Shown: positions 1 through 64,000 of the stretch, one piece after another
Numbering within the stretch: the first letter of the stretch is position 1
How the letters are laid out: each line of letters opens with the position of its first letter
Assembly (NCBI RefSeq): GCF_026340675.1
Contig: NZ_JAPEOX010000001.1
Location: forward strand, 5,456,001 to 5,520,000
From: Streptomyces sp. NBC_01264
GTDB taxonomy: Bacteria; Actinomycetota; Actinomycetes; Streptomycetales; Streptomycetaceae
Reading direction: 5' to 3'
DNA: 64,000 bases
Program-made: the position numbers and the translations under genes
Notes under the pieces: generated by a model
What the model was told of the DNA's origin: nothing
The model's input: only the letters and a program-made list of their open reading frames with translations
Database searches by the model: none

Positions 1-1
1 T

Positions 2-127
2 GAATACGCCATGGGCACGATCGCGGCGTGTGCGTTCGCCGCCGTTCTGTACAAGGTGGTGACGAGTGAACTGGTCGCGACGGCACTCCAGTCGACCATC
101 GGGAAGGCACTCGATGCGCCGTTCTGA
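2..127 (+). CDS. C-terminal end of a small DUF4244-like protein of a TadE locus (5' truncated)
   Basis: An open frame runs into the window and ends at TGA 125-127, leaving 41 residues that begin EYAMGTIAACAFAAVLYKVV. This is a short hydrophobic segment with a small C-terminal tail. In Streptomyces such small Flp/DUF4244-like proteins precede TadE genes, and here the reading frame overlaps the next TadE-like start (114) by 14 nt, so the genes are probably translationally coupled. The N-terminus lies outside the window. The assignment rests on context and the hydrophobic pattern only. Confidence 0.65.
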   Translation, partial: EYAMGTIAACAFAAVLYKVVTSELVATALQSTIGKALDAPF

Positions 128-467
128 CCACGGATTCGTGACGGCGGAGACGGCCTTGGTGATTCCGGCGCTGGTGCTGTTCGCGGCGCTGCTGGTGTGG
201 GCGCTGATGGCGGCCTCCGCGCAGATCCGGTGTGTGGACGCCGCTCGGGCCGGTGCCCGGGCGGCGGCCCGGTCGGAGCCGGCGGACGCGGCGGTGGCGG
301 CGGCCGTGGCCGCGGCCCCGCCCGGGGCGCGGGTAGAACTCGCGCGGACGGGTGACCTGTGGCGGGTCCGCGTCTCGGCTCCGGCCCCGGGCCCGGCCGC
401 ACTGCCGGTACGGCTCACCGCCCTGGCCGCCGCCCTGGCGGAGGACACCGTGGGGCCGCCACCATGA
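114..467 (+). CDS. TadE-like pilus assembly protein
   Basis: A 117-residue protein starting MRRSDHGFVTAETALVIPAL. The short basic N-terminus, the FVTAETA segment followed by one long hydrophobic helix (about residues 14-35), and an alanine-rich remainder are the TadE minor-pseudopilin pattern. Such proteins are membrane-anchored parts of tight-adherence type pili or related secretion systems. The ATG at 114 is preferred over the in-frame start at 66 because GGGAAGG lies just upstream and the similarity begins there. The stop overlaps the next start as ATGA (464-467). Confidence 0.8.
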   Translation: MRRSDHGFVTAETALVIPALVLFAALLVWALMAASAQIRCVDAARAGARAAARSEPADAAVAAAVAAAPPGARVELARTGDLWRVRVSAPAPGPAALPVRLTALAAALAEDTVGPPP

Positions 468-994
468 CCCGTCGCGGGGATGGCCCGGCGGAGCCGCAGC
501 AAGGCCGCCTGCGGGGCCCGGGCCGGGGTCCGGGCTGGGGCCGGGGTCGTGACCGGGGTCGCGGCCGGGACTGGGGTCGGGACCGGGACCGGGGTCGGGA
601 CCGGGGTCCCGGTCGGTGTTGGGGCCGGGACTGGGGTCCGGGCTGGGACGGGGATCGGGATCGGGGGTCCGCCACGGTGTGGGGGGTCGTGGTGGTGACC
701 GTGCTGATGGCGGTGTTCGGCGGGGTGCTCCTGCTCGGGCAGGCGGTGGTCTCCCGGCACCGTGCCGCGGCCGCCGCCGACCTGGCCGCCCTCGCCGCGG
801 CGGCGAGCTGGGCCCACGGCCCGGAGGCCGCCTGCGCCACGGCGGTACGGGTGGCCGTGGCGCAGGGCGCGCAGGTCACCAGTTGCGTGGTGACGGGCGA
901 GGTCGCGGAGATCACCGCCCGCGCCCCCACGGGCCCCTTCGGACCCGGGCTCCGCTCCCGCGCGGGCCCGCCACTGCCCGGGGAGCCCCGGTGA
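464..994 (+). CDS. TadG/Rv3654c-like membrane protein with repetitive Gly-Arg-Asp N-terminus
   Basis: A 176-residue protein coupled to the TadE gene by an ATGA overlap. Residues 20-68 are a low-complexity run of G, R, D and W produced by a repetitive DNA tract. A transmembrane helix follows (about 71-95, SATVWGVVVVTVLMAVFGG), then an alanine-rich segment with the RHRAAAAADLAALAAA pattern. This helix plus adjoining Ala-rich stretch is typical of the small TadE-like proteins found beside helicase genes in actinobacteria (Rv3654c type). The repetitive N-terminus is unusual and may vary between strains. Exact function is unknown. Confidence 0.7.
   Translation: MTRRGDGPAEPQQGRLRGPGRGPGWGRGRDRGRGRDWGRDRDRGRDRGPGRCWGRDWGPGWDGDRDRGSATVWGVVVVTVLMAVFGGVLLLGQAVVSRHRAAAAADLAALAAAASWAHGPEAACATAVRVAVAQGAQVTSCVVTGEVAEITARAPTGPFGPGLRSRAGPPLPGEPR
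520..668 (+). repeat. Degenerate tandem GC repeat coding for the GRDRG-type linker
   Basis: Units close to GGGACCGGGGTC and GGGGTCGGGACC recur about a dozen times. All keep the reading frame of the TadG-like gene. This looks like slippage-driven expansion inside a coding region. Confidence 0.75.
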
Positions 995-1485
995 GGGCCT
1001 CGTACGGCCCGGTCGCCGGGGAAGGCCGGAGTCCGCCGGAAGCCGCGGCCCCGGAGGGACTCGATCCCCAGGCAGGGCAGGGTCCCACGGGGCCTGGGCC
1101 GCCCGGACCCAAGGCCGTGCGGGCAGTGCGGGCCATGCGTGCCCGGTCGGCGCGGTCGGGAGGGCCGTGAGCGCCCCGGCCCAGGAGCGGCCGAGGCCGA
1201 GGGCGTCCGCCCTCCTGTCCGGGAGGGGCTGAGGGCGTCTGCTCCCCCGTCCGGGAGGGGCCGAGGTGGCCCGTTGCCCCGTCCGGGAGCGGCCGAGGGG
1301 GCCCGTTCTTCCGCCCAGGAGGGGCGAGGGTGCCCGGGAGGTGGGGCTGGGAGGGGGATGGGGTGGACGGCGGGGGTTCGGGGCGGGGGTGGCAGGGGCA
1401 GTAGGGGCGATATTCAGCCAATCGCCGACCGATCTGTGGGGCCTTGGTTTCCGGGGTTTCCGGTGGTTGGGCCGCCGTCGGGAAC
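995..1485. other. Intergenic region with degenerate tandem repeats, no gene seen
   Basis: No frame here has a credible start or similarity. Between about 1213 and 1335 the words CCGTCCGGGAGGGGC and GGCCGAGG recur three to four times with a spacing of about 45 nt. The genes on both sides converge on this stretch, so it probably holds termination signals, though I see no single clear hairpin. Confidence 0.5.
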
Positions 1486-3876
1486 TCAGGGGGTCGCTGG
1501 TGGGGCGGGGGGTGGGGATTCCGCGAGGAGGTGGGTGAGGAGGCGGACGGCGCCGCGCTTGTGCAGGGGGTCGTTGCCGTTGCCGCACTTGGGGGACTGG
1601 ATGCAGGAGGGGCAGCCGGCCTCGCATTCGCAGGCGGCGATCGCGTCGCGGGTCGCCGTCAGCCAGGCGCGGGCCGTGTGGAAGGCGCGCTCCGCGAAGC
1701 CGGCTCCGCCCGGGTGGCCGTCGTAGACGAAGACCGTCGGGAGGAGGGTGTCGGGATGCAGCGGGACGGAGACCCCGCCGATGTCCCAGCGGTCGCAGGT
1801 GGCGAAGAGCGGGAGCAGGCCGATGGAGGCGTGCTCGGCGGCGTGCAGGGCCCCGCCGAGGATCTCCGGGTTGATCCGGGCCTCGTCGAGCTGGTCCTCG
1901 GTGACCGTCCACCACACGGCCCGGGTGCGCAGGGTGCGGGGCGGCAGGTCCAGTTTGGCTTCGCCGAGGACCTCGCCGGTGATCAGTTTGCGGCGCAGGT
2001 AGGAGACCACCTGGTTGGTGACCTCCACCGAGCCGAAGCAGAGCCTGCCCCGGCCCCAGGGGATCTCCGTCTCGGTCTCCAGGACGGAGATGGCGGTCGT
2101 GTCGCGGGCCGTCGTGGAGAAGGGCGGGTTCGCCTCCTCGACCAGCGCGACGGAATCCTCCAGGTCCAGGTGCTTCACCAGGTACGTGCGGCCCTGGTGG
2201 AGGTGGACCGCCCCGTCGTGGACGGCGCTGTGGGACGCCTCCTCGTCCACCGTGCCCAGCAGCCGGCCCGTGGCGGCCTCGACGATCTGGACCGGGCGTC
2301 CGCCGCCGCCCCGGATGTCGGTGAGGTCCGAGGCCCGTTCCCGGCGGGTCCAGTGCCAGGCCGTGGCCCGGCGGCGCAGCAGTTTCGCCCCTTCGAGCTG
2401 GGGGAGGAGCTCGCGCGCCGCCGGGCCGAAGAGGTCGAGGTCGGGCTCCGTCAGCGGCAGCTCGGCCGCCGCCGCGCACAGGTGGGGGGCCAGGACGTAC
2501 GGGTTGTCGGGGTCCAGGACCGTGGCCTCCACCGGCTGCCGGAAGAGGGCCTCGGGGTGGTGGACCAGATAGGTGTCCAGCGGGTCGTCGCGGGCGATCA
2601 GCACCGCCAGGGCGCCGTGGCCCGAGCGCCCGGCACGGCCGGCCTGCTGCCACAGGGAGGCGCGGGTGCCCGGGTAGCCGGTGATCAGTACGGCGTCCAG
2701 GCCGGAGATGTCCACGCCCAGCTCCAGGGCGGTCGTCGCGGCCAGGCCGAGCAGCTCGCCGGAGTGCAGGGCCCGCTCCAGGGCCCGGCGCTCCTCGGGC
2801 AGGTAGCCGCCCCGGTAGGCCGCGACCCGCCGGGGCAGCGAGCGGTCCACGGCGGCGAGTTTCTCCTGGGCGATCACCGCGATCAGCTCGGCTCCGCGCC
2901 GGGAGCGGACGAAGGCGACCGTCCGGACGCCCTGGACGACCAGGTCGGTGAGGAGATCGGCGGTCTCGGCGGTGGCCGTGCGGCGTACGGGTGCGCCCCG
3001 CTCGCCCTTGAGGTCGGTCAGGGGCGGCTCCCACAGGGCGAAGACGACCTCGCCGCGCGGGGAGGCGTCGTCGGCGACCTCCACCACCGGCAGGCCGGTC
3101 AGCCGGGACGCGGCGGTCGCCGGGTCGCTCGCGGTCGCGGAGGCCAGCAGGAACACGGGATCGGAGCCGTAGCGCGCACACAGCCGCCGCAGCCGCCGCA
3201 GGACCTGGGCGACGTGGGAGCCGAAGACGCCCCGGTAGGTGTGGCACTCGTCGATGACCACGTAGCGCAGGGCCCGCAGGAAGGAGGCCCAGCGCGGGTG
3301 GGCCGGGAGGATCCCGCGGTGCAGCATGTCGGGGTTGGTGAGGACGTAATTGGCGTACTGACGCACCCACTCGCGCTCCTCGAAGGGCGTGTCCCCGTCG
3401 TAGACCGCGGGCCGGACGGCGTTTCCGAGCGGACCGGCCAGTTCCCGTACGGCGCGCCGCTGGTCGGCGGCCAGGGCCTTGGTCGGGGCCAGGTACAGGG
3501 CGGTCGCCCCCCTGCCGTTGGGCGCCTCGGCCCCGTCGGCGAGGGCGGAGAGCACGGGCGCGAGGTAGGCCAGCGACTTGCCCGAGGCGGTGCCCGTGGC
3601 GACGATCACGGACTGCCCGTCGAGGGCGTGCTCGGCGACCGCGGCCTGGTGTTCCCACGGATGGTCGATCCCGGCGGCCGCAATCGCGGCTACGACATCA
3701 GTTCGGATGCGATCGGGCCAGACCGCATGACGACCCTCCCGAGGGGGCAAGTGCTCCGTATGGGTGATGCGCGCAGCCCGGGAAGGCCCCCGTGACAGCC
3801 GGTCCAGGACCGTGTCGGGAGTGGGTCTGATGTCCTCGGGTGCCGTGGGCGGACCGGGACGGTGAGTGTTGGCCAT
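1486..3876 (-). CDS. DEAD/DEAH-box helicase with C-terminal DUF1998/MZB-type domain
   Basis: A 796-residue superfamily 2 helicase. Residues 93-101 are the Walker A ATGTASGKS; a DECH Walker B appears in VVIDECHTYRG, SAT motif III in LLASATASD, and motif VI in QQAGRAGRSGHG. The C-terminal part carries the cysteine cluster CECEAGCPSCIQSPKCGNG of the MZB/DUF1998 domain, which probably binds metal. This is the YprA/MrfA-like type linked to DNA repair in other bacteria. The ATG at 3876 (MANTHRPG) is chosen; MTHSVP at 3894 is an alternative, and neither has a strong ribosome site. Head-to-head with bldG, as in other Streptomyces. Confidence 0.9.
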   Translation of the reverse strand: MANTHRPGPPTAPEDIRPTPDTVLDRLSRGPSRAARITHTEHLPPREGRHAVWPDRIRTDVVAAIAAAGIDHPWEHQAAVAEHALDGQSVIVATGTASGKSLAYLAPVLSALADGAEAPNGRGATALYLAPTKALAADQRRAVRELAGPLGNAVRPAVYDGDTPFEEREWVRQYANYVLTNPDMLHRGILPAHPRWASFLRALRYVVIDECHTYRGVFGSHVAQVLRRLRRLCARYGSDPVFLLASATASDPATAASRLTGLPVVEVADDASPRGEVVFALWEPPLTDLKGERGAPVRRTATAETADLLTDLVVQGVRTVAFVRSRRGAELIAVIAQEKLAAVDRSLPRRVAAYRGGYLPEERRALERALHSGELLGLAATTALELGVDISGLDAVLITGYPGTRASLWQQAGRAGRSGHGALAVLIARDDPLDTYLVHHPEALFRQPVEATVLDPDNPYVLAPHLCAAAAELPLTEPDLDLFGPAARELLPQLEGAKLLRRRATAWHWTRRERASDLTDIRGGGGRPVQIVEAATGRLLGTVDEEASHSAVHDGAVHLHQGRTYLVKHLDLEDSVALVEEANPPFSTTARDTTAISVLETETEIPWGRGRLCFGSVEVTNQVVSYLRRKLITGEVLGEAKLDLPPRTLRTRAVWWTVTEDQLDEARINPEILGGALHAAEHASIGLLPLFATCDRWDIGGVSVPLHPDTLLPTVFVYDGHPGGAGFAERAFHTARAWLTATRDAIAACECEAGCPSCIQSPKCGNGNDPLHKRGAVRLLTHLLAESPPPAPPATP

Positions 3877-4038
3877 TGGAACCGAGTGTGTCATCGGCGT
3901 GCGGGACAATGGTCCGAAGGCGTCGTGCGCGCCTGCCGGTAAGTGATTGAATGCCATCGCGGCAGCCAATCCCTCTCCCACCTCCGGGTGGGGAGGCCCC
4001 TGGGGGGCGCCGCTCGATAGCAAGGTGCTGGAGGATCC
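3877..4038. promoter_or_regulatory. Divergent helicase/bldG promoter region
   Basis: The 162 bases between the divergent helicase and bldG genes must hold both promoters. The bldG ribosome site GGAGG is at 4030-4034, four bases before the GTG start. I could not assign -10/-35 boxes with confidence. Confidence 0.5.
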
Positions 4039-4380
4039 GTGGACCTGTCCCTGTCGACTCGCACTGTCGGCGACCGTACGGTCGTGGAGGTCGGTGGCGA
4101 GATTGATGTGTATACCGCGCCCAAGCTGCGCGAGCAGTTGGTCGAGTTGGTGAACGACGGCAGCTACCACCTGGTTGTCGACATGGAGCGAGTGGACTTC
4201 CTCGACTCCACCGGGCTTGGTGTGCTCGTGGGAGGCCTCAAGCGCGTCCGCGCGCACGAGGGCTCGCTGCGTCTGGTCTGCAACCAGGAGCGCATCCTGA
4301 AGATCTTCCGAATCACCGGTCTGACCAAGGTGTTTCCGATCCACAACTCGGTGGAAGACGCCGTCAACGCCACCGACTGA
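4039..4380 (+). CDS. bldG: Anti-sigma factor antagonist BldG
   Basis: A 113-residue STAS-domain protein. The phosphorylatable serine lies in [15 protein letters not shown] (Ser57), the position known to be phosphorylated in BldG. Length, sequence and neighbours (helicase on the left, an HATPase protein on the right) match the Streptomyces bldG locus, where the protein controls aerial growth, antibiotic production and stress sigma factors by binding anti-sigma factors. Start is GTG with GGAGG four bases upstream. The next gene follows after about 100 bases on the same strand and is its likely kinase or partner. Confidence 0.97.
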
Positions 4381-4481
4381 CGGCGCTCGGCGGCGAAACT
4401 GCCGAAGATGGAGCGGGGGGTACCGGGCCACAAGCGGTCCGGGCCCCTGTAAGGCACGCCCGTAGTCCGAGGGGGACGCGC

Positions 4482-4922
4482 ATGGCCACCGTTGAACTGC
4501 GCTTCAGCGCCCAGCCCGAACACGTCCGGACGGCCCGCCTGGTCGCGGCCGCCGTGGCGCGGCGGGCCGGTGTGGAGGAAGCCGTCCTCGACGAGGTCCG
4601 CCTCGCCGTGGGCGAGGCCTGCTCGCGTGCCGTCGGACTGCACCGCACCAACGGACTCACCGCGCCCGTCCGGGTGGTGCTGACCGAGGAGGAGAAGGTG
4701 TTCTCCATCGAGGTCAGCGACGAAGTACCCGGACCGGCCGGCGGTCCGGCTGACGCCGTGCCCGGAATCGACGCCGTACTGGACCCCGACATCGACGGCG
4801 AGGACGAGATGGGCCTCGCCGTGATCAGCGGCCTGGTCGACGACGTCGAGGTCATCAGCGGTGAGACCGGTGGAACCATCCGGATGAGCTGGCCCGTCGC
4901 GGGGACGTCCGAACTGGCGTAG
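4482..4922 (+). CDS. Anti-sigma factor / serine kinase-like HATPase protein (SCO3548 type)
   Basis: A 146-residue RsbW/SpoIIAB-like protein encoded directly after bldG. The N-terminal half contains VRLAVGEACSRAVGLH, equivalent to the N-box helix of GHKL ATPases, and the C-terminal half has DEMGLAVISGLVDDVEV, equivalent to the G-box. The Asn that usually coordinates magnesium in the N-box is not evident (EACSRA rather than E-x-x-x-N-A), so kinase activity should not be assumed. ATG at 4482 follows a GAGGGGG ribosome site. Expected role: binding BldG and possibly a sigma factor in the cytoplasm. Confidence 0.88.
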   Translation: MATVELRFSAQPEHVRTARLVAAAVARRAGVEEAVLDEVRLAVGEACSRAVGLHRTNGLTAPVRVVLTEEEKVFSIEVSDEVPGPAGGPADAVPGIDAVLDPDIDGEDEMGLAVISGLVDDVEVISGETGGTIRMSWPVAGTSELA

Positions 4923-4924
4923 CC

Positions 4925-5060
4925 GGCTGCTGCTCGGGCCTTTCCGGCCACTGACGGCTGCCGCTCGGGCCTTTCCCGGCGGCTGACGGCTGCTGCCCGG
5001 CCCTTCCCGGCCGCTGGCGGCCGCCGGTCGGCCTCCGGCGCCGGTCGGTCGTTGCCCGGC
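4925..5060. repeat. Degenerate tandem repeat of about 31 bp downstream of the bldG operon
   Basis: The pattern GACGGCTGC(C/T)GC(C/T)CGGGCC followed by TTCCCGGCCGCT repeats four times with decay toward the 3' end. No coding frame is supported. Each unit contains a GGCC-rich hairpin, so the array may act as a terminator. Confidence 0.6.
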
Positions 5061-5595
5061 CGCCGCTGGGCCGCGCACACGTTTCGTGCCCGCCGGGCTG
5101 CCTTCGGGCCGCCCGGCGGGTTTTCGTGCTGCCCGGGGGTGGTGCCGTGTCGCCCTGGGTGGGGGCTTTCTGCTGCCCCGGGACGGGGCTGGCGGGTTCT
5201 CGTGGGGCCCGGCGGGTTTTCGTCCCGCCCCTTTGGTTTGCCGCTTCCCCGTCGGTTTCGTGCCCCGGTCGGGCTCTGACGCGGGCAGTGCCCGGAGGGT
5301 GGTCGTCCGGCGACGGGGGACCGGGCGGGCGCCGGTAAGGCGTGGGAAGCACCGGGTGAGTGGGCGCCGATGATGTTCCGCCGCGCGTGCCGACGTATCT
5401 TCCGATCTTATTCAATGCCCTGCCGAGCAGGGCCTTTCGGGTGAGTGTAGATCCATTGAGTGATCGTTCTCCGCCGGGTTTATTGATCGCTGATCAAGCG
5501 TCAATGCTTTTGCCCCGTTACCGCTTTCGAGCGTAATGGAGTGACCAGATCTATTGGTGAGGAGCAAGTGCGGGCCAATTCCGTTTCCTGCGTAC
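5061..5595. other. Long leader/intergenic region before hppA
   Basis: No gene is supported. The first part is GC-rich. From about 5390 the base composition becomes clearly more AT-rich than the surroundings, and a perfect small hairpin GCCCTGC-CGA-GCAGGGC sits at 5417-5433. The shift suggests promoter and regulatory DNA rather than lost coding sequence. Confidence 0.5.
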
Positions 5596-5624
5596 TGTTT
5601 TGATCGGGTCGCGCTCCCTACAAT
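5596..5624 (+). promoter_or_regulatory. Candidate sigma-70-type promoter of hppA
   Basis: TACAAT at 5619-5624 is a good -10 box, 39 bases before the hppA start, with TGTTTT at 5596-5601 in the -35 position (17-bp spacer). The ribosome site AAGGAGG is at 5652-5658. Confidence 0.5.
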
Positions 5625-5662
5625 CCGTCCACATCTTGAGCTCATCACGTCAAGGAGGACGA

Positions 5663-8080
5663 ATGACGGGGCTCTTCACCCCTATCGCGCCGGGTCGCAC
5701 CACGGACCTGGCATCCGCAGTACTCACGGATGACAATCGGCTCATCGTGATCGTCATTGCGGCCGTGGCCATCGCCGCGCTCGTCGTCGCGCAGATCCTG
5801 GTCCGCCAGGTCCTCGCCGCCGACGAGGGAACCGACTCCATGAAGGAGATCGCCGCCGCCGTCCAGGAAGGCGCCAACGCCTACCTCGGCCGGCAGCTCC
5901 GCACGCTCGGCGTCTTCGCCGTCGTCGTGTTCTTCCTGCTCTTCCTGCTCCCCGCCGACGACTGGACGCAGAGGTCGGGGCGCTCCGCCTTCTTCCTCGT
6001 CGGCGCCATCTTCTCGGCCGCCACCGGCTACATCGGCATGCGCCTCGCGGTCCGTGCCAACGTCCGCGTCGCCGCCGCCGCGCGCGAGGCCACCCCCGCC
6101 GAGGGCGAGCCGGCCAAGGACCTCACCGAGGTTTCCCACAAGGCCATGCGGATCGCGTTCCGCACCGGCGGCGTGGTGGGCATGTTCACCGTCGGCCTCG
6201 GCCTGCTCGGCGCATCCTGCGTCGTGCTCGTCTACGCCGCCGACGCGCCCAAGGTCCTGGAGGGCTTCGGCCTCGGTGCCGCGCTCATCGCGATGTTCAT
6301 GCGTGTCGGAGGCGGCATCTTCACCAAGGCCGCCGACGTCGGCGCCGACCTGGTCGGCAAGGTCGAGCAGGGCATTCCGGAGGACGACCCGCGCAATGCC
6401 GCGACCATCGCCGACAATGTGGGCGACAACGTCGGAGACTGTGCGGGAATGGCCGCCGACCTCTTCGAGTCGTACGCCGTCACCCTCGTGGCGGCCCTCA
6501 TCCTCGGCAAGGCCGCCTTCGGCGACCTGGGTCTGGCCTTCCCGCTGATCGTCCCCGCCATCGGGGTCGTCACCGCGATGATCGGCATCTTCGCGGTCTC
6601 CCCGCGGCGCACCGACCGCAGCGGCATGACCGCCATCAACCGCGGCTTCTTCATCTCCGCCGCCATCTCGATGGTCCTCGTCGCGATCGCCGTCTACGCG
6701 TACCTGCCGGGCACCTACAAGGAGCTCCGCGGTGTCGAGGACACCGCGATCTCCGGGCACGCCGGCGACCCGCGGATCCTGGCGCTCGTCGCCGTCGCCA
6801 TCGGCATCGTGCTCGCGGCCCTGATCCAGCAGCTCACCGGCTACTTCACCGAGACCAACCGGCGTCCCGTCCGGGACATCGGCAAGTCCTCCCTGACGGG
6901 CGCGGCAACGGTCGTGCTCGCCGGCATCTCGGTCGGCCTGGAGTCCGCCGTCTACACGGCGCTGCTCATCGGGCTCGGCGTGTACGGGGCGTTCCTGCTC
7001 GGCGGCACCTCGATCATGCTGGCGCTCTTCGCCGTGGCGCTGGCCGGCACCGGTCTGCTCACCACCGTCGGCGTCATCGTCGCCATGGACACCTTCGGTC
7101 CGGTCTCCGACAACGCCCAGGGCATCGCGGAGATGTCCGGGGACGTCGAGGGCGCCGGCGCGCAGGTCCTGACCGACCTGGACGCGGTGGGCAACACCAC
7201 CAAGGCCATCACCAAGGGCATCGCCATCGCCACGGCCGTGCTCGCCGCGGCCGCGCTCTTCGGCTCGTACAACGACGCCATCGCCAACGCGGTCAAGGAA
7301 GTCGGCGTCAAGGCCGCCGGGGAGATGAACCTCAGCCTGGACATCGCGCAGCCCAACAACCTGGTCGGGCTGATCCTGGGCGCGGCCGTCGTGTTCCTGT
7401 TCTCGGGCCTCGCCATCAACGCCGTCTCCCGCTCGGCGGGCGCGGTGGTCTACGAGGTGCGCCGCCAGTTCCGGGAGCACCCCGGGATCATGGACTACAC
7501 CGAGAAGCCCGAGTACGGGCGCGTCGTGGACATCTGCACCAAGGACGCGCTGCGCGAACTCGCCACGCCCGGGCTGCTCGCCGTCCTCACCCCGATCGCC
7601 GTCGGGTTCACGCTCGGCGTCGGGGCGCTCGGATCCTTCCTCGCCGGTGCGATCGGCACCGGCACCCTGATGGCGGTCTTCCTCGCCAACTCCGGTGGCG
7701 CGTGGGACAACGCGAAGAAGCTCGTCGAGGACGGGCACCACGGCGGCAAGGGCAGTGCGGCGCACGAGGCGGTCGTCATCGGCGACACCGTCGGCGACCC
7801 GTTCAAGGACACCGCCGGGCCCGCCATCAACCCGCTGCTCAAGGTCATGAACCTGGTGGCGCTGCTGATCGCCCCCGCGATCGTGCAGTTCAGCTACGGG
7901 GACGACGCCAGCCCGACCGTACGGGCGATCGTCGCCGTGCTCGCCATCGGCGTCATCGTCGGTGCGGTCTACGTCTCCAAGCGCCGCGGCATCGCCGTGG
8001 GCGACGACGGGGCGGACGAGGGCGCGACCGCGGAACGGGTGGGCCAGCAGGCCGACCCGGCGGCGGCGGTCTCCTCCTGA
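5663..8080 (+). CDS. hppA: Membrane-bound K(+)-insensitive proton-translocating pyrophosphatase
   Basis: An 805-residue integral membrane protein with about 16 predicted helices. It hydrolyses pyrophosphate and pumps protons. The catalytic signature DNVGDNVGDCAGMAADLFE lies near residues 249-267, and DVGADLVGKVEQGIPEDDPRN precedes it. The motif GNTTKAITKG (Lys at about residue 514) has lysine where K(+)-dependent enzymes have alanine, which marks the K(+)-independent class. ATG at 5663 follows a near-perfect AAGGAGG, so the upstream in-frame codons are not used. Same gene order as in other Streptomyces (downstream of bldG). Confidence 0.97.
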   Translation: MTGLFTPIAPGRTTDLASAVLTDDNRLIVIVIAAVAIAALVVAQILVRQVLAADEGTDSMKEIAAAVQEGANAYLGRQLRTLGVFAVVVFFLLFLLPADDWTQRSGRSAFFLVGAIFSAATGYIGMRLAVRANVRVAAAAREATPAEGEPAKDLTEVSHKAMRIAFRTGGVVGMFTVGLGLLGASCVVLVYAADAPKVLEGFGLGAALIAMFMRVGGGIFTKAADVGADLVGKVEQGIPEDDPRNAATIADNVGDNVGDCAGMAADLFESYAVTLVAALILGKAAFGDLGLAFPLIVPAIGVVTAMIGIFAVSPRRTDRSGMTAINRGFFISAAISMVLVAIAVYAYLPGTYKELRGVEDTAISGHAGDPRILALVAVAIGIVLAALIQQLTGYFTETNRRPVRDIGKSSLTGAATVVLAGISVGLESAVYTALLIGLGVYGAFLLGGTSIMLALFAVALAGTGLLTTVGVIVAMDTFGPVSDNAQGIAEMSGDVEGAGAQVLTDLDAVGNTTKAITKGIAIATAVLAAAALFGSYNDAIANAVKEVGVKAAGEMNLSLDIAQPNNLVGLILGAAVVFLFSGLAINAVSRSAGAVVYEVRRQFREHPGIMDYTEKPEYGRVVDICTKDALRELATPGLLAVLTPIAVGFTLGVGALGSFLAGAIGTGTLMAVFLANSGGAWDNAKKLVEDGHHGGKGSAAHEAVVIGDTVGDPFKDTAGPAINPLLKVMNLVALLIAPAIVQFSYGDDASPTVRAIVAVLAIGVIVGAVYVSKRRGIAVGDDGADEGATAERVGQQADPAAAVSS

Positions 8081-8092
8081 GACGGCTCGCGC

Positions 8093-8118
8093 GGGCCTGA
8101 GACGGCCGTCTCGGGCCC
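8093..8118 (+). terminator. Hairpin terminator after hppA
   Basis: GGGCCTGAGACGGCCGTCTC followed by GGGCCC folds into an 11-12 bp stem with one G-T wobble and a four-base loop, 12 bases after the stop codon. There is no U-run, as is common in Streptomyces. Confidence 0.7.
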
Positions 8119-8268
8119 GACCCGGTTCCACCCGGCTCGACTCGACTCGACCGTACGCCCGAACGGCGGACGGGGGGCGCGGACTGACGCGCCGTCCGTC
8201 CGCCTTTGCGTTTCCCCGATGGTGGACGTGTATCTTCCGGGCCGAGAGCCTTCGAAGGGACCAATCCG

Positions 8269-8835
8269 GTGAACAAGAAGCTTGCGGCCGCGGTATCGGG
8301 CGCTGCGGTGCTGATGCTCGTCCTGTCCGGCTGTGGCGGGGACGACGGCGACAAGAAGACCGACGCCTGGGCCAAGAAGGTCTGCGACAACTGGCAGCCC
8401 CAGCTCGAGAAGATCGAGAAGGCGAATGCCGACATCAAGCGGGTGGCGACCGAGAGCAGCAAGCCCGAGGAGGTCCAGTCGACCGACTCGGCGGCCTTCG
8501 GGACCATGTCCGAGTCGTACAAGGCGATGGGTACGGCCTTGACGGACGCGGGAGTTCCGCCCGTCAAGGACGGGGAGAAGACCTCGGCCGCGGCGGTCAT
8601 GGGCTTCGAGTCCACGTCGGCGGGCTACACCGCCCTGAAGACGAAGATGGACGCCCTCGACGCCAAGGACCAGGGCAAGTTCGCCGAGGGCCTCAAGGAG
8701 GTCGCGGGCGGCCTGGAGGAAGCGACCAAGGGCGGCAAGGAAGCCCTCGACCAGCTCAAGGCGGGCGGGCTCGACAAGGCGATGAACAGTCAGAAGGGCT
8801 GCCAGGTGACGACTCCGTCGCCGGCGAAGTCCTAG
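8269..8835 (+). CDS. Secreted lipoprotein of unknown function
   Basis: A 188-residue protein with a lipoprotein signal: KK followed by a hydrophobic stretch and the lipobox LVLSGCGG, with lipidated Cys near residue 22. The mature part is lysine- and alanine-rich and mostly helical, with two further cysteines (KVCDNW and KGCQV) that could form a disulfide. Start is GTG at 8269 with GAAGGG upstream. An orthologous small lipoprotein occupies this place after hppA in other Streptomyces. No enzymatic motif is visible. Confidence 0.85.
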   Translation: MNKKLAAAVSGAAVLMLVLSGCGGDDGDKKTDAWAKKVCDNWQPQLEKIEKANADIKRVATESSKPEEVQSTDSAAFGTMSESYKAMGTALTDAGVPPVKDGEKTSAAAVMGFESTSAGYTALKTKMDALDAKDQGKFAEGLKEVAGGLEEATKGGKEALDQLKAGGLDKAMNSQKGCQVTTPSPAKS

Positions 8836-8882
8836 CGGTTCCGGAAGTCCTGGCAGTTCCAGAAGTTCCGCAAAGTTCCGCA

Positions 8883-8922
8883 CCGGGGCGGCCGGGATCC
8901 TTCGGGACCCCGGCCGCCCCGG
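8883..8922 (+). terminator. Strong hairpin terminator after the lipoprotein gene
   Basis: A 14-bp GC stem (CCGGGGCGGCCGGG with its complement) topped by TCC-TTCG-GGA, with one A-C mismatch. The UUCG tetraloop makes it very stable. Confidence 0.8.
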
Positions 8923-9127
8923 CGCATGCCCGGGCGCCTGTCCGGGGGCGGGGCCGCGGACAGGACGGCCGACACTCCGCGGACGGCGCGAGCCGTACGG
9001 AGCTGCGCCCCGTCGGGGCCCGTCCCGGGCCGCCGTCCCCGGGCGGGAGCTCGCGGGGCGCGCCGGGCGCCCACGCCGAAGGCCGTGTGGCGCGGGCATT
9101 GGCGGCGGCAGCGGCCACAATGGGCGG

Positions 9128-10687
9128 GTGAGTACCACCAGCCTTCCCCCCGGTCTGCCCGCCCACCTCCCCTCGTCGGCCCGCGCGGCCGAGCTCCGCG
9201 CCGCGTTGCTCGCCGCGGGCTTCACCGCCGACGGGCTGCTCGACCTGCTCGGCGCCCCGGCGTACGCCGCCCTGGCCCGCAGCGAGACGGTCCCCGCCCT
9301 GCGCGCCACGCGGAGCCACGGCGACGGGCCGCTCGCGAGCCTGACCCGGCTGTTCCTGCTGCGGCAGCCGGTGCCGTACGTGCACGCCGCGGCCGCCCTG
9401 CCCGTGGACGCGGCGCTGGCCGACGGCTGGTTGAGGCAGGAGGGTGACGAATTGCACGCCACCGTGGACGTGCGCCCGTACGGCGGTCCCGACGGCGAGG
9501 ACTGGTTCATCGTCTCCGACCTCGGCTGCGCCGTCGGCGGGGCCGGTGGCATCGGCAGCCGCGAGGAGGGCGTGGTCCTCGGCGTCGGTGGCGCCTCCAC
9601 GACGCTGGCCGGGATCACCGTCCGTACGCCGGTCGGCTCGGCCCTCGACGTCGGCACCGGATCCGGGATCCAGGCGCTGCACGCCGCCCAGCACGCGACC
9701 CGGGTCACGGCGACCGATGTCAACCCGCGGGCCCTGGAATTCACCCGGTTGACGCTGGCGTTGTCGGGAGCCCCCGAGGCGGAACTGCTCGCCGGGTCGC
9801 TGTTCGAGCCGGTCGGCGAGGCCACGTACGACCTGATCGTGTCGAATCCGCCGTTCGTGATCTCCCCGGGAGCCCGGCTGACGTACCGGGACGGCGGGAT
9901 GGGCGGCGACGACCTGTGCCGGACCCTGGTCCAGGAGGCCGGGGCGCGGCTCAACCCGGGCGGATACGCGCAGTTCCTGGGCAACTGGCAGCACGTGGAC
10001 GGCGAGGACTGGCACGACCGGGTACGGGCCTGGGTGCCGCGCGGCTGCGACGCCTGGATCGTGCAGCGTGACGTGCAGGACGTGACGCAGTACGCGGAGC
10101 TGTGGCTGCGCGACGCGGGCGACCACCGCACCGACCCCGCCGAGTACGAACAGCGGTACGAGGACTGGCTGGACGAGTTCGAGGCCCGCAAGACCAAGGC
10201 GGTCGGCTTCGGCTGGATCACGCTGCGGCGCAGCGACGCGGCCGAGCCGTCGATCGTGGTCGAGGAGTGGCCGCACTCGGTGGAACAGCCGCTCGGTGAG
10301 GCCGTCCTGGAGCACTTCGCGCGCCAGGACTACCTGCGCGACCACGATGACGCGGCCCTGCTCGCGGGCTATTTCCGGCTGACCGCGGAGGTCGTGCAGG
10401 AGCAGGTCGGCGCGCCCGGCGCGGAGGATCCGGAGCACGTCGTGCTCCGGCAGAACCGCGGCATGCGGCGTGCCACCAAGGTCGACACGGTCGGGGCGGG
10501 CTTCGCCGGGGTGTGTGACGGATCACTGAGCGCGGGGCGGATTCTGGATGCCATCGCCCAATTGGTGGAGGAGGACCCGGTGGTCCTGCGGGACCGGACG
10601 CCCGAGGCGATCCGGATGCTGGTGGAGCAGGGGTTCCTGGAGCCGCTGACCGGGGCGGAAGCCGGAGCGGAAGCCGCGGGGGAGTAG
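9128..10687 (+). CDS. Class I SAM-dependent methyltransferase, HemK/PrmC-like
   Basis: A 519-residue protein. The central Rossmann methyltransferase fold shows ALDVGTGSGIQALHAA (motif I, SAM binding, about residues 175-190), TATDVNPRALEFTRL (motif II) and DLIVSNPPFVISPG. The NPPF signature is that of N-methyltransferases acting on amide or exocyclic amino nitrogens. An N-terminal domain (1-165) and a long C-terminal domain (360-519) of unknown role flank it. Start is GTG at 9128. It is a conserved neighbour of hppA and topA. The substrate (protein glutamine, rRNA or other) cannot be read from sequence. Confidence 0.85.
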   Translation: MSTTSLPPGLPAHLPSSARAAELRAALLAAGFTADGLLDLLGAPAYAALARSETVPALRATRSHGDGPLASLTRLFLLRQPVPYVHAAAALPVDAALADGWLRQEGDELHATVDVRPYGGPDGEDWFIVSDLGCAVGGAGGIGSREEGVVLGVGGASTTLAGITVRTPVGSALDVGTGSGIQALHAAQHATRVTATDVNPRALEFTRLTLALSGAPEAELLAGSLFEPVGEATYDLIVSNPPFVISPGARLTYRDGGMGGDDLCRTLVQEAGARLNPGGYAQFLGNWQHVDGEDWHDRVRAWVPRGCDAWIVQRDVQDVTQYAELWLRDAGDHRTDPAEYEQRYEDWLDEFEARKTKAVGFGWITLRRSDAAEPSIVVEEWPHSVEQPLGEAVLEHFARQDYLRDHDDAALLAGYFRLTAEVVQEQVGAPGAEDPEHVVLRQNRGMRRATKVDTVGAGFAGVCDGSLSAGRILDAIAQLVEEDPVVLRDRTPEAIRMLVEQGFLEPLTGAEAGAEAAGE

Positions 10688-10891
10688 GCCGGCGGTGGCC
10701 GTGCGCCCGGCGCACACCGGCGTCCGGGCGGTCGGAGCCGGGGCAGGACCTGCGCCGGGGCCGGGGCGGGACCCTGAGCCGGAGCCGGGATGTCACCCGG
10801 GGTTCGCCTGCTGTCCGCCCCGGGCTGCGATCCTCCGGTCAGCGGGTTCCGGGGGGAGCCCGAGAGCGGCCCGGGGGATGAGGGGGACGGC

Positions 10892-11089
10892 ATGGAGCAC
10901 GGTCCGGCGATCTTCGCGGCGGCCGTGTTCCTGCTGTTCGGGGGCGCTCTGCTGGCCTGGACGGGGGCGCGCGCAGTACGCGGCGCGCCGGTGGCCGAGG
11001 GTGTGCGCCCCGTCGTGGCCGTACCGCTGGCGCTGCTCGCCGGCGGGGTCTCGCTGGCCCTCGGGGTCTGGTGCCTCGGACGGCTGTGA
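10892..11089 (+). CDS. Small two-helix membrane protein
   Basis: A 65-residue protein starting MEHGPAIFAAAVFLLFGGAL with two hydrophobic helices (about 6-26 and 44-62) separated by a short polar loop. ATG at 10892 has AGGGGG six bases upstream and is preferred over the in-frame upstream start at 10790, whose extension is low-complexity. A similar small protein lies before topA in other Streptomyces. Function unknown. Confidence 0.7.
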   Translation: MEHGPAIFAAAVFLLFGGALLAWTGARAVRGAPVAEGVRPVVAVPLALLAGGVSLALGVWCLGRL

Positions 11090-11586
11090 GGGCGGGGGCG
11101 GTGCCGCTCCGGCGATGACGCCCGGGCGGTGCCCGCTCCGGCGGGGGCGCCGGATGGTGTCGCTCCGGCGGCATCGGACCGGCCGTGCGGCTCCGGTGCT
11201 GGTCGGACCGGCCGTGGTGGGCGCTTCGGGCCGGCCGGGGCGTGGCTCACGGTTCGTGGCCCCGGCTGATCGGCCGGATGTCGCTCACGCTCCGGCGGCG
11301 CGCCGGGTTTCGCCTGGTCGTCCCGAATGCGCGCAGGACCGTAAAGACACAAGAACACCGACGTGAAGAGGGGTCCGGGGGCGGGGCCAGACGGCCCTTC
11401 GGCCACCCTGCCCGGTGAGTGCGCAGGGCCTGGCGCGGCATCCGGGCGGCAGAAATGGCACTTGTCGGGTTACCGTTCGAGTGGCCGTTGCGGGCTTCTG
11501 CCGTTTGACACGGGGGCGGGTTGTACCGTCACACTCCGCAGCGTCGCCGTACTGCGACCGAGTGCCGACCGGAGAGAAGAGCCAAG
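11090..11586. promoter_or_regulatory. topA upstream region
   Basis: No gene is supported in these 497 bases. GCTCCGGCG recurs four times in 11104-11172. A TTGACA hexamer at 11505-11510 is a candidate -35 box for topA, and TACCGT lies at 11524-11529, closer than a normal spacer. Promoter positions need mapping. Confidence 0.45.
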
Positions 11587-14418
11587 TTGTCCCCGACTAG
11601 CGAGACCGCAAAGGGCGGCCGCCGACTCGTCATCGTCGAGTCCCCTGCCAAGGCGAAGACGATCAAGGGCTATCTCGGCCCCGGATACGTCGTCGAGGCG
11701 AGCGTCGGGCACATCCGCGACCTCCCCAGCGGCGCGGCCGAGGTTCCCGACAAGTACACCGGTGAGGTCCGCCGTCTCGGTGTGGACGTCGAGCACGACT
11801 TCGCGCCGATCTACGTCGTCAACGCCGATAAGAAGGCCCAGGTCAGGAAGCTCAAGGAGCTGCTGGCCGAGTCCGACGAACTCTTCCTCGCCACCGATGA
11901 GGACCGCGAGGGCGAAGCCATCGCGTGGCACCTGCAGGAAGTCCTCAAGCCCAAGGTCCCCGTCCACCGGATGGTCTTCCACGAGATCACCAAGGACGCG
12001 ATCCGCGACGCCGTCGCCAACCCGCGCGAGCTGAACCAGCGCATGGTCGACGCCCAGGAGACCCGCCGCATCCTCGACCGCCTCTACGGCTACGAGGTCT
12101 CGCCGGTCCTGTGGAAGAAGGTCATGCCGAAGCTGTCGGCGGGCCGCGTCCAGTCGGTGGCCACCCGCATGGTGGTCGAGAAGGAGCGCGAGCGCATCGC
12201 CTTCCGCTCGGCCGAGTACTGGGACCTGACCGGCACCTTCGCCACCGGCCGCGCCGGTGACGCCTCCGACCCCTCCACGCTGGTCGCCCGCCTGAACACG
12301 GTGGACGGCAAGCGCGTGGCGCAGGGTCGCGACTTCGGTTCGACGGGGCAGCTCAAGAGCGAGGTGCTGCACCTCGACGAGACGAACGCGCGGGCGCTGG
12401 CCGCCGCGCTGGCGGAGACCTCGTTCGCTGTCCGGTCGGTCGAGTCCAAGCCGTACCGCCGCTCCCCGTACGCCCCGTTCCGTACGACGACGCTCCAGCA
12501 GGAGGCCTCGCGCAAGCTCGGCTTCGGTGCGAAGGCGACGATGCAGGTGGCGCAGAAGCTGTACGAGAACGGCTTCATCACCTACATGCGTACCGACTCC
12601 ACGACGCTCTCCGACACCGCGGTGTCGGCGGCCCGTGCGCAGGTCACGCAGCTCTACGGCGCCGAGTACCTGCCGGAGAAGCCCCGCGTCTACGCGGGCA
12701 AGGTCAAGAACGCGCAGGAGGCGCACGAGGCGATCCGTCCTTCGGGTGATCGTTTCCGCACCCCGGCCGAGACAGGTCTGACCGGCGACCAGTTCCGCCT
12801 GTACGAGCTCATCTGGAAGCGCACCGTCGCCTCCCAGATGAAGGACGCGGTCGGCAACTCGGTGACCGTGAAGATCGGCGGCCGGTCGGCCGACGGCCGG
12901 GACGCCGAGTTCTCGGCCTCCGGCAAGACGATCACCTTCCACGGGTTCATGAAGGCCTACGTCGAGGGCGCGGACGACCCGAACGCCGAGCTCGACGACC
13001 GTGAGAAGCGTCTCCCGCAGGTCGCCGAGGGCGACGCGCTGTCGGCCGAGGACATCACGGTCGACGGCCACTCGACCAAGCCGCCGGCCCGCTACACCGA
13101 GGCCTCGCTGGTCAAGGAGCTGGAAGAGCGGGAGATCGGCCGCCCGTCGACGTACGCGTCGATCATCGGCACGATCCTGGACCGCGGGTACGTCTTCAAG
13201 AAGGGCACGGCGCTCGTGCCGTCCTTCCTGTCGTTCGCCGTGGTCAACCTGCTGGAGACGCACTTCGGGCGGCTCGTCGACTACGACTTCACCGCCAAGA
13301 TGGAGGACGACCTCGACCGCATCGCGCGGGGCGAGGCCCAGTCCGTGCCGTGGCTGAAGCGCTTCTACTTCGGTGCGGAGGACGCGACCGAGGTCGTGCC
13401 GGCCGATGGTGACGCGCTCGGCGGTCTGAAGGAGCTGGTGACCGACCTGGGCGCGATCGACGCCCGGGAGATCTCCTCCTTCCCCGTCGGCGAGGGCATC
13501 GTGCTGCGCGTGGGCCGCTACGGGCCGTACGTGGAGCGCGGCGAGAAGGACTCCGAGGGCCACCAGCGGGCGGACGTCCCCGAGGAGCTGGCTCCCGACG
13601 AGCTGACGGTCGAGTACGCGGAGGAGCTCTTCGCGAAGCCGAGCGGCGAGTTCGAGCTCGGCAAGGACCCGATCAGCGGGAACGAAATCGTCGCGAAGGA
13701 CGGTCGCTACGGGCCGTACGTGACGGAGATCCTGCCCGAGGGCACGCCGAAGACGGGCAAGAACGCGGTGAAGCCGCGGACAGCCTCGCTGTTCCAGTCG
13801 ATGAGCCTGGACACGGTCACGCTCGAGGACGCCCTGCGCCTGATGTCCCTTCCCCGGGTCGTCGGCGTGGACGCGGAGGGTGCGGAGATCACCGCGCAGA
13901 ACGGCCGCTACGGCCCGTACCTGAAGAAGGGCACGGACTCGCGGTCGCTGGAGACCGAGGACCAGCTCTTCGCCATCACCCTGGAGCAGGCGCTCGCGAT
14001 CTACGCGCAGCCGAAGCAGCGGGGGCGCGCGGCCGCGAAGCCGCCGCTGAAGGAGCTGGGGACGGACCCGGTCAGCGAGAAGCCGGTGGTCGTCAAGGAC
14101 GGCCGGTTCGGTCCGTACGTGACGGACGGCGAGACGAACGCGACGCTGCGGCGGGACGACGACGTCGAGACGATCACGCCGGAGCGGGGCTACGAGCTGC
14201 TGGCGGAGAAGCGCGCCAAGGGGCCGGTCAAGAAGACGGCCAAGAAGGCTCCCGCGAAGAAGGCCCCGGCGAAGAAGGCCCCGGCGAAGAAGGCGACGGC
14301 GACGAAGACCGCTGCCGCCAAGACGACGACGACGGCCAAGAAGGCGACGGCCAAGAAGACGGTCGCGAAGAAGACGACCGCGAAGAAGACGGCGGCGGCC
14401 GCTCCGGCGGACGAGTAG
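11587..14418 (+). CDS. topA: DNA topoisomerase I
   Basis: A 943-residue type IA topoisomerase that relaxes negative supercoils. The Toprim domain opens with RRLVIVESPAKAKTIKGYLG and has the acidic ATDEDREGEAIAWHL. The active-site tyrosine is Y333 in FITYMRTDST. Later the GRYGPYV motif recurs, typical of the actinobacterial C-terminal repeats that replace zinc fingers. The last 60 residues are a run of KKAPAKK/KKT repeats, the lysine tail that gives Streptomyces TopA its processivity. The start is the rare TTG at 11587 (protein starts M-SPTSETAKGG as in relatives). Confidence 0.97.
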   Translation: MSPTSETAKGGRRLVIVESPAKAKTIKGYLGPGYVVEASVGHIRDLPSGAAEVPDKYTGEVRRLGVDVEHDFAPIYVVNADKKAQVRKLKELLAESDELFLATDEDREGEAIAWHLQEVLKPKVPVHRMVFHEITKDAIRDAVANPRELNQRMVDAQETRRILDRLYGYEVSPVLWKKVMPKLSAGRVQSVATRMVVEKERERIAFRSAEYWDLTGTFATGRAGDASDPSTLVARLNTVDGKRVAQGRDFGSTGQLKSEVLHLDETNARALAAALAETSFAVRSVESKPYRRSPYAPFRTTTLQQEASRKLGFGAKATMQVAQKLYENGFITYMRTDSTTLSDTAVSAARAQVTQLYGAEYLPEKPRVYAGKVKNAQEAHEAIRPSGDRFRTPAETGLTGDQFRLYELIWKRTVASQMKDAVGNSVTVKIGGRSADGRDAEFSASGKTITFHGFMKAYVEGADDPNAELDDREKRLPQVAEGDALSAEDITVDGHSTKPPARYTEASLVKELEEREIGRPSTYASIIGTILDRGYVFKKGTALVPSFLSFAVVNLLETHFGRLVDYDFTAKMEDDLDRIARGEAQSVPWLKRFYFGAEDATEVVPADGDALGGLKELVTDLGAIDAREISSFPVGEGIVLRVGRYGPYVERGEKDSEGHQRADVPEELAPDELTVEYAEELFAKPSGEFELGKDPISGNEIVAKDGRYGPYVTEILPEGTPKTGKNAVKPRTASLFQSMSLDTVTLEDALRLMSLPRVVGVDAEGAEITAQNGRYGPYLKKGTDSRSLETEDQLFAITLEQALAIYAQPKQRGRAAAKPPLKELGTDPVSEKPVVVKDGRFGPYVTDGETNATLRRDDDVETITPERGYELLAEKRAKGPVKKTAKKAPAKKAPAKKAPAKKATATKTAAAKTTTTAKKATAKKTVAKKTTAKKTAAAAPADE

Positions 14419-14424
14419 TCGCAG

Positions 14425-14459
14425 AAGCGGGGCCCGCGCACTGCGCGCGGGCCCCGCTT
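14425..14459 (+). terminator. topA terminator
   Basis: A perfect 15-bp stem (AAGCGGGGCCCGCGC with complement) and a five-base loop, followed by TTTGTGCTTTT. It begins six bases after the topA stop codon. Confidence 0.9.
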
Positions 14460-14470
14460 TGTGCTTTTCA

Positions 14471-14600
14471 GCCGTCCGGCGTTTGAGGACCGGGGTCTGG
14501 GGCGGAGCCCCAGGAGCCTCGGGCGCAGCCCGGGGTCCGAGGGTCAGGGCGGAGCCCTGGGAACGGTGGAAGGGCGGGTAGGGGACCAGCCCCGCGCAGC
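14471..14600. repeat. Dispersed Streptomyces intergenic repeat, copy 1
   Basis: Contains the words GTCCGGCGTTTGAGGAC, GGCGGAGCCC (twice) and GAACGGTGGAAGGGCGGGTA. The same words recur at 53530-53620 and, in the opposite orientation, at 51784-51840 and 53416-53490. Confidence 0.8.
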
Positions 14601-14706
14601 GGCGGCACGGGCCCGGGGCCGGACCCCGGAAGGTGGGTCCGGGGTCACACTCCGACCTTGTCCACAGCCCTCCGCACCCGCCCAGCGCAGCGGATAGGCT
14701 GGGCGG

Positions 14707-17700
14707 ATGACGCGAGCCGAGCAGCCAACGGTCGTGACCGCCACCGCCGAGACCCCCGACACCGCCCCCTCCTACGACGAAGCCCTCGCCGCGGACTCCC
14801 GCGAGCGCGCGGTGCGCGCCCTGCTGCGCACCCCCGGGTTGCGCCGTCTGTGGAGCGCGCAGCTCGTGAGCGGCATCGGCGATGCCCTCGCCCTGCTGGT
14901 CCTGGTGCTGCTGGTCCTCCAGGCGGCAGTGGACCAGGGGGCCTTCGGCGGTGGTTACGCCGGCTGGGCCCTCGCCGTCGCCGCCGTCTTCGGCGTCCGC
15001 GTACTGTCTACCGTCCTGTTCGGCGCGGTCCTCCTCGGGCCGCTGTCCCAGCTCACCGCCCCCGGCGGCAAGCTGGACCGCCGCTGGACGATGATCGGGG
15101 CCGACGCGATCCGGCTCGGACTCTTCGTCGTGGCCCCGCTGTGGCTCGACTGGATCGGCCCGAACGCGCTGACCGCCCTGCTCGCCACCGTCTTCGTCTC
15201 CGGAGCCGCCGAGCGGCTGTGGGGGCTGGCCAGGGACAGCGCCGCGCCCGGTCTGCTGCCGGCGCCGCCGCCGGAGGGGGCGACCGTACGGCCGCTGCCC
15301 GATCACCTCGACGCCCTGCGCCGGCTGAACCTGCGTACCGCCTTCGCCGCCCTGCCGGTCGCCGCGGCCGCGCTGCTCGCCGCGACGCTGATCGGCAAGG
15401 CGCTCGGCCTCGGCATCGGCTGGTTCGCCGAGAACCAGGCGGCCCTCGGCTCGTACGTGGCCTCCGGCCTCTTCGCGGCCTCCGTGTCGCTGCTGCTCCC
15501 GCTCGTGCTGCCTGCGACGAAGACCCCGCGGCCCCGCTCCCCGCTGGAGGGCCTGCGGGCCCCCAAGGCGGGGGACCGGCCGGAGAAGGGGCGTACGGGG
15601 GCCATCCCGCTGCTCGTCCTCGTCTGCGGAGCCGTCGCCGGAGCCATCGCCTCCGCCGCCGCCGTGGCGGTCCTGCACGCCGCGGACCTGGGGGGCGGAG
15701 CGGCCGCGTTCTCGCTGTTCGTACTGGCCCTGCTCGGCGGCACCGCGCTGGGCATCCGCGCCACGCAGGCCGGCAAGGTCCTGCCCGCCCTGTCCCGGCG
15801 ACGCCTGCTGGCGCTGGCCGTCGGCGTGGCCGGGCTGGCGCTGCTGCTGACCGGGCTGGTTCCGGACACCTCGACGGTGGTGTTCCTCTCGCTGCTGGCC
15901 GGTGGCGCCGCGGGAGTCGCCGCGAACACCGGGCACACGCTGCTCGACCAGGAGACCGAGGAGTTCCGCAGGGCCCGGGTCACCGAGCACCTGCAGGCCG
16001 TCGTCCGGGTCTGCGTGGCCGTCGGGGCCGTGGCCGCCCCGCTGCTGGCCGCCCTGATCGGACCGCACCGGCTGGCCGCCGGCGAGGTCGTCTTCGCGCA
16101 CGGCGGCGCGGCCTTCACCCTGATGCTGGTCGGCGCCCTGCTGCTGCCGGTCGCCGTCATCGTCCTGGCTAAGGCCGATGACCGCGGCGGCGTACCGCTG
16201 CGCCGCGACCTGCGCGAGGCGCTGCGCGGCGGGGAGCCGGTGCAGGCCGCGTCCGACGCCGGGTTCTTCATCGCCCTGGAGGGCGGCGACGGCGCCGGCA
16301 AGTCCACCCAGGTCGAGGCGATGGCCGACTGGATACGGGCCAAGGGCCACGAGGTCGTCGTCACGCGCGAGCCCGGGGCCACCCCGGTCGGCAAGCGGCT
16401 GCGCTCGATCCTGCTCGACGTGTCGTCCGCCGGCCTGTCGAACCGCGCCGAGGCCCTGCTGTACGCGGCCGACCGCGCCGAGCACGTGGACACCGTCGTA
16501 CGGCCCGCCCTGGAGCGCGGCGCGGTGGTCATCTCCGACCGCTACATCGACTCCTCGGTGGCCTACCAGGGCGCCGGCCGGGACCTGTCCCCGACCGAGA
16601 TCGCCCGTATCTCGCGCTGGGCCACCAGTGGCCTCGTACCGAATCTGACCGTGCTGCTCGACGTGTCGCCGGAGACGGCCCGGGAGCGGTTCACGGAGGC
16701 GCCGGACCGGCTGGAATCGGAGCCTGCGGAGTTCCACCAGCGGGTGCGGTCCGGATTCCTGACCCTGGCCGCGGCCGACCCCGGTCGCTACCTGGTGGTC
16801 GATGCGGGCCAGGACCCGGAGTCGGTCAGCACCGTCGTGCGCCACCGGCTGGACCGGATGCTCCCGCTGTCGGAGGCCGAGGTGGCCGCGCAGGCGGAGG
16901 CCCGCCGGCTCGCCCTGGTGGAGGCCGCGCGCAAGGCCGAGGAAGAAGCGGCGCGCAAGATCGAGGAAGCCCGGCTGCTGGCCGAGGAAGAGGCCCGCAA
17001 GGTCCGCGAGGCGGAGGAGGCCCGGATCGCGGCCGAGGCCGAGGCCGCCCGCAAGGAGCGTGAGGCGCGGCTGCGCGCCGAGGAGGAGGCCCGCGAGCGG
17101 GCCGAGGCCGAGCGGCTGCGGCGGGAGGCCGAGGAGAAGGCCCGCGCGGTGGAGGCGGAGCGGCTGCGCAAGCAGGCGGAGGAGGAGGCCCGGCTGCACG
17201 CCGAGGCCGAGGAGCGCCGGCTGGAGAAGCAGCGGCGGGCCGAGGAGGCCCTGCTGAGGGCGGAGGAGGCGCGGCGGCTGGCCGAGGCCTCGGCGGCGGA
17301 GGCGGCGGCGAAGTCCGCGGGTGCTGCGGCTGCTGCTGCCTCGGCGTCCGTGGCGGCGGCTGCGCCTGCTGCCCCGGCGGCTCCCGTCGCCCCCGCGGCT
17401 CCGCCGGCCCCGCCGGCTTCCGCGCCCAAGGCGGACCTGCGCAAGGACTCGCACCCCCCGCACCCCGACGAGGCCGTGACGATCGAGACCCCGGTCGTCA
17501 AGCGGGTCGTGCAGCCGGACGACGTCACCCAGACGGTCCCGGTCCCGAAGGCCGATCCGGCGACGGGTCCGGCGGACGAGACGGCGGTCCTGCCGCCCGT
17601 ACGCCCCACGGGCGCGGGTGAGGCGCCGGCCACGCGGCCGGCGGCGCCCCGGGCCTCGTACTCCGCGTCGCGGCCGACGGCCCGGCGCCCCGAGGAGAAC

Positions 17701-17940
17701 CCGGCCGACCGGGTCCCGCCGGGCATCTTCCGTGACTCGGGCAACGACGCGACCCGTGAACTGCCGCTGCTCACCGACGTCACCGACGTCACCGAGGCCG
17801 GCCGGCCGCGCCGGCCGCGCTCGGACTGGGCGGAGGAGACTCCGCTGGACGATCTGCCGACGCTGGCGGACGAACTGCTGGGGCGGGGCCGGGACGACGA
17901 GGACGACCAGGGCCGGGGCCGGGGGCCGCGCCGCGGCTGA
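14707..17940 (+). CDS. tmk: Thymidylate kinase fused to an N-terminal MFS-like membrane domain
   Basis: A 1,077-residue fusion. Residues 40-500 are about twelve hydrophobic helices of a major-facilitator-like domain. Residues 520-725 are a complete dTMP kinase: P-loop GGDGAGKS (526-533), VVVTREPGAT and SDRYIDSSVAYQG. Residues 725-880 form a long charged coiled coil (AEEEAARKIEEARLLAEE type), then an Ala/Pro-rich linker and an acidic C-terminal tail. The kinase phosphorylates dTMP for DNA synthesis. This fused architecture is seen in other Streptomyces between topA and holB. Why a kinase is tethered to the membrane is unknown. Confidence 0.93.
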   Translation: MTRAEQPTVVTATAETPDTAPSYDEALAADSRERAVRALLRTPGLRRLWSAQLVSGIGDALALLVLVLLVLQAAVDQGAFGGGYAGWALAVAAVFGVRVLSTVLFGAVLLGPLSQLTAPGGKLDRRWTMIGADAIRLGLFVVAPLWLDWIGPNALTALLATVFVSGAAERLWGLARDSAAPGLLPAPPPEGATVRPLPDHLDALRRLNLRTAFAALPVAAAALLAATLIGKALGLGIGWFAENQAALGSYVASGLFAASVSLLLPLVLPATKTPRPRSPLEGLRAPKAGDRPEKGRTGAIPLLVLVCGAVAGAIASAAAVAVLHAADLGGGAAAFSLFVLALLGGTALGIRATQAGKVLPALSRRRLLALAVGVAGLALLLTGLVPDTSTVVFLSLLAGGAAGVAANTGHTLLDQETEEFRRARVTEHLQAVVRVCVAVGAVAAPLLAALIGPHRLAAGEVVFAHGGAAFTLMLVGALLLPVAVIVLAKADDRGGVPLRRDLREALRGGEPVQAASDAGFFIALEGGDGAGKSTQVEAMADWIRAKGHEVVVTREPGATPVGKRLRSILLDVSSAGLSNRAEALLYAADRAEHVDTVVRPALERGAVVISDRYIDSSVAYQGAGRDLSPTEIARISRWATSGLVPNLTVLLDVSPETARERFTEAPDRLESEPAEFHQRVRSGFLTLAAADPGRYLVVDAGQDPESVSTVVRHRLDRMLPLSEAEVAAQAEARRLALVEAARKAEEEAARKIEEARLLAEEEARKVREAEEARIAAEAEAARKEREARLRAEEEARERAEAERLRREAEEKARAVEAERLRKQAEEEARLHAEAEERRLEKQRRAEEALLRAEEARRLAEASAAEAAAKSAGAAAAAASASVAAAAPAAPAAPVAPAAPPAPPASAPKADLRKDSHPPHPDEAVTIETPVVKRVVQPDDVTQTVPVPKADPATGPADETAVLPPVRPTGAGEAPATRPAAPRASYSASRPTARRPEENPADRVPPGIFRDSGNDATRELPLLTDVTDVTEAGRPRRPRSDWAEETPLDDLPTLADELLGRGRDDEDDQGRGRGPRRG

Positions 17941-18108
17941 GGTGGCCGACTTGGCCGACGCCGCCCGCGCGGCCGACGGCGGTGGCGGGTACGGCGGGTG
18001 ACGGCCGGGGTCGTCGTGGGGGCCGGCTGACGGGGATTGTCAGGGGGAGCCGCCACACTGGGTGAGCAGACGGCACGGACGGTACGCGAGGGAAAGGCGG
18101 TGGGCGGG

Positions 18109-19320
18109 ATGCCCGTATGGGACGACCTGGTGGGACAGGAGCGGGTCCAGAAGCAGCTGGCCGCCGCCGCGGTCGACGCCGACGCCCTGGTCACCGCCAT
18201 CGAGGCGGGCGAGCCGCCGCCGGCCGCCTCCAAGATGACGCACGCCTGGCTGTTCACCGGACCGCCCGGCTCGGGGCGGGCCACCGCCGCCCGGGCCTTC
18301 GCCGCCGCGCTCCAGTGCACCAGCCCGGACCGCGCCCTCGGCGGCGAGCCGGGCTGCGGGTTCTGCGACGGCTGCCACACCACCGTGATCGGTACGCACG
18401 CGGACGTGGAGATCGTCCGTACCGATCAGCTGTCCATCGGCGTGAAGGACACCCGGTCGCTGGTGCGCCGGGCGCAGCTCTCCCCGGCCGTCGGACGGTG
18501 GCAGGTCATCGTCCTGGAGGACGCCGACCGGCTGACGGAAGGTGCCGGAAACGTGCTGCTCAAGGGCGTGGAGGAGCCCGCTCCGCGCACCGTGTGGCTG
18601 CTGTGCGCCCCCTCGCTGGAGGACGTGCTGCCCACCATCCGCTCCCGCTGCCGGCACCTTTCGCTGCGCACCCCGCCGGTGTCCGCCGTCGCCGAGGTGC
18701 TCGTGCGGCGTGACGGCATCGAGCCGGCCGTCGCGCAGGCGGCCGCCCGCGCGACCCAGGGGCACATCGACCGGGCCCGCCGGCTCGCCACCGACGAGGC
18801 GGCCCGCTCACGGCGCGCCACCGTCCTGAAGATGCCGCTGCGCGTGGCCGACGTGGGCGACTGCCTGAAGGCGGCGCAGGAGCTGGTGGACGCCGCCGCG
18901 GAGGACGCCAAGCAGGTCGCGGAAGAGGTCGACACCAAGGAGACCGAGGAGCTGAGGGCCGCGATGGGCGCCGCGGCGGGCACGGGCGGGCGGATGCCGC
19001 GCGGTACGGCGGGCGTGATGAAGGAGCTGGAGGACCGGCAGAAGCGCCGGCGTACGCGTACGCAGCGCGACAGCCTCGACCTGGCCCTGACCGACCTCAC
19101 CGGCTTCTACCGGGACGTCCTGGCGCTCCAGCTCGGCTCCTCGCTGGCCATCGCGAACGAGGAAATACGGCAGGACCTGGACCGGATCGCCCGGGAGTCG
19201 GGACCGGAGCGCACGCTGCGGCGCATCGAGGCGATCATCGCGTGCCGGCAGGCGCTGGACCGCAACGTCGCCCCGCTGCTGGCCGTCGAGGCGATGACGA
19301 TGTCGCTGCGCGCGGGCTGA
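18109..19320 (+). CDS. holB: DNA polymerase III delta' subunit
   Basis: A 403-residue AAA+ clamp-loader subunit. The fold starts VWDDLVGQERVQKQL; the P-loop TGPPGSGRATAA departs from GKT, which is tolerated in delta'. Four cysteines (LQCTSPD then CGFCDGC) form the zinc module. VLEDADRLTEGAGNVLLKGVEEP is the Walker B region, followed by sensor IRSRC. ATG at 18109 is chosen over the upstream in-frame GTG/ATG because the conserved domain begins there. Follows tmk as in many actinobacteria. Confidence 0.95.
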   Translation: MPVWDDLVGQERVQKQLAAAAVDADALVTAIEAGEPPPAASKMTHAWLFTGPPGSGRATAARAFAAALQCTSPDRALGGEPGCGFCDGCHTTVIGTHADVEIVRTDQLSIGVKDTRSLVRRAQLSPAVGRWQVIVLEDADRLTEGAGNVLLKGVEEPAPRTVWLLCAPSLEDVLPTIRSRCRHLSLRTPPVSAVAEVLVRRDGIEPAVAQAAARATQGHIDRARRLATDEAARSRRATVLKMPLRVADVGDCLKAAQELVDAAAEDAKQVAEEVDTKETEELRAAMGAAAGTGGRMPRGTAGVMKELEDRQKRRRTRTQRDSLDLALTDLTGFYRDVLALQLGSSLAIANEEIRQDLDRIARESGPERTLRRIEAIIACRQALDRNVAPLLAVEAMTMSLRAG

Positions 19321-19531
19321 CGGGCGGGCCGGCGCGCGCGACACGTGCGACACGTGCGCCGCGCACGACGCCGGTGACTCAGGTTGACGGCCTCACCCGT
19401 TCGAGGGGTCCGCGGGGCGGGCGGCGGACGCCGCCGGTCCGTGCGGGGTGGCGGCCCGCGCCCGGGCGGCCGTCCGCCGCCCGGCGCGGGTGCCACCGCC
19501 CGGGTGTGCCCGCAGGCCGTAGGCTCCGGGA

Positions 19532-21103
19532 ATGGACACCAGTCGCCTGCTGCGCACCACCGGGACCGTGATCGCCGCCGCGGGGCTACTGCTCTCCGGG
19601 TGCACCTCGGGCGGTTCGGGGACACCCCGCGCCGCCGCGTCGTCCGGGGGGTCCTCGGAGGCGCCGTCGGCCGACCCGACCGCCGTTCCGGCCGCGCTGC
19701 GCCCGTACTACGACCAGAAGCTGAGCTGGCGCGAGTGCGGCGTGCCCGGCTTCGACTGCACCACCATGAAGGTCCCGCTGGACTACGAGCACCCCGAGGC
19801 CGGGGACATCGACATCGCGGTGTCCCGCCGCAAGGCCACCGACCCCTCCAAGCGGCTCGGCTCCCTCGTGGTGAACCCGGGCGGCCCGGGCGGCTCCGGC
19901 ATCGGCTACCTCCAGGCGTACGCCGGCATCGGATACCCGGACCCGGTCCGTGCCGCGTACGACATGGTCTCCTTCGACCCGCGCGGCGTGGACCGCAGCA
20001 GCCCCGTGAAATGCCTGGACGGCCCGGCCATGGACACGTACACGCAGGTGGACCAGACGCCGGACTCGGCGGCGGAGCAGGCCCTGCTGGTGGCCGCCTT
20101 CAAGGAGTTCGCGGCCGCCTGCCAGGCGAACTCGCAGCGGATCCTGCCGCACGTGTCCACGGTCGACGCCGCCCGTGACATGGACGTCCTGCGTGCGGTG
20201 CTGGGGGACGAGAAGCTGAACTACGTCGGAGCCTCGTACGGCACCTTCCTCGGGGCGACGTACGCCGACCTCTTCCCGGGCCGGGCCGGACGCCTGGTCC
20301 TGGACGGGGCGATGGACCCCTCCCGGCCCGCGGTGGACCTGAACCGGGACCAGACCGAGGGCTTCGAGACCGCCTTCAGGGCCTTCGCGGCGGACTGTGC
20401 GAAGCAGCCGGACTGCCCGCTCGGCCAGGGCAGCCCGGAACAGGTCGCGGAGCGCCTGAAGGAGTTCTTCCGCAAGGTCGACGCCCAGCCCATCACCACG
20501 ACCGACCGGTCGCGCCCCGAGCTCGGCGAGTCGCTGGCGACGACCGGGGTGATCGCCGCGCTGTACGACGAGAACTCCTGGCCGCAGCTGCGCGAGGCCC
20601 TCAGGTCCGCGATCCAGGACGGCGACGGTGACGGGCTGCTCGCCCTCGCCGACAGCTACTACGAGCGCGGGCAGGACGGCAAGTACGCCAACCTCATGTC
20701 GGCGAACGCCGCCGTCAACTGCCTCGACCAGCCGCCGGCCTTCGCCGGGCCCCAAGCGGTCGAGAAGGCACTGCCCTCCTTCGAGAAGGCCTCTCCGGTC
20801 TTCGGCTCGGGCCTGGCCTGGGCCTCGCTGAACTGCACGTACTGGCCGGCGAAGGCCACCGGCACGGCCGAGGAGCTGCACGCGAAGGGCGCCGCGCCGA
20901 TCATGGTGGTCGGCACCACCCGAGACCCGGCGACCCCGTACAAGTGGGCCCAGGCCCTGGCGGGCCAGCTCGACTCGGGCGTCCTGCTGACCTACGACGG
21001 CGACGGCCACACGGCGTACGGCCGGGGCAGCGACTGCATCGACTCGACGATCAACAACTACCTCCTGGAGGGCACCGCTCCGAAGGACGGGAAGAAGTGC
21101 TGA
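19532..21103 (+). CDS. Secreted alpha/beta-hydrolase, tripeptidyl-aminopeptidase (SlpD/SlpE/TAP) family lipoprotein
   Basis: A 523-residue exported enzyme. The N-terminus carries a lipoprotein signal ending GLLLSGCTS. The catalytic serine is S235 in GASYGTF, with probable D465 (TTRDPATP) and H493 (DGHTAYG). VVNPGGPGGSG near residue 110 is the oxyanion region, and the C-terminal CIDSTINNYLLEG is typical of the TAP C-terminal domain. Expected to remove tri- or dipeptides from extracellular substrates at the cell surface. It precedes the tRNA-Thr attachment site. Confidence 0.9.
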   Translation: MDTSRLLRTTGTVIAAAGLLLSGCTSGGSGTPRAAASSGGSSEAPSADPTAVPAALRPYYDQKLSWRECGVPGFDCTTMKVPLDYEHPEAGDIDIAVSRRKATDPSKRLGSLVVNPGGPGGSGIGYLQAYAGIGYPDPVRAAYDMVSFDPRGVDRSSPVKCLDGPAMDTYTQVDQTPDSAAEQALLVAAFKEFAAACQANSQRILPHVSTVDAARDMDVLRAVLGDEKLNYVGASYGTFLGATYADLFPGRAGRLVLDGAMDPSRPAVDLNRDQTEGFETAFRAFAADCAKQPDCPLGQGSPEQVAERLKEFFRKVDAQPITTTDRSRPELGESLATTGVIAALYDENSWPQLREALRSAIQDGDGDGLLALADSYYERGQDGKYANLMSANAAVNCLDQPPAFAGPQAVEKALPSFEKASPVFGSGLAWASLNCTYWPAKATGTAEELHAKGAAPIMVVGTTRDPATPYKWAQALAGQLDSGVLLTYDGDGHTAYGRGSDCIDSTINNYLLEGTAPKDGKKC

Positions 21104-21230
21104 CCCCGCCGGCTGCCCCCGCCGACCCGCGCCGACGACCCCTGTTCGGGGCACCCCGTTTAACCCTGTAGACTTGGCGCCGCTGCTGATGAGAGCCTCC
21201 CACCAGGGAAATTCTTGTCTTCCCAGCGGT

Positions 21231-21304
21231 GCCGCCTTAGCTCAGCTGGCCAGAGCAACGCACTCGTAATGCGTAGGTCTCGGGTTCGAATCCCGAAGGC
21301 GGCT
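21231..21304 (+). tRNA. tRNA-Thr (anticodon CGT)
   Basis: A 74-nt cloverleaf. The acceptor stem GCCGCCT pairs with AGGCGGC, the D arm is TTAGCTCAGCTGGCCAGAGC, the anticodon loop CTCGTAA holds CGT at 21265-21267, and the T arm is CGGGTTCGAATCCCG. CCA is not encoded. The 3' part from the anticodon loop onward is duplicated at 36050, showing the gene is an integration site. Confidence 0.97.
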
Positions 21305-21309
21305 CGGAT
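21263..21309 (+). repeat. attL: 47-bp direct repeat at the element's left end
   Basis: Bases 21263-21309 are identical to 36050-36096. They run from the anticodon loop through the discriminator base plus five bases. The left flank (CA versus CC) and the base after (G versus T) differ, defining the core. The integrated element lies to the right. Confidence 0.95.
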
Positions 21310-21339
21310 GAATACTGGCAGGTCAGAGGCCACACAACG

Positions 21340-21372
21340 ATGGGCCCCCGGAAGATCACTCCGGGGGCCCAT
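21340..21372. terminator. Perfect hairpin between the tRNA and integrase gene
   Basis: A 13-bp perfect stem (ATGGGCCCCCGGA and complement) with a seven-base loop. It lies between the plus-strand tRNA and the converging integrase gene and can end both transcripts. It belongs to the element, not the original tRNA locus. Confidence 0.85.
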
Positions 21373-21397
21373 ACGCATTTAGTACACCCTGCTTCGA

Positions 21398-22600
21398 TCA
21401 TCCGGAGAGGGTGACCGGCGCATTTCGCAATGCCAGTGCGACCTTTCGGCCTACGTCCAGTGCGTCTGCGACCTCGTCAAGCCGGTCCGGGAACAGGTGC
21501 CCGTACACGTTCAGCGTCATCGAGGCATCCTTGTGGCCGAGCATCAGCTGGACCACCTTCACGTCCGCGCCAGCCGCGATGGCCAGCGACGCCGCGGTAT
21601 GCCGCAGCTTGTGAGGCGTCACCCCCATGCCGGCCAGGCCAGCGTCACGTACTGCCGGATCAAAGACCCGGTTGCGGAAGTTGTTGTACCGCAGCGGACC
21701 ACCCTCGGGGGCAGTGAACAGCAGATCGCCCTGCCCCTTGTCGCGGGCCAGCGTCCCCAGCTCGTCGGCAAATGACCGAGGCAAAGGCACAGACCGCTTC
21801 TCGTGGTTCTTCACCGGCCCCAAGGCCAGTTCCCCTCGGACGTCGGTGTAGTTCTGCACGATCCGGATGCGCCGCTGCGGCACGGACAGCCGGCCAGTCT
21901 TGATCGCAGAGGCTTCGGCCCACCGGATCCCGCAGTAGCCGAGGGTCAGGATCATCAGCCGGTACTCGCCGGCCGCCTCGGCAAGGTTCTCGAGCTGGTC
22001 GTAGGTGAGGTAGACGTGCTCGTCCTCGTCGTCCGGCCGCGGCAGGTCATGGTCGTGGCAGGGGCTCGAGGAAATCCGCTTCGAGAACACGGCGTGCTTC
22101 ATGGTCATCGAAAGCACGCGGTACGTCTTGACGATCCGTTGCGCTCCGAGGGGTCGTCCGGACTTGCCGGGCTTGTCGCAGAGTTCCGTGATCCAGGCGG
22201 AGACGTCCTCCCACTGAATTGCCGAGACCTGCCAGTCTCCCCACTTAGGGATGACGTAGTTGTCGAGGAGCTCCCGGTAGTCGTGCCGGGTGGTCCGGCC
22301 GATCTTCCGCTTGGACGCGAACCATTCCTCGGCGACCAGCTTGACCGCGGTCTTCCCGGACTTCGGGTCTCGGTACGAGCCCTTGTCTAGCTTCGCGGTC
22401 AGGGCATGTACCTCAGCTTCGGCCTGCGGCAGCTTCTGGAAGGTCAGCGCCTTCGGCTTGTTGTCGGGCCCGTACCAGCGGACCCGCCACCGGCCGGGCG
22501 GCAGCCGCTTGGAGCCCTCGCGCTTCGCGGCCTGCCACTTCTCGAAAGCCGCCTGGTAGTCGGCATGATTCTCTCGGTCTTCGATCCAGACTCGGGCCAT
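21398..22600 (-). CDS. int: Site-specific tyrosine recombinase (integrase)
   Basis: A 400-residue phage-type integrase. The catalytic set is visible: R226 (GIRWAEA), H330-x-x-R333 (HKLRH), H356 (LGHKD) and nucleophile Y366 (NVYGHLFPD). The N-terminal half (about 1-190) holds the arm-binding and SAM-like core-binding domains. The ATG at 22600 has AGGAGG seven bases upstream and overlaps the repressor stop as TGATG, so repressor and integrase form one transcript. It recombines attP with the tRNA-Thr site, next to which it lies. Confidence 0.97.
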   Translation of the reverse strand: MARVWIEDRENHADYQAAFEKWQAAKREGSKRLPPGRWRVRWYGPDNKPKALTFQKLPQAEAEVHALTAKLDKGSYRDPKSGKTAVKLVAEEWFASKRKIGRTTRHDYRELLDNYVIPKWGDWQVSAIQWEDVSAWITELCDKPGKSGRPLGAQRIVKTYRVLSMTMKHAVFSKRISSSPCHDHDLPRPDDEDEHVYLTYDQLENLAEAAGEYRLMILTLGYCGIRWAEASAIKTGRLSVPQRRIRIVQNYTDVRGELALGPVKNHEKRSVPLPRSFADELGTLARDKGQGDLLFTAPEGGPLRYNNFRNRVFDPAVRDAGLAGMGVTPHKLRHTAASLAIAAGADVKVVQLMLGHKDASMTLNVYGHLFPDRLDEVADALDVGRKVALALRNAPVTLSG

Positions 22601-23208
22601 CAGTCCTCCTTCTTGGTCTCCGGGGCCGGCCCGCGGAAGACCTCCTGGCCAGCGGGTGTACGAAGGACCCACTGGTCGCCTTCCATCACCCAGTCCACCG
22701 GGCCGCTAAGGGCCTCGCGCTGGGCCGGTCCCTGCAGCGCTTCGTTGTACATCTTGCGGATCGGGTCGCGATCCCATGCTGGCCGTGAGTCAAGACGGAA
22801 GCGCAGCAGGTCCCCATAAGGGGCAGAGGTGGATCGGGCGAGGGGCTTCTGACCGTCCGCCCATTCCCAGGCTGCGCCGACGGTCACCTCTAGACCTTCT
22901 GTCAGCGTCAGGGGGGCGGCCGAGTCGCCGTCCGTCGGCAGCAGCAGGGCGGACGGACTGACGCTGAGTGCCACCGCGAGGGATACGAGGTCATCCGCGT
23001 CTACTCGCCGCTCGCCTCGCTCGATCTTGCTGATGACGGTCGGCAGCATCGGCCGCCCGATCTCCCCCAAAGCCGCTGACAGATCCTTCTGCTGCATCTG
23101 GCGAGCCTTCCGCCACTTCAGGACGTTCGCCGCGACTCGCTTTGACGTGGGGCCGGGGATCACTGCATTGGAAGCCATGATGGCAAGTCTGGGGCATGCA
23201 GTAGACAT
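22600..23208 (-). CDS. XRE-family repressor-like regulator
   Basis: About 202 residues. A Cro/CI helix-turn-helix lies at roughly residues 25-85 (RKARQMQQKDLSAALG and ISKIERGERRVDADDL), followed by a C-terminal region of about 110 residues with no recognised motif. The start at 23208 has GGAGGT ten bases upstream; MASNAV at 23178 is possible. It is transcribed with the integrase and diverges from the early genes, the position of a master repressor (Stl-like in islands, CI-like in phages). The plus-strand -35 box at 23202 overlaps its start region, so it likely autoregulates there. Confidence 0.85.
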   Translation of the reverse strand: MSTACPRLAIMASNAVIPGPTSKRVAANVLKWRKARQMQQKDLSAALGEIGRPMLPTVISKIERGERRVDADDLVSLAVALSVSPSALLLPTDGDSAAPLTLTEGLEVTVGAAWEWADGQKPLARSTSAPYGDLLRFRLDSRPAWDRDPIRKMYNEALQGPAQREALSGPVDWVMEGDQWVLRTPAGQEVFRGPAPETKKED

Positions 23209-23230
23209 CACGCAAGCTACCTCCATATAC
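23202..23230 (+). promoter_or_regulatory. Early rightward promoter of the element
   Basis: TAGACA at 23202-23207 and TATACT at 23225-23230 are separated by exactly 17 bases. Transcription would start near 23237 and read the HTH and replication genes. The -35 box lies at the divergent repressor's start, so repressor binding here would shut it off. Confidence 0.65.
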
Positions 23231-23270
23231 TTTCCACATCGGTCCGCAGGATCCATGAGGTGGAGATTTC

Positions 23271-23480
23271 GTGCCGCATTTCATGCATGAGCGCGACGAG
23301 TGGCTCACGCCACGACAGGTCGCTGCGATGGCGCAACTCAGTGAGCAGACCCTGGCCAACCACCGCTACCGGGGGATCGGGATCCCGTTCTCAAAGCTCA
23401 CCCCCGGGCGGAGTGGTCGTGTGCGGTACCGCCGCAGCGACGTAGAGCGATGGCTCGCCGGGGAACCGATCGCCGCCTGA
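23271..23480 (+). CDS. Small MerR-like HTH protein (AlpA/excisionase-type)
   Basis: A 69-residue protein with the HTH_17/excisionase pattern: WLTPRQVAAMAQLSEQTLANHRYRG, then VRYRRSDVERWLAG. GTG at 23271 follows GGTGGAG. First gene of the rightward operon. By position and size it could be an excisionase for the integrase, or an activator of the replication genes as AlpA-like proteins are in satellites. Confidence 0.85.
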   Translation: MPHFMHERDEWLTPRQVAAMAQLSEQTLANHRYRGIGIPFSKLTPGRSGRVRYRRSDVERWLAGEPIAA

Positions 23481-23601
23481 ACGCAAAGCGGCCCCGCCTG
23501 GACGCCAATCCAGACAGGGCCTGAGACACCCAACCAGCCCTAGAAAAGCCAAACGGCCACGCGGGAGTGCAATCCCATATGCGCGGCCGTGAAGGAGTCT
23601 C
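23481..23601. other. Short intergenic region with imperfect hairpins
   Basis: CCTGGACGCCAATCCAG and ACGGCCACGCG...CGCGGCCGT can fold. The ribosome site GAAGGAG for the next gene is just upstream of 23602. Confidence 0.4.
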
Positions 23602-24042
23602 GTGAACGAGCTTAAGGCCCCACCGCCAGAGATCGCCACCCACGACCCCAACGAGATCGCCGGCCTCTGGGCCGACGCCAAACGCCTGTACCTCGCCGAG
23701 GACTACCCGCCCTACGCCAGCCCCGCCTGGCAGGCACTCCACCCCGACGACCCCGCCCGCCTCGCCAGCGTCCTCGAAGCAGCCGAACTCTGGCGCAAAC
23801 AGTGGGACGCCCTCGAGTACCTGCCCACCGCCGACTGGTACGCGCACGTCTACGGCGACGCACGCCGCCTCACCTCGCAGGTCATCGCCGCCACCAACCG
23901 ACTCCGCGCCTACCGGGAGATCCAAGCCGCACGGTCCAGGCGAGAGCCCCACACCCTCGAGGCCACCCCCGGGTGGCCGCCCATCGCCATCCCCGGACAG
24001 CCCGGACGCTGGCTCACCCACCGTCAGGAGATGGCGGCTTGA
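23602..24042 (+). CDS. DUF2742-like replication-module protein of unknown function
   Basis: A 146-residue protein. The segment YPPYASPAWQALHPDDPARLASVLEAAELW recalls the DUF2742 proteins next to replication genes in actinobacterial prophages such as phiRv1; the match is by eye and weak. GTG at 23602 has GAAGGAG upstream. Its stop overlaps the next start by TTGA, so it is coupled to the RepA-like ATPase and probably takes part in replication initiation or its control. Confidence 0.6.
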   Translation: MNELKAPPPEIATHDPNEIAGLWADAKRLYLAEDYPPYASPAWQALHPDDPARLASVLEAAELWRKQWDALEYLPTADWYAHVYGDARRLTSQVIAATNRLRAYREIQAARSRREPHTLEATPGWPPIAIPGQPGRWLTHRQEMAA

Positions 24043-25355
24043 CCACGCACCACGAAGCGGATGCTCCGCCGGGGGAAGGTCCCTGGGCGGAGCATCCGCA
24101 CGATCAAACCGAAGGCCTCACGTCCGAACAGCACTTCGAGAACCGCGTTGCCGGGCTGATCGACGAGCTGCTCGACACCGACGACCTCGACAAGATGCCC
24201 TCGCTCGAGCCCCTGCTTGGGGACCTGCTGTACCTGAACACCCTGTCCCGCGTCGTCGGCCCCTCAGGACAGTTCAAGTCCTTTGCGGTCATCGACATGT
24301 GCGGCCACATCGGCACGGGTACACCCTGGCACGGCCACTACGTCCGGCAGGGCAGGGTCGTGTACCTGGTCGCCGAGGGCGCCGAAGGCATCCGCAAGCG
24401 CGTCCGAGCCTGGGAGCACCACCACCGTCGGAAGATGGCCAACGTCCTCTTCCTGCCCCGCCCCGTCCAGGCCATGGACCCGGAGTGGGAAGTCCTCGCC
24501 GAGGCCCTGCACCGTATCGAGCCGGCCTTCGTCGTCGTCGACACTCAGGCCCGCGTCACGGTCGGCGTAGAGGAGAACTCCAACACGGAGATGGGCAAGG
24601 TCGTTGACCGCCTCGAGCGCCTCAGAAGCCGCACGGGCGCCTGCGTGCTGGTCATCCACCACACCGGCCACATCGGCGAGCACGGCCGCGGCGCCACCGC
24701 CGTGAAGGGCGCCCTGCAGACCGAGCTGCACGTCTCCAAGAAGGGCGACAAGACCTCCAACACGGTGGTCACCATCAAGAGCGGCAAGCAGAAGGACGAA
24801 GACACCGAGTCCGACCTGCAGTTCGGTCTGAAGATCGTGGCTATCCCGGGTGAGGCCAAGCCGGACGGCCGACCCGTCACGTCGGTCGTCCTGGTGCCGC
24901 GCGAAGAGGTCGACGTGCAGGAGCTCGCCTACGTCGAGGGCTCCATCGAGTGGATCGTCCGGCAGCTGGACATCGCCGAAGTGCCGAACGACTGGGGGCG
25001 TGACCGCGTCCTGGCCAAGTGCACCGAACTCGACCTCAAGGTCGGCAAGGACAAGGCCGCATCCGTTGTTCGCGTGCGAAAGGCCCGGGGCGTAACCCTG
25101 CCCGCGAGCCTGCCCGGACCGGATCTGTTGACACCTGCCCTAGGGCAGGGGGCAGGTCCGGATGAAACCGCAGATCAGACCTGCCCTGGGCAGGACGAGG
25201 GCAGGTCAGGGCAGGCCCCAAACCAGCTGCCTGCCCCCTCCTCTTTTCCAAGGAGGGGGCAGGTGGTGGAGCTGCACCCGGAATGCATCGTCTGCCATAC
25301 CGCCCTTGATGCCGCTTGGGCCTCGCTCGGCAACGACCGACACGTCGCCTGTTAA
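24039..25355 (+). CDS. RepA-like AAA+ ATPase/helicase (RecA-fold, AAA_25 type)
   Basis: A 438-residue protein. Walker A GPSGQFKS lies at 74-81, Walker B PAFVVVDTQ at 162-170, and VLVIHHTGHIG near 205-215 is the histidine motif of RSF1010 RepA-like hexameric helicases and of KaiC/RadA relatives. Residues 340-390 could be a small winged DNA-binding part. The last 70 residues (GPGQDEGRSGQ type) are low complexity because that DNA is an iteron cluster. Start is TTG at 24039, with AGGAG eight bases upstream and coupling to the previous gene. Likely the element's replicative helicase. Confidence 0.85.
   Translation: MTTHHEADAPPGEGPWAEHPHDQTEGLTSEQHFENRVAGLIDELLDTDDLDKMPSLEPLLGDLLYLNTLSRVVGPSGQFKSFAVIDMCGHIGTGTPWHGHYVRQGRVVYLVAEGAEGIRKRVRAWEHHHRRKMANVLFLPRPVQAMDPEWEVLAEALHRIEPAFVVVDTQARVTVGVEENSNTEMGKVVDRLERLRSRTGACVLVIHHTGHIGEHGRGATAVKGALQTELHVSKKGDKTSNTVVTIKSGKQKDEDTESDLQFGLKIVAIPGEAKPDGRPVTSVVLVPREEVDVQELAYVEGSIEWIVRQLDIAEVPNDWGRDRVLAKCTELDLKVGKDKAASVVRVRKARGVTLPASLPGPDLLTPALGQGAGPDETADQTCPGQDEGRSGQAPNQLPAPSSFPRRGQVVELHPECIVCHTALDAAWASLGNDRHVAC
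25097..25263. repeat. Iteron-like cluster: 11 copies of CCTGCCC/GGGCAGG
   Basis: Exact heptamers start at 25097, 25109, 25134, 25180 and 25230 (CCTGCCC) and at 25143, 25150, 25188, 25199, 25209 and 25257 (GGGCAGG). Palindromic pairs such as CCTGCCCTAGGGCAGG occur. The cluster lies in the 3' end of the RepA-like gene. Dense iterons next to a replication gene suggest an origin; this is inference. Confidence 0.75.
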
Positions 25356-25372
25356 CCCCCTGACCTGCGGAA

Positions 25373-25455
25373 GTGGTGGGTTGTGGTGGGTCGCCTGATA
25401 ACCCCCTATGTGCGCACGCGTAGAGAGTTTCAGAAAACCCACCACAACCCACCAC
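25373..25455. repeat. 19-bp perfect inverted repeat (GTGGTGGGTTGTGGTGGGT) around a 45-bp spacer
   Basis: Arms at 25373-25391 and 25437-25455. A nearby imperfect direct repeat TCGCCTG(T/A)TAACCCCCT starts at about 25345 and 25391. The structure sits between the RepA-like gene and the next small gene. It could be part of the origin or a control site. Confidence 0.85.
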
Positions 25456-25475
25456 CCACCACCGATTGGAGACCC

Positions 25476-25670
25476 GTGACCAACCACCAGGAAGCAACCG
25501 AGAACGGCGTCATGCAGGCCTTCGACAACTGGCTGTGGGACCGCGGAGAGACAACGCAGGTAGGCATCGAAGCCGCCGCCGGCAAGGCGTTCACCCACTG
25601 GCTCGAGAACCACACCGACGAGCTACTAGCCGCCATCGCAAGCGCCGTGGCTCGCAAGCAGTCTCCGTAA
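25476..25670 (+). CDS. Small protein of unknown function
   Basis: A 64-residue acidic, helical protein (VTNHQEATENGVMQAFDNWL start, VARKQSP end). GTG at 25476 with GGAG five bases upstream. No family recognised. Lies between two palindromic elements in the replication region. Confidence 0.6.
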   Translation: MTNHQEATENGVMQAFDNWLWDRGETTQVGIEAAAGKAFTHWLENHTDELLAAIASAVARKQSP

Positions 25671-25677
25671 CCGCCAC

Positions 25678-25708
25678 GGGACGGGCCTGTGTAACGCAGG
25701 CCCGTCCC
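25678..25708 (+). terminator. Perfect 12-bp hairpin terminator
   Basis: GGGACGGGCCTG and its complement around a seven-base loop, eight bases after the small gene's stop. Confidence 0.85.
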
Positions 25709-25753
25709 CCCGTGTACACGCCAGCCGTTACACCAAGCCCTCGGAGAGGCCCC

Positions 25754-26011
25754 GTGAACGTCGACGACATAGTCCGCGCCAAGATCGAAGCCGCTCGCCG
25801 GAAAGCGGCAGAAGAGAAGAAAGCCCGAGCCGCTTTTGCTGCTGCCCGTTCTAAGGGTCTGGCCCGCCGGCATGCAGCCAAGCTCCGGCACCTCGCCGAG
25901 CAGGCGGAGAAGGCCGCGGGCATGACGAAGGCCCCGGAGCTCGCCAGCCCCGAGGCCTCTGACCCGTCCACCACGCCAACCCATAACCCACACCTATGGA
26001 TCCATGAGTAA
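25754..26011 (+). CDS. Small Lys/Ala-rich helical protein
   Basis: An 85-residue protein. Residues 3-60 are a highly charged helix (DDIVRAKIEAARRKAAEEKK, then RRHAAKLRHLAEQAEKAAG), probably a coiled coil, followed by a Pro/Ser-rich tail. GTG at 25754, with GGAGAGG upstream. No family recognised. Phage scaffold-like or DNA-binding roles would fit the composition but are not shown. Confidence 0.6.
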   Translation: MNVDDIVRAKIEAARRKAAEEKKARAAFAAARSKGLARRHAAKLRHLAEQAEKAAGMTKAPELASPEASDPSTTPTHNPHLWIHE

Positions 26012-26111
26012 CGATAGGTCACGCTTATGGAAGTGACAACGATGTCAGCCCGGCAACCCCTGCCACGGCAACTTCCCCAGACCACACCCTCCCGTAACCA
26101 CCGGAGCGAAC

Positions 26112-26885
26112 ATGACCGACTACCCCCGCAGCTGGCGCATCAACGCCCGCGCCGGGACCACCGTCCCAGCACCCCCCACCGGCCGCGACTGGTACCGCAT
26201 CCGCAACGCCACCAGCAGCACCGCGGAGATCCTCGTGTACGACGAGGTCGGCTACTACGGAGTGACCGCCAAGGACTTCACCGCGGCCCTCGCAGACGTC
26301 ACCGCCTCGAGCATCAACGTCCGCCTCAACTCCCCGGGCGGCGACGTCCATGACGGACTGGCCATCTACCAGGCCCTGTTGCGACACCCCGCCAACGTCA
26401 CGACGTACATCGACGGCATCGCGGCCTCCATCGCCTCGGTCATTGCGATGGCCGGTGATCGGCGGGTGATCGGGCGGAATGCCAGTTTCATGATTCACGA
26501 GGCCTCGGCACTTTGCTTGGGTCAGGCCAAGGACATGAAGGAGATGGCCGACCTCCTCGAGCGGATGTCCACCAATATCGCGGACATCTACAACCACCGG
26601 ACGGGCCGCGGCAGCGTCGCTGACTGGCGCCGCCTGATGAAGGCCGAGTCCTGGTACACGGGCGCCGAGGCCGTGAAGGCCGGCCTGGCCACCGAGGTCG
26701 ACGACGGCAGCAGCAAGACCGAGGACGCGTGGGCCACCTTCGCCGCGAACCTCAAGGGCAGCCTGGCCGAGCAGACCGAATGGGCCCGCCTGACAGCCCA
26801 CCTGTCCACCAGCCGCGGCCGTGACCAGGTCGCCCAGTACACCGAGCTCGAGCGGATGACCGCACACCTCTGGAGGAACCAGTGA
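26112..26885 (+). CDS. ClpP-like (S14) phage protease
   Basis: A 257-residue serine protease of the ClpP fold. After a 35-residue lead, INVRLNSPGGDVHDGLAIYQAL is the oxyanion/strand region. Catalytic Ser106 lies in GIAASIASVIAMAGD and His129 in FMIHEASAL. The last 60 residues extend beyond the ClpP core. In phages such proteins mature procapsids by cutting scaffold or capsid N-termini. Here no portal, capsid or scaffold gene is adjacent. ATG at 26112; first of five closely packed co-oriented genes. Confidence 0.9.
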   Translation: MTDYPRSWRINARAGTTVPAPPTGRDWYRIRNATSSTAEILVYDEVGYYGVTAKDFTAALADVTASSINVRLNSPGGDVHDGLAIYQALLRHPANVTTYIDGIAASIASVIAMAGDRRVIGRNASFMIHEASALCLGQAKDMKEMADLLERMSTNIADIYNHRTGRGSVADWRRLMKAESWYTGAEAVKAGLATEVDDGSSKTEDAWATFAANLKGSLAEQTEWARLTAHLSTSRGRDQVAQYTELERMTAHLWRNQ

Positions 26886-27274
26886 CCACCCTCAACCTCA
26901 CCGGCTACCCCGCGGAGACCGGCTACTGGATCGAGGTGTCCCAGCCTCGCCTCGACCTGCCCCGCGACCTGATGGAGTTCTTCGGTCGGACCGGCCAGTG
27001 GCTGCAGTCGCCGCCCGGGCGGGTCGTGACTGAGCAGCTGTGGCCCGCCCTCGGCGGTGGCATCGCTGACGCGGGCTGGACGCCTCCCTCGCCGACGGTC
27101 TCCATCAACCTGACCGGTCTCACCCGGCCGGAGAAGGCCACCCTGGCCCGTCACCTCGACGAGTTCGCCCGGTCCTACTCGAGCACAGGCATGATCCGCG
27201 CCCTGGTTGCCGCGATCGTCGCCGAGGACGAGGCCGCTCGGACCGACCCGCACGCGCCCGGCCTGCTCGGCTGA
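26882..27274 (+). CDS. Unknown protein coupled to the ClpP-like protease
   Basis: A 130-residue protein that starts with GTGA, overlapping the protease stop, after GGAGG. It has a mixed alpha/beta look (SPTVSINLTGLTRPEKATLARHLDEFARSY) and no recognised motif. Strict coupling to the protease suggests joint action or stoichiometric expression. Confidence 0.7.
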   Translation: MTTLNLTGYPAETGYWIEVSQPRLDLPRDLMEFFGRTGQWLQSPPGRVVTEQLWPALGGGIADAGWTPPSPTVSINLTGLTRPEKATLARHLDEFARSYSSTGMIRALVAAIVAEDEAARTDPHAPGLLG

Positions 27275-27303
27275 CCCACACCCCTGACCCTTAGGAGACA
27301 CCC

Positions 27304-28191
27304 ATGGCAACCCAGCAGGACATCGCGCGCGTGGCCATCGATCTCGAGGAGGCTGAGGCCACCGTCGAGAAGCTGCGCCGGAAGAGGTTCATCAGCATCG
27401 AGGCCGGCGCCAGCTACTCCGCTGCGAAGGGCCGTATCGAGCTGGCCCAGCAGGAGCTCGACCGCCTGAACGCCGAGTGGGAGGCGGAGCAGGAAGCGCT
27501 CGCCAACCGGCCCAGCGTTGAGAAGTCCGTCGCGAAGGACATCGACGCCGCGCAGAAGCAGCTCGAGGCGTCCCGCAAGCGACTCACGGAAGCGGCCACG
27601 AGGGCCCAGCAGGCCCTCGTTGAGGTCGCGGCTGCATCAGACGACCACAACGCGCTCATAGCCCAGCAGAGCGCCGCGCTGGCTGTCCGCGGCTTGCGTC
27701 TCGAGGACAACCACGACCATCAGACCGGTGGCGGGCCGAAGGGTGCGAGGGTCCGCGGGGCCTGGTGGGTGCCGGTCGAAACCCCGGCGCTCCTTGTCTG
27801 GGTCATGCACCGCGCCGCGGCGGCAGCTCTGCCCGGCCGGCACCAGCTCGTCGGGTCCCTCAAGTACGCCCACGGGCGATACGAGTTCGAGAGGAAGGCA
27901 GCACATTTGCTCGCCGGGGTGCCGGCTCTGTCGCCGCTTCCCGTCGTGCCCATGCTTCGCCCCGACGCGGTCGACCTGAGGGTCCCGGCGTACATCAAAT
28001 CGCGGCAGCTGGCCGAGGAGCAGATCCGGCGGCGGCTGCAGGGCCACACGAAGCCGGTGATGGGGGACGACGGCGTGCTCTACCCCGAGCCGTGCGAAGC
28101 GTCTGCTGCCGTGAAAGCAGAGGTCGAGCAGGAGCTGAAGACGCTCCGCGACAACATCAAGTCCGGTCGCATCGTTGCGAAGTACCCGTGA
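27304..28191 (+). CDS. Coiled-coil protein of unknown function
   Basis: A 295-residue protein. Residues 1-115 are a long charged coiled coil (DLEEAEATVEKLRRKRF then QQELDRLNAEWEAEQEAL). A globular middle (GARVRGAWWVPVETPALLVWV) and a helical C-terminus (RQLAEEQIRRRLQGH then VKAEVEQELKTLRDNI) follow. ATG at 27304 with AGGAGA upstream. No family recognised. It lies between a protease and a tape-measure-like gene, so a structural or chaperone role in particle assembly is possible. Confidence 0.7.
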   Translation: MATQQDIARVAIDLEEAEATVEKLRRKRFISIEAGASYSAAKGRIELAQQELDRLNAEWEAEQEALANRPSVEKSVAKDIDAAQKQLEASRKRLTEAATRAQQALVEVAAASDDHNALIAQQSAALAVRGLRLEDNHDHQTGGGPKGARVRGAWWVPVETPALLVWVMHRAAAAALPGRHQLVGSLKYAHGRYEFERKAAHLLAGVPALSPLPVVPMLRPDAVDLRVPAYIKSRQLAEEQIRRRLQGHTKPVMGDDGVLYPEPCEASAAVKAEVEQELKTLRDNIKSGRIVAKYP

Positions 28192-28520
28192 GCGCCGACG
28201 AGCCCACGTACAGCGTGGTCCGCATGGCGGCGGGTGACGGGAAGGGCCTGCCCGTACTGCTGCTGTGCGTCACCGATGACGACGTGGCCGCGGCCCGCGA
28301 GCAGGTACGGGCCGGGAATCTTGACCACCTCGCGGTCATCATGATCGTCGTGTCGTTCTTGCACAGCCTCGGCGTGGACCCTGCTGCCCATGACTGGAGC
28401 AGCGCCGAGTACATCGGGCTCCTCGAGATGCTGGGCATGCCGCCCTTCGAGTGGTCGCCGCTCGACGACACCGAGCTGACCCGCCTCCTCGCCGAGGCGG
28501 TGAGCTCACATGGCCAATGA
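28188..28520 (+). CDS. Unknown protein immediately before the tape-measure-like gene
   Basis: A 110-residue acidic protein starting at GTG 28188, overlapping the previous stop (GTGA), and ending 11 bases inside the next gene. It contains LDHLAVIMIVVSFLHSLGVDP and ends with PFEWSPLDDTELTRLLAEAV. In siphophages this position is held by tail-assembly chaperones. I see no slippery sequence for the usual frameshift, so that role is only suggested by position. Confidence 0.65.
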   Translation: MSADEPTYSVVRMAAGDGKGLPVLLLCVTDDDVAAAREQVRAGNLDHLAVIMIVVSFLHSLGVDPAAHDWSSAEYIGLLEMLGMPPFEWSPLDDTELTRLLAEAVSSHGQ

Positions 28521-31461
28521 CATTGAGATCAACGTCAGGGTCGCGAACAACACACGGGCCGGCCTGTCCGCCATCCAGCGGTCCATGGATGGCCTGCGGC
28601 AGCACGCCCGGACAGCCGGCACATCCCTCACCGCGCTGGCCCCCCGTGCGACTGCTGCGGCGGCTGCCCTTGAGGTCCTCGCGCACGCGGCTGATGAGGC
28701 GGGTGACGCACTGCGAACCCTGCAGGGCCGGGCATCTCTGGCCGGCGTCGCACTGGCAGAGGTCCGGACGTCCAGCCAGGGAACATCGACGTCCCTCCGC
28801 AGCGTCTCGAGGAGCGCGGGGAGTGCCGACACCCAGATGGAAGCGCTCACCGGCCGGACGCGGGCGCTCCGAGACAACATGAACGAGCTGGACGGCACGT
28901 TCAGTCGGGCCGGGGCCAGCATGGGCACGCTCCGCGGCAACCTCGGAACCCTCAGCACGTCAGCCGGTGGGGCTGCAGACGGGCAGCAGAGGCTCATACA
29001 GGCCGCTGTCGCCCTGGGCCCGGCACTCATCCCCATCGCCGCCTCGATAGCGCCGGTAGCTGTGGGCCTGGGCGCCGCCGCGGTCGCGGCCGGAGCGTTC
29101 GGTGCCGCCTTGGCCCCTCAGCTGCTGGCCATGGGGAAGATCACCGAGGCACAGAAGGCGTACAGCGAATCCCTGGAAGAGAACGGCCGGTACGCCGCGG
29201 AGACTGCGCAGGCTGAGAACGAGTGGCTGAAACAGGTTCAGAAGGCGTCGCCTGAGGTGCGGAAGGCCGCTGCCTCGCTCAGCGTGATGAAGGACCAGTA
29301 CAAGGGCTGGACGGACAGCCTTGCTGGGGACACGCTGCCCGTCGCCACGAAGTCGTTCGCCGCGTTCGGCGCCCTCTTCCCGAAGATGACACCGCTTGTA
29401 CAGGGAGCCTCGGGCCAGCTCAGCCGGTTCGTGACGCTGGCGGCGGGCGGCATCCAGTCGCCGGCCTTCGACCGGTTCATGGACAGCTTCAGCACCTTCG
29501 CGACGGAGACGCTGGCGAAAGCGAACAGCGGCCTGGTCCGGTTCGCCACGAACCTGGACGCGGGGAAGATGTCCAGCGGCATCGCCGAGTTCATGCGCTA
29601 CGCGAAGGAGAACGGGCCGCTCGTCGCCGAGACGCTCGGCAACCTGGGTGAGGTGCTCGTCCGCATCGTCCGCGCGGCCGCGGACACGGGTGTCTCCGTC
29701 CTCTCGCTGGTCAACGCGTTCGCTGGCCTGGTCAACGCGATACCGACGGGCCTGCTGACGGCGCTGGTACAGACGGCCGTGGCCCTCAACGCGGTGAAGC
29801 TGGCGGCGGCAGGGTTCGCCGTGGTGGGGCCCGCCATGCTTGCCGCGGCCGGCGGGATCCGCACCTTCATCGCGTCCGCCCGGTTCGCTGGTCTGTCGAT
29901 GGCGATCTCCGGTGTGGCGGCCAGCCTGACCGCTCTCCAGAAGGCCTCGGTAGTTGTTGCGGTCATCGCAGGAATCGGCATGGCGATGAACTCGCTGGCG
30001 GAGAAGGCGCGGGGTGCGCCGCCGGACGTCGACAAGCTCACCCTCTCCCTGAAGGAGCTGGGCGCGACCGGAAAGTTCACGGGTGAGCTGAAGAAGTCGT
30101 TCGGTGACATGGATGGGCTGGTCCAGAAGATGGGGCAGCTGCAGGAGGCGACGAAGAAGGCTGGCGACGCGGGCAAGGGTGCGTTCGGATTCAAGATCCC
30201 CGTCCTCGACGACATCGGCAATTGGCTGGGCACGAAGTCGGTTGAGATGGCCAAGGGAGAGGAGTCGGCCCGTGCCCTGGGGGACGCATTCAAGGGCATC
30301 GACGCAGCCCTGGCTAATGTAGTGAAGAGCGGCAACGCCGACCTCGCCGCCGCCGCCTTCGATGGGATTGCAGAGTCCGCGGCGAAGGATGGGCGCTCGC
30401 TGCAAGAGGTCAAGGACCTGATGCCGTCTTACGGCGAGGCTCTGGCCAACGTGGCAGCGGAGCAGGAGATCACAGCCCGGTCCATGGGCCTCTTCGGAGA
30501 GCAGGCCGTTGCCGTGCAGGCCAAGCTGGACCTTCAGAAGCAGTCCGCTGATGGGCTGCGGCAGTCCATCCAAGCCCTGAACGACGCCAACAGGTCTGCC
30601 CTCGACGGCATGATCGGATTCGAAGCTGCGATCGATGCGGCAGCGAAGGGGGCCGCCGAGAATGCCGGATCCCTCGACATGGTTAACGGTGTCCTCGACC
30701 TCAACGGGGAGAAGGCACGAACGGCCGCATCGCTGCTCTCGGCCTTGGCGGCGAAGACCGGCGAGGCAGCGCTGGCGGCCCGTGAGAACGGCGCGTCGTG
30801 GGAGACCGTGGGCGGTATCTACGAGCGCGCCCGTGAGCAGATGATTGCCAACGCTCGTGAGATGGGGCTGAACAAGGACCAGGCGAAGGCCCTGACGGAC
30901 CAGCTCCTGGCCGCGCCAGGTGAGATGACGTCTTATCTGAGGGGCGACATCAAAGACCTGGATGCGAAGCTGAAGGACGCGCGGGCCCGGCTGGCCGCAG
31001 CCCCGTCCTCCAAGCAAGTGGCGATCCGTGCGGAGATCTCAGACCTGCTTGCCAAGAAGAAGCAGGCGCAGGCGGCCCTAGACTCCCTCGACTCCAAGAC
31101 CGTGTATATCCGCACCATCTATCAAAACTTCACGTCTAACCACCCGGGCGGTCAGGCGCAGGCCCACGGCGGGATCATCGGCGCTGCGGGTGGTGGGCCG
31201 CGATCACGGATGACGCTTGTCGGTGAGCAGGGACCTGAGCTGGTGGACCTGGCTCCCGGGTCTCGGGTCCGCTCTAACCCTGACTCGAAGCGGATCGCCG
31301 CCGGCATGGCCGGCGGTGGGGGTGGCGGAGGCCCGATCCTGGTGCAGGTCATGCTCGACGGCCGGCAGCTCGCCCAAGTGTTGGTCGATCCGCTGCAGTA
31401 CGAGATCGGCACGCGAGGCGGCAACGTGCAGTCGGTACTTGGAAAGGGGACGGGTAGCTGA
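28510..31461 (+). CDS. Tape-measure-like phage protein
   Basis: A 983-residue protein beginning MANDIEINVRVANNTRAGLSAIQRSM, a common opening of siphophage tape measures. The first 170 residues and 640-860 are helical repeats; two Ala/Gly/Val hydrophobic stretches (near 170-210 and 395-500) match membrane-penetrating segments. Near the C-terminus, HGGIIGAAGGGPRSRMTLVGEQGPELVDLAPG is the Gly-rich HGG..GE.GPE motif seen in many tape measures. Length would predict a tail of roughly 150 nm by the usual residue-to-length rule. No other tail gene follows. Confidence 0.85.
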   Translation: MANDIEINVRVANNTRAGLSAIQRSMDGLRQHARTAGTSLTALAPRATAAAAALEVLAHAADEAGDALRTLQGRASLAGVALAEVRTSSQGTSTSLRSVSRSAGSADTQMEALTGRTRALRDNMNELDGTFSRAGASMGTLRGNLGTLSTSAGGAADGQQRLIQAAVALGPALIPIAASIAPVAVGLGAAAVAAGAFGAALAPQLLAMGKITEAQKAYSESLEENGRYAAETAQAENEWLKQVQKASPEVRKAAASLSVMKDQYKGWTDSLAGDTLPVATKSFAAFGALFPKMTPLVQGASGQLSRFVTLAAGGIQSPAFDRFMDSFSTFATETLAKANSGLVRFATNLDAGKMSSGIAEFMRYAKENGPLVAETLGNLGEVLVRIVRAAADTGVSVLSLVNAFAGLVNAIPTGLLTALVQTAVALNAVKLAAAGFAVVGPAMLAAAGGIRTFIASARFAGLSMAISGVAASLTALQKASVVVAVIAGIGMAMNSLAEKARGAPPDVDKLTLSLKELGATGKFTGELKKSFGDMDGLVQKMGQLQEATKKAGDAGKGAFGFKIPVLDDIGNWLGTKSVEMAKGEESARALGDAFKGIDAALANVVKSGNADLAAAAFDGIAESAAKDGRSLQEVKDLMPSYGEALANVAAEQEITARSMGLFGEQAVAVQAKLDLQKQSADGLRQSIQALNDANRSALDGMIGFEAAIDAAAKGAAENAGSLDMVNGVLDLNGEKARTAASLLSALAAKTGEAALAARENGASWETVGGIYERAREQMIANAREMGLNKDQAKALTDQLLAAPGEMTSYLRGDIKDLDAKLKDARARLAAAPSSKQVAIRAEISDLLAKKKQAQAALDSLDSKTVYIRTIYQNFTSNHPGGQAQAHGGIIGAAGGGPRSRMTLVGEQGPELVDLAPGSRVRSNPDSKRIAAGMAGGGGGGGPILVQVMLDGRQLAQVLVDPLQYEIGTRGGNVQSVLGKGTGS

Positions 31462-31621
31462 CACCTCTGACACCCGCTGACACCTCTGACACCCGCTGAC
31501 ACCCCGGAGGGTCGGGCGGCCCTTTTTCTTAAGGTGGGGTGGGGTGTCAGCCGCCCCTGACACCTGACTGACACCCCCGCTGACACCTGCTGACAGCAGC
31601 CCTGACACCCCGGCTGACACC
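31459..31621. repeat. Repeat block A: TGACACC/GGTGTCA, 11 copies
   Basis: TGACACC starts at 31459, 31468, 31478, 31487, 31497, 31558, 31569, 31581, 31603 and 31615; GGTGTCA at 31543. The first copy overlaps the tape-measure stop codon. GGGCGGC 31514-31520 and GCCGCCC 31550-31556 form an additional hairpin. The word equals the half-site of the palindromes at 35701 and 35728. Confidence 0.9.
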
Positions 31622-31631
31622 TGTCTATCGG

Positions 31632-31740
31632 CCGTCTAGACCCCGTCTTTTACCCGTCTATAGCCCGTCTAGGGATCTCTGGGCGCCGCTCGGTAGCCGG
31701 GCTATAGACGGGGTCTAGACGGGTCATAGACGGGCGACAA
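31632..31740. repeat. Repeat block B: CCGTCTA/TAGACGG
   Basis: CCGTCTA at 31632, 31654 and 31665; TAGACGG at 31705, 31716 and 31727; near copies CCGTCTT and AAGACGG. Nested inverted pairs: 31632-31644 with 31710-31722 (13 bp) and 31653-31664 with 31701-31712 (12 bp). Confidence 0.9.
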
Positions 31741-31767
31741 GACGGGGCATATGTTGCGGATCGGCGG

Positions 31768-31921
31768 CTGCTCAACTGCTGCTCACGACTGCTCCGTCGC
31801 AGGTCACAGCCGCTCAGGTTGCTGCTCAGGCCCTGCTCGTGGATCTTCTGAGCACCAGCTTGAGCAGCGGATTGAGCGGCTGTGACCTGCGACGGAGCAG
31901 AGCTGAGCAGCTCGTGAGCAG
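31768..31921. repeat. Repeat block C: CTGCTCA/TGAGCAG with a 28-bp perfect inverted repeat
   Basis: CTGCTCA at 31768, 31779 and 31822; TGAGCAG at 31861, 31904 and 31915. Arms 31789-31816 and 31873-31900 are perfectly complementary over 28 bases around a 56-base spacer that itself contains the inverted pair GCTGCTCA/TGAGCAGC. Confidence 0.92.
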
Positions 31922-31922
31922 T

Positions 31923-32095
31923 GGACAAACCTGCCGGAACTACCCCGGACGCTGTCCCGGTATGTCCCGGACATCCCCCCGGACAGAGGGCGGGCAGGTT
32001 GGACAGTGGCCGGGTGCTGTCCGGCCCGCATTCCGGGGCATATTAGGGCGCTGTCCGGCCCCTGTCCGGGGCCACACCGGGGCCACGCGTGGACA
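31923..32095. repeat. Repeat block D: TGTCC/GGACA
   Basis: TGTCC at 31953, 31963, 32018, 32052 and 32063; GGACA at 31923, 31969, 31981, 32001 and 32091. GCTGTCCGGCCC occurs twice (about 32016 and 32050). Confidence 0.75.
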
Positions 32096-32190
32096 CGCAG
32101 GTCAGAGCGCTGGCACACCCCAGGGTCACGGCCAGGGCCGTTGGAACATGGGGCGGTCCTACGCCTACAGGATGATCGCCTCTGCCGAGA

Positions 32191-32214
32191 CAGTGTCGCC
32201 AATTGGCGACACTG
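32191..32214. repeat. 24-bp perfect palindrome inside the ParB-like fragment
   Basis: Bases 32191-32214 read the same on both strands (half CAGTGTCGCCAA). A second palindrome, arms AGGCTTTCA 32338-32346 and TGAAAGCCT 32351-32359, lies downstream in the same frame. Confidence 0.9.
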
Positions 32215-32483
32215 GACTCCCTGTTCCGACCAACGAGGCACAGGCCCGCGAGCTCGCCCGAGTCCCCGAACCGCAGCGCGTCGATGTCTGGCGGGAGACC
32301 GTCGAGCGAACCGGTGGCCAGCCGACCGCGGCCGCCCAGGCTTTCAATTCTGAAAGCCTCCCTGCCCGCACTCAAGGTGCCGATGGCAAGAGCTACGCGG
32401 CAACGCGGAGCGCGGCCGAGCCAGACCTCCTCGCCGGCGATGACTGGCAGCAGCCTGCGGGCCCGGGCTTCGAGGCCGCCGTC

Positions 32484-32622
32484 ACCCGGCGCCTGCCCGG
32501 TATGCACCCGGCAGCACCCCGGCGGACACCCGGCAGGAACGCCCGGTGGCCCCGGACTTCGCCGGCCTCGCGCCGGGTCTATGCCGGGTCTACGCCGGGC
32601 TGTTGCCGGGTCTGCGCCGGGT
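32484..32622. repeat. Repeat block E: ACCCGGC/GCCGGGT
   Basis: ACCCGGC at 32484, 32506 and 32528; GCCGGGT at 32572, 32583, 32605 and 32616, with near copies between. All left copies face one way and all right copies the other, so the block is one large imperfect inverted repeat. Confidence 0.85.
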
Positions 32623-32624
32623 AC

Positions 32625-32719
32625 GTTCACTCGTTCGTTCACTCGGGGTAGACGTGAACGTCTTCCTCTACTACGCGCGCACGTGCGCGCAGGCGCGCGG
32701 CGGCGCGTTGGGGGTGAAC
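32625..32719. repeat. Repeat block F: GTTCACTCG/GTGAACG
   Basis: GTTCACTCG at 32625 and 32637, GTGAACG at 32654 and 32714. CGCGCAC/GTGCGCG words occur between them (32678-32700). Confidence 0.65.
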
Positions 32720-32762
32720 GGCTCACCCCGGACGGCTTGAGCCGAGCCGTTGAGCCATCGCC

Positions 32763-33063
32763 GTGGCGCCACAGACAGCCCGCCACGACAGAGGCAAAAG
32801 CGCCACGGGAAGGCGCCACGGCGGCACAGCAGGAGGCGCCACGAGAGCGCCACAGCAAAGCGCCACGGGCGGAACTTTGACTGCGACTGCGACTGCGACT
32901 GCGACTCTCACTCTGCCCTCCCCCACCCGAGCAGGGGGGATAGGGGGTGAGTCGCAGTCGCAGTCAAAGTAAGAGTGGAAGCTGTGGCGCCCCCATGGCG
33001 CTCTGCCATGGCGCCCCGCTTACCGTCCCCGGTAGGAGTCGGGGGCGGGCGACAGGGCGCCAC
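32763..33063. repeat. Repeat block G: GCGCCAC/GTGGCGC
   Basis: GCGCCAC at 32766, 32800, 32813, 32836, 32847, 32860 and 33057; GTGGCGC at 32763 and 32984. Block H is nested within it. Confidence 0.88.
32876..32968. repeat. Repeat block H: GACTGC hexamers forming a 19-bp inverted repeat
   Basis: TTTGACTGCGACTGCGACT at 32876-32894 is perfectly complementary to 32950-32968. The spacer holds two more hexamers and a CCCTCCCCC/GGGGGGATAGGGGG pairing. Confidence 0.9.
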
Positions 33064-33072
33064 AGTGGAGCG

Positions 33073-33534
33073 TCAGTTGGCGCCGATAATCGCGGCCAAC
33101 TGGTCGCGCATCAGCCGCAGGCGGGCCGTGTAGTCCGTCAGCTGGGCGATGAGGTCGTCGGTCTCCTCGACGCCCATGTCGACTGTGTTGTCCCAGCCGT
33201 CCAGGGACACGAAGATGACGGCCGCGTCCGGGGCCAGGCCGCCTTCCGTGGTGTGCACCATCAGCCGTGCCGTCAGCAGGGCCTGCACGTCGGGGAAGTC
33301 GCCGGACGGGGCCCGCATCGGGACGACGCAGATCGGTGCCGACTCGTGGAAGTCGTCGGACAGCCGGCGGTGGGTGCCGTTGGCCCAGTCAGCGGTGTGG
33401 TCTTCGGCGCACCAGTCCGGGCACTCAACTTGCAGGACCAGGCCGGGGACGGCACCGGGTCCCTGGTAGCGCCGCGGTCCGACGCGGACGGTCCGGTCGG
33501 TGTCGAGGCTGCCGGCGAGAAGCTGCGTGGACAT
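33073..33534 (-). CDS. Small protein with C-P-x-W-C...DH signature (DUF6907-like)
   Basis: A 153-residue protein. ECPDWCAEDHTADWANG is a cysteine/histidine signature seen in small actinobacterial proteins (DUF6907 type, from memory). A beta-rich middle (AVIFVSLDG) and a C-terminal helix (DDLIAQLTDYTARLRLMRDQL) follow. ATG at 33534 has AAGGAG nine bases upstream. It is the first of three proteins in this cluster with a related W-C-x(4)-H or C-x(4)-H motif. Possible metal binding. Role unknown. Confidence 0.7.
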   Translation of the reverse strand: MSTQLLAGSLDTDRTVRVGPRRYQGPGAVPGLVLQVECPDWCAEDHTADWANGTHRRLSDDFHESAPICVVPMRAPSGDFPDVQALLTARLMVHTTEGGLAPDAAVIFVSLDGWDNTVDMGVEETDDLIAQLTDYTARLRLMRDQLAAIIGAN

Positions 33535-33570
33535 CAGCGGTACTCCTTCAAGGGCTTGGGAGGCTTGGGC

Positions 33571-33640
33571 GTAAAGGGCTCCGAGGCCTTCTGAATATTG
33601 GGCTCGGAGCCCTACGGGGGATTGGGTCGGAGCCCTTTAC
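33571..33640. repeat. Repeat block I: GGGCTCCGA/TCGGAGCCC
   Basis: GTAAAGGGCTCCGA at 33571-33584 is perfectly complementary to 33627-33640. The palindrome GGGCTCGGAGCCC lies between, near 33600-33613. The block is upstream of the minus-strand gene at 33073-33534. Confidence 0.88.
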
Positions 33641-33675
33641 CCCCTAGGGCCGGGGCCGCTCCGCAGGGCCGGAAC

Positions 33676-33870
33676 ACTTGCGATGCGACCTGCGGTTCGG
33701 GGCGCCCCGAAGCAGGGGGGCACTTGCGATACACGCTGCAGCGATGCGGCCCGCAGAAGGCCAGGCATTAGGGATTCGACCTGCGTCGTTCCCGCCTCCG
33801 GGAAGGGCCTTCACTTGGATCGCACGCTGCACCGTTCCCCCCTCCGAGGGGAGGGGGGAGATCGGTCACA
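33676..33870. repeat. Repeat block J: CACTTGCGAT and CACGCTG words
   Basis: CACTTGCGAT at 33676 and 33721, CACTTGGATCGCACGCTGC at 33812, CGACCTGCG twice (near 33687 and 33777), and CACGCTG three times. No coding frame is supported here; it separates two minus-strand gene groups. Confidence 0.7.
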
Positions 33871-34111
33871 CGCTGGGCTGACCCGGCACCGCGTACCGGT
33901 GGGCGTAGGCGGCCAGCTCCGCGTTCTCGAACTCGACCTCGTCCGCCTCCGGGCACCGCCGACCCGCCTCCGGGGAACCCGCCACGGCACCGCACAGGAA
34001 GCAGTCAACGAACTCCCACGAGTGGCCGAGCGAGTCCAAAGGAATCGGCCGCGGGATGTACGCGAGCGAGCCGCGCCCCTCATCGAGCCGGACCAGAACC
34101 ATGCTGCTCAT
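33866..34111 (-). CDS. Small protein of unknown function, last gene of a four-gene operon
   Basis: An 81-residue protein starting MSSMVLVRLDEGRGSLAYIP. It contains CFLCGAV and a later RRCPEADEVEF, so three cysteines could bind metal. ATG at 34111 overlaps the stop of the upstream gene (ATGA). No family recognised. Low-complexity codons upstream of 34111 in the same frame are not counted. Confidence 0.65.
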   Translation of the reverse strand: MSSMVLVRLDEGRGSLAYIPRPIPLDSLGHSWEFVDCFLCGAVAGSPEAGRRCPEADEVEFENAELAAYAHRYAVPGQPSV

Positions 34112-34296
34112 TCGCCCACCCGTCCGTCCCGCGCAATGCGCTGAACCAGCCGCCGGCAGAGCCGGGCCCCGTACAGGTCCCCTGCCCGCTCCGCGACCAC
34201 CAGCCCCTGGAACGCCACCCCCAGGGGCGGCAGCGTCTCCGTCACACGCCCCAGAGCGGCGGCCTCCGTCGGCCTGCGAACCACCGCGGTCCCCAT
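34108..34296 (-). CDS. Very small protein of unknown function in the same operon
   Basis: A 62-residue protein, MGTAVVRRPTEAAALGRVTE onward, ending RRLVQRIARDGRVGE. AGGAGG lies nine bases before ATG 34296 (or six before GTG 34299). Starts and stops overlap both neighbours, which is the main evidence that it is real. Confidence 0.6.
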   Translation of the reverse strand: MGTAVVRRPTEAAALGRVTETLPPLGVAFQGLVVAERAGDLYGARLCRRLVQRIARDGRVGE

Positions 34297-34670
34297 CACT
34301 GGCCACCCTCCTGAAGCGCCTGCAGGCGGTCCCTCAGGGGCAGCAGCCCGTACAGGGCGTGCGCGGTGATCGCCTGCGCGAGGTCGCTCAGACCGGCCGG
34401 GTCGAACTCCGGGTGCTCCCCGTCGATCTCAACGACGACCTTTACGTCCCGGCTGCCGGACTCGGAGAACGGGAACTGTGTCAGGTTCGCCCGCAGCAAC
34501 TCCACCCGCCGGCCCTCAACCTCGACCACCGCCGCGTGCTGTACGCCGTCATGGCGGATCCCGGACCGGTGGTTGCCTGCCGGGTGGTCCACCACGCACC
34601 ACGAAGGCTCCTCGAGGACGACCAGGCCGTGGTCGAGGGTTTCCACGATCACGGTGCGCGGGGCGGTCAC
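34296..34670 (-). CDS. Small protein with a W-C-x(3)-DH motif (DUF6907-like)
   Basis: A 124-residue protein. EEPSWCVVDHPAGNH matches the CPDWCAEDH region of the 33073 gene and is followed by a beta-rich section and a C-terminal helix (LRDRLQALQEGG). GTG at 34670 overlaps the previous stop as GTGA. Probable paralogue of its two neighbours. Function unknown. Confidence 0.7.
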   Translation of the reverse strand: MTAPRTVIVETLDHGLVVLEEPSWCVVDHPAGNHRSGIRHDGVQHAAVVEVEGRRVELLRANLTQFPFSESGSRDVKVVVEIDGEHPEFDPAGLSDLAQAITAHALYGLLPLRDRLQALQEGGQ

Positions 34671-35191
34671 AGCTGCACCCGGCCCTGCTCGCGCAGCTCG
34701 ACCAGCTGGGCGTGAACCTCGCGGAACCGGGTCAGCTGGGCCTCGAGCGTCAGGATGACCGTGGCCAGCCCGTCCGGGTCGAGGCTCTCCATCCAGTGGT
34801 CATCGACGATCTCGACCTGCGCGTGAGGCACACGCTCGTGCAGGTGGCGGGAGAACGGCTCCTGCCGGATGAACGCGGACAAGACCCGGAACTCCTCGAC
34901 CTTGCCGCTCTCAGCGATGGGCAGGTACACGTCCCGGCTGGCCGTGCAGCACCAGATGTCGTGCGGGTGCTGCGGCGACTCCATGTCCAGGGTGTGGTCG
35001 GCGACGCAGCCCTGCAGGCAGGTGACGTCCTGCATGTTGCCGGTCGTGCGGTCGAGGAACGACCACGTGCGGGCCGGCGGGCCGGCGGGGAGGGTCTCGC
35101 GGGTCTTCGCCGTCGGCTGGACGGGGACCGCGGTCAGCTTCGGCTCCGGGCGGAACATGCGGGGCAGGTTGGCGGGTACGGTGTTGCTCAT
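34667..35191 (-). CDS. Protein with a C-x(3)-C-x(2)-DH motif (DUF6907-like), first of the operon
   Basis: A 174-residue protein. VTCLQGCVADHTLD, then IWCCTASRDVYLPI, and a C-terminal helix with LEAQLTRFREVHAQLVELRE make it the longest of three related proteins. ATG at 35191, AGGGAG upstream. Four genes run from here to 33866 with 3-4-base overlaps. Confidence 0.7.
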   Translation of the reverse strand: MSNTVPANLPRMFRPEPKLTAVPVQPTAKTRETLPAGPPARTWSFLDRTTGNMQDVTCLQGCVADHTLDMESPQHPHDIWCCTASRDVYLPIAESGKVEEFRVLSAFIRQEPFSRHLHERVPHAQVEIVDDHWMESLDPDGLATVILTLEAQLTRFREVHAQLVELREQGRVQL

Positions 35192-35269
35192 GGTTCGACT
35201 CCCTGTGTCTGAGGGTTCGGATCCAGGCCCCGTTCCGGCGTTCGCGCGCCGGGCGGGGCTGCTTGCGTT

Positions 35270-35671
35270 TTAGGCGGCGTCGTACTCGGGGTCGTAGCCG
35301 TAGCGGTCCGACCAGTACTCGCGGTCCTCACGGGCCAGCTCACGGGCCTCGACGGTCGGAACGTTCACGGTGACCCGCAGGCCGAACTCGTTCACGGCCG
35401 GCGGCTCGGCGAGGACGAACGCCGTCCGGTGGACCGTGTACGCCTCGACGCGGTCGAGACGGAAGGTGCGGGACTCGCCCGACTCCCGGTCCATCGCCTT
35501 CAGGACGATGTCGCCGGCCTTCGTGAGCTGCGTGTCGTAGACCTCGATGGTGCGGACCGTCCGGGAACCGTCGGCCTTCGTGTAGGAGATGGTCACCGGG
35601 TGCTTGGCGTCCATCGCCTTGAGGAAGCGGACCATCGTGCGGTCCAAGGTCTCGTTCGCGGTGCGGTACAT
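35270..35671 (-). CDS. Stand-alone WYL-like domain protein
   Basis: A 133-residue protein. HPVTISYTKADGSRTVRTIEVYD then IVLKAMDRESGESRTFRLDRVEAY match the WYL fold (the final RTFRLDRV is the most telling part). There is no N-terminal HTH, unlike most WYL regulators. WYL domains sense nucleic-acid or nucleotide ligands in defence and CRISPR regulators. ATG at 35671 with AAGGGGG upstream; two palindromic operators lie 30-70 bases upstream. Likely regulatory. Confidence 0.75.
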   Translation of the reverse strand: MYRTANETLDRTMVRFLKAMDAKHPVTISYTKADGSRTVRTIEVYDTQLTKAGDIVLKAMDRESGESRTFRLDRVEAYTVHRTAFVLAEPPAVNEFGLRVTVNVPTVEARELAREDREYWSDRYGYDPEYDAA

Positions 35672-35700
35672 CGTGGCCCCCTTGCTTGACCCGGGCTCCC

Positions 35701-35741
35701 GGTGTCATGACACCCACGATAGACCCTGGTGTCATGACACC
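35701..35741. promoter_or_regulatory. Two perfect 14-bp operators GGTGTCATGACACC
   Basis: Identical palindromes at 35701-35714 and 35728-35741, 27 bases start to start, lying between the divergent WYL and ribbon-helix-helix-like genes. The half-site TGACACC is the repeated word of block A. Confidence 0.92.
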
Positions 35742-35762
35742 GCAAGGGCTAACCTCAAGGAC

Positions 35763-35966
35763 ATGCCGAACGTAGAGAAGACCCCCCGTCAGACCATCCG
35801 GGTCGACAAGGAGCTGTGGGATAAGGCCGGCCTGGCGGTAGGTCCCCGTCGCCGAGGCGAGGTCATCCGCGACTTCCTTAGGTGGCTCACCTATGAGACC
35901 AACGAGCTTCCGCCCCGCCCTGCAGTACACACGCCGTACACATCAAAGGATGAAGAGGCGGGATAG
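35763..35966 (+). CDS. Small ribbon-helix-helix-like DNA-binding protein
   Basis: A 67-residue protein. RQTIRVDKELWDKAGLAVGPRRRGEVIRDFLRWL has the strand-helix-helix look of MetJ/Arc (RHH) repressors. ATG at 35763 with only AAGGAC directly before it, so translation may be near-leaderless. The gene starts 22 bases after the second palindromic operator, which it may bind. Confidence 0.65.
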   Translation: MPNVEKTPRQTIRVDKELWDKAGLAVGPRRRGEVIRDFLRWLTYETNELPPRPAVHTPYTSKDEEAG

Positions 35967-36049
35967 ATCGAGATAGGCAGTGATGCCAAACTTGCAGGTC
36001 AGTCGACTGGCGGGACGTATCCGCTGGTCTGGCGGGGCCCTAAAGTGAC

Positions 36050-36096
36050 CTCGTAATGCGTAGGTCTCGGGTTCGAATCCCGAAGGCGGCTCGGAT
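36050..36096 (+). repeat. attR: 47-bp direct repeat at the element's right end
   Basis: Identical to 21263-21309. It is the 3' piece of the original tRNA-Thr gene, left behind when the element supplied its own copy at attL. Confidence 0.95.
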
Positions 36097-36097
36097 T

Positions 36098-36134
36098 AGC
36101 CCCAGGACTCACTCGCCGTGACCTGGGGCTTTTT
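36098..36134 (+). terminator. Rho-independent terminator, probably the original tRNA-Thr terminator
   Basis: AGCCCCAGG 36098-36106 pairs with CCTGGGGCT 36122-36130, followed by TTTT. It lies directly after attR, where the tRNA would end without the element. Confidence 0.85.
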
Positions 36135-36188
36135 CATGCCCGCGATCCGTGCGGGGCTACGCGGGAGTAGCGGGGCCGTGGTGCGCGA

Positions 36189-36425
36189 TCAGTTCTGCGG
36201 GTGGGTGGCGTTTCTTCGCGACAGGTGGGACTGCCATGCCCAGCGGGCCAGGCCGCCCACGGCGAGCGAGGTGATGATCGCGCCCCAGTCGATGACGTGG
36301 GGGAGGCCCGGGAAGAAGGCGAAGAACGCGAAGGATGCTGCCGTGGCGACAAAGAAGGCGGCCAGCCCGGCGCGGCGGCGCTTGGCTTCCCACGCGGAGT
36401 CGTCGGGCGAGGGCTGGGGGGTCAT
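36189..36425 (-). CDS. Small two-helix membrane protein
   Basis: A 78-residue protein. A charged N-terminus (MTPQPSPDDSAWEAKRRRAG) is followed by two hydrophobic helices (about 20-36 and 43-60) and a basic tail. ATG at 36425, seven bases after the upstream gene's stop, so probably cotranscribed with it. No family recognised. Confidence 0.65.
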   Translation of the reverse strand: MTPQPSPDDSAWEAKRRRAGLAAFFVATAASFAFFAFFPGLPHVIDWGAIITSLAVGGLARWAWQSHLSRRNATHPQN

Positions 36426-36432
36426 GTGAGGC

Positions 36433-36876
36433 TCACTTCGTGATGTGGTGGCACTGGCTGACCCGGCGCACACCGTTGACGTTGATGTGAGCGCACGCCT
36501 TGCCGTAGCGGGGCAGGGTCTGGGGTGCGTTGTCGCGCATCGGGTGGATCTCGCACTCGGTGTGCGTCCTGCCTCGGGACGTGCGGTAGGTCTTGTTGTC
36601 GGTGTCCGCGTAGGTGAAGTCGATGCGCCAGTTGCAGAAGCCCGCGCAGTCGACGCCGGCGTTCTGGTAGGTGATCTTCTTGCCTTCGCCCCGGACGATG
36701 TGGGTGAACATGCAGCCCGTTGGCACTTTCATGGTGACCCCGCCGACCTGGTAGTCGAAGCCGGTGACGGGTGTGGAACCGATGGCGCCGGCATGTGCCT
36801 GCGCGGGGGGTAAGACGGCGAGCCCGACCGTCGTGGCGAGAGTGGCGATGATCCGGGGTGCTAAGAGCTTGCCCAT
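36433..36876 (-). CDS. Secreted cysteine-containing protein with a TTA codon
   Basis: A 147-residue protein with a Sec signal peptide (about 1-29, cut after AHA). The mature part has six cysteines, including VDCAGFCNWRIDF and VSQCHHITK, suggesting disulfides. Leu5 is encoded by TTA (36862-36864 on the complement), so translation should need the bldA tRNA and be tied to development. No enzymatic motif is visible. Confidence 0.75.
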   Translation of the reverse strand: MGKLLAPRIIATLATTVGLAVLPPAQAHAGAIGSTPVTGFDYQVGGVTMKVPTGCMFTHIVRGEGKKITYQNAGVDCAGFCNWRIDFTYADTDNKTYRTSRGRTHTECEIHPMRDNAPQTLPRYGKACAHINVNGVRRVSQCHHITK

Positions 36877-37359
36877 CGGTGTCCCTGCAGGCGGAGTGTG
36901 TCTGCCAGAAGGGAACGCTTGTCGTCGACTCGGAGTTCTGCCCCGACGGGCAGTGCACTACGAAGAGCGATCAACAGATTGGCGTGCTGACCACCCGTAA
37001 CCGCCGCCCTCGGATGTCGGCTTCCTGCGTGCGTGGAGTGCGGACCGGATCAGCCCGGGCAGCGGTGAGCTGGGTGACTGGCCGTTCCGGCGTCCGCAGT
37101 GCCGGCCGAGCTGAGACGGCACGCTGAACTCGGCTGGACCGGGCCCGGTCGTGCCCGGTGTGCGGGAGGGTATGGGGGTGGACGCCGATGTGGTGGCCGG
37201 ACTCGTTCTGGGGGGGCAGATGCCACCAGGTGTACGTGGTGGTGGACCGGTTCGGTTTTCTGTTCGGCGAGGACGCGGTGCTCGGGATGTTCGCGGGGCA
37301 GACTGGCCGCAGGTCGGCGGTGGTTGGTGGGGCGGTAGCCGTGCGAGAGGACAACTGAG
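36877..37359. other. Intergenic region, no gene supported
   Basis: Several short frames exist on both strands, but none has a ribosome site, family motif or consistent codon use. It may be decayed sequence at the tRNA hotspot. Confidence 0.4.
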
Positions 37360-37999
37360 ATGAGCTTGGCAGGTGACATGATCCTGCTCGCCTTCGATGA
37401 GGAGGGCGGTCGGCTTCCCGTCCGGCAGTCCCTGGCCCCGGCGGTGCGTGGGGCATTGCTGGCCGAGCTGCTCGACTGCGGCGCCCTGAGCGATGAGGCG
37501 GGTACGGCAAGGACCGTGGGCGGGGCTCCGCGGGATGCCGCGCTGCGGCAGGTGTGGCAGTCGGTGGCGGTGGAGCCCGGCAGGAAGTGGCTGTACTGGG
37601 TCCGCAAGGACGGCCGCGCGTCGGTCCGTGAGGTGCTGCGGGGTCTGGAGAAGGACGGACTGCTGGAGCAGAGCGCCCACCGGGTGGTCGGCCTCTTCCC
37701 GCTGAACCGGGCCGGCCTCACACCTCCCCGGCCTTGCCGCAGCCGGGGAGGTGCGGGCCGCGGTGGTCGCGGCGGCTGAGGAGGGTCCGGCGGCCGGTGC
37801 GGGGGGTGATGCGGCTGGTGGTCGGGTCGTGCTGCTCGCCGGTCTCGCTCACGCGGGCGGGCAGTTGGGCACTGCGCTGGGCGCCGATCGGCGGCACGTG
37901 CTCAAGGACCGGCTGACGGGACTGTCCGAGGGCGCCGCCCCGGTGTCGGACGCGGTGCGGAGGGCCGTACGGGACCTCCAGGGCGCGGCCACCTCGTAG
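37360..37999 (+). pseudogene. Frameshifted GPP34-family gene
   Basis: The first frame (from ATG 37360) reads MSLAGDMILLAFDEEGGRLP, GALLAELLDCGAL and HRVVGLFPLNR, a GPP34 (GOLPH3-like) N-terminal two-thirds. Near 37705-37715 the frame is lost. The expected C-terminus continues in another frame: GEVRAAVVAAAEEGP, DRRHVLKDRLTGLSEG and VRRAVRDLQ, ending at 37999. One indel explains both parts. Members bind phosphoinositides in eukaryotes; the role in Streptomyces is unknown. A sequencing error cannot be excluded. Confidence 0.8.
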
Positions 38000-38634
38000 C
38001 GGCGGCTGCTCCGGAGGAGGTGCCAGTTCCGGAGATGGTGCCAGGTCCGGGGAAGGTGCCGCTGTCGGTGGAGGTTCCGGTGCTGGTTCCGACTCGCCCA
38101 CCCCGGGGGCCGGGGAGCGTCGCCCGTTGTCGGATCCGGTCGCGTTCGCGGCCACCAAGGCGTCCCGCGAGGTGTCGTTCGGGTCGATCGGGACCAGCGC
38201 GGTGCGGCGGTTGTGGGCGGGGGCGCGCTTTGAGGGGTCTGGCTCCGTCCCGATCTGCGGTTCCTGGGGGGTGAGTTCGCGTAGGTGGCCGGCGGGCAGC
38301 GGATTGGCGGGGGGCCCGTGGAGAACCACGTTGCGGACCTGGACGCCCCGGTTCGGAGTACGGCTCCACGGACAGGATCTCCTCGCAGGGGGAGGGGGCA
38401 GGGTTGTCGATCCGGGTGTCGGTGACCTCCTGCCGTTCCTGGTGCGGTTCGCGCGGTCGCAGGTTGTGGTGAGTCGGTCCACCGCGATCACCGGATCGGT
38501 CGTCGGGTGGATGGGTTGCCGGTCGGTCGGTCGGAGGGAGGTGCGGGACGAGCTCGCGTAGCCGGACCTGGGGCCGGGATGCGGCCTTCGCCCGCTTGGA
38601 CAGCCCCAGTACGCGCATCGCTGCTGGGGGCCCG
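38000..38634. other. Possible decayed coding sequence, no intact gene
   Basis: On the minus strand, one frame (about 38060-38340) gives a plausible protein stretch with good third-position GC (VQVRNVVLHGPPANPLPAG, then VPIDPNDTSRDALVAANAT). An upstream piece (CEEILSVEPYSEPG) is in another frame. This looks like a broken gene of unknown identity. The left part holds short repeats of CCGGAGATGGTGCC type. Confidence 0.4.
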
Positions 38635-40128
38635 TCAGGGGTGGCGGCTGGGGAGGCGGGACGCGGGGAGGAGGGACAGGGCCAGGAGGAGGGCGGCCAC
38701 GGCGTACGTGGTGCGGAAGGTCGTGGTGGTCAGGGTGATCGAGAGGAGGGCCGTGCCGATCGAGGCGCCGATCTGGGAGTTGATGCTCAGGATGGTGCTT
38801 GCCGCGGTCAGGCGGAACTTCGGGAGGGTGCGGCTCGCGGTGGTCATGGTCGGCATCAGGACCATTCCGGCGCCGATGCCCATGACGACCGAGGCGGCGA
38901 CGAAGCGCCAGGGTGCCGCCTCCGGGGATCCGGCCTGGAGGGCGGTCAGGGCCATGCCCAGGGCGCCCGTCGCGATGCCGGTGCGGATCAGGTGGCGCGG
39001 GGAGACCTTGTCGACGCGGCGCGAGGCGATCTGCATGACCAGGCCGACCGTGAGGCCGGTCGGCGCGCCCAGCAGTCCGGCCGCCGTCGCGCTCATACCG
39101 CGGGCCTGCTGCCAGTACATCGGTGCGAGCAGCATGGAGCCGAAGTAGCCGCAGGTGAAGAGGGCGAGCGTGAGGATTCCGGCGCCGAAGGTGCGGTCGC
39201 GCAGGAGGCGCAGGTCGAGGAGCGGCTCGCGGGTGGTGAGGGCCCGTCGGGCGAAGGCCGTCACGAGCGCGGCGCCGGCCAGGGTGGGGAGCAGGGCGTC
39301 GGGGGCGGTGAAGCTGCCGCCTTCCCCGGCGCGGGTCAGGCCGTAGAGGAGCAGGGCGAGGCCGGGCGACAGCGTCAGCAGGCCGGGTACGTCCAGCCGG
39401 GGCGCGGTGGACGGGTCGCCCGGGGCGTCGGAGTGCAGCAGCTTCGCGGCGAGCAACAGGGCGACCGCCCCCACGGGGAGGTTGACCAGGAAGATCCACT
39501 GCCAGGACACCGAGTCGACGAGCCAGCCGCCCAGCACGGGGCCGGCCACCGGCCCGACGATGATGGGCAGCCCGAGCAGGGCCATCACCCGCCCGAGCCG
39601 GGCCGGGTCGGCCGTACGCATCACCATGGCCATGCCGACGGGCATGAGCAGTCCGCCGCCGAGGCCCTGTACGGCGCGGAAGGCGATCAGGCTCCCCGCG
39701 CTCCAGGCGCACGCGGCGAGCAGTGATCCGAGGGAGAAGAGGATGAGGGCGCCCAGGTAGGTGCGTTTGGCGCCGAAGCGGCCCATCGCCCAGGCCGAGG
39801 CCGGGATGACGGCGGCGAGTGCGAGCGTGTAGGCGCTGGCGGCCCACTGGATGGTGGCCAGGGGGGCGTGGAAGGCCTCGGAGAGGCGGTGCAGGGCGAC
39901 ATTGACGATCGTCATGTCGAGCACCGACATGACCGAGCCGACGATGACGACGACGGCCACGCCCGTGGTGCGGTGGGGGCCGCCCGCCGAGGGGGTGGGG
40001 GGCGGCCCGGCCGCCCGGCCGGTGAGGGGTGCGGGGTCCGTCGGATCCGACGGGAGGGGGAGGGGCGCGGTCTCCGCCGGAGGTGTTGCCGGCGGGGTCG
40101 CGGCTCGGTGGTCGTGGGGCGTACGCAT
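38635..40128 (-). CDS. MFS drug transporter, DHA2 (EmrB/QacA) family
   Basis: A 497-residue protein with a 50-residue Pro/Ala-rich cytoplasmic lead and about 14 helices. SVLDMTIVNVALHRL is motif D1, MGRFGAKRTYLG motif A, and GPVAGPVLGGWLVDSVSWQWIFLVNLP motif C, diagnostic of drug:H+ antiporters. ATG at 40128 is used. Stop-to-start distance to the upstream reductase gene is 14 bases, so the two form an operon diverging from a TetR gene. Substrate unknown. Confidence 0.9.
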   Translation of the reverse strand: MRTPHDHRAATPPATPPAETAPLPLPSDPTDPAPLTGRAAGPPPTPSAGGPHRTTGVAVVVIVGSVMSVLDMTIVNVALHRLSEAFHAPLATIQWAASAYTLALAAVIPASAWAMGRFGAKRTYLGALILFSLGSLLAACAWSAGSLIAFRAVQGLGGGLLMPVGMAMVMRTADPARLGRVMALLGLPIIVGPVAGPVLGGWLVDSVSWQWIFLVNLPVGAVALLLAAKLLHSDAPGDPSTAPRLDVPGLLTLSPGLALLLYGLTRAGEGGSFTAPDALLPTLAGAALVTAFARRALTTREPLLDLRLLRDRTFGAGILTLALFTCGYFGSMLLAPMYWQQARGMSATAAGLLGAPTGLTVGLVMQIASRRVDKVSPRHLIRTGIATGALGMALTALQAGSPEAAPWRFVAASVVMGIGAGMVLMPTMTTASRTLPKFRLTAASTILSINSQIGASIGTALLSITLTTTTFRTTYAVAALLLALSLLPASRLPSRHP

Positions 40129-40142
40129 GGTCCTGCCGCCCC

Positions 40143-40787
40143 TCAGCCCTGGTACGGGCGGCTCGTGCGGGCGGTGCGCAGCGCGCGTCCCCACCAGCTC
40201 AGCTGGCCGAGCATCCCCTTGACGGCGCCCTCGGCCACGGCGGTGTCACGCGGAACGCCGTCCGGGCCGAGCCCGGACCACGGCCCGTGCAGGCTGACGG
40301 AGTCGCGCACGGTCACGGCGTGCAGCTCGGCGAAGACCAGCCGGAGCTGCTCGACGGCGCGCAGGCCGCCGCCGAGGCCGCCGTAGGAGACGAAGCCGGC
40401 GGGCTTGGCGTGCCATTCCTCGCGGTGCCAGTCGATGAGGTTCTTCAGTACCGCCGGGAAGCTGTGGTTGTACTCGGGGGTGACGACGACGAAGGCGTCG
40501 GCGGCGGCCAGTCGCGGGCTGACCTGCGCGAGGGCTGCGGCCGCCTGCGGGCTCGGGGAGCCGCCCCAGCCGGGCATGACCAGCGGCAGGTCGATGTCGG
40601 CGAGGTCGATGAGGTCGAGGTCCAGGCCGCCGAGGGCGCCGGCCGCGCCGAGGAACCAGTCGGCGACGGCGGGGCCCTGACGGCCCTCGCGGACGCTGCC
40701 GAGGATGACGGCGACGCGCAGCGGCGCGTCCTCGCCGGGGGCGGAAGCGGGGGTGGAAGCGTGGGTGGAAGCGTGAGCGGTCGTCAT
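40143..40787 (-). CDS. NADPH-dependent FMN reductase-like flavoprotein
   Basis: A 214-residue flavodoxin-fold protein. VILGSVREGRQGPAVADWFL is the FMN phosphate loop and VVTPEYNHSFPAVLKNLIDW the flavin-binding signature; YGGLGGGLRAVEQLR follows. It reduces flavin, quinone or azo substrates with NAD(P)H. First gene of the two-gene operon with the MFS exporter, so it may act on the same toxic compound. Confidence 0.9.
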   Translation of the reverse strand: MTTAHASTHASTPASAPGEDAPLRVAVILGSVREGRQGPAVADWFLGAAGALGGLDLDLIDLADIDLPLVMPGWGGSPSPQAAAALAQVSPRLAAADAFVVVTPEYNHSFPAVLKNLIDWHREEWHAKPAGFVSYGGLGGGLRAVEQLRLVFAELHAVTVRDSVSLHGPWSGLGPDGVPRDTAVAEGAVKGMLGQLSWWGRALRTARTSRPYQG

Positions 40788-40844
40788 GTCAGGGTCCCCT
40801 CGTCAGTGGTGCGGCGGCTCGGTGCCGCTGCTCCTCCGGTAAAG

Positions 40845-40881
40845 TACAACGAGCGTTGTAAAAAATGCAACGGTCGTTGTA
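40845..40881. promoter_or_regulatory. Paired TetR operators
   Basis: TACAACGAGCGTTGTA (40845-40860, perfect) and TGCAACGGTCGTTGTA (40866-40881, 14 of 16) are separated by five bases. The outer arms AAGTACAACG and CGTTGTACTT also pair. They lie between the reductase/MFS operon and the tetR gene, so both directions are probably repressed together. Confidence 0.88.
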
Positions 40882-40900
40882 CTTATCGTGTGGAGGCGAA

Positions 40901-41560
40901 GTGAGCAGCGCAACCAGTGCCAAGAACAAGAAGCTGGAGAAGCAGGTCGCCATCGCGAGCGCGTCCTGCAGGGTCTTCGGCCGTGAGGGCTACACCCGGG
41001 CGACGGTCGACGAGCTCGCCGCCGCGGCCGGCATCTCGACCCGCACGCTCTACAACCACTTCCCGGGCGGCAAGGCGATGCTCTTCGCCGCCGTCGTCAC
41101 CTGGACCTCGGGGCAGGTCCGCGACGCCCAGATCGCCCAGATCGCAGCCGCCCTGGACCCCGAACGCCCGCCCCGCCCCGAGGATCTGGAGCGGGACCTC
41201 GTCGCCTTCGCGCACCGGGTCATCGGGCTCATGACCGACTACGCCGACCACTTCGCGCTCGTCCGCCACATCCACGCCGAAGCCGACCACGTGCCGCCGG
41301 AGGTGCTGGAGGCCTGGGTGAACGCCGGCCCGGGCCCGGTGTCCCGGGCGCTCGCGGACGCGCTGGCGGGCCTCGATGCCGCCGGGCTGATCGACGTACG
41401 CGGTGACGCGATGCTGGCCGGCGCCCACTTCATGGCGCTGACCTCGCACTCCATCTCGCAGCTCTCCCACTACGGGGTCCTGCCCCTCCCCAAGGAGCAG
41501 ACCGACCACCTGATCTCGGGCGGCGTGGGCGCCTTCCTGCGGGCCTATCGGGCCAATTGA
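40901..41560 (+). CDS. TetR-family repressor
   Basis: A 219-residue protein. The HTH is VFGREGYTRATVDELAAAAGISTRTLYNHFPGG, and the rest is a helical ligand domain (TetR_C, AefR-like). GTG at 40901 follows GGAGG at 40892-40896; the upstream ATG at 40865 lies inside an operator and is rejected. Likely represses itself and the divergent flavin reductase/exporter pair. Confidence 0.92.
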   Translation: MSSATSAKNKKLEKQVAIASASCRVFGREGYTRATVDELAAAAGISTRTLYNHFPGGKAMLFAAVVTWTSGQVRDAQIAQIAAALDPERPPRPEDLERDLVAFAHRVIGLMTDYADHFALVRHIHAEADHVPPEVLEAWVNAGPGPVSRALADALAGLDAAGLIDVRGDAMLAGAHFMALTSHSISQLSHYGVLPLPKEQTDHLISGGVGAFLRAYRAN

Positions 41561-41665
41561 GCCCGAAACCGGGGCGCCGCGCCCGGCGGTGGGCTATGCA
41601 GGGGCGGGGCCGGGCGAACTCCTTACCGTGGAGCCGGCCGGTGGCGACGCGTGAGGGGGGGCTCT

Positions 41666-44155
41666 GTGGAGGAGTTGGCGGCGCTGGCCGCGGCGGCGGC
41701 CGCGCAGTTCGTGGGACTGGCGGTCTCCGACGGCTGGGAGTCGGCCAAGGGCCGGCTCGCGGGCTTCTTCGGCCGGCGGGGCGGGGAGGCGGACGCGGCG
41801 GCCACCGGGGAGGCGGCCACCGGGGAAGCCGCCGGGGAAGCCGAAGCGCTCGCCGAAGGGGCCGCGGGCCCGGCGGAGCTCGCCGTCGTCGACGGACTCG
41901 CCGAGGGCGGCCGGGACGCGTGGCGCGGCGGACTGCTGCGCGTACTCCTGGAACGACCCGGGGCCGAGGCGGAACTGCGGGCGCTCCTCGGCGAACTCGG
42001 CGGACCGCGCCACGCAGGCGGACAGCCGGGCCTCGTGGTCAACTCCGGCGCGCAGTACGGCCTCTACCAGGGCGCCGTCATCAACGGCGGCGTGAACTAC
42101 CACGTGACGGCTCCGGAAACCCCCGAGGTGCCCGACGAGATCCCCGCGCTGCGCACCCGCTTCCACAACCGCACCGGCGAACTGGCCGCGATCGACGGGC
42201 TGATCCCCGAAGGCACCGACCACGTCGGCGTGCTCCTGCTCGGCGGCACGCCCGGTGTCGGCAAGACCGCGACGGCGACCCGCTGGGCGCACCGGTCGCG
42301 GCCCCGGTTCCCGGACGGGCAGCTCTACGTGGACTTCGCCGCCCTGCGCGGTCCGTCCGGCGGCGCGGACGTCTCGGCCGCCGTCGGGATGTGCCTGCGG
42401 TCCCTGGGGGTCGGGGAGGACTACCTCCCGCACTCCCTGGCCGAGCGCACCCGGCTGTACCGCAAGCGGTCCCAGGGCCGCCGGATGCTGCTCATGCTCG
42501 ACGACGTCAGCGACCCCGCGCAGGTCAGGGCCCTGATGCCACAGGGTGCGGGCAGCGCCCTGGTGGTCACGAGCAGCAGCGCCCGGCTCACGGAACTCTT
42601 CGCCGACGGGGCCGTACCGCTGGACCTGGAGCCGCTGGACACCGCGAGCGCGCTGCTGATTCTCGCCGACCGCTGCGGGGAGCGGGTGACCGCCGCCGAA
42701 CCCGGGGCGGCCGAGCGGCTCGTCGCACTGTGCGGCGGTCTGCCCGTCGCCCTGCACATCGTGGCGGCCCGGCTGCTGGCCACCCGCCGGCTGACCCCGG
42801 CGGGCCTCGCCGACGAACTGGCCGACGAGTCCCGCCGGCTGACCGCGATGTCCCTCCGAGGGGAGCGCACGGTGTCCGTGTCCGCCGTCTTCGATTCCGC
42901 CTACCTCCAACTGGAGCCCGAGGAAGCCCGGTTGTACCGCCTGCTGGGCCTGCTGCCCGGCCGGAGCTTCGACGCCGCCACGGCCGCCGCCGCCGCGGGG
43001 CTCGGCGTGCGGGAGACCGAGTCACTGCTCGACGTACTCCAGGACGCGCGCCTCCTGGAGTACGGGCCGGCCGGGCAGGGCCGCTACCACCTGCACGACC
43101 TCGTACGGCTGCACGCACGCGAGCGCGCCGCGGCCGAGGAGGGCCCCGGGGGCCACCGGGACCTCGTGGAGCGGGTCGCGCGCCACTACGTCGTGCGCGT
43201 CGGGCACGCCGACCGGGCCGTCCGCGCCGAGCGGCTGCGCATCGCGGACTTCGACCCCGGTCCGGAGCCGAGCCCCTTCCCCGGCGGGGCGGACGGCCGG
43301 GCGAGGGCCCTGGAGTGGCTGGAGGCCGAGCGGGCCGGCATCGTCGCCCTGCTCCGCGAGGCCTCCGCGCTCGGACTGCGCACGCCCGTATGGCAGCTCG
43401 CGGAGGGCTTCACGGCGCTGTTCCTGTACCGCCGCCACCTGGGGGACTGGCGGGAATCCCTCGAACTGGGCGCCGAGGCCGCCGCCGAGGATCTCGTACC
43501 GGCCGCCGAGGCGCGGCTGCGCAGCATGCTGTCGCGGCCGCTGATGGACCTGGGGGAGGCGGCGCGGGCCCGCACCGAGCTGGACAAGGCCGTGGCCTGC
43601 GCCGAGGTGTCCGGCCGGACCGTGCTGCGGGCCTCGGTCATGGAGTTCCTCGGCCGCTACCTGGACCGCGTCGAGCCGGTCCGCGCCATCGAGGCGTACG
43701 AGCGCTCGCTGGCGCTGAACACCGAGGCCGGTGAGGCCCGGGGCGCGGCCATCGCGCTGTTCTTCCTCGGCTGCGCCCAGGACGCCGCCGGGGATCCGGC
43801 CCGGGCGCTGGAGACGCTGACCCGGGCGCGGGAGGCGTTCCTCGCCGGAGCGGAACCGGACCGGCGGATGGCGGCCCGGGCGGCCGTCGCCCTGGGCCGG
43901 GCCCACGACCGGCTCGGGGAGAGCGCGCGGGCGGTGGCCGTACTGCGCCAGGCGGTACGGGCGCTGGCGGAGCAGGGGGCCACGCACTACGAGGCCGAGG
44001 CCCTCCTGGCCCTCGCCGACATGGCGGAGCGGCCGGGCGGCGACCGGTCCGACCTCGCGGCGGACCTGGCACGGGCCCTGGAGATCCACGAGGCGGGCGG
44101 CAGCCCCCTCGCGGAGGCCCTACGGGAGCGGCTGCGCGCCGCCCTGGAGGCTTAG
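41666..44155 (+). CDS. STAND/NB-ARC ATPase with TPR-like C-terminus
   Basis: An 829-residue NLR-like protein. The N-terminus (1-150) has Ala-rich helices and an N-x-G...G-x-V-N pattern (VVNSGAQYGLYQGAVINGG), common before NB-ARC domains in Streptomyces. Walker A GGTPGVGKT is at 193-201, Walker B is RMLLMLDDVSD, GLPL is LCGGLPVALHI, and YHLHDLVRLHA holds the MHD-like motif. Residues 520-829 are helical repeats of TPR type. GTG 41666 is chosen with GAGGGGGGG upstream. Possible roles: signalling, transcription control or phage defence. Confidence 0.88.
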   Translation: MEELAALAAAAAAQFVGLAVSDGWESAKGRLAGFFGRRGGEADAAATGEAATGEAAGEAEALAEGAAGPAELAVVDGLAEGGRDAWRGGLLRVLLERPGAEAELRALLGELGGPRHAGGQPGLVVNSGAQYGLYQGAVINGGVNYHVTAPETPEVPDEIPALRTRFHNRTGELAAIDGLIPEGTDHVGVLLLGGTPGVGKTATATRWAHRSRPRFPDGQLYVDFAALRGPSGGADVSAAVGMCLRSLGVGEDYLPHSLAERTRLYRKRSQGRRMLLMLDDVSDPAQVRALMPQGAGSALVVTSSSARLTELFADGAVPLDLEPLDTASALLILADRCGERVTAAEPGAAERLVALCGGLPVALHIVAARLLATRRLTPAGLADELADESRRLTAMSLRGERTVSVSAVFDSAYLQLEPEEARLYRLLGLLPGRSFDAATAAAAAGLGVRETESLLDVLQDARLLEYGPAGQGRYHLHDLVRLHARERAAAEEGPGGHRDLVERVARHYVVRVGHADRAVRAERLRIADFDPGPEPSPFPGGADGRARALEWLEAERAGIVALLREASALGLRTPVWQLAEGFTALFLYRRHLGDWRESLELGAEAAAEDLVPAAEARLRSMLSRPLMDLGEAARARTELDKAVACAEVSGRTVLRASVMEFLGRYLDRVEPVRAIEAYERSLALNTEAGEARGAAIALFFLGCAQDAAGDPARALETLTRAREAFLAGAEPDRRMAARAAVALGRAHDRLGESARAVAVLRQAVRALAEQGATHYEAEALLALADMAERPGGDRSDLAADLARALEIHEAGGSPLAEALRERLRAALEA

Positions 44156-45886
44156 GCGCAGTCGTAGTCGTACGAGGCCCTGCCCCGGGACCGTCCCCAG
44201 CCGCAGGGTCACCTCCGCGTCGGCGAGGGGCGGGCCCGAGCGCAGGCAGGCGTACACGGCGGCCGCGGCGAGCCCCGGGTCCCCGGAGCCTTCGACGGCC
44301 AGGGTCCGGCCGTCGCGCAGTCCGACGAGAACGGCGCCGGGCTCCGCCGTGACCGCCGCCAAGGCCGCGCCGGGCCAGGCCGCCAGGGTGTCCGCGACCC
44401 ACCCCGCCGGATCCCCCGCAGCGCGGCCGAGCACGACGGACGCACTCTCCGCCAGGTGCCGGTCCGGCTCGGTGTCCTCACAGGCGAGATGGGTGGAGCC
44501 GGTCCCGGAGCCGTCCCCGGGGGCCGGTTCCCCGGCCGCCGCCGGGAAGCGGCGCACCGCGATCGGCCCGGCGCCGGGCCCGGTGACACCGGAGCCGCCC
44601 CCGGTGGTCACCCACCACGCGGTGCAGGGCGTGGCCCGGGGTGGCTCGGGGAGCGGGAGGGAGGGCGCGCAGGGCGGGGCGGAATCCGGCTCGGCCAGCC
44701 GGAGCAGCCGGTACAGGGCGCCGCGCAGCCGGGCGTGGGCCCGCCCCGGCTCGGCGAAGGCCTGCCGCGCGACGGGGACGTAGCGCCCGGGCTCGTACCC
44801 CTCGACGGCGGCTGCGACCGTCGCCGCCAGCTCCGTACCCCCCGCTCCGGGCTCCAGGCGGGGCGCGAGCCGGGCGAGCGAGGCGGCGGCGGTGCCGGGG
44901 ACGGACTCCTCGCCGAAGGCGCCGAGCAGGACGGGTGTGCCGAGGGCGGCTCCGTACAGGGTCACGGAGCCGTGGTCGCCGATCACCAGGTCGGCGGCGA
45001 CGAGGGCGGACCGCCAGTCGTGGACGGGCGGCACCAGGATCAGACCGGCGGCGAGCGCGGAGGCCAGCTGGGAGGTGCGCAGCTGCCAGGCGCCGTGCCG
45101 GGACCAGATGTTCGGGTGGAGGACCAGAGCGACCCGGTACTCGTCGTACGGCAGCGCGGCGAGCAGCCGGGCGGGCAGCTTCGGGTCCTGGCCGATGAGG
45201 GAGGACCGGGCCCAGGTGGAGCTGACCACGACGAGCCGCCGGTCGTCCGGCACCCCGAGGGCCCGCCGGTGCGCGGGGCGCCGGGCCAGGCCCGCGAGGA
45301 GCTCGTCGTAGCAGGGGTCGCCGACGAGGAGGGTGTGACCGGCGGTCTTGGGATGCGCGGCGAGGAGCTGTTCCTCCTGGCCGGGGTGGGAGACGGCGAG
45401 CCAGGCCCGGCCGGCTTCGAGGAGCGCGTCCGGGACGAGCCCGGAGAGCCGGACGCGGTCGGCGCGGGAATCGGGGACCAGCTTCTGGAAGCCGATGCCG
45501 TGCGGGAGGACGAGGACGGGGCAGTCGCCCGCCGGGACCTCGATGTTCTCGCTCGCGGAGAGGATCAGGTCGGGTGCGGCTTCGGGGATCCGGTCCCAGG
45601 GGATCACGCGGCAGCCGGCGTCGTGGAGGAGGTCGAGGACCCCTTCGCCGAAGGCGGAGGTGGGGTCGTGGGCGAACACCACGGAGATCCGGCCGTCGTC
45701 GCGGACGAGGGCGGGCAGGCATTCCAGGACGCGGACGGTCGAGGTGACCGTACGGGCGGCGACGACCAGGGTGCGGTCGGCGTGGAACGTGGCCCAGCGA
45801 TCGGTGCGGGGGCCCTGGCCGGTGCCGGGTTCCGACCCGGTGCCGGTTTCGGCCGGGGCGGCCGGGCTAGGCGGGGTGGTGTTCAT
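44120..45886 (-). CDS. GT-B-like (CDP-glycerol glycerophosphotransferase-like) protein
   Basis: A 588-residue protein. The N-terminal half resembles a GT-B fold: RTLVVAARTVTSTVRVLECL, VLVLPHGIGFQKL and LVVVSSTWARSSLIG. The C-terminal lobe has DLVIGDHGSVTLYGAALGTP, the acceptor/nucleotide signature of TagB/SpsB-like enzymes. The last 200 residues are low-complexity plus a small domain. ATG at 45886 (GTG two codons upstream possible). Its 3' end overlaps the convergent NB-ARC gene by 36 bases. Substrate unknown. Confidence 0.65.
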   Translation of the reverse strand: MNTTPPSPAAPAETGTGSEPGTGQGPRTDRWATFHADRTLVVAARTVTSTVRVLECLPALVRDDGRISVVFAHDPTSAFGEGVLDLLHDAGCRVIPWDRIPEAAPDLILSASENIEVPAGDCPVLVLPHGIGFQKLVPDSRADRVRLSGLVPDALLEAGRAWLAVSHPGQEEQLLAAHPKTAGHTLLVGDPCYDELLAGLARRPAHRRALGVPDDRRLVVVSSTWARSSLIGQDPKLPARLLAALPYDEYRVALVLHPNIWSRHGAWQLRTSQLASALAAGLILVPPVHDWRSALVAADLVIGDHGSVTLYGAALGTPVLLGAFGEESVPGTAAASLARLAPRLEPGAGGTELAATVAAAVEGYEPGRYVPVARQAFAEPGRAHARLRGALYRLLRLAEPDSAPPCAPSLPLPEPPRATPCTAWWVTTGGGSGVTGPGAGPIAVRRFPAAAGEPAPGDGSGTGSTHLACEDTEPDRHLAESASVVLGRAAGDPAGWVADTLAAWPGAALAAVTAEPGAVLVGLRDGRTLAVEGSGDPGLAAAAVYACLRSGPPLADAEVTLRLGTVPGQGLVRLRLRLSLQGGAQPLP

Positions 45887-45927
45887 GGCCACCCCGGAAA
45901 ACTACGTGCCCGCCGCCCGAATCACCG

Positions 45928-46057
45928 TCGCGGATCGCGGATCGCGGATCGCGGATCGCGGATCGCGGATCGCGGATCGCGGATCGCGGATCGCGGATCG
46001 CGGATCGCGGATCGCGGATCGCGGATCGCGGATCGCGGATCGCGGATCGCGGATCGC
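45928..46057. repeat. Heptanucleotide tandem repeat (GGATCGC), about 18.6 copies
   Basis: Bases 45928-46057 are perfect period-7 repeats (GGATCGC/GCGATCC) with no interruption. The tract begins 42 bases upstream of the minus-strand gene's start and ends 142 bases before the plus-strand hydrolase start, so it sits in a divergent promoter region. Confidence 0.97.
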
Positions 46058-46199
46058 TCCAGCATGCGCGTATCGCATCCCATGCCGGCAAACAATCCTT
46101 TCCCGTCGGCGAAAGCCCAGTTGGGCCGGGGCCTCACACCGTACTGGGGTACCGGCCCTCCGGGTCGCCCGGCCCCCGCACCGGGGCTACGTTGGACGG

Positions 46200-47422
46200 G
46201 TGAGCACGACACGGTTGCGCAGGGCGGCTGTGGGAGCGGCCGCCGCGGGGCTCCTGATGGTGCCCGTGGGGGCCGGCATCGGGTACGCCGTGGACGTGCC
46301 GGCACCTCCGGCGGCGAGCAGTGCGGCCGTCTCCGACGAGTTTCCGCAGCTCACCCCCGCCGTGGCGCGGCAGTTGGACGACGCCATCCTGAAGGTGATG
46401 GACGAGGCCGAGGTGCCCGGGGTGCAAGTGGCGCTGTCGGCTCCGGGCAAGGGGGAGTACGTACGGGCCTTCGGCACGGCCGACAAGGCCACCGATGCGT
46501 CCATGACCGACCGCCTCAACATGCGGATCGGCAGCGAGACCAAGACCTTCACCGTGACCGCGATGCTGAAGCTGGTCGACGAGGGCAGGATCGGGCTGGA
46601 CGACCCCATCGGCAAGTACGTCGAAGGTTTCCCCAACGGTGACCGGATCACGCTGCGCGAGCTGGCGGGCATGCGCAGCGGGCTGTTCAACTACTCGGCC
46701 GACGAGGACTTCTACAAGGCGCTGACCAGCGATCCCGAGCGGCCCTTCACCCGCAGGAGCTGCTCGCCTACTCCTTCAAGCACCCGGTGCTCTTCGAGCC
46801 GAACGCGGAGTTCGACTACTGCAACACCAACCTGATCCTGATCGGGCTCGTCGTGGAGAAGATCAGCGGGCAGACGCTCGCCGACTACATCACCGAGGAG
46901 GTCGTCGAGCCCGCCGGGCTGAAGAACACCCTCTTCCCGACCGGCGCCGAGTTCCCGGCCCCGCACGCCCAGGGCTACACGGACCAGACCGCCTCGGGGA
47001 AGACCGAGGACGCGGCCGACTGGAACCCCTCCTGGGGCTGGGCCGCCGGAGCGATGATCTCCGACCTCACGGACCTGCGGCAGTGGGCCAAGGTGCTGGC
47101 CACGGGTGAGCTGCTCACCCCCGCCACCCAGGCCGAAAGGCTCGACGTCGTACCGGCCCTGCCGGGCACCGGCTACGGACTGGGGATCTTCAACGTCCAG
47201 GGGTGGATCGGGCACAACGGATCGCTGCCCGGCTACCAGTCGCTGACCGTCTACAGCCCGGAGCAGTCCAAAGCCACCCTGGTGGTGCTGATCAACACCG
47301 ACATCTCCGCCGAGGGCGAGGAGCCGAGCACGCTGTTCGGCGAGGCGATCACCAAGATCGTGACCCCGGAACACGTCTACACGCTGCCGGCCCAGCCCGT
47401 CACCGGGGACGAGAACCACTGA
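46200..47422 (+). pseudogene. Frameshifted secreted serine hydrolase (class C beta-lactamase/DD-peptidase fold)
   Basis: From GTG 46200, a signal peptide (RRAAVGAAAAGLLMVPVGAG) precedes a beta-lactamase-fold domain with the active-site SETK (IGSETKTFTVTAM). The frame fails at about 46750, where one C appears missing in TTCACCCGCAGG. The remainder continues in another frame with YCN (DYCNTNLILIG) and HNG (WIGHNGSLPG), ending at 47422. All catalytic motifs are otherwise intact, so the break is recent, reversible or an assembly error. Expected to be an exported D-Ala-D-Ala carboxypeptidase-like enzyme. Confidence 0.85.
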
Positions 47423-47526
47423 CCACGGGGGCGGGCCGCCGCCCCCGGGCGCAGGCTCCGTCCGCCGCACCCGCCTCGCCCGCGCACAATGGCTCCGGCG
47501 CGCGGGAGTGGACGAGGGAGAACGAT

Positions 47527-48069
47527 ATGAACGGTCGGAACACGGCGGGCGCGGCCCAGGTGGCGGCGGACCCGGGCAAGGTGGTCCTGCGCGAGGCGGG
47601 CGAAGCGGATCTGGACACCGCCGCCGAGCTCTTCCGCGGCTACCTGGAGTTCTACGAGGTGGAGATCGAGGACCCGGAGCGCCCGCGCGCCTTCCTGGCG
47701 GAGCGGCTGGCGGGCGGGGACTCCTTCATCCTGCTCGCCGAGGTCCCGGGTGCGGGCACGGTCGGCTTCACGCAGGTCTACCCGATGTACTCCTCGCTGG
47801 CCATGAAGCCCGCGTGGCTCCTGGGCGACCTGTACGTGGCCCCCGCCGGCCGCCGTACGGGCGCCGGCCGCGCGCTGCTGCGCGAGGTGCTGCGCCGGGC
47901 GCGGGAGGCCGGGGTCTCGGGCGTGCAGCTGGAGACGGCGTACGACAACCTCGTCGCGCAGGGGCTGTACGAGGCGGAGGGGTTCGTCCGGGAGGAGTTC
48001 CACATGTACTTCCACGACCTCTCCGAGACGGGCTCCTCCGCATCAGGCGGATCAGTCGCATCAGTTTGA
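47527..48069 (+). CDS. GNAT-family N-acetyltransferase
   Basis: A 180-residue acetyltransferase. KVVLREAGEADLDTAAELF starts the fold; LGDLYVAPAGRRTGAGRALL is the acetyl-CoA loop (R-x-x-G-x-G/A), and YDNLVAQGLYEAEGFV the C-terminal motif. ATG at 47527 with AGGGAGA upstream. It stands alone between the broken hydrolase and a sigma factor. Substrate unknown. Confidence 0.9.
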   Translation: MNGRNTAGAAQVAADPGKVVLREAGEADLDTAAELFRGYLEFYEVEIEDPERPRAFLAERLAGGDSFILLAEVPGAGTVGFTQVYPMYSSLAMKPAWLLGDLYVAPAGRRTGAGRALLREVLRRAREAGVSGVQLETAYDNLVAQGLYEAEGFVREEFHMYFHDLSETGSSASGGSVASV

Positions 48070-48134
48070 GATCGACTGAAACATTCCGCGTTCCCGTCGC
48101 GTCATTGGGGTGAGACGGACGCGAGGGGGAGCGG

Positions 48135-48644
48135 ATGGGGGACGGACGCAGAGATGGGTTCCGTGAGTTCGCGACGGGCAGATCGGCGCACTTGTACCGG
48201 TCGGCCTGTCTGCTGACGAGCGGTGACACCCATCTCGCGGAGGATCTCGTACAGGAGACCCTCGGCCGGATGTACCTCCTCTGGGCGCGCGTCGCGCGGA
48301 TCGACAATCCGGCGGCGTACGCGCAAACCGTGCTGGTGCGTGCCTTCCTGACGCACCAGCGCCGCCGGTCGGCGGGGGAGCGCCCGGTCGGGGAGTTCCC
48401 CGACGCGGGCGCGCCGGCCGGCGGCGATCCCGTGCTGCGGCTGACGCTGCTGGAGGCGCTGGGGCGGCTGGCGCCGAAGGACCGGGCGGTCCTGGTGCTG
48501 CGGTACTGGGAGGACCGCAGCGTCGAGGAGACCGCCGACGCGATGAACGTCAGCTCGGCGGCGGTACGGACCCGCAGCTCGCGCGCGCTGTCCCGGCTGC
48601 GGGAGCAACTCGGCGGTTCGCTGGCGGAGTTCGCGGGGCGCTGA
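48135..48644 (+). CDS. SigE-family ECF RNA polymerase sigma factor
   Basis: A 169-residue ECF sigma factor. Region 2 is LYRSACLLTSGDTHLAEDLVQETLGRMYLLW and region 4 is LGRLAPKDRAVLVLRYWEDRSVEETADAMN followed by SSAAVRTRSSRALSRLR. This is the SigE-family pattern common in Streptomyces. The gene after it encodes a single-pass membrane protein that may be its anti-sigma factor or signal receiver. ATG at 48135 with GGGGGAGCGG upstream. Confidence 0.92.
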   Translation: MGDGRRDGFREFATGRSAHLYRSACLLTSGDTHLAEDLVQETLGRMYLLWARVARIDNPAAYAQTVLVRAFLTHQRRRSAGERPVGEFPDAGAPAGGDPVLRLTLLEALGRLAPKDRAVLVLRYWEDRSVEETADAMNVSSAAVRTRSSRALSRLREQLGGSLAEFAGR

Positions 48645-48727
48645 GTCCGGCCTCCGCGCGCGTGCACACCCTCTCCGCTCTACCCATCTCATCCCGTGAT
48701 CCCTTTGGACGGAAGGTCTGATTCCGC

Positions 48728-49999
48728 ATGCCCTTTGAAGATGAGCTCGCCGAAGCCCTCCGGCGTACGGGTGACGGCTTCACGCCCGAAGGGCTCGGCC
48801 TCGTGGACGCCGGGGAGCGGCGCGGGCGGCGCATGGTGGCCCGTCGCCGGGCCGCCGTGGCCGGCGGTTCGGCGCTCGCCCTGGCCCTGATCGGCACCGC
48901 CGGGGCCTATGCGAACGGGCTGCTCTGGTCGAGCGGCGCGGGCGGGTCGAACGTGGCGTCCTCGCCCGAGCCGCCCGCACCGCAGCCGCCGGTGCCGGCG
49001 CCGGGCCGAGACCGTGCCGGCACCGGGGCCGTCACGGCCGATCAGCTGACCGGAGTGCTCAAGCAGCTGCTGCCGCAAGGTGAACTCAGCGACATCGAGG
49101 CCAGGGGCACGGACGAGGGCCCGATGGTGACCGGGGCCTTCGACGACGGCGACGGCAAGGGCCGCATCGGCTTCAGCCTCAGCCGGGTGGACCCGACGGG
49201 GCAGATGGCCGACGACATGGTGAAGTGCCCCGCCAAGGTCACCCTGGAATACGAAAGTTGCTCCTCCAAGAAGCTCGAGGACGGGTCGCGGCTGCTGCTC
49301 TTCAAGGGCTACGAGTACCCCGACCGCCGCGTGGACACCAAGTGCTGGCGCGCCACGGTGGTCACCCCGCAGGGGTTCCTCATCGACGCCCAGGAGTGGA
49401 ACTCGGCGACGGAGAAGGACTCGCCGATCAGCCGGCCGACGCCGCCGCTGTCCCTCGCGCAGCTCCAGGCGCTCGTGACCTCGCCGCTGTGGCACCCGGC
49501 CCTCAACGACCTTCCCGCTGCGCCCGCCGAGTCGTCCGGGTCGGCCTCCTCGCGGCCCTACGCGGGGGCGAAGGCGGTGGCCACCCTGGAGGAGCTGCTG
49601 CGCCTGGACGGCATCCCGGTCGTGAGCCGCGACGAGGACGGGTCCGATCTGGGCTACCTGGTCCTCGACGAGGGCAAGGGCAAGTCGCTGGTCTCCCTCC
49701 AGATCCAGCCGGCCAGCCCCAAGGAGCCGAACATGTGGGCCGACCTGTTCACGTCCGCCGAGACGCTGCCGAGCGGAACGAAGGTCCTGACCCGGCAGCA
49801 GGCCGGGGAGAAGGGCGGGGCCGGCGTCGTCTGGTGGAGCGCCGAGGCGCTGCTCCCGAACGGGACCCGGGTGATCGTGTCCGCGTTCAACGCCGAGAGC
49901 CAGAGGACGGCGGCGACCCGCAAGGAGCCGGTGCTGACCCTGGCGCGGATGAAGGAGCTCGCGACGAGCCCCAAGGTGGCTTCGGAGTACGGTCGGTAG
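48728..49999 (+). CDS. Single-pass membrane protein, probable partner of the SigE-family sigma factor
   Basis: A 423-residue protein starting MPFEDELAEALRRTGDGFTP. A cytoplasmic N-terminus of about 38 residues, one transmembrane helix (about 43-65) and a large extracytoplasmic domain fit an anti-sigma or regulator topology. This N-terminal sequence type regularly follows SigE-family sigma genes in Streptomyces. Two cysteines (VKCPAKVTLEYESCSS) could pair. No catalytic motif. Confidence 0.8.
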   Translation: MPFEDELAEALRRTGDGFTPEGLGLVDAGERRGRRMVARRRAAVAGGSALALALIGTAGAYANGLLWSSGAGGSNVASSPEPPAPQPPVPAPGRDRAGTGAVTADQLTGVLKQLLPQGELSDIEARGTDEGPMVTGAFDDGDGKGRIGFSLSRVDPTGQMADDMVKCPAKVTLEYESCSSKKLEDGSRLLLFKGYEYPDRRVDTKCWRATVVTPQGFLIDAQEWNSATEKDSPISRPTPPLSLAQLQALVTSPLWHPALNDLPAAPAESSGSASSRPYAGAKAVATLEELLRLDGIPVVSRDEDGSDLGYLVLDEGKGKSLVSLQIQPASPKEPNMWADLFTSAETLPSGTKVLTRQQAGEKGGAGVVWWSAEALLPNGTRVIVSAFNAESQRTAATRKEPVLTLARMKELATSPKVASEYGR

Positions 50000-50043
50000 G
50001 AGCGATCGGCGCTGCTTCGCGTACGCGCTCCTTCGCCTCCGGG

Positions 50044-51702
50044 CTACTTCGCGTCCGCGTAGCACTCCACGACGGCCGTGGTGAACGGGAAGCGGACCGG
50101 GGTCTCGCCGAAGGTGAGGCGGCCGGCCAGCTCGCCCGCCTCGCGGATCGCCGCGACCACGGCCGACGCCTCCTCCTCGGGGCAGTGGACGATGACCTCG
50201 TCGTGCTGGAAGAAGACCAGCTCGGCCCGCATCCCCGCCTCCGCGAGGGACCGGCGCAGGGCCGCGAGCAGGAGCAGCGCCCAGTCCGCGGCGCTGCCCT
50301 GCACGACGAAGTTGCGGGTGAAGCGGCCGCGCGCCCGGGCGTCGGTCGAGGCGTAGCTGGGGACGTAGCCGTCGGGGAGCTCCTCGGCGTCCCCCGGTTC
50401 GGCCGCCGGCGGGCAGGTCCGGCCCAGCCAGGTCCGTACGAGCCGCCCCTCCTCGCCCGCCTTCGCGGCGTCGTCCACGTAGGCCACGGCCCGGGGGAAG
50501 CGGCGGCGCAGCGCCGCCAGGTTCTTCAGGCCGTCCCCGGAGGTCTGCCCGTACACCGCCCCGAGCACGGCGATCTTGGCCATGTCGCGGTCGCCGGAGA
50601 AGCCCTGGCGGGAGATGGAGGTGTACAGGTCCTCGGGGCGGCCGGCCACCTCCATGAAGGCGGGGTCGCGGGAGATCGCGGCGAGCACCCGGGGCTCCAT
50701 CTGGTCGGCGTCGGCCACGACGAGCCGCCAGCCGGGGTCGGCGACGACCGCGCGGCGGATCACCTTCGGGATCTGCAGGGCGCCGCCGCCGTTGGTGACC
50801 CAGCGGCCGGTGTAGGTGCCGCCGGGGATGAACTCCGGGCGGAAGCGGCCGTCGTGGACCCAGTCCGCGAGCCAGGACCAGCCGTGGGCGGTGTAGATCC
50901 GGTACAGCTTCTTGAACGCGAGCAGCGGCTCCACGGCGGGGTGTTCCAGGTCCTGGATCTCCCAGCGGCGGGTGGACTTGAGCTTGATGCCGGCCTCCGC
51001 GAAGGCCTTGATGACGTCGGCGGCCAGATCGGGCCGCACGCGCCGCCCGAACGCCGCCGAGACCTCGTCGGCCAGCTCCGCGAGCCGGCGCGGCTGACCG
51101 CGGCCCGCGTACCGCTCACCGAGCAGCTCGGTGAGCAGGGCCCGGTGGACGTCGGCCCGCCAGGGCAGGCCCGCACGGTTCATCTCGGCCGCTACGAGGA
51201 AGGCCGCCGACTCGGAGGCCACGAGCAGCCGCATCCGGTCGGGGTGGGCGGTGGCGCCCTGCCGCTTCGCCTGGTCGGCGTGGACGGCGATCAGGGCGTC
51301 GAGCGGGACGGGGGCGGGCCGGGGGTCGAAGAGCGAGTGCTGGCTGCCGGGTTCCGCGGCGCGCTGCGGGGGATCGGGCGGTACGGGCGCGTTCGTCAGG
51401 CGGGCCCAGGCGGCGACCGCGGAACGGGGTTCCCCGAGGCGGCCCTCGTGGGCGAGCAGGAGCAGCTCGGCGTCCTCGATGTCGTGGCAGCGGTCCACGC
51501 GGGCGCCGGCGGCGAGGAGCCGGGGATAGACGGCCGGGGTGGACCGCCAGACCCAGCGGGTGCCGGTGGGGGCGGCGCGGATCGCCTCGGCGGGGTCGGT
51601 GGTCGTGACACGGGCTCCGCCCGTGGGCCCGTCCAGGGGGGCGGCGTGCCAGCGGCCGTCGCCGTCCTCGGCGAGGGCCCACCGGGGAGTGCGATCGCTC
51701 AT
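50044..51702 (-). CDS. PolA-like bifunctional 3'-5' exonuclease/DNA polymerase
   Basis: A 552-residue family A polymerase lacking the 5' nuclease. The N-terminal 180 residues are a degenerate 3'-5' exonuclease region. Motif A is VVADADQMEPRVLA, motif B RDMAKIAVLGAVYGQTSGDG, and motif C FFQHDEVIVHC, so the polymerase centre is intact. ATG at 51702 has no ribosome site and may be leaderless. Actinobacteria often carry this second PolA-like protein besides replicative PolA; its role in repair is not settled. Confidence 0.9.
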   Translation of the reverse strand: MSDRTPRWALAEDGDGRWHAAPLDGPTGGARVTTTDPAEAIRAAPTGTRWVWRSTPAVYPRLLAAGARVDRCHDIEDAELLLLAHEGRLGEPRSAVAAWARLTNAPVPPDPPQRAAEPGSQHSLFDPRPAPVPLDALIAVHADQAKRQGATAHPDRMRLLVASESAAFLVAAEMNRAGLPWRADVHRALLTELLGERYAGRGQPRRLAELADEVSAAFGRRVRPDLAADVIKAFAEAGIKLKSTRRWEIQDLEHPAVEPLLAFKKLYRIYTAHGWSWLADWVHDGRFRPEFIPGGTYTGRWVTNGGGALQIPKVIRRAVVADPGWRLVVADADQMEPRVLAAISRDPAFMEVAGRPEDLYTSISRQGFSGDRDMAKIAVLGAVYGQTSGDGLKNLAALRRRFPRAVAYVDDAAKAGEEGRLVRTWLGRTCPPAAEPGDAEELPDGYVPSYASTDARARGRFTRNFVVQGSAADWALLLLAALRRSLAEAGMRAELVFFQHDEVIVHCPEEEASAVVAAIREAGELAGRLTFGETPVRFPFTTAVVECYADAK

Positions 51703-51783
51703 GAGTGCGAGTGTCCCACCGGGGTCTGACAGCGCCGGTGCGCGGCGCGCTGGCACAGGTGTGCGTCGCTGCGCGGGCGCTGA

Positions 51784-51840
51784 GTCCCCTACCCGCCCTT
51801 CGCCCCTTCCCCGGGGCTCCGCCCCGGACCCCGGTCCTCC
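51784..51840. repeat. Dispersed intergenic repeat, copy 2
   Basis: GTCCCCTACCCGCCCTTCGC and GGGGCTCCGCCCCGGACCCC match the complement of 14471-14600. It lies between the divergent polA-like and DUF2786 genes. Confidence 0.75.
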
Positions 51841-51890
51841 TGGCCCACCGCCCGCAGATCGCGGCTGCCAGGGCATGCCAAGCTGAAGAG

Positions 51891-53069
51891 GTGAGAGACA
51901 TTGTCGACCGGGCCTGCGAGGCCGCGCTGTACAACCAGGACGACGCCGGGCTGGACGCCGGGGCGTCGGTGCTCGTCGCCGAGGGGGACCGGTGGGCCGG
52001 GGTCGGGCAGGCGCTGCTGGCGCGCGGTGAGGAGTACGTCCGCCAGGCCTGGGAGCGCGGGTGGCGGCCGGCCGACGTGCTGCGGCTCGTACGCCGGGAC
52101 CTGGAGCAGACGCACCTGCGGATCACCGAGGACCTGATCGCCGCCGAGGCGCGGCGGTACGCGCGGCTGCCCGAGCGGTGGACCGACGCCGAGGTGTGGT
52201 GGGGGGACGACACGCAGTACGGCGAACGGCTCGTGCTGCGCGAGCGCACCGACCGCTTCAGCCTGGCCGGGACCGTCCTGGAGGTGTTCCGGCTGCTGAT
52301 CCGGCTGCCGTCCATCGAACCGGTCGGGCCGCTGCCGGGGGACCCGGCCGACGTACTCGAACACGCGCACATCGAGCCCCGCATGCTCGGGCGGATCCGG
52401 GCCCTGCTCGCGAAGGCCGAAGCGACCACCTTCCCGGAGGAGGCGGAGGCGCTCAGCGCCAAGGCGCAGGAGCTCATGGCCCGGCACACCGTGGACGCGG
52501 CCCTGCTCGCGGTGAAGTCCGGCACGGCGCAGATACCCGGCGCGTGCCGGATCGGGGTCGAGGCCCCGTACGAGGAGGCCAAGGCGGTGCTGCTCGACGC
52601 GGTGGCGAGCGCGAACCGGTGCCGGTCCGTGTGGAACAGCGCCTACGAGTTCTCCACCGTCGTCGGCTTCGAGAGCGACCTGGAGGCGGTGGAGCTGCTG
52701 TACACCTCCCTGCTCGTCCAGGGGACCGCCGCGATGACCCGTGCGGAGGCCGGGCAGCGGGCGGGTGGGCGCAAGCGCACCAAGACCTTCCGGCAGTCCT
52801 TCCTCCTGGCCTACGCGAGCCGGCTGGGCCAGCGCCTCGCCGAGACGGCGGAGCACACGGTGGCCGACACCGTGGCCGAGGCCCCCGACAACCTGCCGGC
52901 CCTCGTCGCCCGGGACGTGGCCGTCACCTCGCGGGCCGAGGAGATGTTCCCCCGGACCACGACGACCCGGTTGCGCGGGGCGACCGACCTCGCGGGCTGG
53001 GAGGACGGCACGGCGGCGGCCGACCGGGCGCATATGGCGGAGGGCCGCCGGGCCTCCCTGCGGCAGTAG
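51891..53069 (+). CDS. DUF2786-domain protein
   Basis: A 392-residue protein. Residues 160-200 hold the DUF2786 helix pair (RIRALLAKAEATTFPEEAEALSAKAQELMARH). A conserved C-terminal region follows (YTSLLVQGTAAMTRAEAG then TKTFRQSFLLAYASRLGQRL). The N-terminal 150 residues are helical. GTG at 51891 with GAAGAG directly before it. Widespread in Streptomyces; function unknown. Confidence 0.85.
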   Translation: MRDIVDRACEAALYNQDDAGLDAGASVLVAEGDRWAGVGQALLARGEEYVRQAWERGWRPADVLRLVRRDLEQTHLRITEDLIAAEARRYARLPERWTDAEVWWGDDTQYGERLVLRERTDRFSLAGTVLEVFRLLIRLPSIEPVGPLPGDPADVLEHAHIEPRMLGRIRALLAKAEATTFPEEAEALSAKAQELMARHTVDAALLAVKSGTAQIPGACRIGVEAPYEEAKAVLLDAVASANRCRSVWNSAYEFSTVVGFESDLEAVELLYTSLLVQGTAAMTRAEAGQRAGGRKRTKTFRQSFLLAYASRLGQRLAETAEHTVADTVAEAPDNLPALVARDVAVTSRAEEMFPRTTTTRLRGATDLAGWEDGTAAADRAHMAEGRRASLRQ

Positions 53070-53075
53070 CGCGGA

Positions 53076-53246
53076 TCAGCGCTCGGCGGGGTTCTCCTCG
53101 CGCAGCGCACGGGCCTCCGCCTTCAGGATGCGGGCGGACTTTCCCAGGCCGCGGGCCATCTCGGGGAGCTTCTTCGAGCCGAACACCATCAGGCAGACGA
53201 GCACGATGATGGCGACGTGCCAGGGTTCCAGGGCGTTCCTGAGCAT
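53076..53246 (-). CDS. tatA: TatA/E-type twin-arginine translocase subunit
   Basis: A 56-residue protein: one transmembrane helix (WHVAIIVLVCLMVFG), then KKLPEMARGLGKSARILKAE, the FGxxKLP-amphipathic helix signature of TatA. TatA oligomers form the pore for folded proteins. The short length and charged tail suggest an accessory TatA paralogue; no tatB or tatC lies nearby. ATG at 53246 with GAAGG upstream. Confidence 0.9.
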   Translation of the reverse strand: MLRNALEPWHVAIIVLVCLMVFGSKKLPEMARGLGKSARILKAEARALREENPAER

Positions 53247-53415
53247 GGGTGTGTCCGCCTTCCGGTGGGTGCCGGCGGGTTGCCGGGACGGCGCCGGGAA
53301 CGGCCCGTCGGGCCGATGATCGGCGCATGGCGGGTGGCGGCGCCATAGATCACGCCAAGCCTGAAGAACACCTGAAGCCCGGGGCACGCCCGCGCCCCGG
53401 CTGCCCTGCGGGGCT

Positions 53416-53620
53416 GTCCCCTACCCGCCCTTCGCCCGTTCCCTGGGGCTCCGCCCCAGACCCCGCGCCTCAAACGCCGGCGGGGCTGGATTTTCGCCGG
53501 GGTGGGCTGGATTGCCCGCAGGGCAATCCAGCCCGTCCGGCGTTTGAGAACCGGGTGCGGGCGGAGCCCGGGGAACGGTGGAAGGGCGGGTAGGGGACTT
53601 CGCCCCGCGCAGCGGCACGC
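53416..53620. repeat. Inverted pair of dispersed repeats (copies 3 and 4) around a perfect hairpin
   Basis: Copy 3 (53416-53490) and copy 4 (53530-53620) are inverted with respect to each other. Between them GGGCTGGATTGCCC 53504-53517 pairs perfectly with 53521-53534 across a three-base loop. The region divides the divergent tatA and FUSC genes. Confidence 0.85.
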
Positions 53621-53699
53621 TCCCGGGGTCGGCCCCGACGCGCGGGCCCGTCCGGCCGGGGCTCCCGGGTTCCGCACCCGGCAGGGCTACGCTCGGGGC

Positions 53700-55793
53700 A
53701 TGAGCTGGGTCCGGGCGTTGAAGGACACCGCCCGGGCCGGGCTGCGGGTCGAGCGGACCCGGCTGCAACCCCTCCTCGCGCTCCGCGCGGCCGTCGGGCT
53801 CGCGATCGTCGTCGGCGTCGGGCTCGCACTGCTGGGGCCGGGCGCCGCCGCCAGTTCCGCGTTCGGTGCGTACATGGCGGCCGTCGCCACCTTCCAGAAG
53901 AGCTGGCGGCCCCGGCCCGTCCTCGCGCTCGCCGCGGGGCTGACGCTGGCCGTGTCCACCTTCATCGGCTACCTCGTCGGGTCCTCGCACATCCTGGCCT
54001 TCATGTCGCTGCTCGCCGTCTGGAGCTTCGCCGCCGGGCTGATGTGGTCGGCCGGTCCCACCGCCGGCATGATCGCCTCCGGCAACGTCGCGATCATGCT
54101 GGTCACCGTCACCCTGCCCACCTCCGTGCCCCAGGCCGCAGGGCACGCCGCGATGATCGCCGCGGGCGGGGTGGTGCAGGCCCTGCTGATCGCCCTGTTC
54201 CCCATCCGGCGGTGGGGCGCCCAGCGCGACGCCCTCGCCGACGCGCTGGCCGCCGTGGCCGACTACGCGCGCCGCCTGCGCCAGGACCCGGTCGCCTCCT
54301 TCGACCCGCAGCCGCTGATGAGGGCGCGCGACGCGGCCACCGTGACGGCGCGCCAGGCCCGCCGCCGTCCCTCCGAACTGCACGGCGCGCGGGGGCTCGC
54401 GGAGCGGATCCGGCCGGTGCTGGCCCTGCTGGCCGATCCCGCGGTCGGGGCCCCGGCCGAGGGCCCGGCGCGGGACCGGGCCCGGGAACTGCTCGCCGCG
54501 ACCGGGTCGGTGCTCGACGCCGCCGCGTCCGCGATCCGGCACGGGGAGGCGGTGCGGCTGCCCGCCCCGGCCCTGGCGGTGCTCAAGGCATCCGACACCG
54601 CCGACCTGTTGCAGGGCGCCGCGCTGCGCGCCGCGCGCCGGCTCTCCGCCCTGCTGGACGACGTACTCGACACCGCCGAGCCGGGCTCCGGGCGCACCGT
54701 CGATCCCGACGAGTCGATGCTGCGGCCCACCCTGCCGGCGCTCGCGCCGATGGTGCTGGCCGCCGTACGGGCCGAGCTGCGTCCCGGGTCGCCGATCCTG
54801 CGGCACGCCGTACGGGTCACCGCCGTCGCCTGCGCCGGCTACGGCATCGGCCACGCGCTGCCGTTCGGCCACGCCTACTGGGCCCCGATGACCTCCGTCA
54901 TGGTCATGCGGCCCGATTTCACGCAGACCTACACCCGCGCCGTGGCCCGCTTCGGCGGCACCCTGGTCGGGGTCGCCCTCGCGACGGCCGTGGTCCAGCT
55001 CGCACACCCGGGGATGTACGTGTCCGGGCTGCTCGCCGTCGTCAGCGCGGGCCTGATGTACACCTTCATGCGCACCGGCTACGCCGTCTCGATGGTCTTC
55101 GTCTCCGCCTACGTCGTGTTCCTGCTCGGCATGGGCGGCCTGCGCTGGGACCAGACCGTGCCGGACCGCGTCACGCTCACCCTGGTCGGCGGGGTCCTCG
55201 CGATGATCTCCTACGCCGTCTACCCGGCCTGGGAGACCCCGCGACTGCGGACCCGGCTGGCCGACTGGGTGGCCGCCGGCGGGCGGTACGCGGCAGCCGT
55301 GCTCGGGCAGTACGCCGACCCGGCCGGAGCCCACCGCGACGAGGTGCGCGAAGCCCTGCTGGCGCTGCGCGACGCCCGGGTCGCCTGGCAGGAGGCGGTG
55401 GACCGGGCCGCGGGGGAACCGGTGCGCCACCGCGGGATCTCCGGGGCCGCCGCCGAGGAAGCGGGCCGGGCCCTGGCCGCGATGGGCCGCCACACGATGC
55501 TGCTGGAGGCGCACTTCCCGGACCGGTCCCGGCCCCCGGTGCCGGGCGCGGCCGAGCTGGCCAGGGCGCTGCGCGAGGCGACGGAGGCGGGTGCGAAGGC
55601 GGTACGGGAGCGCCGGGTGCCCGACTGGGAGGGGGTCCGGGCGGCGCTGTCCGACGCGGACACCCCCGACCCGGGGGTGCTGCGCGGGGCGGCGCGGCAG
55701 CTGCTGGCCTCCCTGGAGGAGGTCTCCGACGCGCTGCGCACCCCACTCCGGCCGGAGCTCCGGCCCGAGTCCGGGGAAGGTCGTCACGCTTAG
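53700..55793 (+). CDS. FUSC-family membrane protein
   Basis: A 697-residue protein with two hydrophobic halves. Six helices lie in residues 30-190, a long cytoplasmic helical middle in 190-340, and six more helices in 370-520, with FGHAYWAPMTSVMVMRPDF and RFGGTLVGVALATAVVQL typical of FUSC/aromatic-acid exporter proteins (AaeB-like). The C-terminal 170 residues are helical and soluble. ATG at 53700. Possible efflux of aromatic compounds; substrate unknown. Confidence 0.88.
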   Translation: MSWVRALKDTARAGLRVERTRLQPLLALRAAVGLAIVVGVGLALLGPGAAASSAFGAYMAAVATFQKSWRPRPVLALAAGLTLAVSTFIGYLVGSSHILAFMSLLAVWSFAAGLMWSAGPTAGMIASGNVAIMLVTVTLPTSVPQAAGHAAMIAAGGVVQALLIALFPIRRWGAQRDALADALAAVADYARRLRQDPVASFDPQPLMRARDAATVTARQARRRPSELHGARGLAERIRPVLALLADPAVGAPAEGPARDRARELLAATGSVLDAAASAIRHGEAVRLPAPALAVLKASDTADLLQGAALRAARRLSALLDDVLDTAEPGSGRTVDPDESMLRPTLPALAPMVLAAVRAELRPGSPILRHAVRVTAVACAGYGIGHALPFGHAYWAPMTSVMVMRPDFTQTYTRAVARFGGTLVGVALATAVVQLAHPGMYVSGLLAVVSAGLMYTFMRTGYAVSMVFVSAYVVFLLGMGGLRWDQTVPDRVTLTLVGGVLAMISYAVYPAWETPRLRTRLADWVAAGGRYAAAVLGQYADPAGAHRDEVREALLALRDARVAWQEAVDRAAGEPVRHRGISGAAAEEAGRALAAMGRHTMLLEAHFPDRSRPPVPGAAELARALREATEAGAKAVRERRVPDWEGVRAALSDADTPDPGVLRGAARQLLASLEEVSDALRTPLRPELRPESGEGRHA

Positions 55794-55813
55794 TGGTGCC
55801 TTGCACTCCGCTC

Positions 55814-55831
55814 GTGCACGTGCATCTGCCC
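55814..55831. promoter_or_regulatory. 18-bp element upstream of the DUF397 gene
   Basis: GTGCACGTGCATCTGCCC. Its exact reverse complement is at 56838-56855 upstream of the HATPase gene. TATGAT at 55855-55860 is a candidate -10 box. Confidence 0.8.
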
Positions 55832-55897
55832 ATGCAGGCGTTCATGAACACAGCTATGATCCGGTGCAGTTGACATCTGCACTATCGGGGGCTTCCT

Positions 55898-56134
55898 GTG
55901 GACCACGCGTACAACGGGATGGCAGCTGCAGAGCTTGACGGGGTGACCTGGCAGAAGAGCAGACACAGCAACTCACAAGGTTCCTGTGTGGAGTTCGCGA
56001 AACTGCCCGGGGGCGACGTTGCCATGCGCAACTCGCGGTTTCCGGACGGACCGGCACTCGTCTACACGCCGGCCGAGATAGAAGCGCTGCTGCTGGGTGT
56101 CAAGGACGGCGAGTTCGACCACCTGATCAGCTGA
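55898..56134 (+). CDS. DUF397 protein
   Basis: A 78-residue protein with the DUF397 signature: VTWQKSRHSNSQGSCVEFAKL, VAMRNSRFPDGPALVYTPAEI and F-D-H-L near the end. DUF397 proteins pair with XRE-DUF5753 regulators of the WhiJ type and act in control of development and antibiotic production. GTG at 55898. It forms a set with the HATPase gene (56245) and the DUF5753 gene (57088). Confidence 0.92.
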   Translation: MDHAYNGMAAAELDGVTWQKSRHSNSQGSCVEFAKLPGGDVAMRNSRFPDGPALVYTPAEIEALLLGVKDGEFDHLIS

Positions 56135-56178
56135 AGACAGGCTGCACACCAGCCGAAGATCAGCCATGCACGTGCAGC

Positions 56179-56211
56179 GGCCGGGATTGATCGTCATGAT
56201 CAGTCCCGGCC
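56179..56211. terminator. Bidirectional hairpin between convergent genes
   Basis: GGCCGGGA pairs with TCCCGGCC and an inner TGATC with GATCA. It lies between the DUF397 gene and the converging HATPase gene. A third partial copy of the local motif, ATGCACGTGCA, is at 56166-56176. Confidence 0.8.
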
Positions 56212-56244
56212 GTTTGTGGCATATGCAGTGGTTCAGTCGGTGAT

Positions 56245-56754
56245 TCAGTCCTGGAGCGTGAACAGCGCCCAGACCACCTTGCCGGTCAGCCGCCCCGCGA
56301 GCGGGTGCCAGCCCCAGCTGTCGCTGTAGGAGTCGACGAGGAAGAGCCCGCGTCCCGACTCCAGGTCGCTGTTGCGCTCCGTCGCGTCCGGCGCGAAGCA
56401 CCCGCCGGGCCGGTCCTCGCTGGGGTCGCGCACCGCGCACACCAGCCGGGTGCTCCACCGCATCAGGTGCAGGCGTACCGGCGGCTCGCTCTCGCCCGCG
56501 GCCGGCCGGGAGCCGTCCGGGAGGGCATGGCGCAGCGCGTTGGTGACGAGTTCGGAGACGACCAGCGACACGTCGTCGAACCGGTCGTCGAGACCCCACT
56601 GGGAAAGGGTGGAACGCGTGAAGGTGCGTGCACCGCGCACCGCTTCGAAGCGGGCGGGCAGGGCGCAGGACGCGGACCCGGAGACAGCCGTGGGGTCGAC
56701 CGGGGGAAGCCCCTGCCGTAACGGCTCGAGCATGGTCGATCCATTCGTCCCCAT
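56245..56754 (-). CDS. HATPase (RsbW/SpoIIAB-like) regulator
   Basis: A 169-residue GHKL-fold protein. The N-box is VVSELVTNALRHALPDG (E and N present) and the G-box is SGRGLFLVDSYSDSWGWHP. Such proteins act as anti-sigma kinases or accompany WhiJ-like regulators. ATG at 56754 with GGGAG nine bases upstream; GTG at 56763 or ATG at 56733 are alternatives. It diverges from the DUF5753 regulator gene. Confidence 0.88.
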   Translation of the reverse strand: MGTNGSTMLEPLRQGLPPVDPTAVSGSASCALPARFEAVRGARTFTRSTLSQWGLDDRFDDVSLVVSELVTNALRHALPDGSRPAAGESEPPVRLHLMRWSTRLVCAVRDPSEDRPGGCFAPDATERNSDLESGRGLFLVDSYSDSWGWHPLAGRLTGKVVWALFTLQD

Positions 56755-56837
56755 GCGAGGCACTCCCGGGATTCGAAAGAACTGCGGGGCACGCAGGTGC
56801 GCGGGACCATGGTTCCGAATGCCGGAGCCGGATGCAA

Positions 56838-56855
56838 GGGCAGATGCACGTGCAC
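56838..56855. promoter_or_regulatory. 18-bp element upstream of the HATPase gene (inverted copy)
   Basis: GGGCAGATGCACGTGCAC, the exact reverse complement of 55814-55831. It lies in the divergent region between the HATPase and XRE-DUF5753 genes, a plausible operator for the local regulator. Confidence 0.8.
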
Positions 56856-57087
56856 GCGCCGGACCTGTCCGACCCCGTGACGGTTCTTGCTCATTTCTTC
56901 CTACGCATACTTACGGACTTCTTTTACAGCGCGGCTAAATCCGTTACAGAACGAGTACGGGCAGATGCGTTTTGGTGGCAGACTGCGGGCCTTGAGGGGC
57001 ACGGGGGCCCCTGCGACGCAGCCGGACGCGCAGCCGTACACGCGTGCCCGTACGTATCCATCCACCGCATGGGGAGGGGCAGGACTC

Positions 57088-57948
57088 GTGACCGCAGAAG
57101 CGAGTGGTTCTGTGGTGCGCCGCATCCTCCTGGGCTCCCAGCTCAGGCGACTCCGAGAATCCCGCGGCATCACCCGTGAGGCGGCCGGTTACTCGATCCG
57201 CGCATCCGAATCGAAGATCAGCCGCTTGGAGTTGGGAAGGGTGAGCTTCAAGGCCAGAGACGTCGAGGACCTCCTCACGCTCTACGGAGTCACGGACGGC
57301 ACCGAGCGGGAGTCCCTCCTGGGGCTGGTCCGCGAGGCCAACGTGGCCGGCTGGTGGCACAGCTACGGCGACGTCCTGCCGGGCTGGTTCCAGACGTACG
57401 TGGGCCTGGAAGGCGCCGCCTCCCTCATCCGCATCTACGAAGTGCAGTTCGTGCACGGCCTGTTGCAGACCGAGGCCTACGCCCAGGCCGTGGTCAGCCG
57501 CGGCATGCCCGGCGCCGGCCGGGCCGAGATCGACCGCCGGGTCGCGCTGCGCCTGGAGCGGCAGAAGGTGCTCGTCTCCGAGAACGCCCCCGTCTTCCAC
57601 GCCGTCCTCGACGAGGCCGCGCTGCGCCGCCCGTACGGCGACCGGGACGTGATGCGCGGTCAGTTGGAGCACCTCATCGAGATCTCGCAGCGGCCGAACG
57701 TGCACCTCCAGGTCATGCCCTTCTCCTTCGGCGGCCACGCCGGCGAGAGCGGCGCCTTCACCCTCCTGCGGTTCCCCGAGTCCGACCTCCAGGACGTCGT
57801 CTATCTGGAACAGCTCACCAGCGCCCTCTACCTCGACAAAGACGAGGAAGTGGGTCAGTACGAGCGGGCGATGCTGCGCCTCCAGGCAGACTGCCCCGAC
57901 CCCGGACAGACCCGCGATCTCTTGCGCGGCCTGCTTCAACTGTCTTGA
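57088..57948 (+). CDS. XRE-family regulator with DUF5753 domain (WhiJ-like)
   Basis: A 286-residue protein. The N-terminal HTH reads QLRRLRESRGITREAAGYSIRASESKISRLELGR. The DUF5753 domain starts near residue 100 (WWHSYGDVLPGWFQTYVGLEG) and includes VQFVHGLLQTEAYAQAVV and HLQVMPFSFGGHAG. GTG at 57088 is chosen with AGGAC upstream, matching the start of relatives. The adjacent DUF397 and HATPase genes complete the typical Streptomyces triad. Confidence 0.93.
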   Translation: MTAEASGSVVRRILLGSQLRRLRESRGITREAAGYSIRASESKISRLELGRVSFKARDVEDLLTLYGVTDGTERESLLGLVREANVAGWWHSYGDVLPGWFQTYVGLEGAASLIRIYEVQFVHGLLQTEAYAQAVVSRGMPGAGRAEIDRRVALRLERQKVLVSENAPVFHAVLDEAALRRPYGDRDVMRGQLEHLIEISQRPNVHLQVMPFSFGGHAGESGAFTLLRFPESDLQDVVYLEQLTSALYLDKDEEVGQYERAMLRLQADCPDPGQTRDLLRGLLQLS

Positions 57949-58063
57949 TGCACACGTACTATGACGCCTGATCAGGCCGTGATATGCAGAGCGTGACGAT
58001 GACCCAGATGACCACTGGGTCTCCGGTGCAGCGCAAGGAAGCGCGTTCGACGTAAGGGATGGC

Positions 58064-59521
58064 ATGTCCATATTCGAGGACCTGGCTCACCAGTACATCG
58101 ACGGCGAATGGCTGGCCGGAACCGGGTCGTGGGACATCATCGACGTGAACCCGTACAACGGGGAGAAGCTCGCGGCCATCACCGTGGCCACCGTCGAGCA
58201 GGTCGACCTGGCCTACCGGGCGGCCGAGCGGGCCCAGAAGGAATGGGCCGCCACCAGCCCCTACACCAGACGAGCCGTCCTGGAACGCGCCCTGCGGATC
58301 ACCGAGGAGCGCGAGAAGGAGATCGTCGAGGGGATGATCGACGAACTCGGCGGGACCCGTCCCAAGGCCGAGTACGAGGTCCACCTCGCCATGGAGTTCA
58401 TCCGCGAGGCCATGCAGCTGGCCGTCCGCCCCGAGGGCCGCATCCTGCCCTCGCCGGTCGAGGGCAAGGAGAACCGGATCCAGCGCCTGCCCGTCGGGGT
58501 CGTCGCCGTGATCAGCCCCTTCAACTTCCCCTTCCTGGTCACCCTGAAGTCGGTCGCCCCGGCCCTGGCGCTGGGCAACGCCGTGGTCATCAAGCCGAAC
58601 CAGAACGCGCCCGTCGTCGGCGGCGGGGTCATCGCCAAGATCTTCGAGGAGGCGGGCCTGCCGGCCGGCCTGCTCAACGTCCTGGTCACCGACATAGCCG
58701 AGATAGGCGACGCGCTCCTGACCCACCCCGTCCCCAAGGTCATCTCCTTCGCCGGGTCCGACCGGGTCGGCCGGCACGTCGGCGCCGTCGCCGCCCGCCA
58801 CTTCAAGCGGACCGTCCTGGAGCTCAGCGGCAACAGCGCGCTGGTCGTCCTCGACGACGCCGACCTCGACTACGCGGTGGACGCGGCCGTCTTCAGCCGC
58901 TTCGTCTACCAGGGCCAGGTCTGCATGGCCGCCAACCGGATCCTGGTCGACGCCTCGGTCGCCGAGGAGTTCACCGCGAAGTTCACCGCCCGTGTGCGCG
59001 CCCTGAAGACCGGCGACCCGCACGAGGCCGACACCCACATCGGCCCGCTGATCAACTCCTTCCAGGCCGACGCCCTCACCGCGCTCGTCGACCGCGCCGT
59101 CGAGTCCGGAGCGCAGGCGCTCGTACGCGGCTCTACGCGCGGCAACCTGGTCGAACCGACCGTCCTGGCCGGACTCCCCGAGGACTCCCCGCTGCTCGGC
59201 CAGGAGATCTTCGGCCCCGTCGCCCTGCTCGTCGTCTTCGACGGCGAGGACGAGGCGGTCCGCCTCACCAACGCGACCCCGTACGGGCTGAGCGGCGCCG
59301 TCCACACGCGGGACGTCGAGCGCGGGGTCCGCTTCGCGCGGCGCATCGAGACCGGCATGATCCACGTCAACGACTCCACCATCGGCGACGAGCCGCTCGC
59401 GGCGTTCGGCGGGGAGAAGGCCTCCGGCATGGGCCGCCTCAACGGCGACGCCACCGTCGAGGCCTTCACCACCCAGAAATGGATCTCGGTCCAGCACGGC
59501 CGGACGCAGTTCCCGTTCTAG
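58064..59521 (+). CDS. NAD(P)-dependent aldehyde dehydrogenase (benzaldehyde/vanillin dehydrogenase-like)
   Basis: A 485-residue ALDH. PFNFPFLVTLKSVAPALALGN is the cofactor region, SFAGSDRVGRHV the GxxxxG loop, E253 (VLELSGNSA) the general base, and C287 (GQVCMAANR) the nucleophile. LIDELGGTRPKAEYE resembles benzaldehyde-type enzymes. It oxidises an aldehyde to the acid. Start ATG 58064. It stands alone between a regulator and a PBP gene. Confidence 0.93.
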   Translation: MSIFEDLAHQYIDGEWLAGTGSWDIIDVNPYNGEKLAAITVATVEQVDLAYRAAERAQKEWAATSPYTRRAVLERALRITEEREKEIVEGMIDELGGTRPKAEYEVHLAMEFIREAMQLAVRPEGRILPSPVEGKENRIQRLPVGVVAVISPFNFPFLVTLKSVAPALALGNAVVIKPNQNAPVVGGGVIAKIFEEAGLPAGLLNVLVTDIAEIGDALLTHPVPKVISFAGSDRVGRHVGAVAARHFKRTVLELSGNSALVVLDDADLDYAVDAAVFSRFVYQGQVCMAANRILVDASVAEEFTAKFTARVRALKTGDPHEADTHIGPLINSFQADALTALVDRAVESGAQALVRGSTRGNLVEPTVLAGLPEDSPLLGQEIFGPVALLVVFDGEDEAVRLTNATPYGLSGAVHTRDVERGVRFARRIETGMIHVNDSTIGDEPLAAFGGEKASGMGRLNGDATVEAFTTQKWISVQHGRTQFPF

Positions 59522-59581
59522 CCCTGCGGGGGATCTAGACTCGGACGGGTCAGGCGAGGACCAGTCCGGGGGAGAGCCGAG

Positions 59582-61660
59582 TTGAGCAACATACCGGAGA
59601 CCGGGCGCACACCCCGGGTCCAGAACCGGCTCGTCATGATCCAGATCGTGGTGTTCTCGCTGCTGCTGACCCTCGGCGGGCGTCTGTGGTACCTCCAGAT
59701 ACGCAACGGCCAGGAGTACACGGACGAGGCGAAGAACAACAACACCCAGCAGGTGGTCCAGCCCGCCGTGCGCGGCTCCATCCTGGATTCCCGCGGGGTC
59801 CCGCTCGCCGACAACGAGACCCGCATGGTGGTCTCCGCCAGCCGCACCGAGCTCTCCAAGATGAAGGACCGCGGCAAGGGCGTCCTGACCCATCTCGCCG
59901 GGGTGCTGGGCCTCGACCCCGAGGACGTGGTCAACGGCGTCCGGCTGTGCGACGCCAAGACCCCCAAGCCCTGTTGGAACGGCTCCCCGTACCAGCCGAT
60001 CCCCATCACGGACGAGGCGACGACCGACCAGGTCCTGGAGATACGGGAGCACGCCGAGCAGTTCCCCGGCATCACCGCCGAGCCCACCGCGCTGCGCCGC
60101 TACGCCGGCCCCGACGGCGCCAACACCTCCCAGGTGCTCGGCTACCTCTCCCCGGTGACCGACGAGGAGATCACCAAGGCGAAGGGCTCCGGCTCCCCGT
60201 ACCTGCGCTCGGACCAGGTGGGCCGCAGCGGCCTGGAGCGCACCTACGACAAGGAGCTCCGCGGCAAGGCGGGCATCACCCGCTACGAGGTGGACAACCT
60301 CGGCCGGATCATCGGCGAGGGCGTGAGCGACAAGCCGCAGGCGGGCGCGAACATCGTGACCTCGATCGACTCGCGCGTGCAGGCGGTGGCCGAGCGCGAG
60401 CTGAACAACGCGATGATCGAGGCCCGCAAGGGCATCGACAAGAACAACACCGGCCGCCACTACGAGGCCGACTCGGGCGCCGTCGTGGTCATGGAGGCCA
60501 AGACCGGCCGGGTCGTCGCGATGGCCTCCAACCCGACCTACGACCCGAACGCCTGGGTCGGCGGCATCTCCGCGAAGGACTACGCCTCCCTCACCGACAA
60601 GGAGTCGAACTACCCGCTGCTGAACCGCGCCATCCAGGGCCAGGCGGCCCCCGGCTCGATCTTCAAGGTGGTCTCCTCGACGGCCGCGGTCAACGCCGGC
60701 TACCCCTTCAACAGGCTCTACGGCTGCCCGAGCTCGTACTCCGTCGGCAGCCAGGTCTTCACCAACTTCGAGTCCCAGGGCTACGGCGACATCACCATCG
60801 GCAAGGCCCTGGAAGTCTCCTGCGACACCGTCTACTACGGCATCGCCGACAAGGAGTGGAAGAAGGACGGCGGCATCAAGCCCAAGGCCAAGCCGAGCGA
60901 CTGGTTCTTCAAGACCGCCCACGAGTTCGGCCTCGGCAAGCGCACCGGCATCGACCTGCCCAGCGAGGTCCCGGGCCGGGTCCCCGACCGCCAGTGGAAG
61001 AAGGACTTCTTCGAGGCGAACAAGGCCGCCTGGTGCCGCGACGGCAAGAAGAACGGCTCGTACGCCGAGAAGATCGCCTACGAGAACTGCCGCCAGGGCA
61101 ACCAGCTCCGCGAGGGCGACGCGATCAACTACTCCATCGGCCAGGGCGACACCCTCGTCACCCCGATCCAGATGGCCTCCGTCTACGCGGCCATCGCCAA
61201 CGGCGGAACCCTGCACCAGCCCGGCATCGGCAAGGCCGTGGTCAGCGCCGACGGGACCTCGGTCAAGGAGATCGCCCCCAAGGAGCAGGGCAAGCTCCCT
61301 ATGAACTCCAAGCTCCGCAACGACATCGACGGGGCCCTCGCCGACGTGGCCACCACCGGCAGCGCGGCCTGGCGGTTCGGCGGCTGGCCGCAGAAGCAGA
61401 TCCCGATGCACGCGAAGACCGGTACGGCCGAGGTCCAGGGCAAGCAGACCACCTCGTGGTTCGCCTCCTACACCGAGGACTACGCGATCGTCATGACCAT
61501 CTCCCAGGGCGGCACCGGCTCCGGGGCCTCGGGACCGGCCGTCCGCAAGATCTACGAGGCGATGTACGGCCTCGACGAGAAGGGCGCCCAGGACCTGAAG
61601 AAGGCCCTGCTCCCCAAGCCGCAGAAGGAACTCCCGCCGGTCCGGCAGGAAAATCAGTGA
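59582..61660 (+). CDS. Class B penicillin-binding protein (PBP2/MrdA-like transpeptidase)
   Basis: A 692-residue membrane-anchored transpeptidase. A single N-terminal helix (about 18-38) precedes the dimerisation domain (VRGSILDSRGVPLADNE). Active-site S359 lies in APGSIFKV, the second motif in the SIGQG region, and K612 in HAKTGTAE. It crosslinks peptidoglycan outside the membrane. Start is TTG 59582 with GGGGGAGAG upstream. Streptomyces has several class B PBPs; without rodA or mreBCD next door I do not assign which. Confidence 0.92.
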   Translation: MSNIPETGRTPRVQNRLVMIQIVVFSLLLTLGGRLWYLQIRNGQEYTDEAKNNNTQQVVQPAVRGSILDSRGVPLADNETRMVVSASRTELSKMKDRGKGVLTHLAGVLGLDPEDVVNGVRLCDAKTPKPCWNGSPYQPIPITDEATTDQVLEIREHAEQFPGITAEPTALRRYAGPDGANTSQVLGYLSPVTDEEITKAKGSGSPYLRSDQVGRSGLERTYDKELRGKAGITRYEVDNLGRIIGEGVSDKPQAGANIVTSIDSRVQAVAERELNNAMIEARKGIDKNNTGRHYEADSGAVVVMEAKTGRVVAMASNPTYDPNAWVGGISAKDYASLTDKESNYPLLNRAIQGQAAPGSIFKVVSSTAAVNAGYPFNRLYGCPSSYSVGSQVFTNFESQGYGDITIGKALEVSCDTVYYGIADKEWKKDGGIKPKAKPSDWFFKTAHEFGLGKRTGIDLPSEVPGRVPDRQWKKDFFEANKAAWCRDGKKNGSYAEKIAYENCRQGNQLREGDAINYSIGQGDTLVTPIQMASVYAAIANGGTLHQPGIGKAVVSADGTSVKEIAPKEQGKLPMNSKLRNDIDGALADVATTGSAAWRFGGWPQKQIPMHAKTGTAEVQGKQTTSWFASYTEDYAIVMTISQGGTGSGASGPAVRKIYEAMYGLDEKGAQDLKKALLPKPQKELPPVRQENQ

Positions 61661-61774
61661 CTCCGGTGATTGCGGACAGGAACTGACCGCAAGGGTTCGT
61701 AACGTGGTTCTTGTCAGCAGGCGGGACACGCAGAACGCACCCGCAGAACACACGGAACAGAAGGCGGTCAGGTC

Positions 61775-62278
61775 ATGGCTCAGATTTCCATGGAGATCCC
61801 CGGTGACGAGCGCGGCACGCTCCTCGCCTTCGTCGAGGCCCAGCGCACGGCGCTGCGCGAGGCGGCGCAGGGGCTGACCGAGGAGCAGGCGGCGGGCAAG
61901 CCCAGCGCCAGCGAGCTCTCCCTGTCCGGTCTGCTCAAGCACGCGGCCAACTGCGAGCTGGGCTGGCTGCGGATGGCCCAGGGCGAGACCGAGTACCCGG
62001 GGGGCGACTGGGCCGACGGCTTCCGGCTGGTCGGGGACGAGACCATGCCGTCGGTGCTGGCCTACTGGGACGGGATCCGGCAGGAGACGGAGGCGTTCAT
62101 CGCCGCGGTCCCCAGCCTCGACGACAGCTTCCCGCTGCCCCCGGCCCCGTGGTTCCCGCAGGACGCCAAGGTCTCGATGCGCTGGATGCTGCTGCACCTG
62201 GTGGAGGAGTTCGCCCGGCACGCGGGCCACGCGGACATCATCCGCGAAACCATCGACGGCACCCGCGCCATGGGCTAG
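61775..62278 (+). CDS. DinB-fold (DUF664) putative thiol-dependent metalloprotein
   Basis: A 167-residue four-helix protein. Putative metal histidines are in LLKHAANCELGWL and the pair in HLVEEFARHAGHADIIRE, the DinB/DUF664 pattern. Many actinobacterial members are mycothiol-dependent transferases. ATG at 61775 with AAGGCGG upstream. Confidence 0.9.
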   Translation: MAQISMEIPGDERGTLLAFVEAQRTALREAAQGLTEEQAAGKPSASELSLSGLLKHAANCELGWLRMAQGETEYPGGDWADGFRLVGDETMPSVLAYWDGIRQETEAFIAAVPSLDDSFPLPPAPWFPQDAKVSMRWMLLHLVEEFARHAGHADIIRETIDGTRAMG

Positions 62279-62314
62279 TACGGACTGCGGTGGACGGGTC
62301 AGTAGCCTGGCCCC

Positions 62315-62914
62315 ATGTCAGCGATCCGCCTCCTCGTCCTCGGCGCCGTCCGCCAGCACGGACGGGCCCACGGCTACCAGGTCCGGGCCGATCTGGAGTT
62401 CTGGGGCGCCCACGAGTGGTCGAACACCAAACCCGGGTCGATCTACCACGCGCTCAAGCAGATGGCGAAGCAGGGCGTCCTGCTGGCCCACGAGGTGGCC
62501 CCGTCCGCGGCGGGCGGGCCGCCCCGGACCGAGTACGAGCTCACGGAGACCGGCCGCGCGGAGTACTTCAAGCTGCTTCGCGAGGCGCTGTCCTCCGCCG
62601 ACCAGAAGGCCGATGTCCTCGCCTCCGCCCTCGGCTTCATGGTCGACCTGCCGCGTGCCGAGGCCCTGGCCCTGCTCCGCGAGCGCCTGGGCCGGCTCGC
62701 CGCGTGGCGCTCCGCCGTCACGGACCACTACGTCCCCGAGGAGGGCCCCGAGCCGCTGGGCCACATCGGCGAGATCATGCACCGCTGGATCCACTCGGCG
62801 GACGCCGAGGCGGACTGGACCCGGGGGCTGATCGCCCGGATCGAGGGCGGCGCGTACTCCTTCGCCGACGACCCGGGCGACGCCTTCGCCGGGGTCCTCG
62901 CCCCCTCCCCCTGA
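62315..62914 (+). CDS. PadR-family transcriptional regulator
   Basis: A 199-residue protein. The winged HTH is LLVLGAVRQHGRAHGYQVRADL then KPGSIYHALKQMAKQGVL and PRTEYELTETGR. A C-terminal helical dimerisation domain follows. ATG at 62315, 36 bases after the DinB-fold gene; the two may be one unit. Ligand unknown. Confidence 0.92.
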   Translation: MSAIRLLVLGAVRQHGRAHGYQVRADLEFWGAHEWSNTKPGSIYHALKQMAKQGVLLAHEVAPSAAGGPPRTEYELTETGRAEYFKLLREALSSADQKADVLASALGFMVDLPRAEALALLRERLGRLAAWRSAVTDHYVPEEGPEPLGHIGEIMHRWIHSADAEADWTRGLIARIEGGAYSFADDPGDAFAGVLAPSP

Positions 62915-62932
62915 GCCGCGCCGCCCGCGGGC

Positions 62933-62963
62933 TTGCACCTCACGCGGCGTGAGGGACCAGGCT
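62933..62963 (+). promoter_or_regulatory. MerR/TipA-type promoter
   Basis: TTGCAC (62933-62938) and CAGGCT (62958-62963) are separated by 19 bases. The spacer holds the perfect palindrome CCTCACGC-G-GCGTGAGG (62938-62954). This is the long-spacer layout of MerR-activated promoters and closely resembles the known tipA promoter. Confidence 0.88.
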
Positions 62964-62995
62964 GGACGCGTACCCGAGAAGAGGAGCGGAAAGCG

Positions 62996-63790
62996 ATGGG
63001 CTACTCAGTGGGCCAGGTCGCCGGATTCGCCGGAGTCACGGTGCGCGCGCTGCACCACTACGACGAGATCGGGCTGCTCTCCCCGAGCGGCCGCAGCGGA
63101 GCGGGACACCGGCGGTACGACGACGCCGACCTCGACCGGCTGCAGCGGATCCTGTTCTACCGGGAGCTCGGCTTTCCGCTCGAAGAGGTCGCGGTCCTGC
63201 TGGACGATCCGGAAACGGACCCGAGGGAGCACCTGCGCCGGCAGCACGCCCTCCTGTCCGGGCGGATCGCCCGGCTCCAGCAGATGGCCGCGGCCGTCGA
63301 GCACGCCATGGAGGCGAAGAAGATGGGCATCAACCTCACGCCCGAGGAGAAGTTCGAGGTCTTCGGGGATTTCGATCCCGAGGAGCACGCCGAGGAGGCC
63401 GAGCGCCGCTGGGGCGACACGTACCGGGAGTCCGCCCGCCGGACCGCCTCGTACACCAAGGAGGACTGGCTGCGGATCCAGGCCCTGGCCGAGGACATCA
63501 ACCGGCGGTTCGCCGCCCTGCTGGACTCCGGGACGCCCGCGGAGTCCGAGGAGGCCATGGACCTGGCCGAGGAGCACCGCGGCTGGATCAACGGCAGCTA
63601 CTACTTCTGCACGTACGAGATCCACACCGGCCTCGGCGAGATGTACGTGGCGGACGAGCGGTTCACGGCCTACTACGAGGCGGTCCGGCCCGGACTGGCG
63701 GTGTTCGTGCGGGACGCGATCCTGGCCAATGCCGTTCGCAAGGTCCAGGACATCTCCCTGGAACCAGGTGGTGGTGGTGTGCGTTCATAA
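62996..63790 (+). CDS. tipA: TipA-like MerR regulator (HTH plus TipAS domain)
   Basis: A 264-residue protein. The MerR HTH is YSVGQVAGFAGVTVRALHHYDEIGLLSPSGR with RRYDDADLDRLQRI, followed by a coiled coil and the TipAS domain (GDTYRESARRTASYTKEDW then GWINGSYYFCTYEIHTGLGEMYV). The cysteine in YFCTYE is in the position that traps thiopeptides in TipA. It binds thiopeptide or other ligands and activates its own promoter. ATG at 62996, after GAGGAGCGG. Confidence 0.93.
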   Translation: MGYSVGQVAGFAGVTVRALHHYDEIGLLSPSGRSGAGHRRYDDADLDRLQRILFYRELGFPLEEVAVLLDDPETDPREHLRRQHALLSGRIARLQQMAAAVEHAMEAKKMGINLTPEEKFEVFGDFDPEEHAEEAERRWGDTYRESARRTASYTKEDWLRIQALAEDINRRFAALLDSGTPAESEEAMDLAEEHRGWINGSYYFCTYEIHTGLGEMYVADERFTAYYEAVRPGLAVFVRDAILANAVRKVQDISLEPGGGGVRS

Positions 63791-63832
63791 TTGGACGGAC
63801 ACCCCCACCTGATCCAGGAGAGCCCGGAACCC

Positions 63833-64000
63833 GTGAACACGCTTGCGCTCGGTCCTGAGTGGATCTCCCCGGAGTACCTGATCGGCCATTTCGGCCTGAT
63901 CGGCATCCTGGTCATCGTCTTCGCGGAATCCGGTCTCTTCGCCTTCCTGCCCGGAGACTCCCTGCTCTTCACGGCGGGCCTGTTCGTCGCGAGCGGCACC
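63833..64000 (+). CDS. DedA-family membrane protein (3' truncated by window end)
   Basis: Fifty-six residues from GTG 63833: NTLALGPEWISPEYLIGHFG then GILVIVFAESGLFAFLPGDSLLFTAG. The segment FAESG-x-x-x-x-LPGDSLL is the DedA/VTT signature. AGGAGA lies about ten bases upstream. These proteins act in lipid flipping and membrane homeostasis. Confidence 0.9.
   Translation, partial: MNTLALGPEWISPEYLIGHFGLIGILVIVFAESGLFAFLPGDSLLFTAGLFVASGT

Follow-up and report, generated by a model that had tools for sequence, protein, structure and literature searches.

The window, the whole stretch of 64 kb that was analysed, contains a 14.8-kb element that is inserted in tRNA-Thr and bounded by exact att repeats of 47 bp (Table 1). 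With an integrase and flanking att repeats it resembles an integrative and mobilizable element and, as far as TraB is concerned, it has no self-transfer gene: a TraB profile gave no match at E<=1 in the 64-kb window. As no TraB was detected on the element, the blocks described below are called 'clt-like' or 'clt mimic' and not clt. The genome encodes a single A1-type TraB outside the element, with the word of block B5 at its traB 3' end, and L282, a weak FtsK-like match in the same genome, shows no word array. Among the proteins scanned, the phage-type genes of the element are those for the ClpP-like head protease and the tape-measure-like protein alone, and the terminase, portal, capsid and tail genes of a complete prophage were not found in it. 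The tape-measure-like protein gave no PHROG match at E<=0.1, and DUF6907 protein a, used as query against viral sequences, found no relatives.

Table 1. Features of the element, with exact word copies given as direct+inverted.
Feature	Position	Strand	Evidence
tRNA-Thr(CGT), integration site	21231..21305	+	ARAGORN, Rfam
att repeat, left, 47 bp exact	21263..21309		repeat comparison
Tyrosine integrase	21398..22672	-	Pfam PF00589, E 2.1e-21
HTH_3 repressor-like protein	22600..23256	-	Pfam PF01381
HTH_17 protein, excisionase-like	23271..23480	+	Pfam PF12728
AAA_25 helicase-like replication protein, TTG start	24039..25355	+	Pfam PF13481, E 1.7e-36; phrog_906, E 8.5e-56
C1, CCTGCCC word block, proposed replication iterons	25100..25262		helicase-relative comparison
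C2, GTGGTGGGT word block, proposed replication iterons	25360..25475		alignment to G192
ClpP-like head maturation protease	26112..26885	+	Pfam PF00574; phrog_2976, E 1e-73
Tape-measure-like protein, 983 aa	28510..31461	+	phage ZL12 hypothetical protein, 44.8% over 79% of length
B1, clt-like, TGACACC 10+1	31457..31621		7-mer = footprinted clt repeat DC1 of pWTY27
B2, clt-like, CCGTCTA 3+3	31622..31750		8/103 traB tails above all 300 controls
B3, clt-like, CTGCTCA 3+3	31768..31925		best traB-tail score 126 vs control maximum 26
B4, TGTCC/TGTCCGG 5+4	31926..32110		recurs in G055 battery, score 37
Spacer with coding remnant	32111..32479		sequence match near resident traB
B5, clt-like, ACCCGGC 3+4	32480..32625		L011 clt, score 75 vs control maximum 31
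B6, GTTCAC 2+2, palindrome GCGCGCACGTGCGCGC at 32675	32625..32745		recurs in G055 battery, score 52
B7, GCGCCAC 7+2, nested GACTGC hairpin 32874-32970	32757..33070		copy counts, inverted arms
DUF6907 protein a	33073..33534	-	Pfam PF21848
DUF6907 protein b	34296..34670	-	Pfam PF21848
DUF6907 protein c	34667..35191	-	Pfam PF21848
att repeat, right, 47 bp exact	36050..36096		repeat comparison

An earlier note on this DNA had described a mosaic of consecutive blocks, each built from its own short word (here called the battery). K-mers of k=6, 7 and 8 were counted in 150-bp windows and each window was compared with the maximum of 3000 order-2 Markov controls. From 31.4 to 33.87 kb 16 of 50 windows exceed this maximum for k=7, 15 for k=6 and 16 for k=8, which bears out the mosaic against controls. 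For k=7, 5 of 247 windows do so in the rest of the element, of which four lie at 25.05-25.35 kb and one, at 31351, on the edge of the battery, and 33 of 981 outside the element, where the strongest signal, at 45.9 kb, is a 7-bp tandem repeat that is perfect. The words in the flagged windows are TGACACC, CCCGTCT, CTGCTCA, CCGGACA, ACCCGGC, GCGCCAC and GACTGCG. No window is flagged for GTTCAC, and this block was accepted because of its recurrence in other elements. Since no flagged window starts beyond 32851, the weak candidate blocks GGGCTCCGA (1+2 exact copies, direct+inverted) and CACTTGCGAT (2+0) are unsupported. What stands of the mosaic are seven blocks at 31457-33070, with GACTGC (4+2) counted inside the GCGCCAC block.

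In all seven a short word occurs several times as a direct repeat, together with inverted repeats, as in a clt; B6 has the lowest copy numbers. Other details of the earlier description were reproduced. Its 11 copies of TGACACC are found as ten direct and one inverted exact copy, and the words hardly mix, as leakage is confined to single stray copies: TGTCC in the ACCCGGC block, ACCCGGC in the TGTCC block and GACTGC in the CTGCTCA block, together with one copy each of the 25-kb word CCTGCCC in B4, the spacer and B5. The words occur in both orientations and the blocks fold on themselves, with inverted arms that are 64, 46 and 48 nt long (83%, 78% and 73%, respectively). As the words are block-specific, mostly in two orientations and little mixed, a single iteron array, a CRISPR array and ordinary tandem repeats were rejected, in line with the note.

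Streptomyces TraB is a hexameric FtsK-like translocase, which binds to the word repeats of its own plasmid's clt and drives the clt-bearing double-stranded DNA into the mating partner. The clt of pWTY27 is described as beginning within the 3' end of traA and as containing the 7-bp repeat TGACACC, which is protected by TraA in footprints (PMC3583192). In our sample 81 of 103 traB 3' ends carry a word array above the 95% background and 73 exceed the background maximum. The loci of the first 34 traBs also supplied this background set. For the 73 ends the best window begins between -60 and +40 relative to the stop codon, and 22 of the 103 ends have no array above background. When the 14 ends recruited by the TGACACC pattern, whose loci were chosen by eye, are left out, the counts are 67/89 and 59/89. 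From the TraB search 30 loci were used and 40 more were picked by hand; L040 and L041 equal L013 and L014, and tails with identical ends were dropped in arriving at the 103. Profile scores are below 100 bits for 21 of the 103 tails, many of them because the sequence covers the 3' part alone. The sampling is non-independent, since TraBs or tails of the same classes supplied part of the input for the A2 profile and for the cores used below, and the batteries were found by searching for batteries.

Four blocks of the battery, B1, B2, B3 and B5, match such traB-adjacent arrays. Alignments above all 300 control stretches were obtained with 32 of the 103 tails for B1, 11 for B3 and 2 for B5, and all four blocks also beat their mononucleotide shuffles (25 per block). 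The best match of B5 is the clt of the traB that resides in the same genome. In viral contigs degenerate cores of B3 (19 bp) and B2 (20 bp) recovered 28 and 8 stretches, of which 23 and 7 lie at traB 3' ends; these 30 of 36 sit 34-143 bp past the traB stop, and the remaining six comprise one further battery and five stretches of seemingly unrelated sequence. For 18 of the 30 TraB-positive viral stretches and for the 40-kb resident region the count is 0 or 1 block each. In 14 alignments the words are 81-97% identical to the cognate tails and the spacers 56-78%, a contrast that the alignment inflates and that L043 and L046 show to a small extent. Within B1 a terminator-like stretch is seen at about 31504-31530.

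No match to a traB-adjacent array was obtained for B4, B6 and B7. For B4 the best score among the 103 tails equals the control maximum (30), with no tail above it, and DNA searches gave short matches only. B6 reaches 41 (control maximum 30, shuffle maximum 36) with five tails above the controls, but CGTTCAC occurs three times in none of the 103 tails, and no cognate traB was found; the block also recurs between genes in G074 and G167 with 80% over 66 bp. B7 scores at best 32 against a control maximum of 31, with one tail above, and GCGCCAC occurs three times in a single tail of the 103, L118, which is of the TGACACC type. The GACTGC hairpin of B7 finds repeats of this word across many genomes and plasmids, and the 3' flank of B7 (33011-33059) matches the flank of the battery in L583. 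Within subsets of many matches, none of 30 GCGCCAC loci (one being the window itself) and none of 60 CGTTCAC and TGTCCGG loci adjoin traB; the pattern matches of the three words are mostly regularly spaced repeats, as judged by eye. Starting in the spacer between B4 and B5, the 161 bp at 32327-32487 have a 99% identical counterpart next to the resident traB (G000:C1:3318051-3318211), so exchange has happened.

The blocks at 25 kb had been counted in the earlier note as further such families of the element. Windows at 25.05-25.35 kb are flagged by the scan; from their sequence relationships the 25-kb blocks are probably replication iterons, different in kind from the battery. C1 aligns to blocks of the helicase relatives L058 (score 94) and L059 (50), and a strong word block lies at the helicase 3' end in six of the eight helicase relatives. 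C2 aligns with a score of 140 to G192:C16:116856-116958, the 3' end of a D5_N replication gene on the battery element of G192, of which a part, L209, belongs to the 300-stretch control set and is the source of this score. Adjacency to a replication gene, as expected of iterons, fits the 25-kb blocks and is not found for 31457-33070.

Similar batteries were found in three further elements, the prophage G055, the viral contig L583 and the integrative element G192. The TraB profile gave no match at E<=1 in any of the four battery elements (in L583, 10.5 of 17.7 kb was covered), and no conjugative-type TraB was found in the genomes of G055 and G192 among the three candidates scored per genome. With blocks added by eye or alignment, there are seven in the window, seven in G055 (partly by eye), six in L583 and three in G192. 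A fixed rule, one word at least four times and in both orientations, gives six battery blocks plus the two at 25 kb for the window, five for G055, four for L583, one of them of GTGACA type, and for G192 two in the battery and five elsewhere in 61 kb. In G055 five of the seven window words recur with same-word scores of 37-97, and other word pairs score at most 26, except CTGCTCA/CTGCTCG with 39. In L583 CTGCTCA (92), CCGTCTA (39) and TGACACC (35) follow the order of the window; B4 scores 27 with the CCGGAC block there and up to 35 with other blocks. Viral word-triple scans gave 360 loci among the matches listed, of which nine were followed up, and among these L583 alone had two window words. 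Batteries differ in the order and orientation of their blocks, as seen in the comparison with G055. The note's question whether block order is kept while words change received another answer: the words recur and the order is partly kept.

Taken together, the sequence comparisons make it likely that 31457-33070 consists of about seven clt-like loci of different specificities on an element without detectable TraB. We infer that the battery may let this element be moved by several TraB systems. Among the roles proposed earlier, multiple protein-binding arrays fit, with four of seven blocks matching clt loci of TraB systems; these matches are to DNA sites and speak against a chain of RNA hairpins, and an origin from phage replicons is disfavoured both by them and by a blastn search of 50,697 phage records, in which nothing matched at E<=0.01. 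In the proposed mechanism the element would excise via its integrase and the HTH_17 protein, and the circle would replicate via the helicase and the 25-kb iterons. A co-resident conjugative element would provide TraB, which would recognise its own word in the battery and transfer the circle. Each block would then be a ticket for one TraB family, the blocks together would fix the helper range, and for B4, B6 and B7 we predict that the corresponding TraB families lie outside the sample. More broadly, we lean towards the view that prophages and small integrative elements of Streptomyces evolved modular 'universal ticket' clt-mimic batteries, through which even phage-type elements that lack every transfer gene can spread as double-stranded circles via many unrelated TraB systems. 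If so, batteries would be gained or reshuffled one TraB family at a time, their words would be a readable record of helper range, and unmatched words would predict TraB families still unlinked to a clt. Each block is a separate prediction that is deletable and testable.

Like the battery, the clts of pWTY27, pJV1, pIJ101 and pSVH1 consist of short repeated words and inverted repeats, and four battery blocks have long matches to traB-adjacent arrays of TraB systems. Described clts belong to the plasmid that encodes Tra, that of pWTY27 overlapping traA and that of pIJ101 lying near korB (PMC3583192), whereas the battery places about seven specificities side by side on an element that does not encode a detectable TraB. 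Clt-like sequences are also reported to be scattered over Streptomyces chromosomes (PMC4170104, PMC3218068), and such sites for pSVH1 (also PMC12857230) suggest that TraB may act outside its own element, as proposed for the battery; as described there, they are dispersed and serve one TraB, whereas the battery is a dense multi-specificity array inside a mobile element. A parallel is found in the oriT mimics of the staphylococcal pWBG749 family, of which pWBG762 has three: as presented in PMC8136818, non-conjugative elements mimic the transfer origins of several helper subtypes. These work with a relaxase and a T4SS, in contrast to the TraB sites for double-stranded DNA here, which number up to seven per array and occur in a prophage too. 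Integrative and mobilizable elements or 'hitchers' share the integrase, att sites, replication protein, missing transfer gene and probable helper use; the main text of one hitcher review, which cites pEC156 as a mobilizable plasmid with multiple oriTs, contains neither 'TraB' nor 'AICE' (PMC11389934). AICEs and their remnants share tRNA integration, a replication protein and clt words of TraB systems, but traB was not detected in the window element. PMC9513070 leaves open whether one Streptomyces element can hijack the TraB of another, and the battery suggests an answer. The comparisons suggest that double-stranded-DNA conjugation may serve elements without TraB, a prophage included. A word array spanning the traB stop codon is a simple sequence rule for many clt loci, and with this rule helper and hitchhiker can be paired from sequence.

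The same sequence facts would be expected of a decoy array that serves fertility inhibition and not transfer: its blocks would titrate or obstruct TraB made by competing conjugative elements, as several words per block would bind rivals' TraB. We regard this as unlikely, since the inverted-arm layout of the traB-adjacent arrays is retained beyond the needs of titration and the element has the integrase, excisionase-like protein and replication protein that a transferable circle would need; the two roles could be compatible. Quite unlikely is a graveyard or recombination hotspot, where clt ends were left by successive recombining conjugative elements and have no present function. The 161-bp stretch shared with the resident traB region and the varying order and orientation of blocks count in its favour, but four elements without detected TraB have batteries, with shared words and partly shared order, the words are better conserved than the spacers (in a biased comparison), and even at E<=1 the TraB profile has no match.

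That the blocks are replication-protein sites gathered from several replicons is very improbable for the battery as a whole. Similar-looking blocks do lie at replication-gene 3' ends, both in the helicase relatives and beside the D5_N gene of G192, but B1, B2, B3 and B5 match traB 3' ends and the battery is not adjacent to a replication gene; the iteron reading may hold for B4, B6 and B7, whose partners were not found among the sampled traB. An RNA hairpin chain or a set of terminators, to which the long inverted arms and the terminator-like stretch in B1 could be attributed, is given hardly any credence: the same words form DNA arrays at traB ends, TraA of pWTY27 is reported to footprint TGACACC in double-stranded DNA (PMC3583192), and Rfam at gathering level gives tRNA alone, by which known RNA families were discarded as candidates. 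A search of the plasmid collection at E<=1e-5 returned one match, of 125 bp, in the spacer at 32212-32336.

In a Streptomyces chromosome, the word blocks occupy 1.6 kb between a tape-measure-like gene and the first of three DUF6907 genes of an integrative element, which is on the 14.8-kb scale and lies inside a tRNA-Thr, flanked by an exact 47-bp repeat. In addition, the element encodes an integrase, HTH_3 repressor-like, HTH_17 excisionase-like and AAA_25 helicase-like replication proteins, a ClpP-like head protease and small unknown proteins. The earlier note had described at least eight consecutive blocks, each built from its own short word, and against controls 16 of 50 windows in 31.4-33.87 kb scored above all 3000 Markov sequences. 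Seven blocks (B1-B7, here called the battery) plus the two at 25.1-25.5 kb were retained, whereas GGGCTCCGA and CACTTGCGAT have too few copies to be counted. The words are nearly unmixed between blocks, as had been claimed, except for three strays of battery words, one each, and the blocks indeed form inverted arms. B6 (2+2 copies) was not flagged in the Markov scan; its support comes from recurrence elsewhere. The two palindromes at 32191-32214 and 32341-32356 recall the sps palindromes within spdA genes described in PMC4170104, but differ in sequence.

Coordinates of the element, its word blocks and the compared regions
Feature	Position	Remarks
Integrative element	21263-36096	
C1, C2	25.1-25.5 kb	C1 word CCTGCCC
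Battery	31457-33070	B1 TGACACC, B2 CCGTCTA, B3 CTGCTCA, B4 TGTCC/TGTCCGG, B5 ACCCGGC, B6 GTTCAC, B7 GCGCCAC (GACTGC nested)
Perfect palindrome	32191-32214	CAGTGTCGCCAATTGGCGACACTG, in a coding remnant
Second palindrome	32341-32356	imperfect
161-bp piece	32327-32487	99% identical to G000:C1:3318051-3318211
DUF6907 genes	33073-35191	
Tandem repeat outside the element	45928-46057	perfect 7-bp repeat TCGCGGA, 18.6 copies
Resident traB (own genome, G000)	L009:136-2211	
Resident-traB region L009	G000:C1:3330001-3350000	relatives of the window's ClpP-like (50%) and tape-measure-like (47%) proteins
Battery of G055	G055:C3:8798.3-8799.3 kb	
Battery of G192	G192:C16:109.6-110.2 kb	
C2 relative in G192	L209:3856-3958	equals G192:C16:116856-116958

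TraB hexamers bind the words of the conjugation locus clt and transfer double-stranded plasmid DNA (PMC4170104, PMC3583192). To compare the blocks with traB 3' ends, 103 distinct ends of genes matching either of two TraB profiles (A1, A2) were collected from the A1 search (26 of 295 genomes matched, plus 11 contig loci), the A2 search in the 295 genomes (30 loci and 40 hand-picked regions used), a TGACACC search and three plasmids. Word arrays exceeded the 95% background in 81 of the 103 ends and the background maximum in 73, the best windows of the latter beginning -60 to +40 relative to the stop. Without the 14 ends from the TGACACC pattern the counts are 67 and 59 of 89. The word varies with the TraB family (TGACACC, CTGCTCA, CCGTCTA/CCCGTCT, ACCCGGC, CCCGTCC and others, further GCCGATC, CCGGAAC, GTCACGG, TAGTGGG and GGAACAG). 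The A1 and A2 alignments match over 470 columns with 100% probability. A TGACACC-type protein passes NCBIfam plasmid_TraB (978 bits, cut-off 800). A1-type proteins lie far from that family, L009 reaching 32.5 bits, and the CTGCTCA-type protein of L045 matches nothing in Pfam or NCBIfam, its TraB link being the A1 profile only. In pWTY27 the clt starts inside traA; two of its stretches are protected by TraA, and every one of the four TGACACC repeats lies in one of them (PMC3583192). This repeat is the word of B1. Not every clt sits at a traB end: that of pIJ101 lies near korB (PMC3583192).

When the battery blocks were aligned to the 103 traB tails, 32 tails scored above all 300 control stretches for B1, 8 for B2, 11 for B3 and 2 for B5. 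B6 gave five (best 41 vs 30), B7 one (32 vs 31) and B4 none, and neither the B4 nor the B6 word occurs three times in any of the 103 tails. Words were 81-97% identical to the tails and spacers 56-78% (14 alignments), where local alignment favours words. For the reverse test, degenerate cores of 19 bp (B3) and 20 bp (B2), derived from the window and traB tails, were searched in viral contigs and matched 28 and 8 stretches; 23 and 7 of these, respectively, lie 34-143 bp beyond a traB stop. One traB among these 30 stretches, L731, is a TraB fragment (134 bits). The other six matches are the battery of the viral contig L583 and five seemingly unrelated ones (by eye), three of them one sequence on three contigs. 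Judged by sequence, B1, B2, B3 and B5 are clt-like blocks on an integrative element without detected TraB.

The B5 word stands at the 3' end of the one A1-type traB in the window's genome, which thus offers a candidate helper. The end of this TraB/FtsK-like gene is an ACCCGGC array in both orientations, the sole block of its kind within the 40 kb examined, which suggested clt loci as the identity of the battery blocks. Against the whole genome, the battery gave seven matches: the region itself, three own inverted arms, a 161-bp piece (99% identity) and two word matches, the last three all mapping to 3.318-3.332 Mb. The 161-bp piece, directly before B5 in the window and ~12-14 kb from the resident traB at its other site, points to hitchhiker and candidate helper having exchanged sequence recently. 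By its gene content, the resident-traB region is a presumptive conjugative element carrying phage structural genes.

Batteries were also found in other elements. A prophage of G055 with portal, S78 protease, capsid and tape-measure genes holds seven blocks within ~1 kb: GTTCAC (by alignment), ACCCGGC, CCGTCTA, CTGCTCA, CTGCTCG, TGTCCGG and GGGTCAC. Where one of these blocks and one of the window share a word, they align with scores from 37 (TGTCCGG) up to 97. Pairs with different words do not exceed 26, apart from the similar words CTGCTCA/CTGCTCG (39). L583 has six blocks by eye; in reverse, its TGACACC, CCGTCTA, CTGCTCA and CCGGAC blocks are ordered as in the window, the first three scoring 35, 39 and 92. 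B4 scores 27 with the CCGGAC block and up to 35 with other L583 blocks, so their correspondence is unsupported by alignment. The G192 element, which encodes an integrase, a D5_N-type replication protein and DUF6907, carries CCCTGCC, TGACACC-like (one orientation) and CCTGGAC blocks. DUF6907 genes are close to all four batteries, three lying behind that of L583. L583 shares the IMG name prefix 2918501144 with L731, whose partial TraB end has the CCGTCTA core.

No TraB profile match at E<=1 was obtained in the sequence examined of the four battery elements (10.5 of 17.7 kb for L583), and no conjugative-type TraB among the three candidates scored in each of the G055 and G192 genomes. By a fixed rule the batteries of the window, G055, L583 and G192 count 6, 5, 4 and 2 blocks, with five more elsewhere in the 61 kb of G192, vs 0 or 1 in each TraB-positive region (18 of the 30 TraB-positive viral stretches and the resident region), a comparison that is not blind, as the batteries were found by searching for batteries. 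In L334 and L335 (genomes G074 and G167) a B6 homologue is intergenic, upstream of a ~360-aa protein and a longer one; those of L335 (longer one 839 aa seen) have no Pfam or NCBIfam match. This neighbourhood is possibly another transfer module.

Chromosomal clt-like sequences may permit mobilisation by TraB (PMC3218068, PMC12857230). In the proposed working, the element would excise from the chromosome and replicate, and any resident TraB knowing one battery word would pump it into the partner. Mimicry of a helper's transfer origin is already known (PMC8136818, PMC11389934); what looks new is an array that combines several specificities for double-stranded transfer by TraB, in a prophage too.

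Relatives of the helicase (E<=1e-30) occur in 9 of 199 genomes, the window's own among them. In six of the other eight a strong block stands at the helicase 3' end, with the words CCTGCCC, CTGTCCC (two), CTCCCCC, ATACACC and ACCTGTC. The remaining two are the weakest matches: in L066 an AGGTGAC block follows after another ~450 bp, and L067 has no block. C1 aligns to the helicase-end blocks of L058 (score 94) and L059 (50). C2 (the GTGGTGGGT block) aligns with score 140 to its G192 relative, a close copy at the 3' end of the D5_N replication gene, whereas the replication protein encoded in the window belongs to the AAA_25 helicases. By analogy with the iterons described for pWTY27 (PMC3583192), C1 and C2 are read as putative replication iterons. 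In two traB-bearing regions (L196, L198), CCGCTAC/CGCTACC word blocks lie ~3 kb past traB, at ~6.75-6.85 kb, and are perhaps the replication iterons of those elements.
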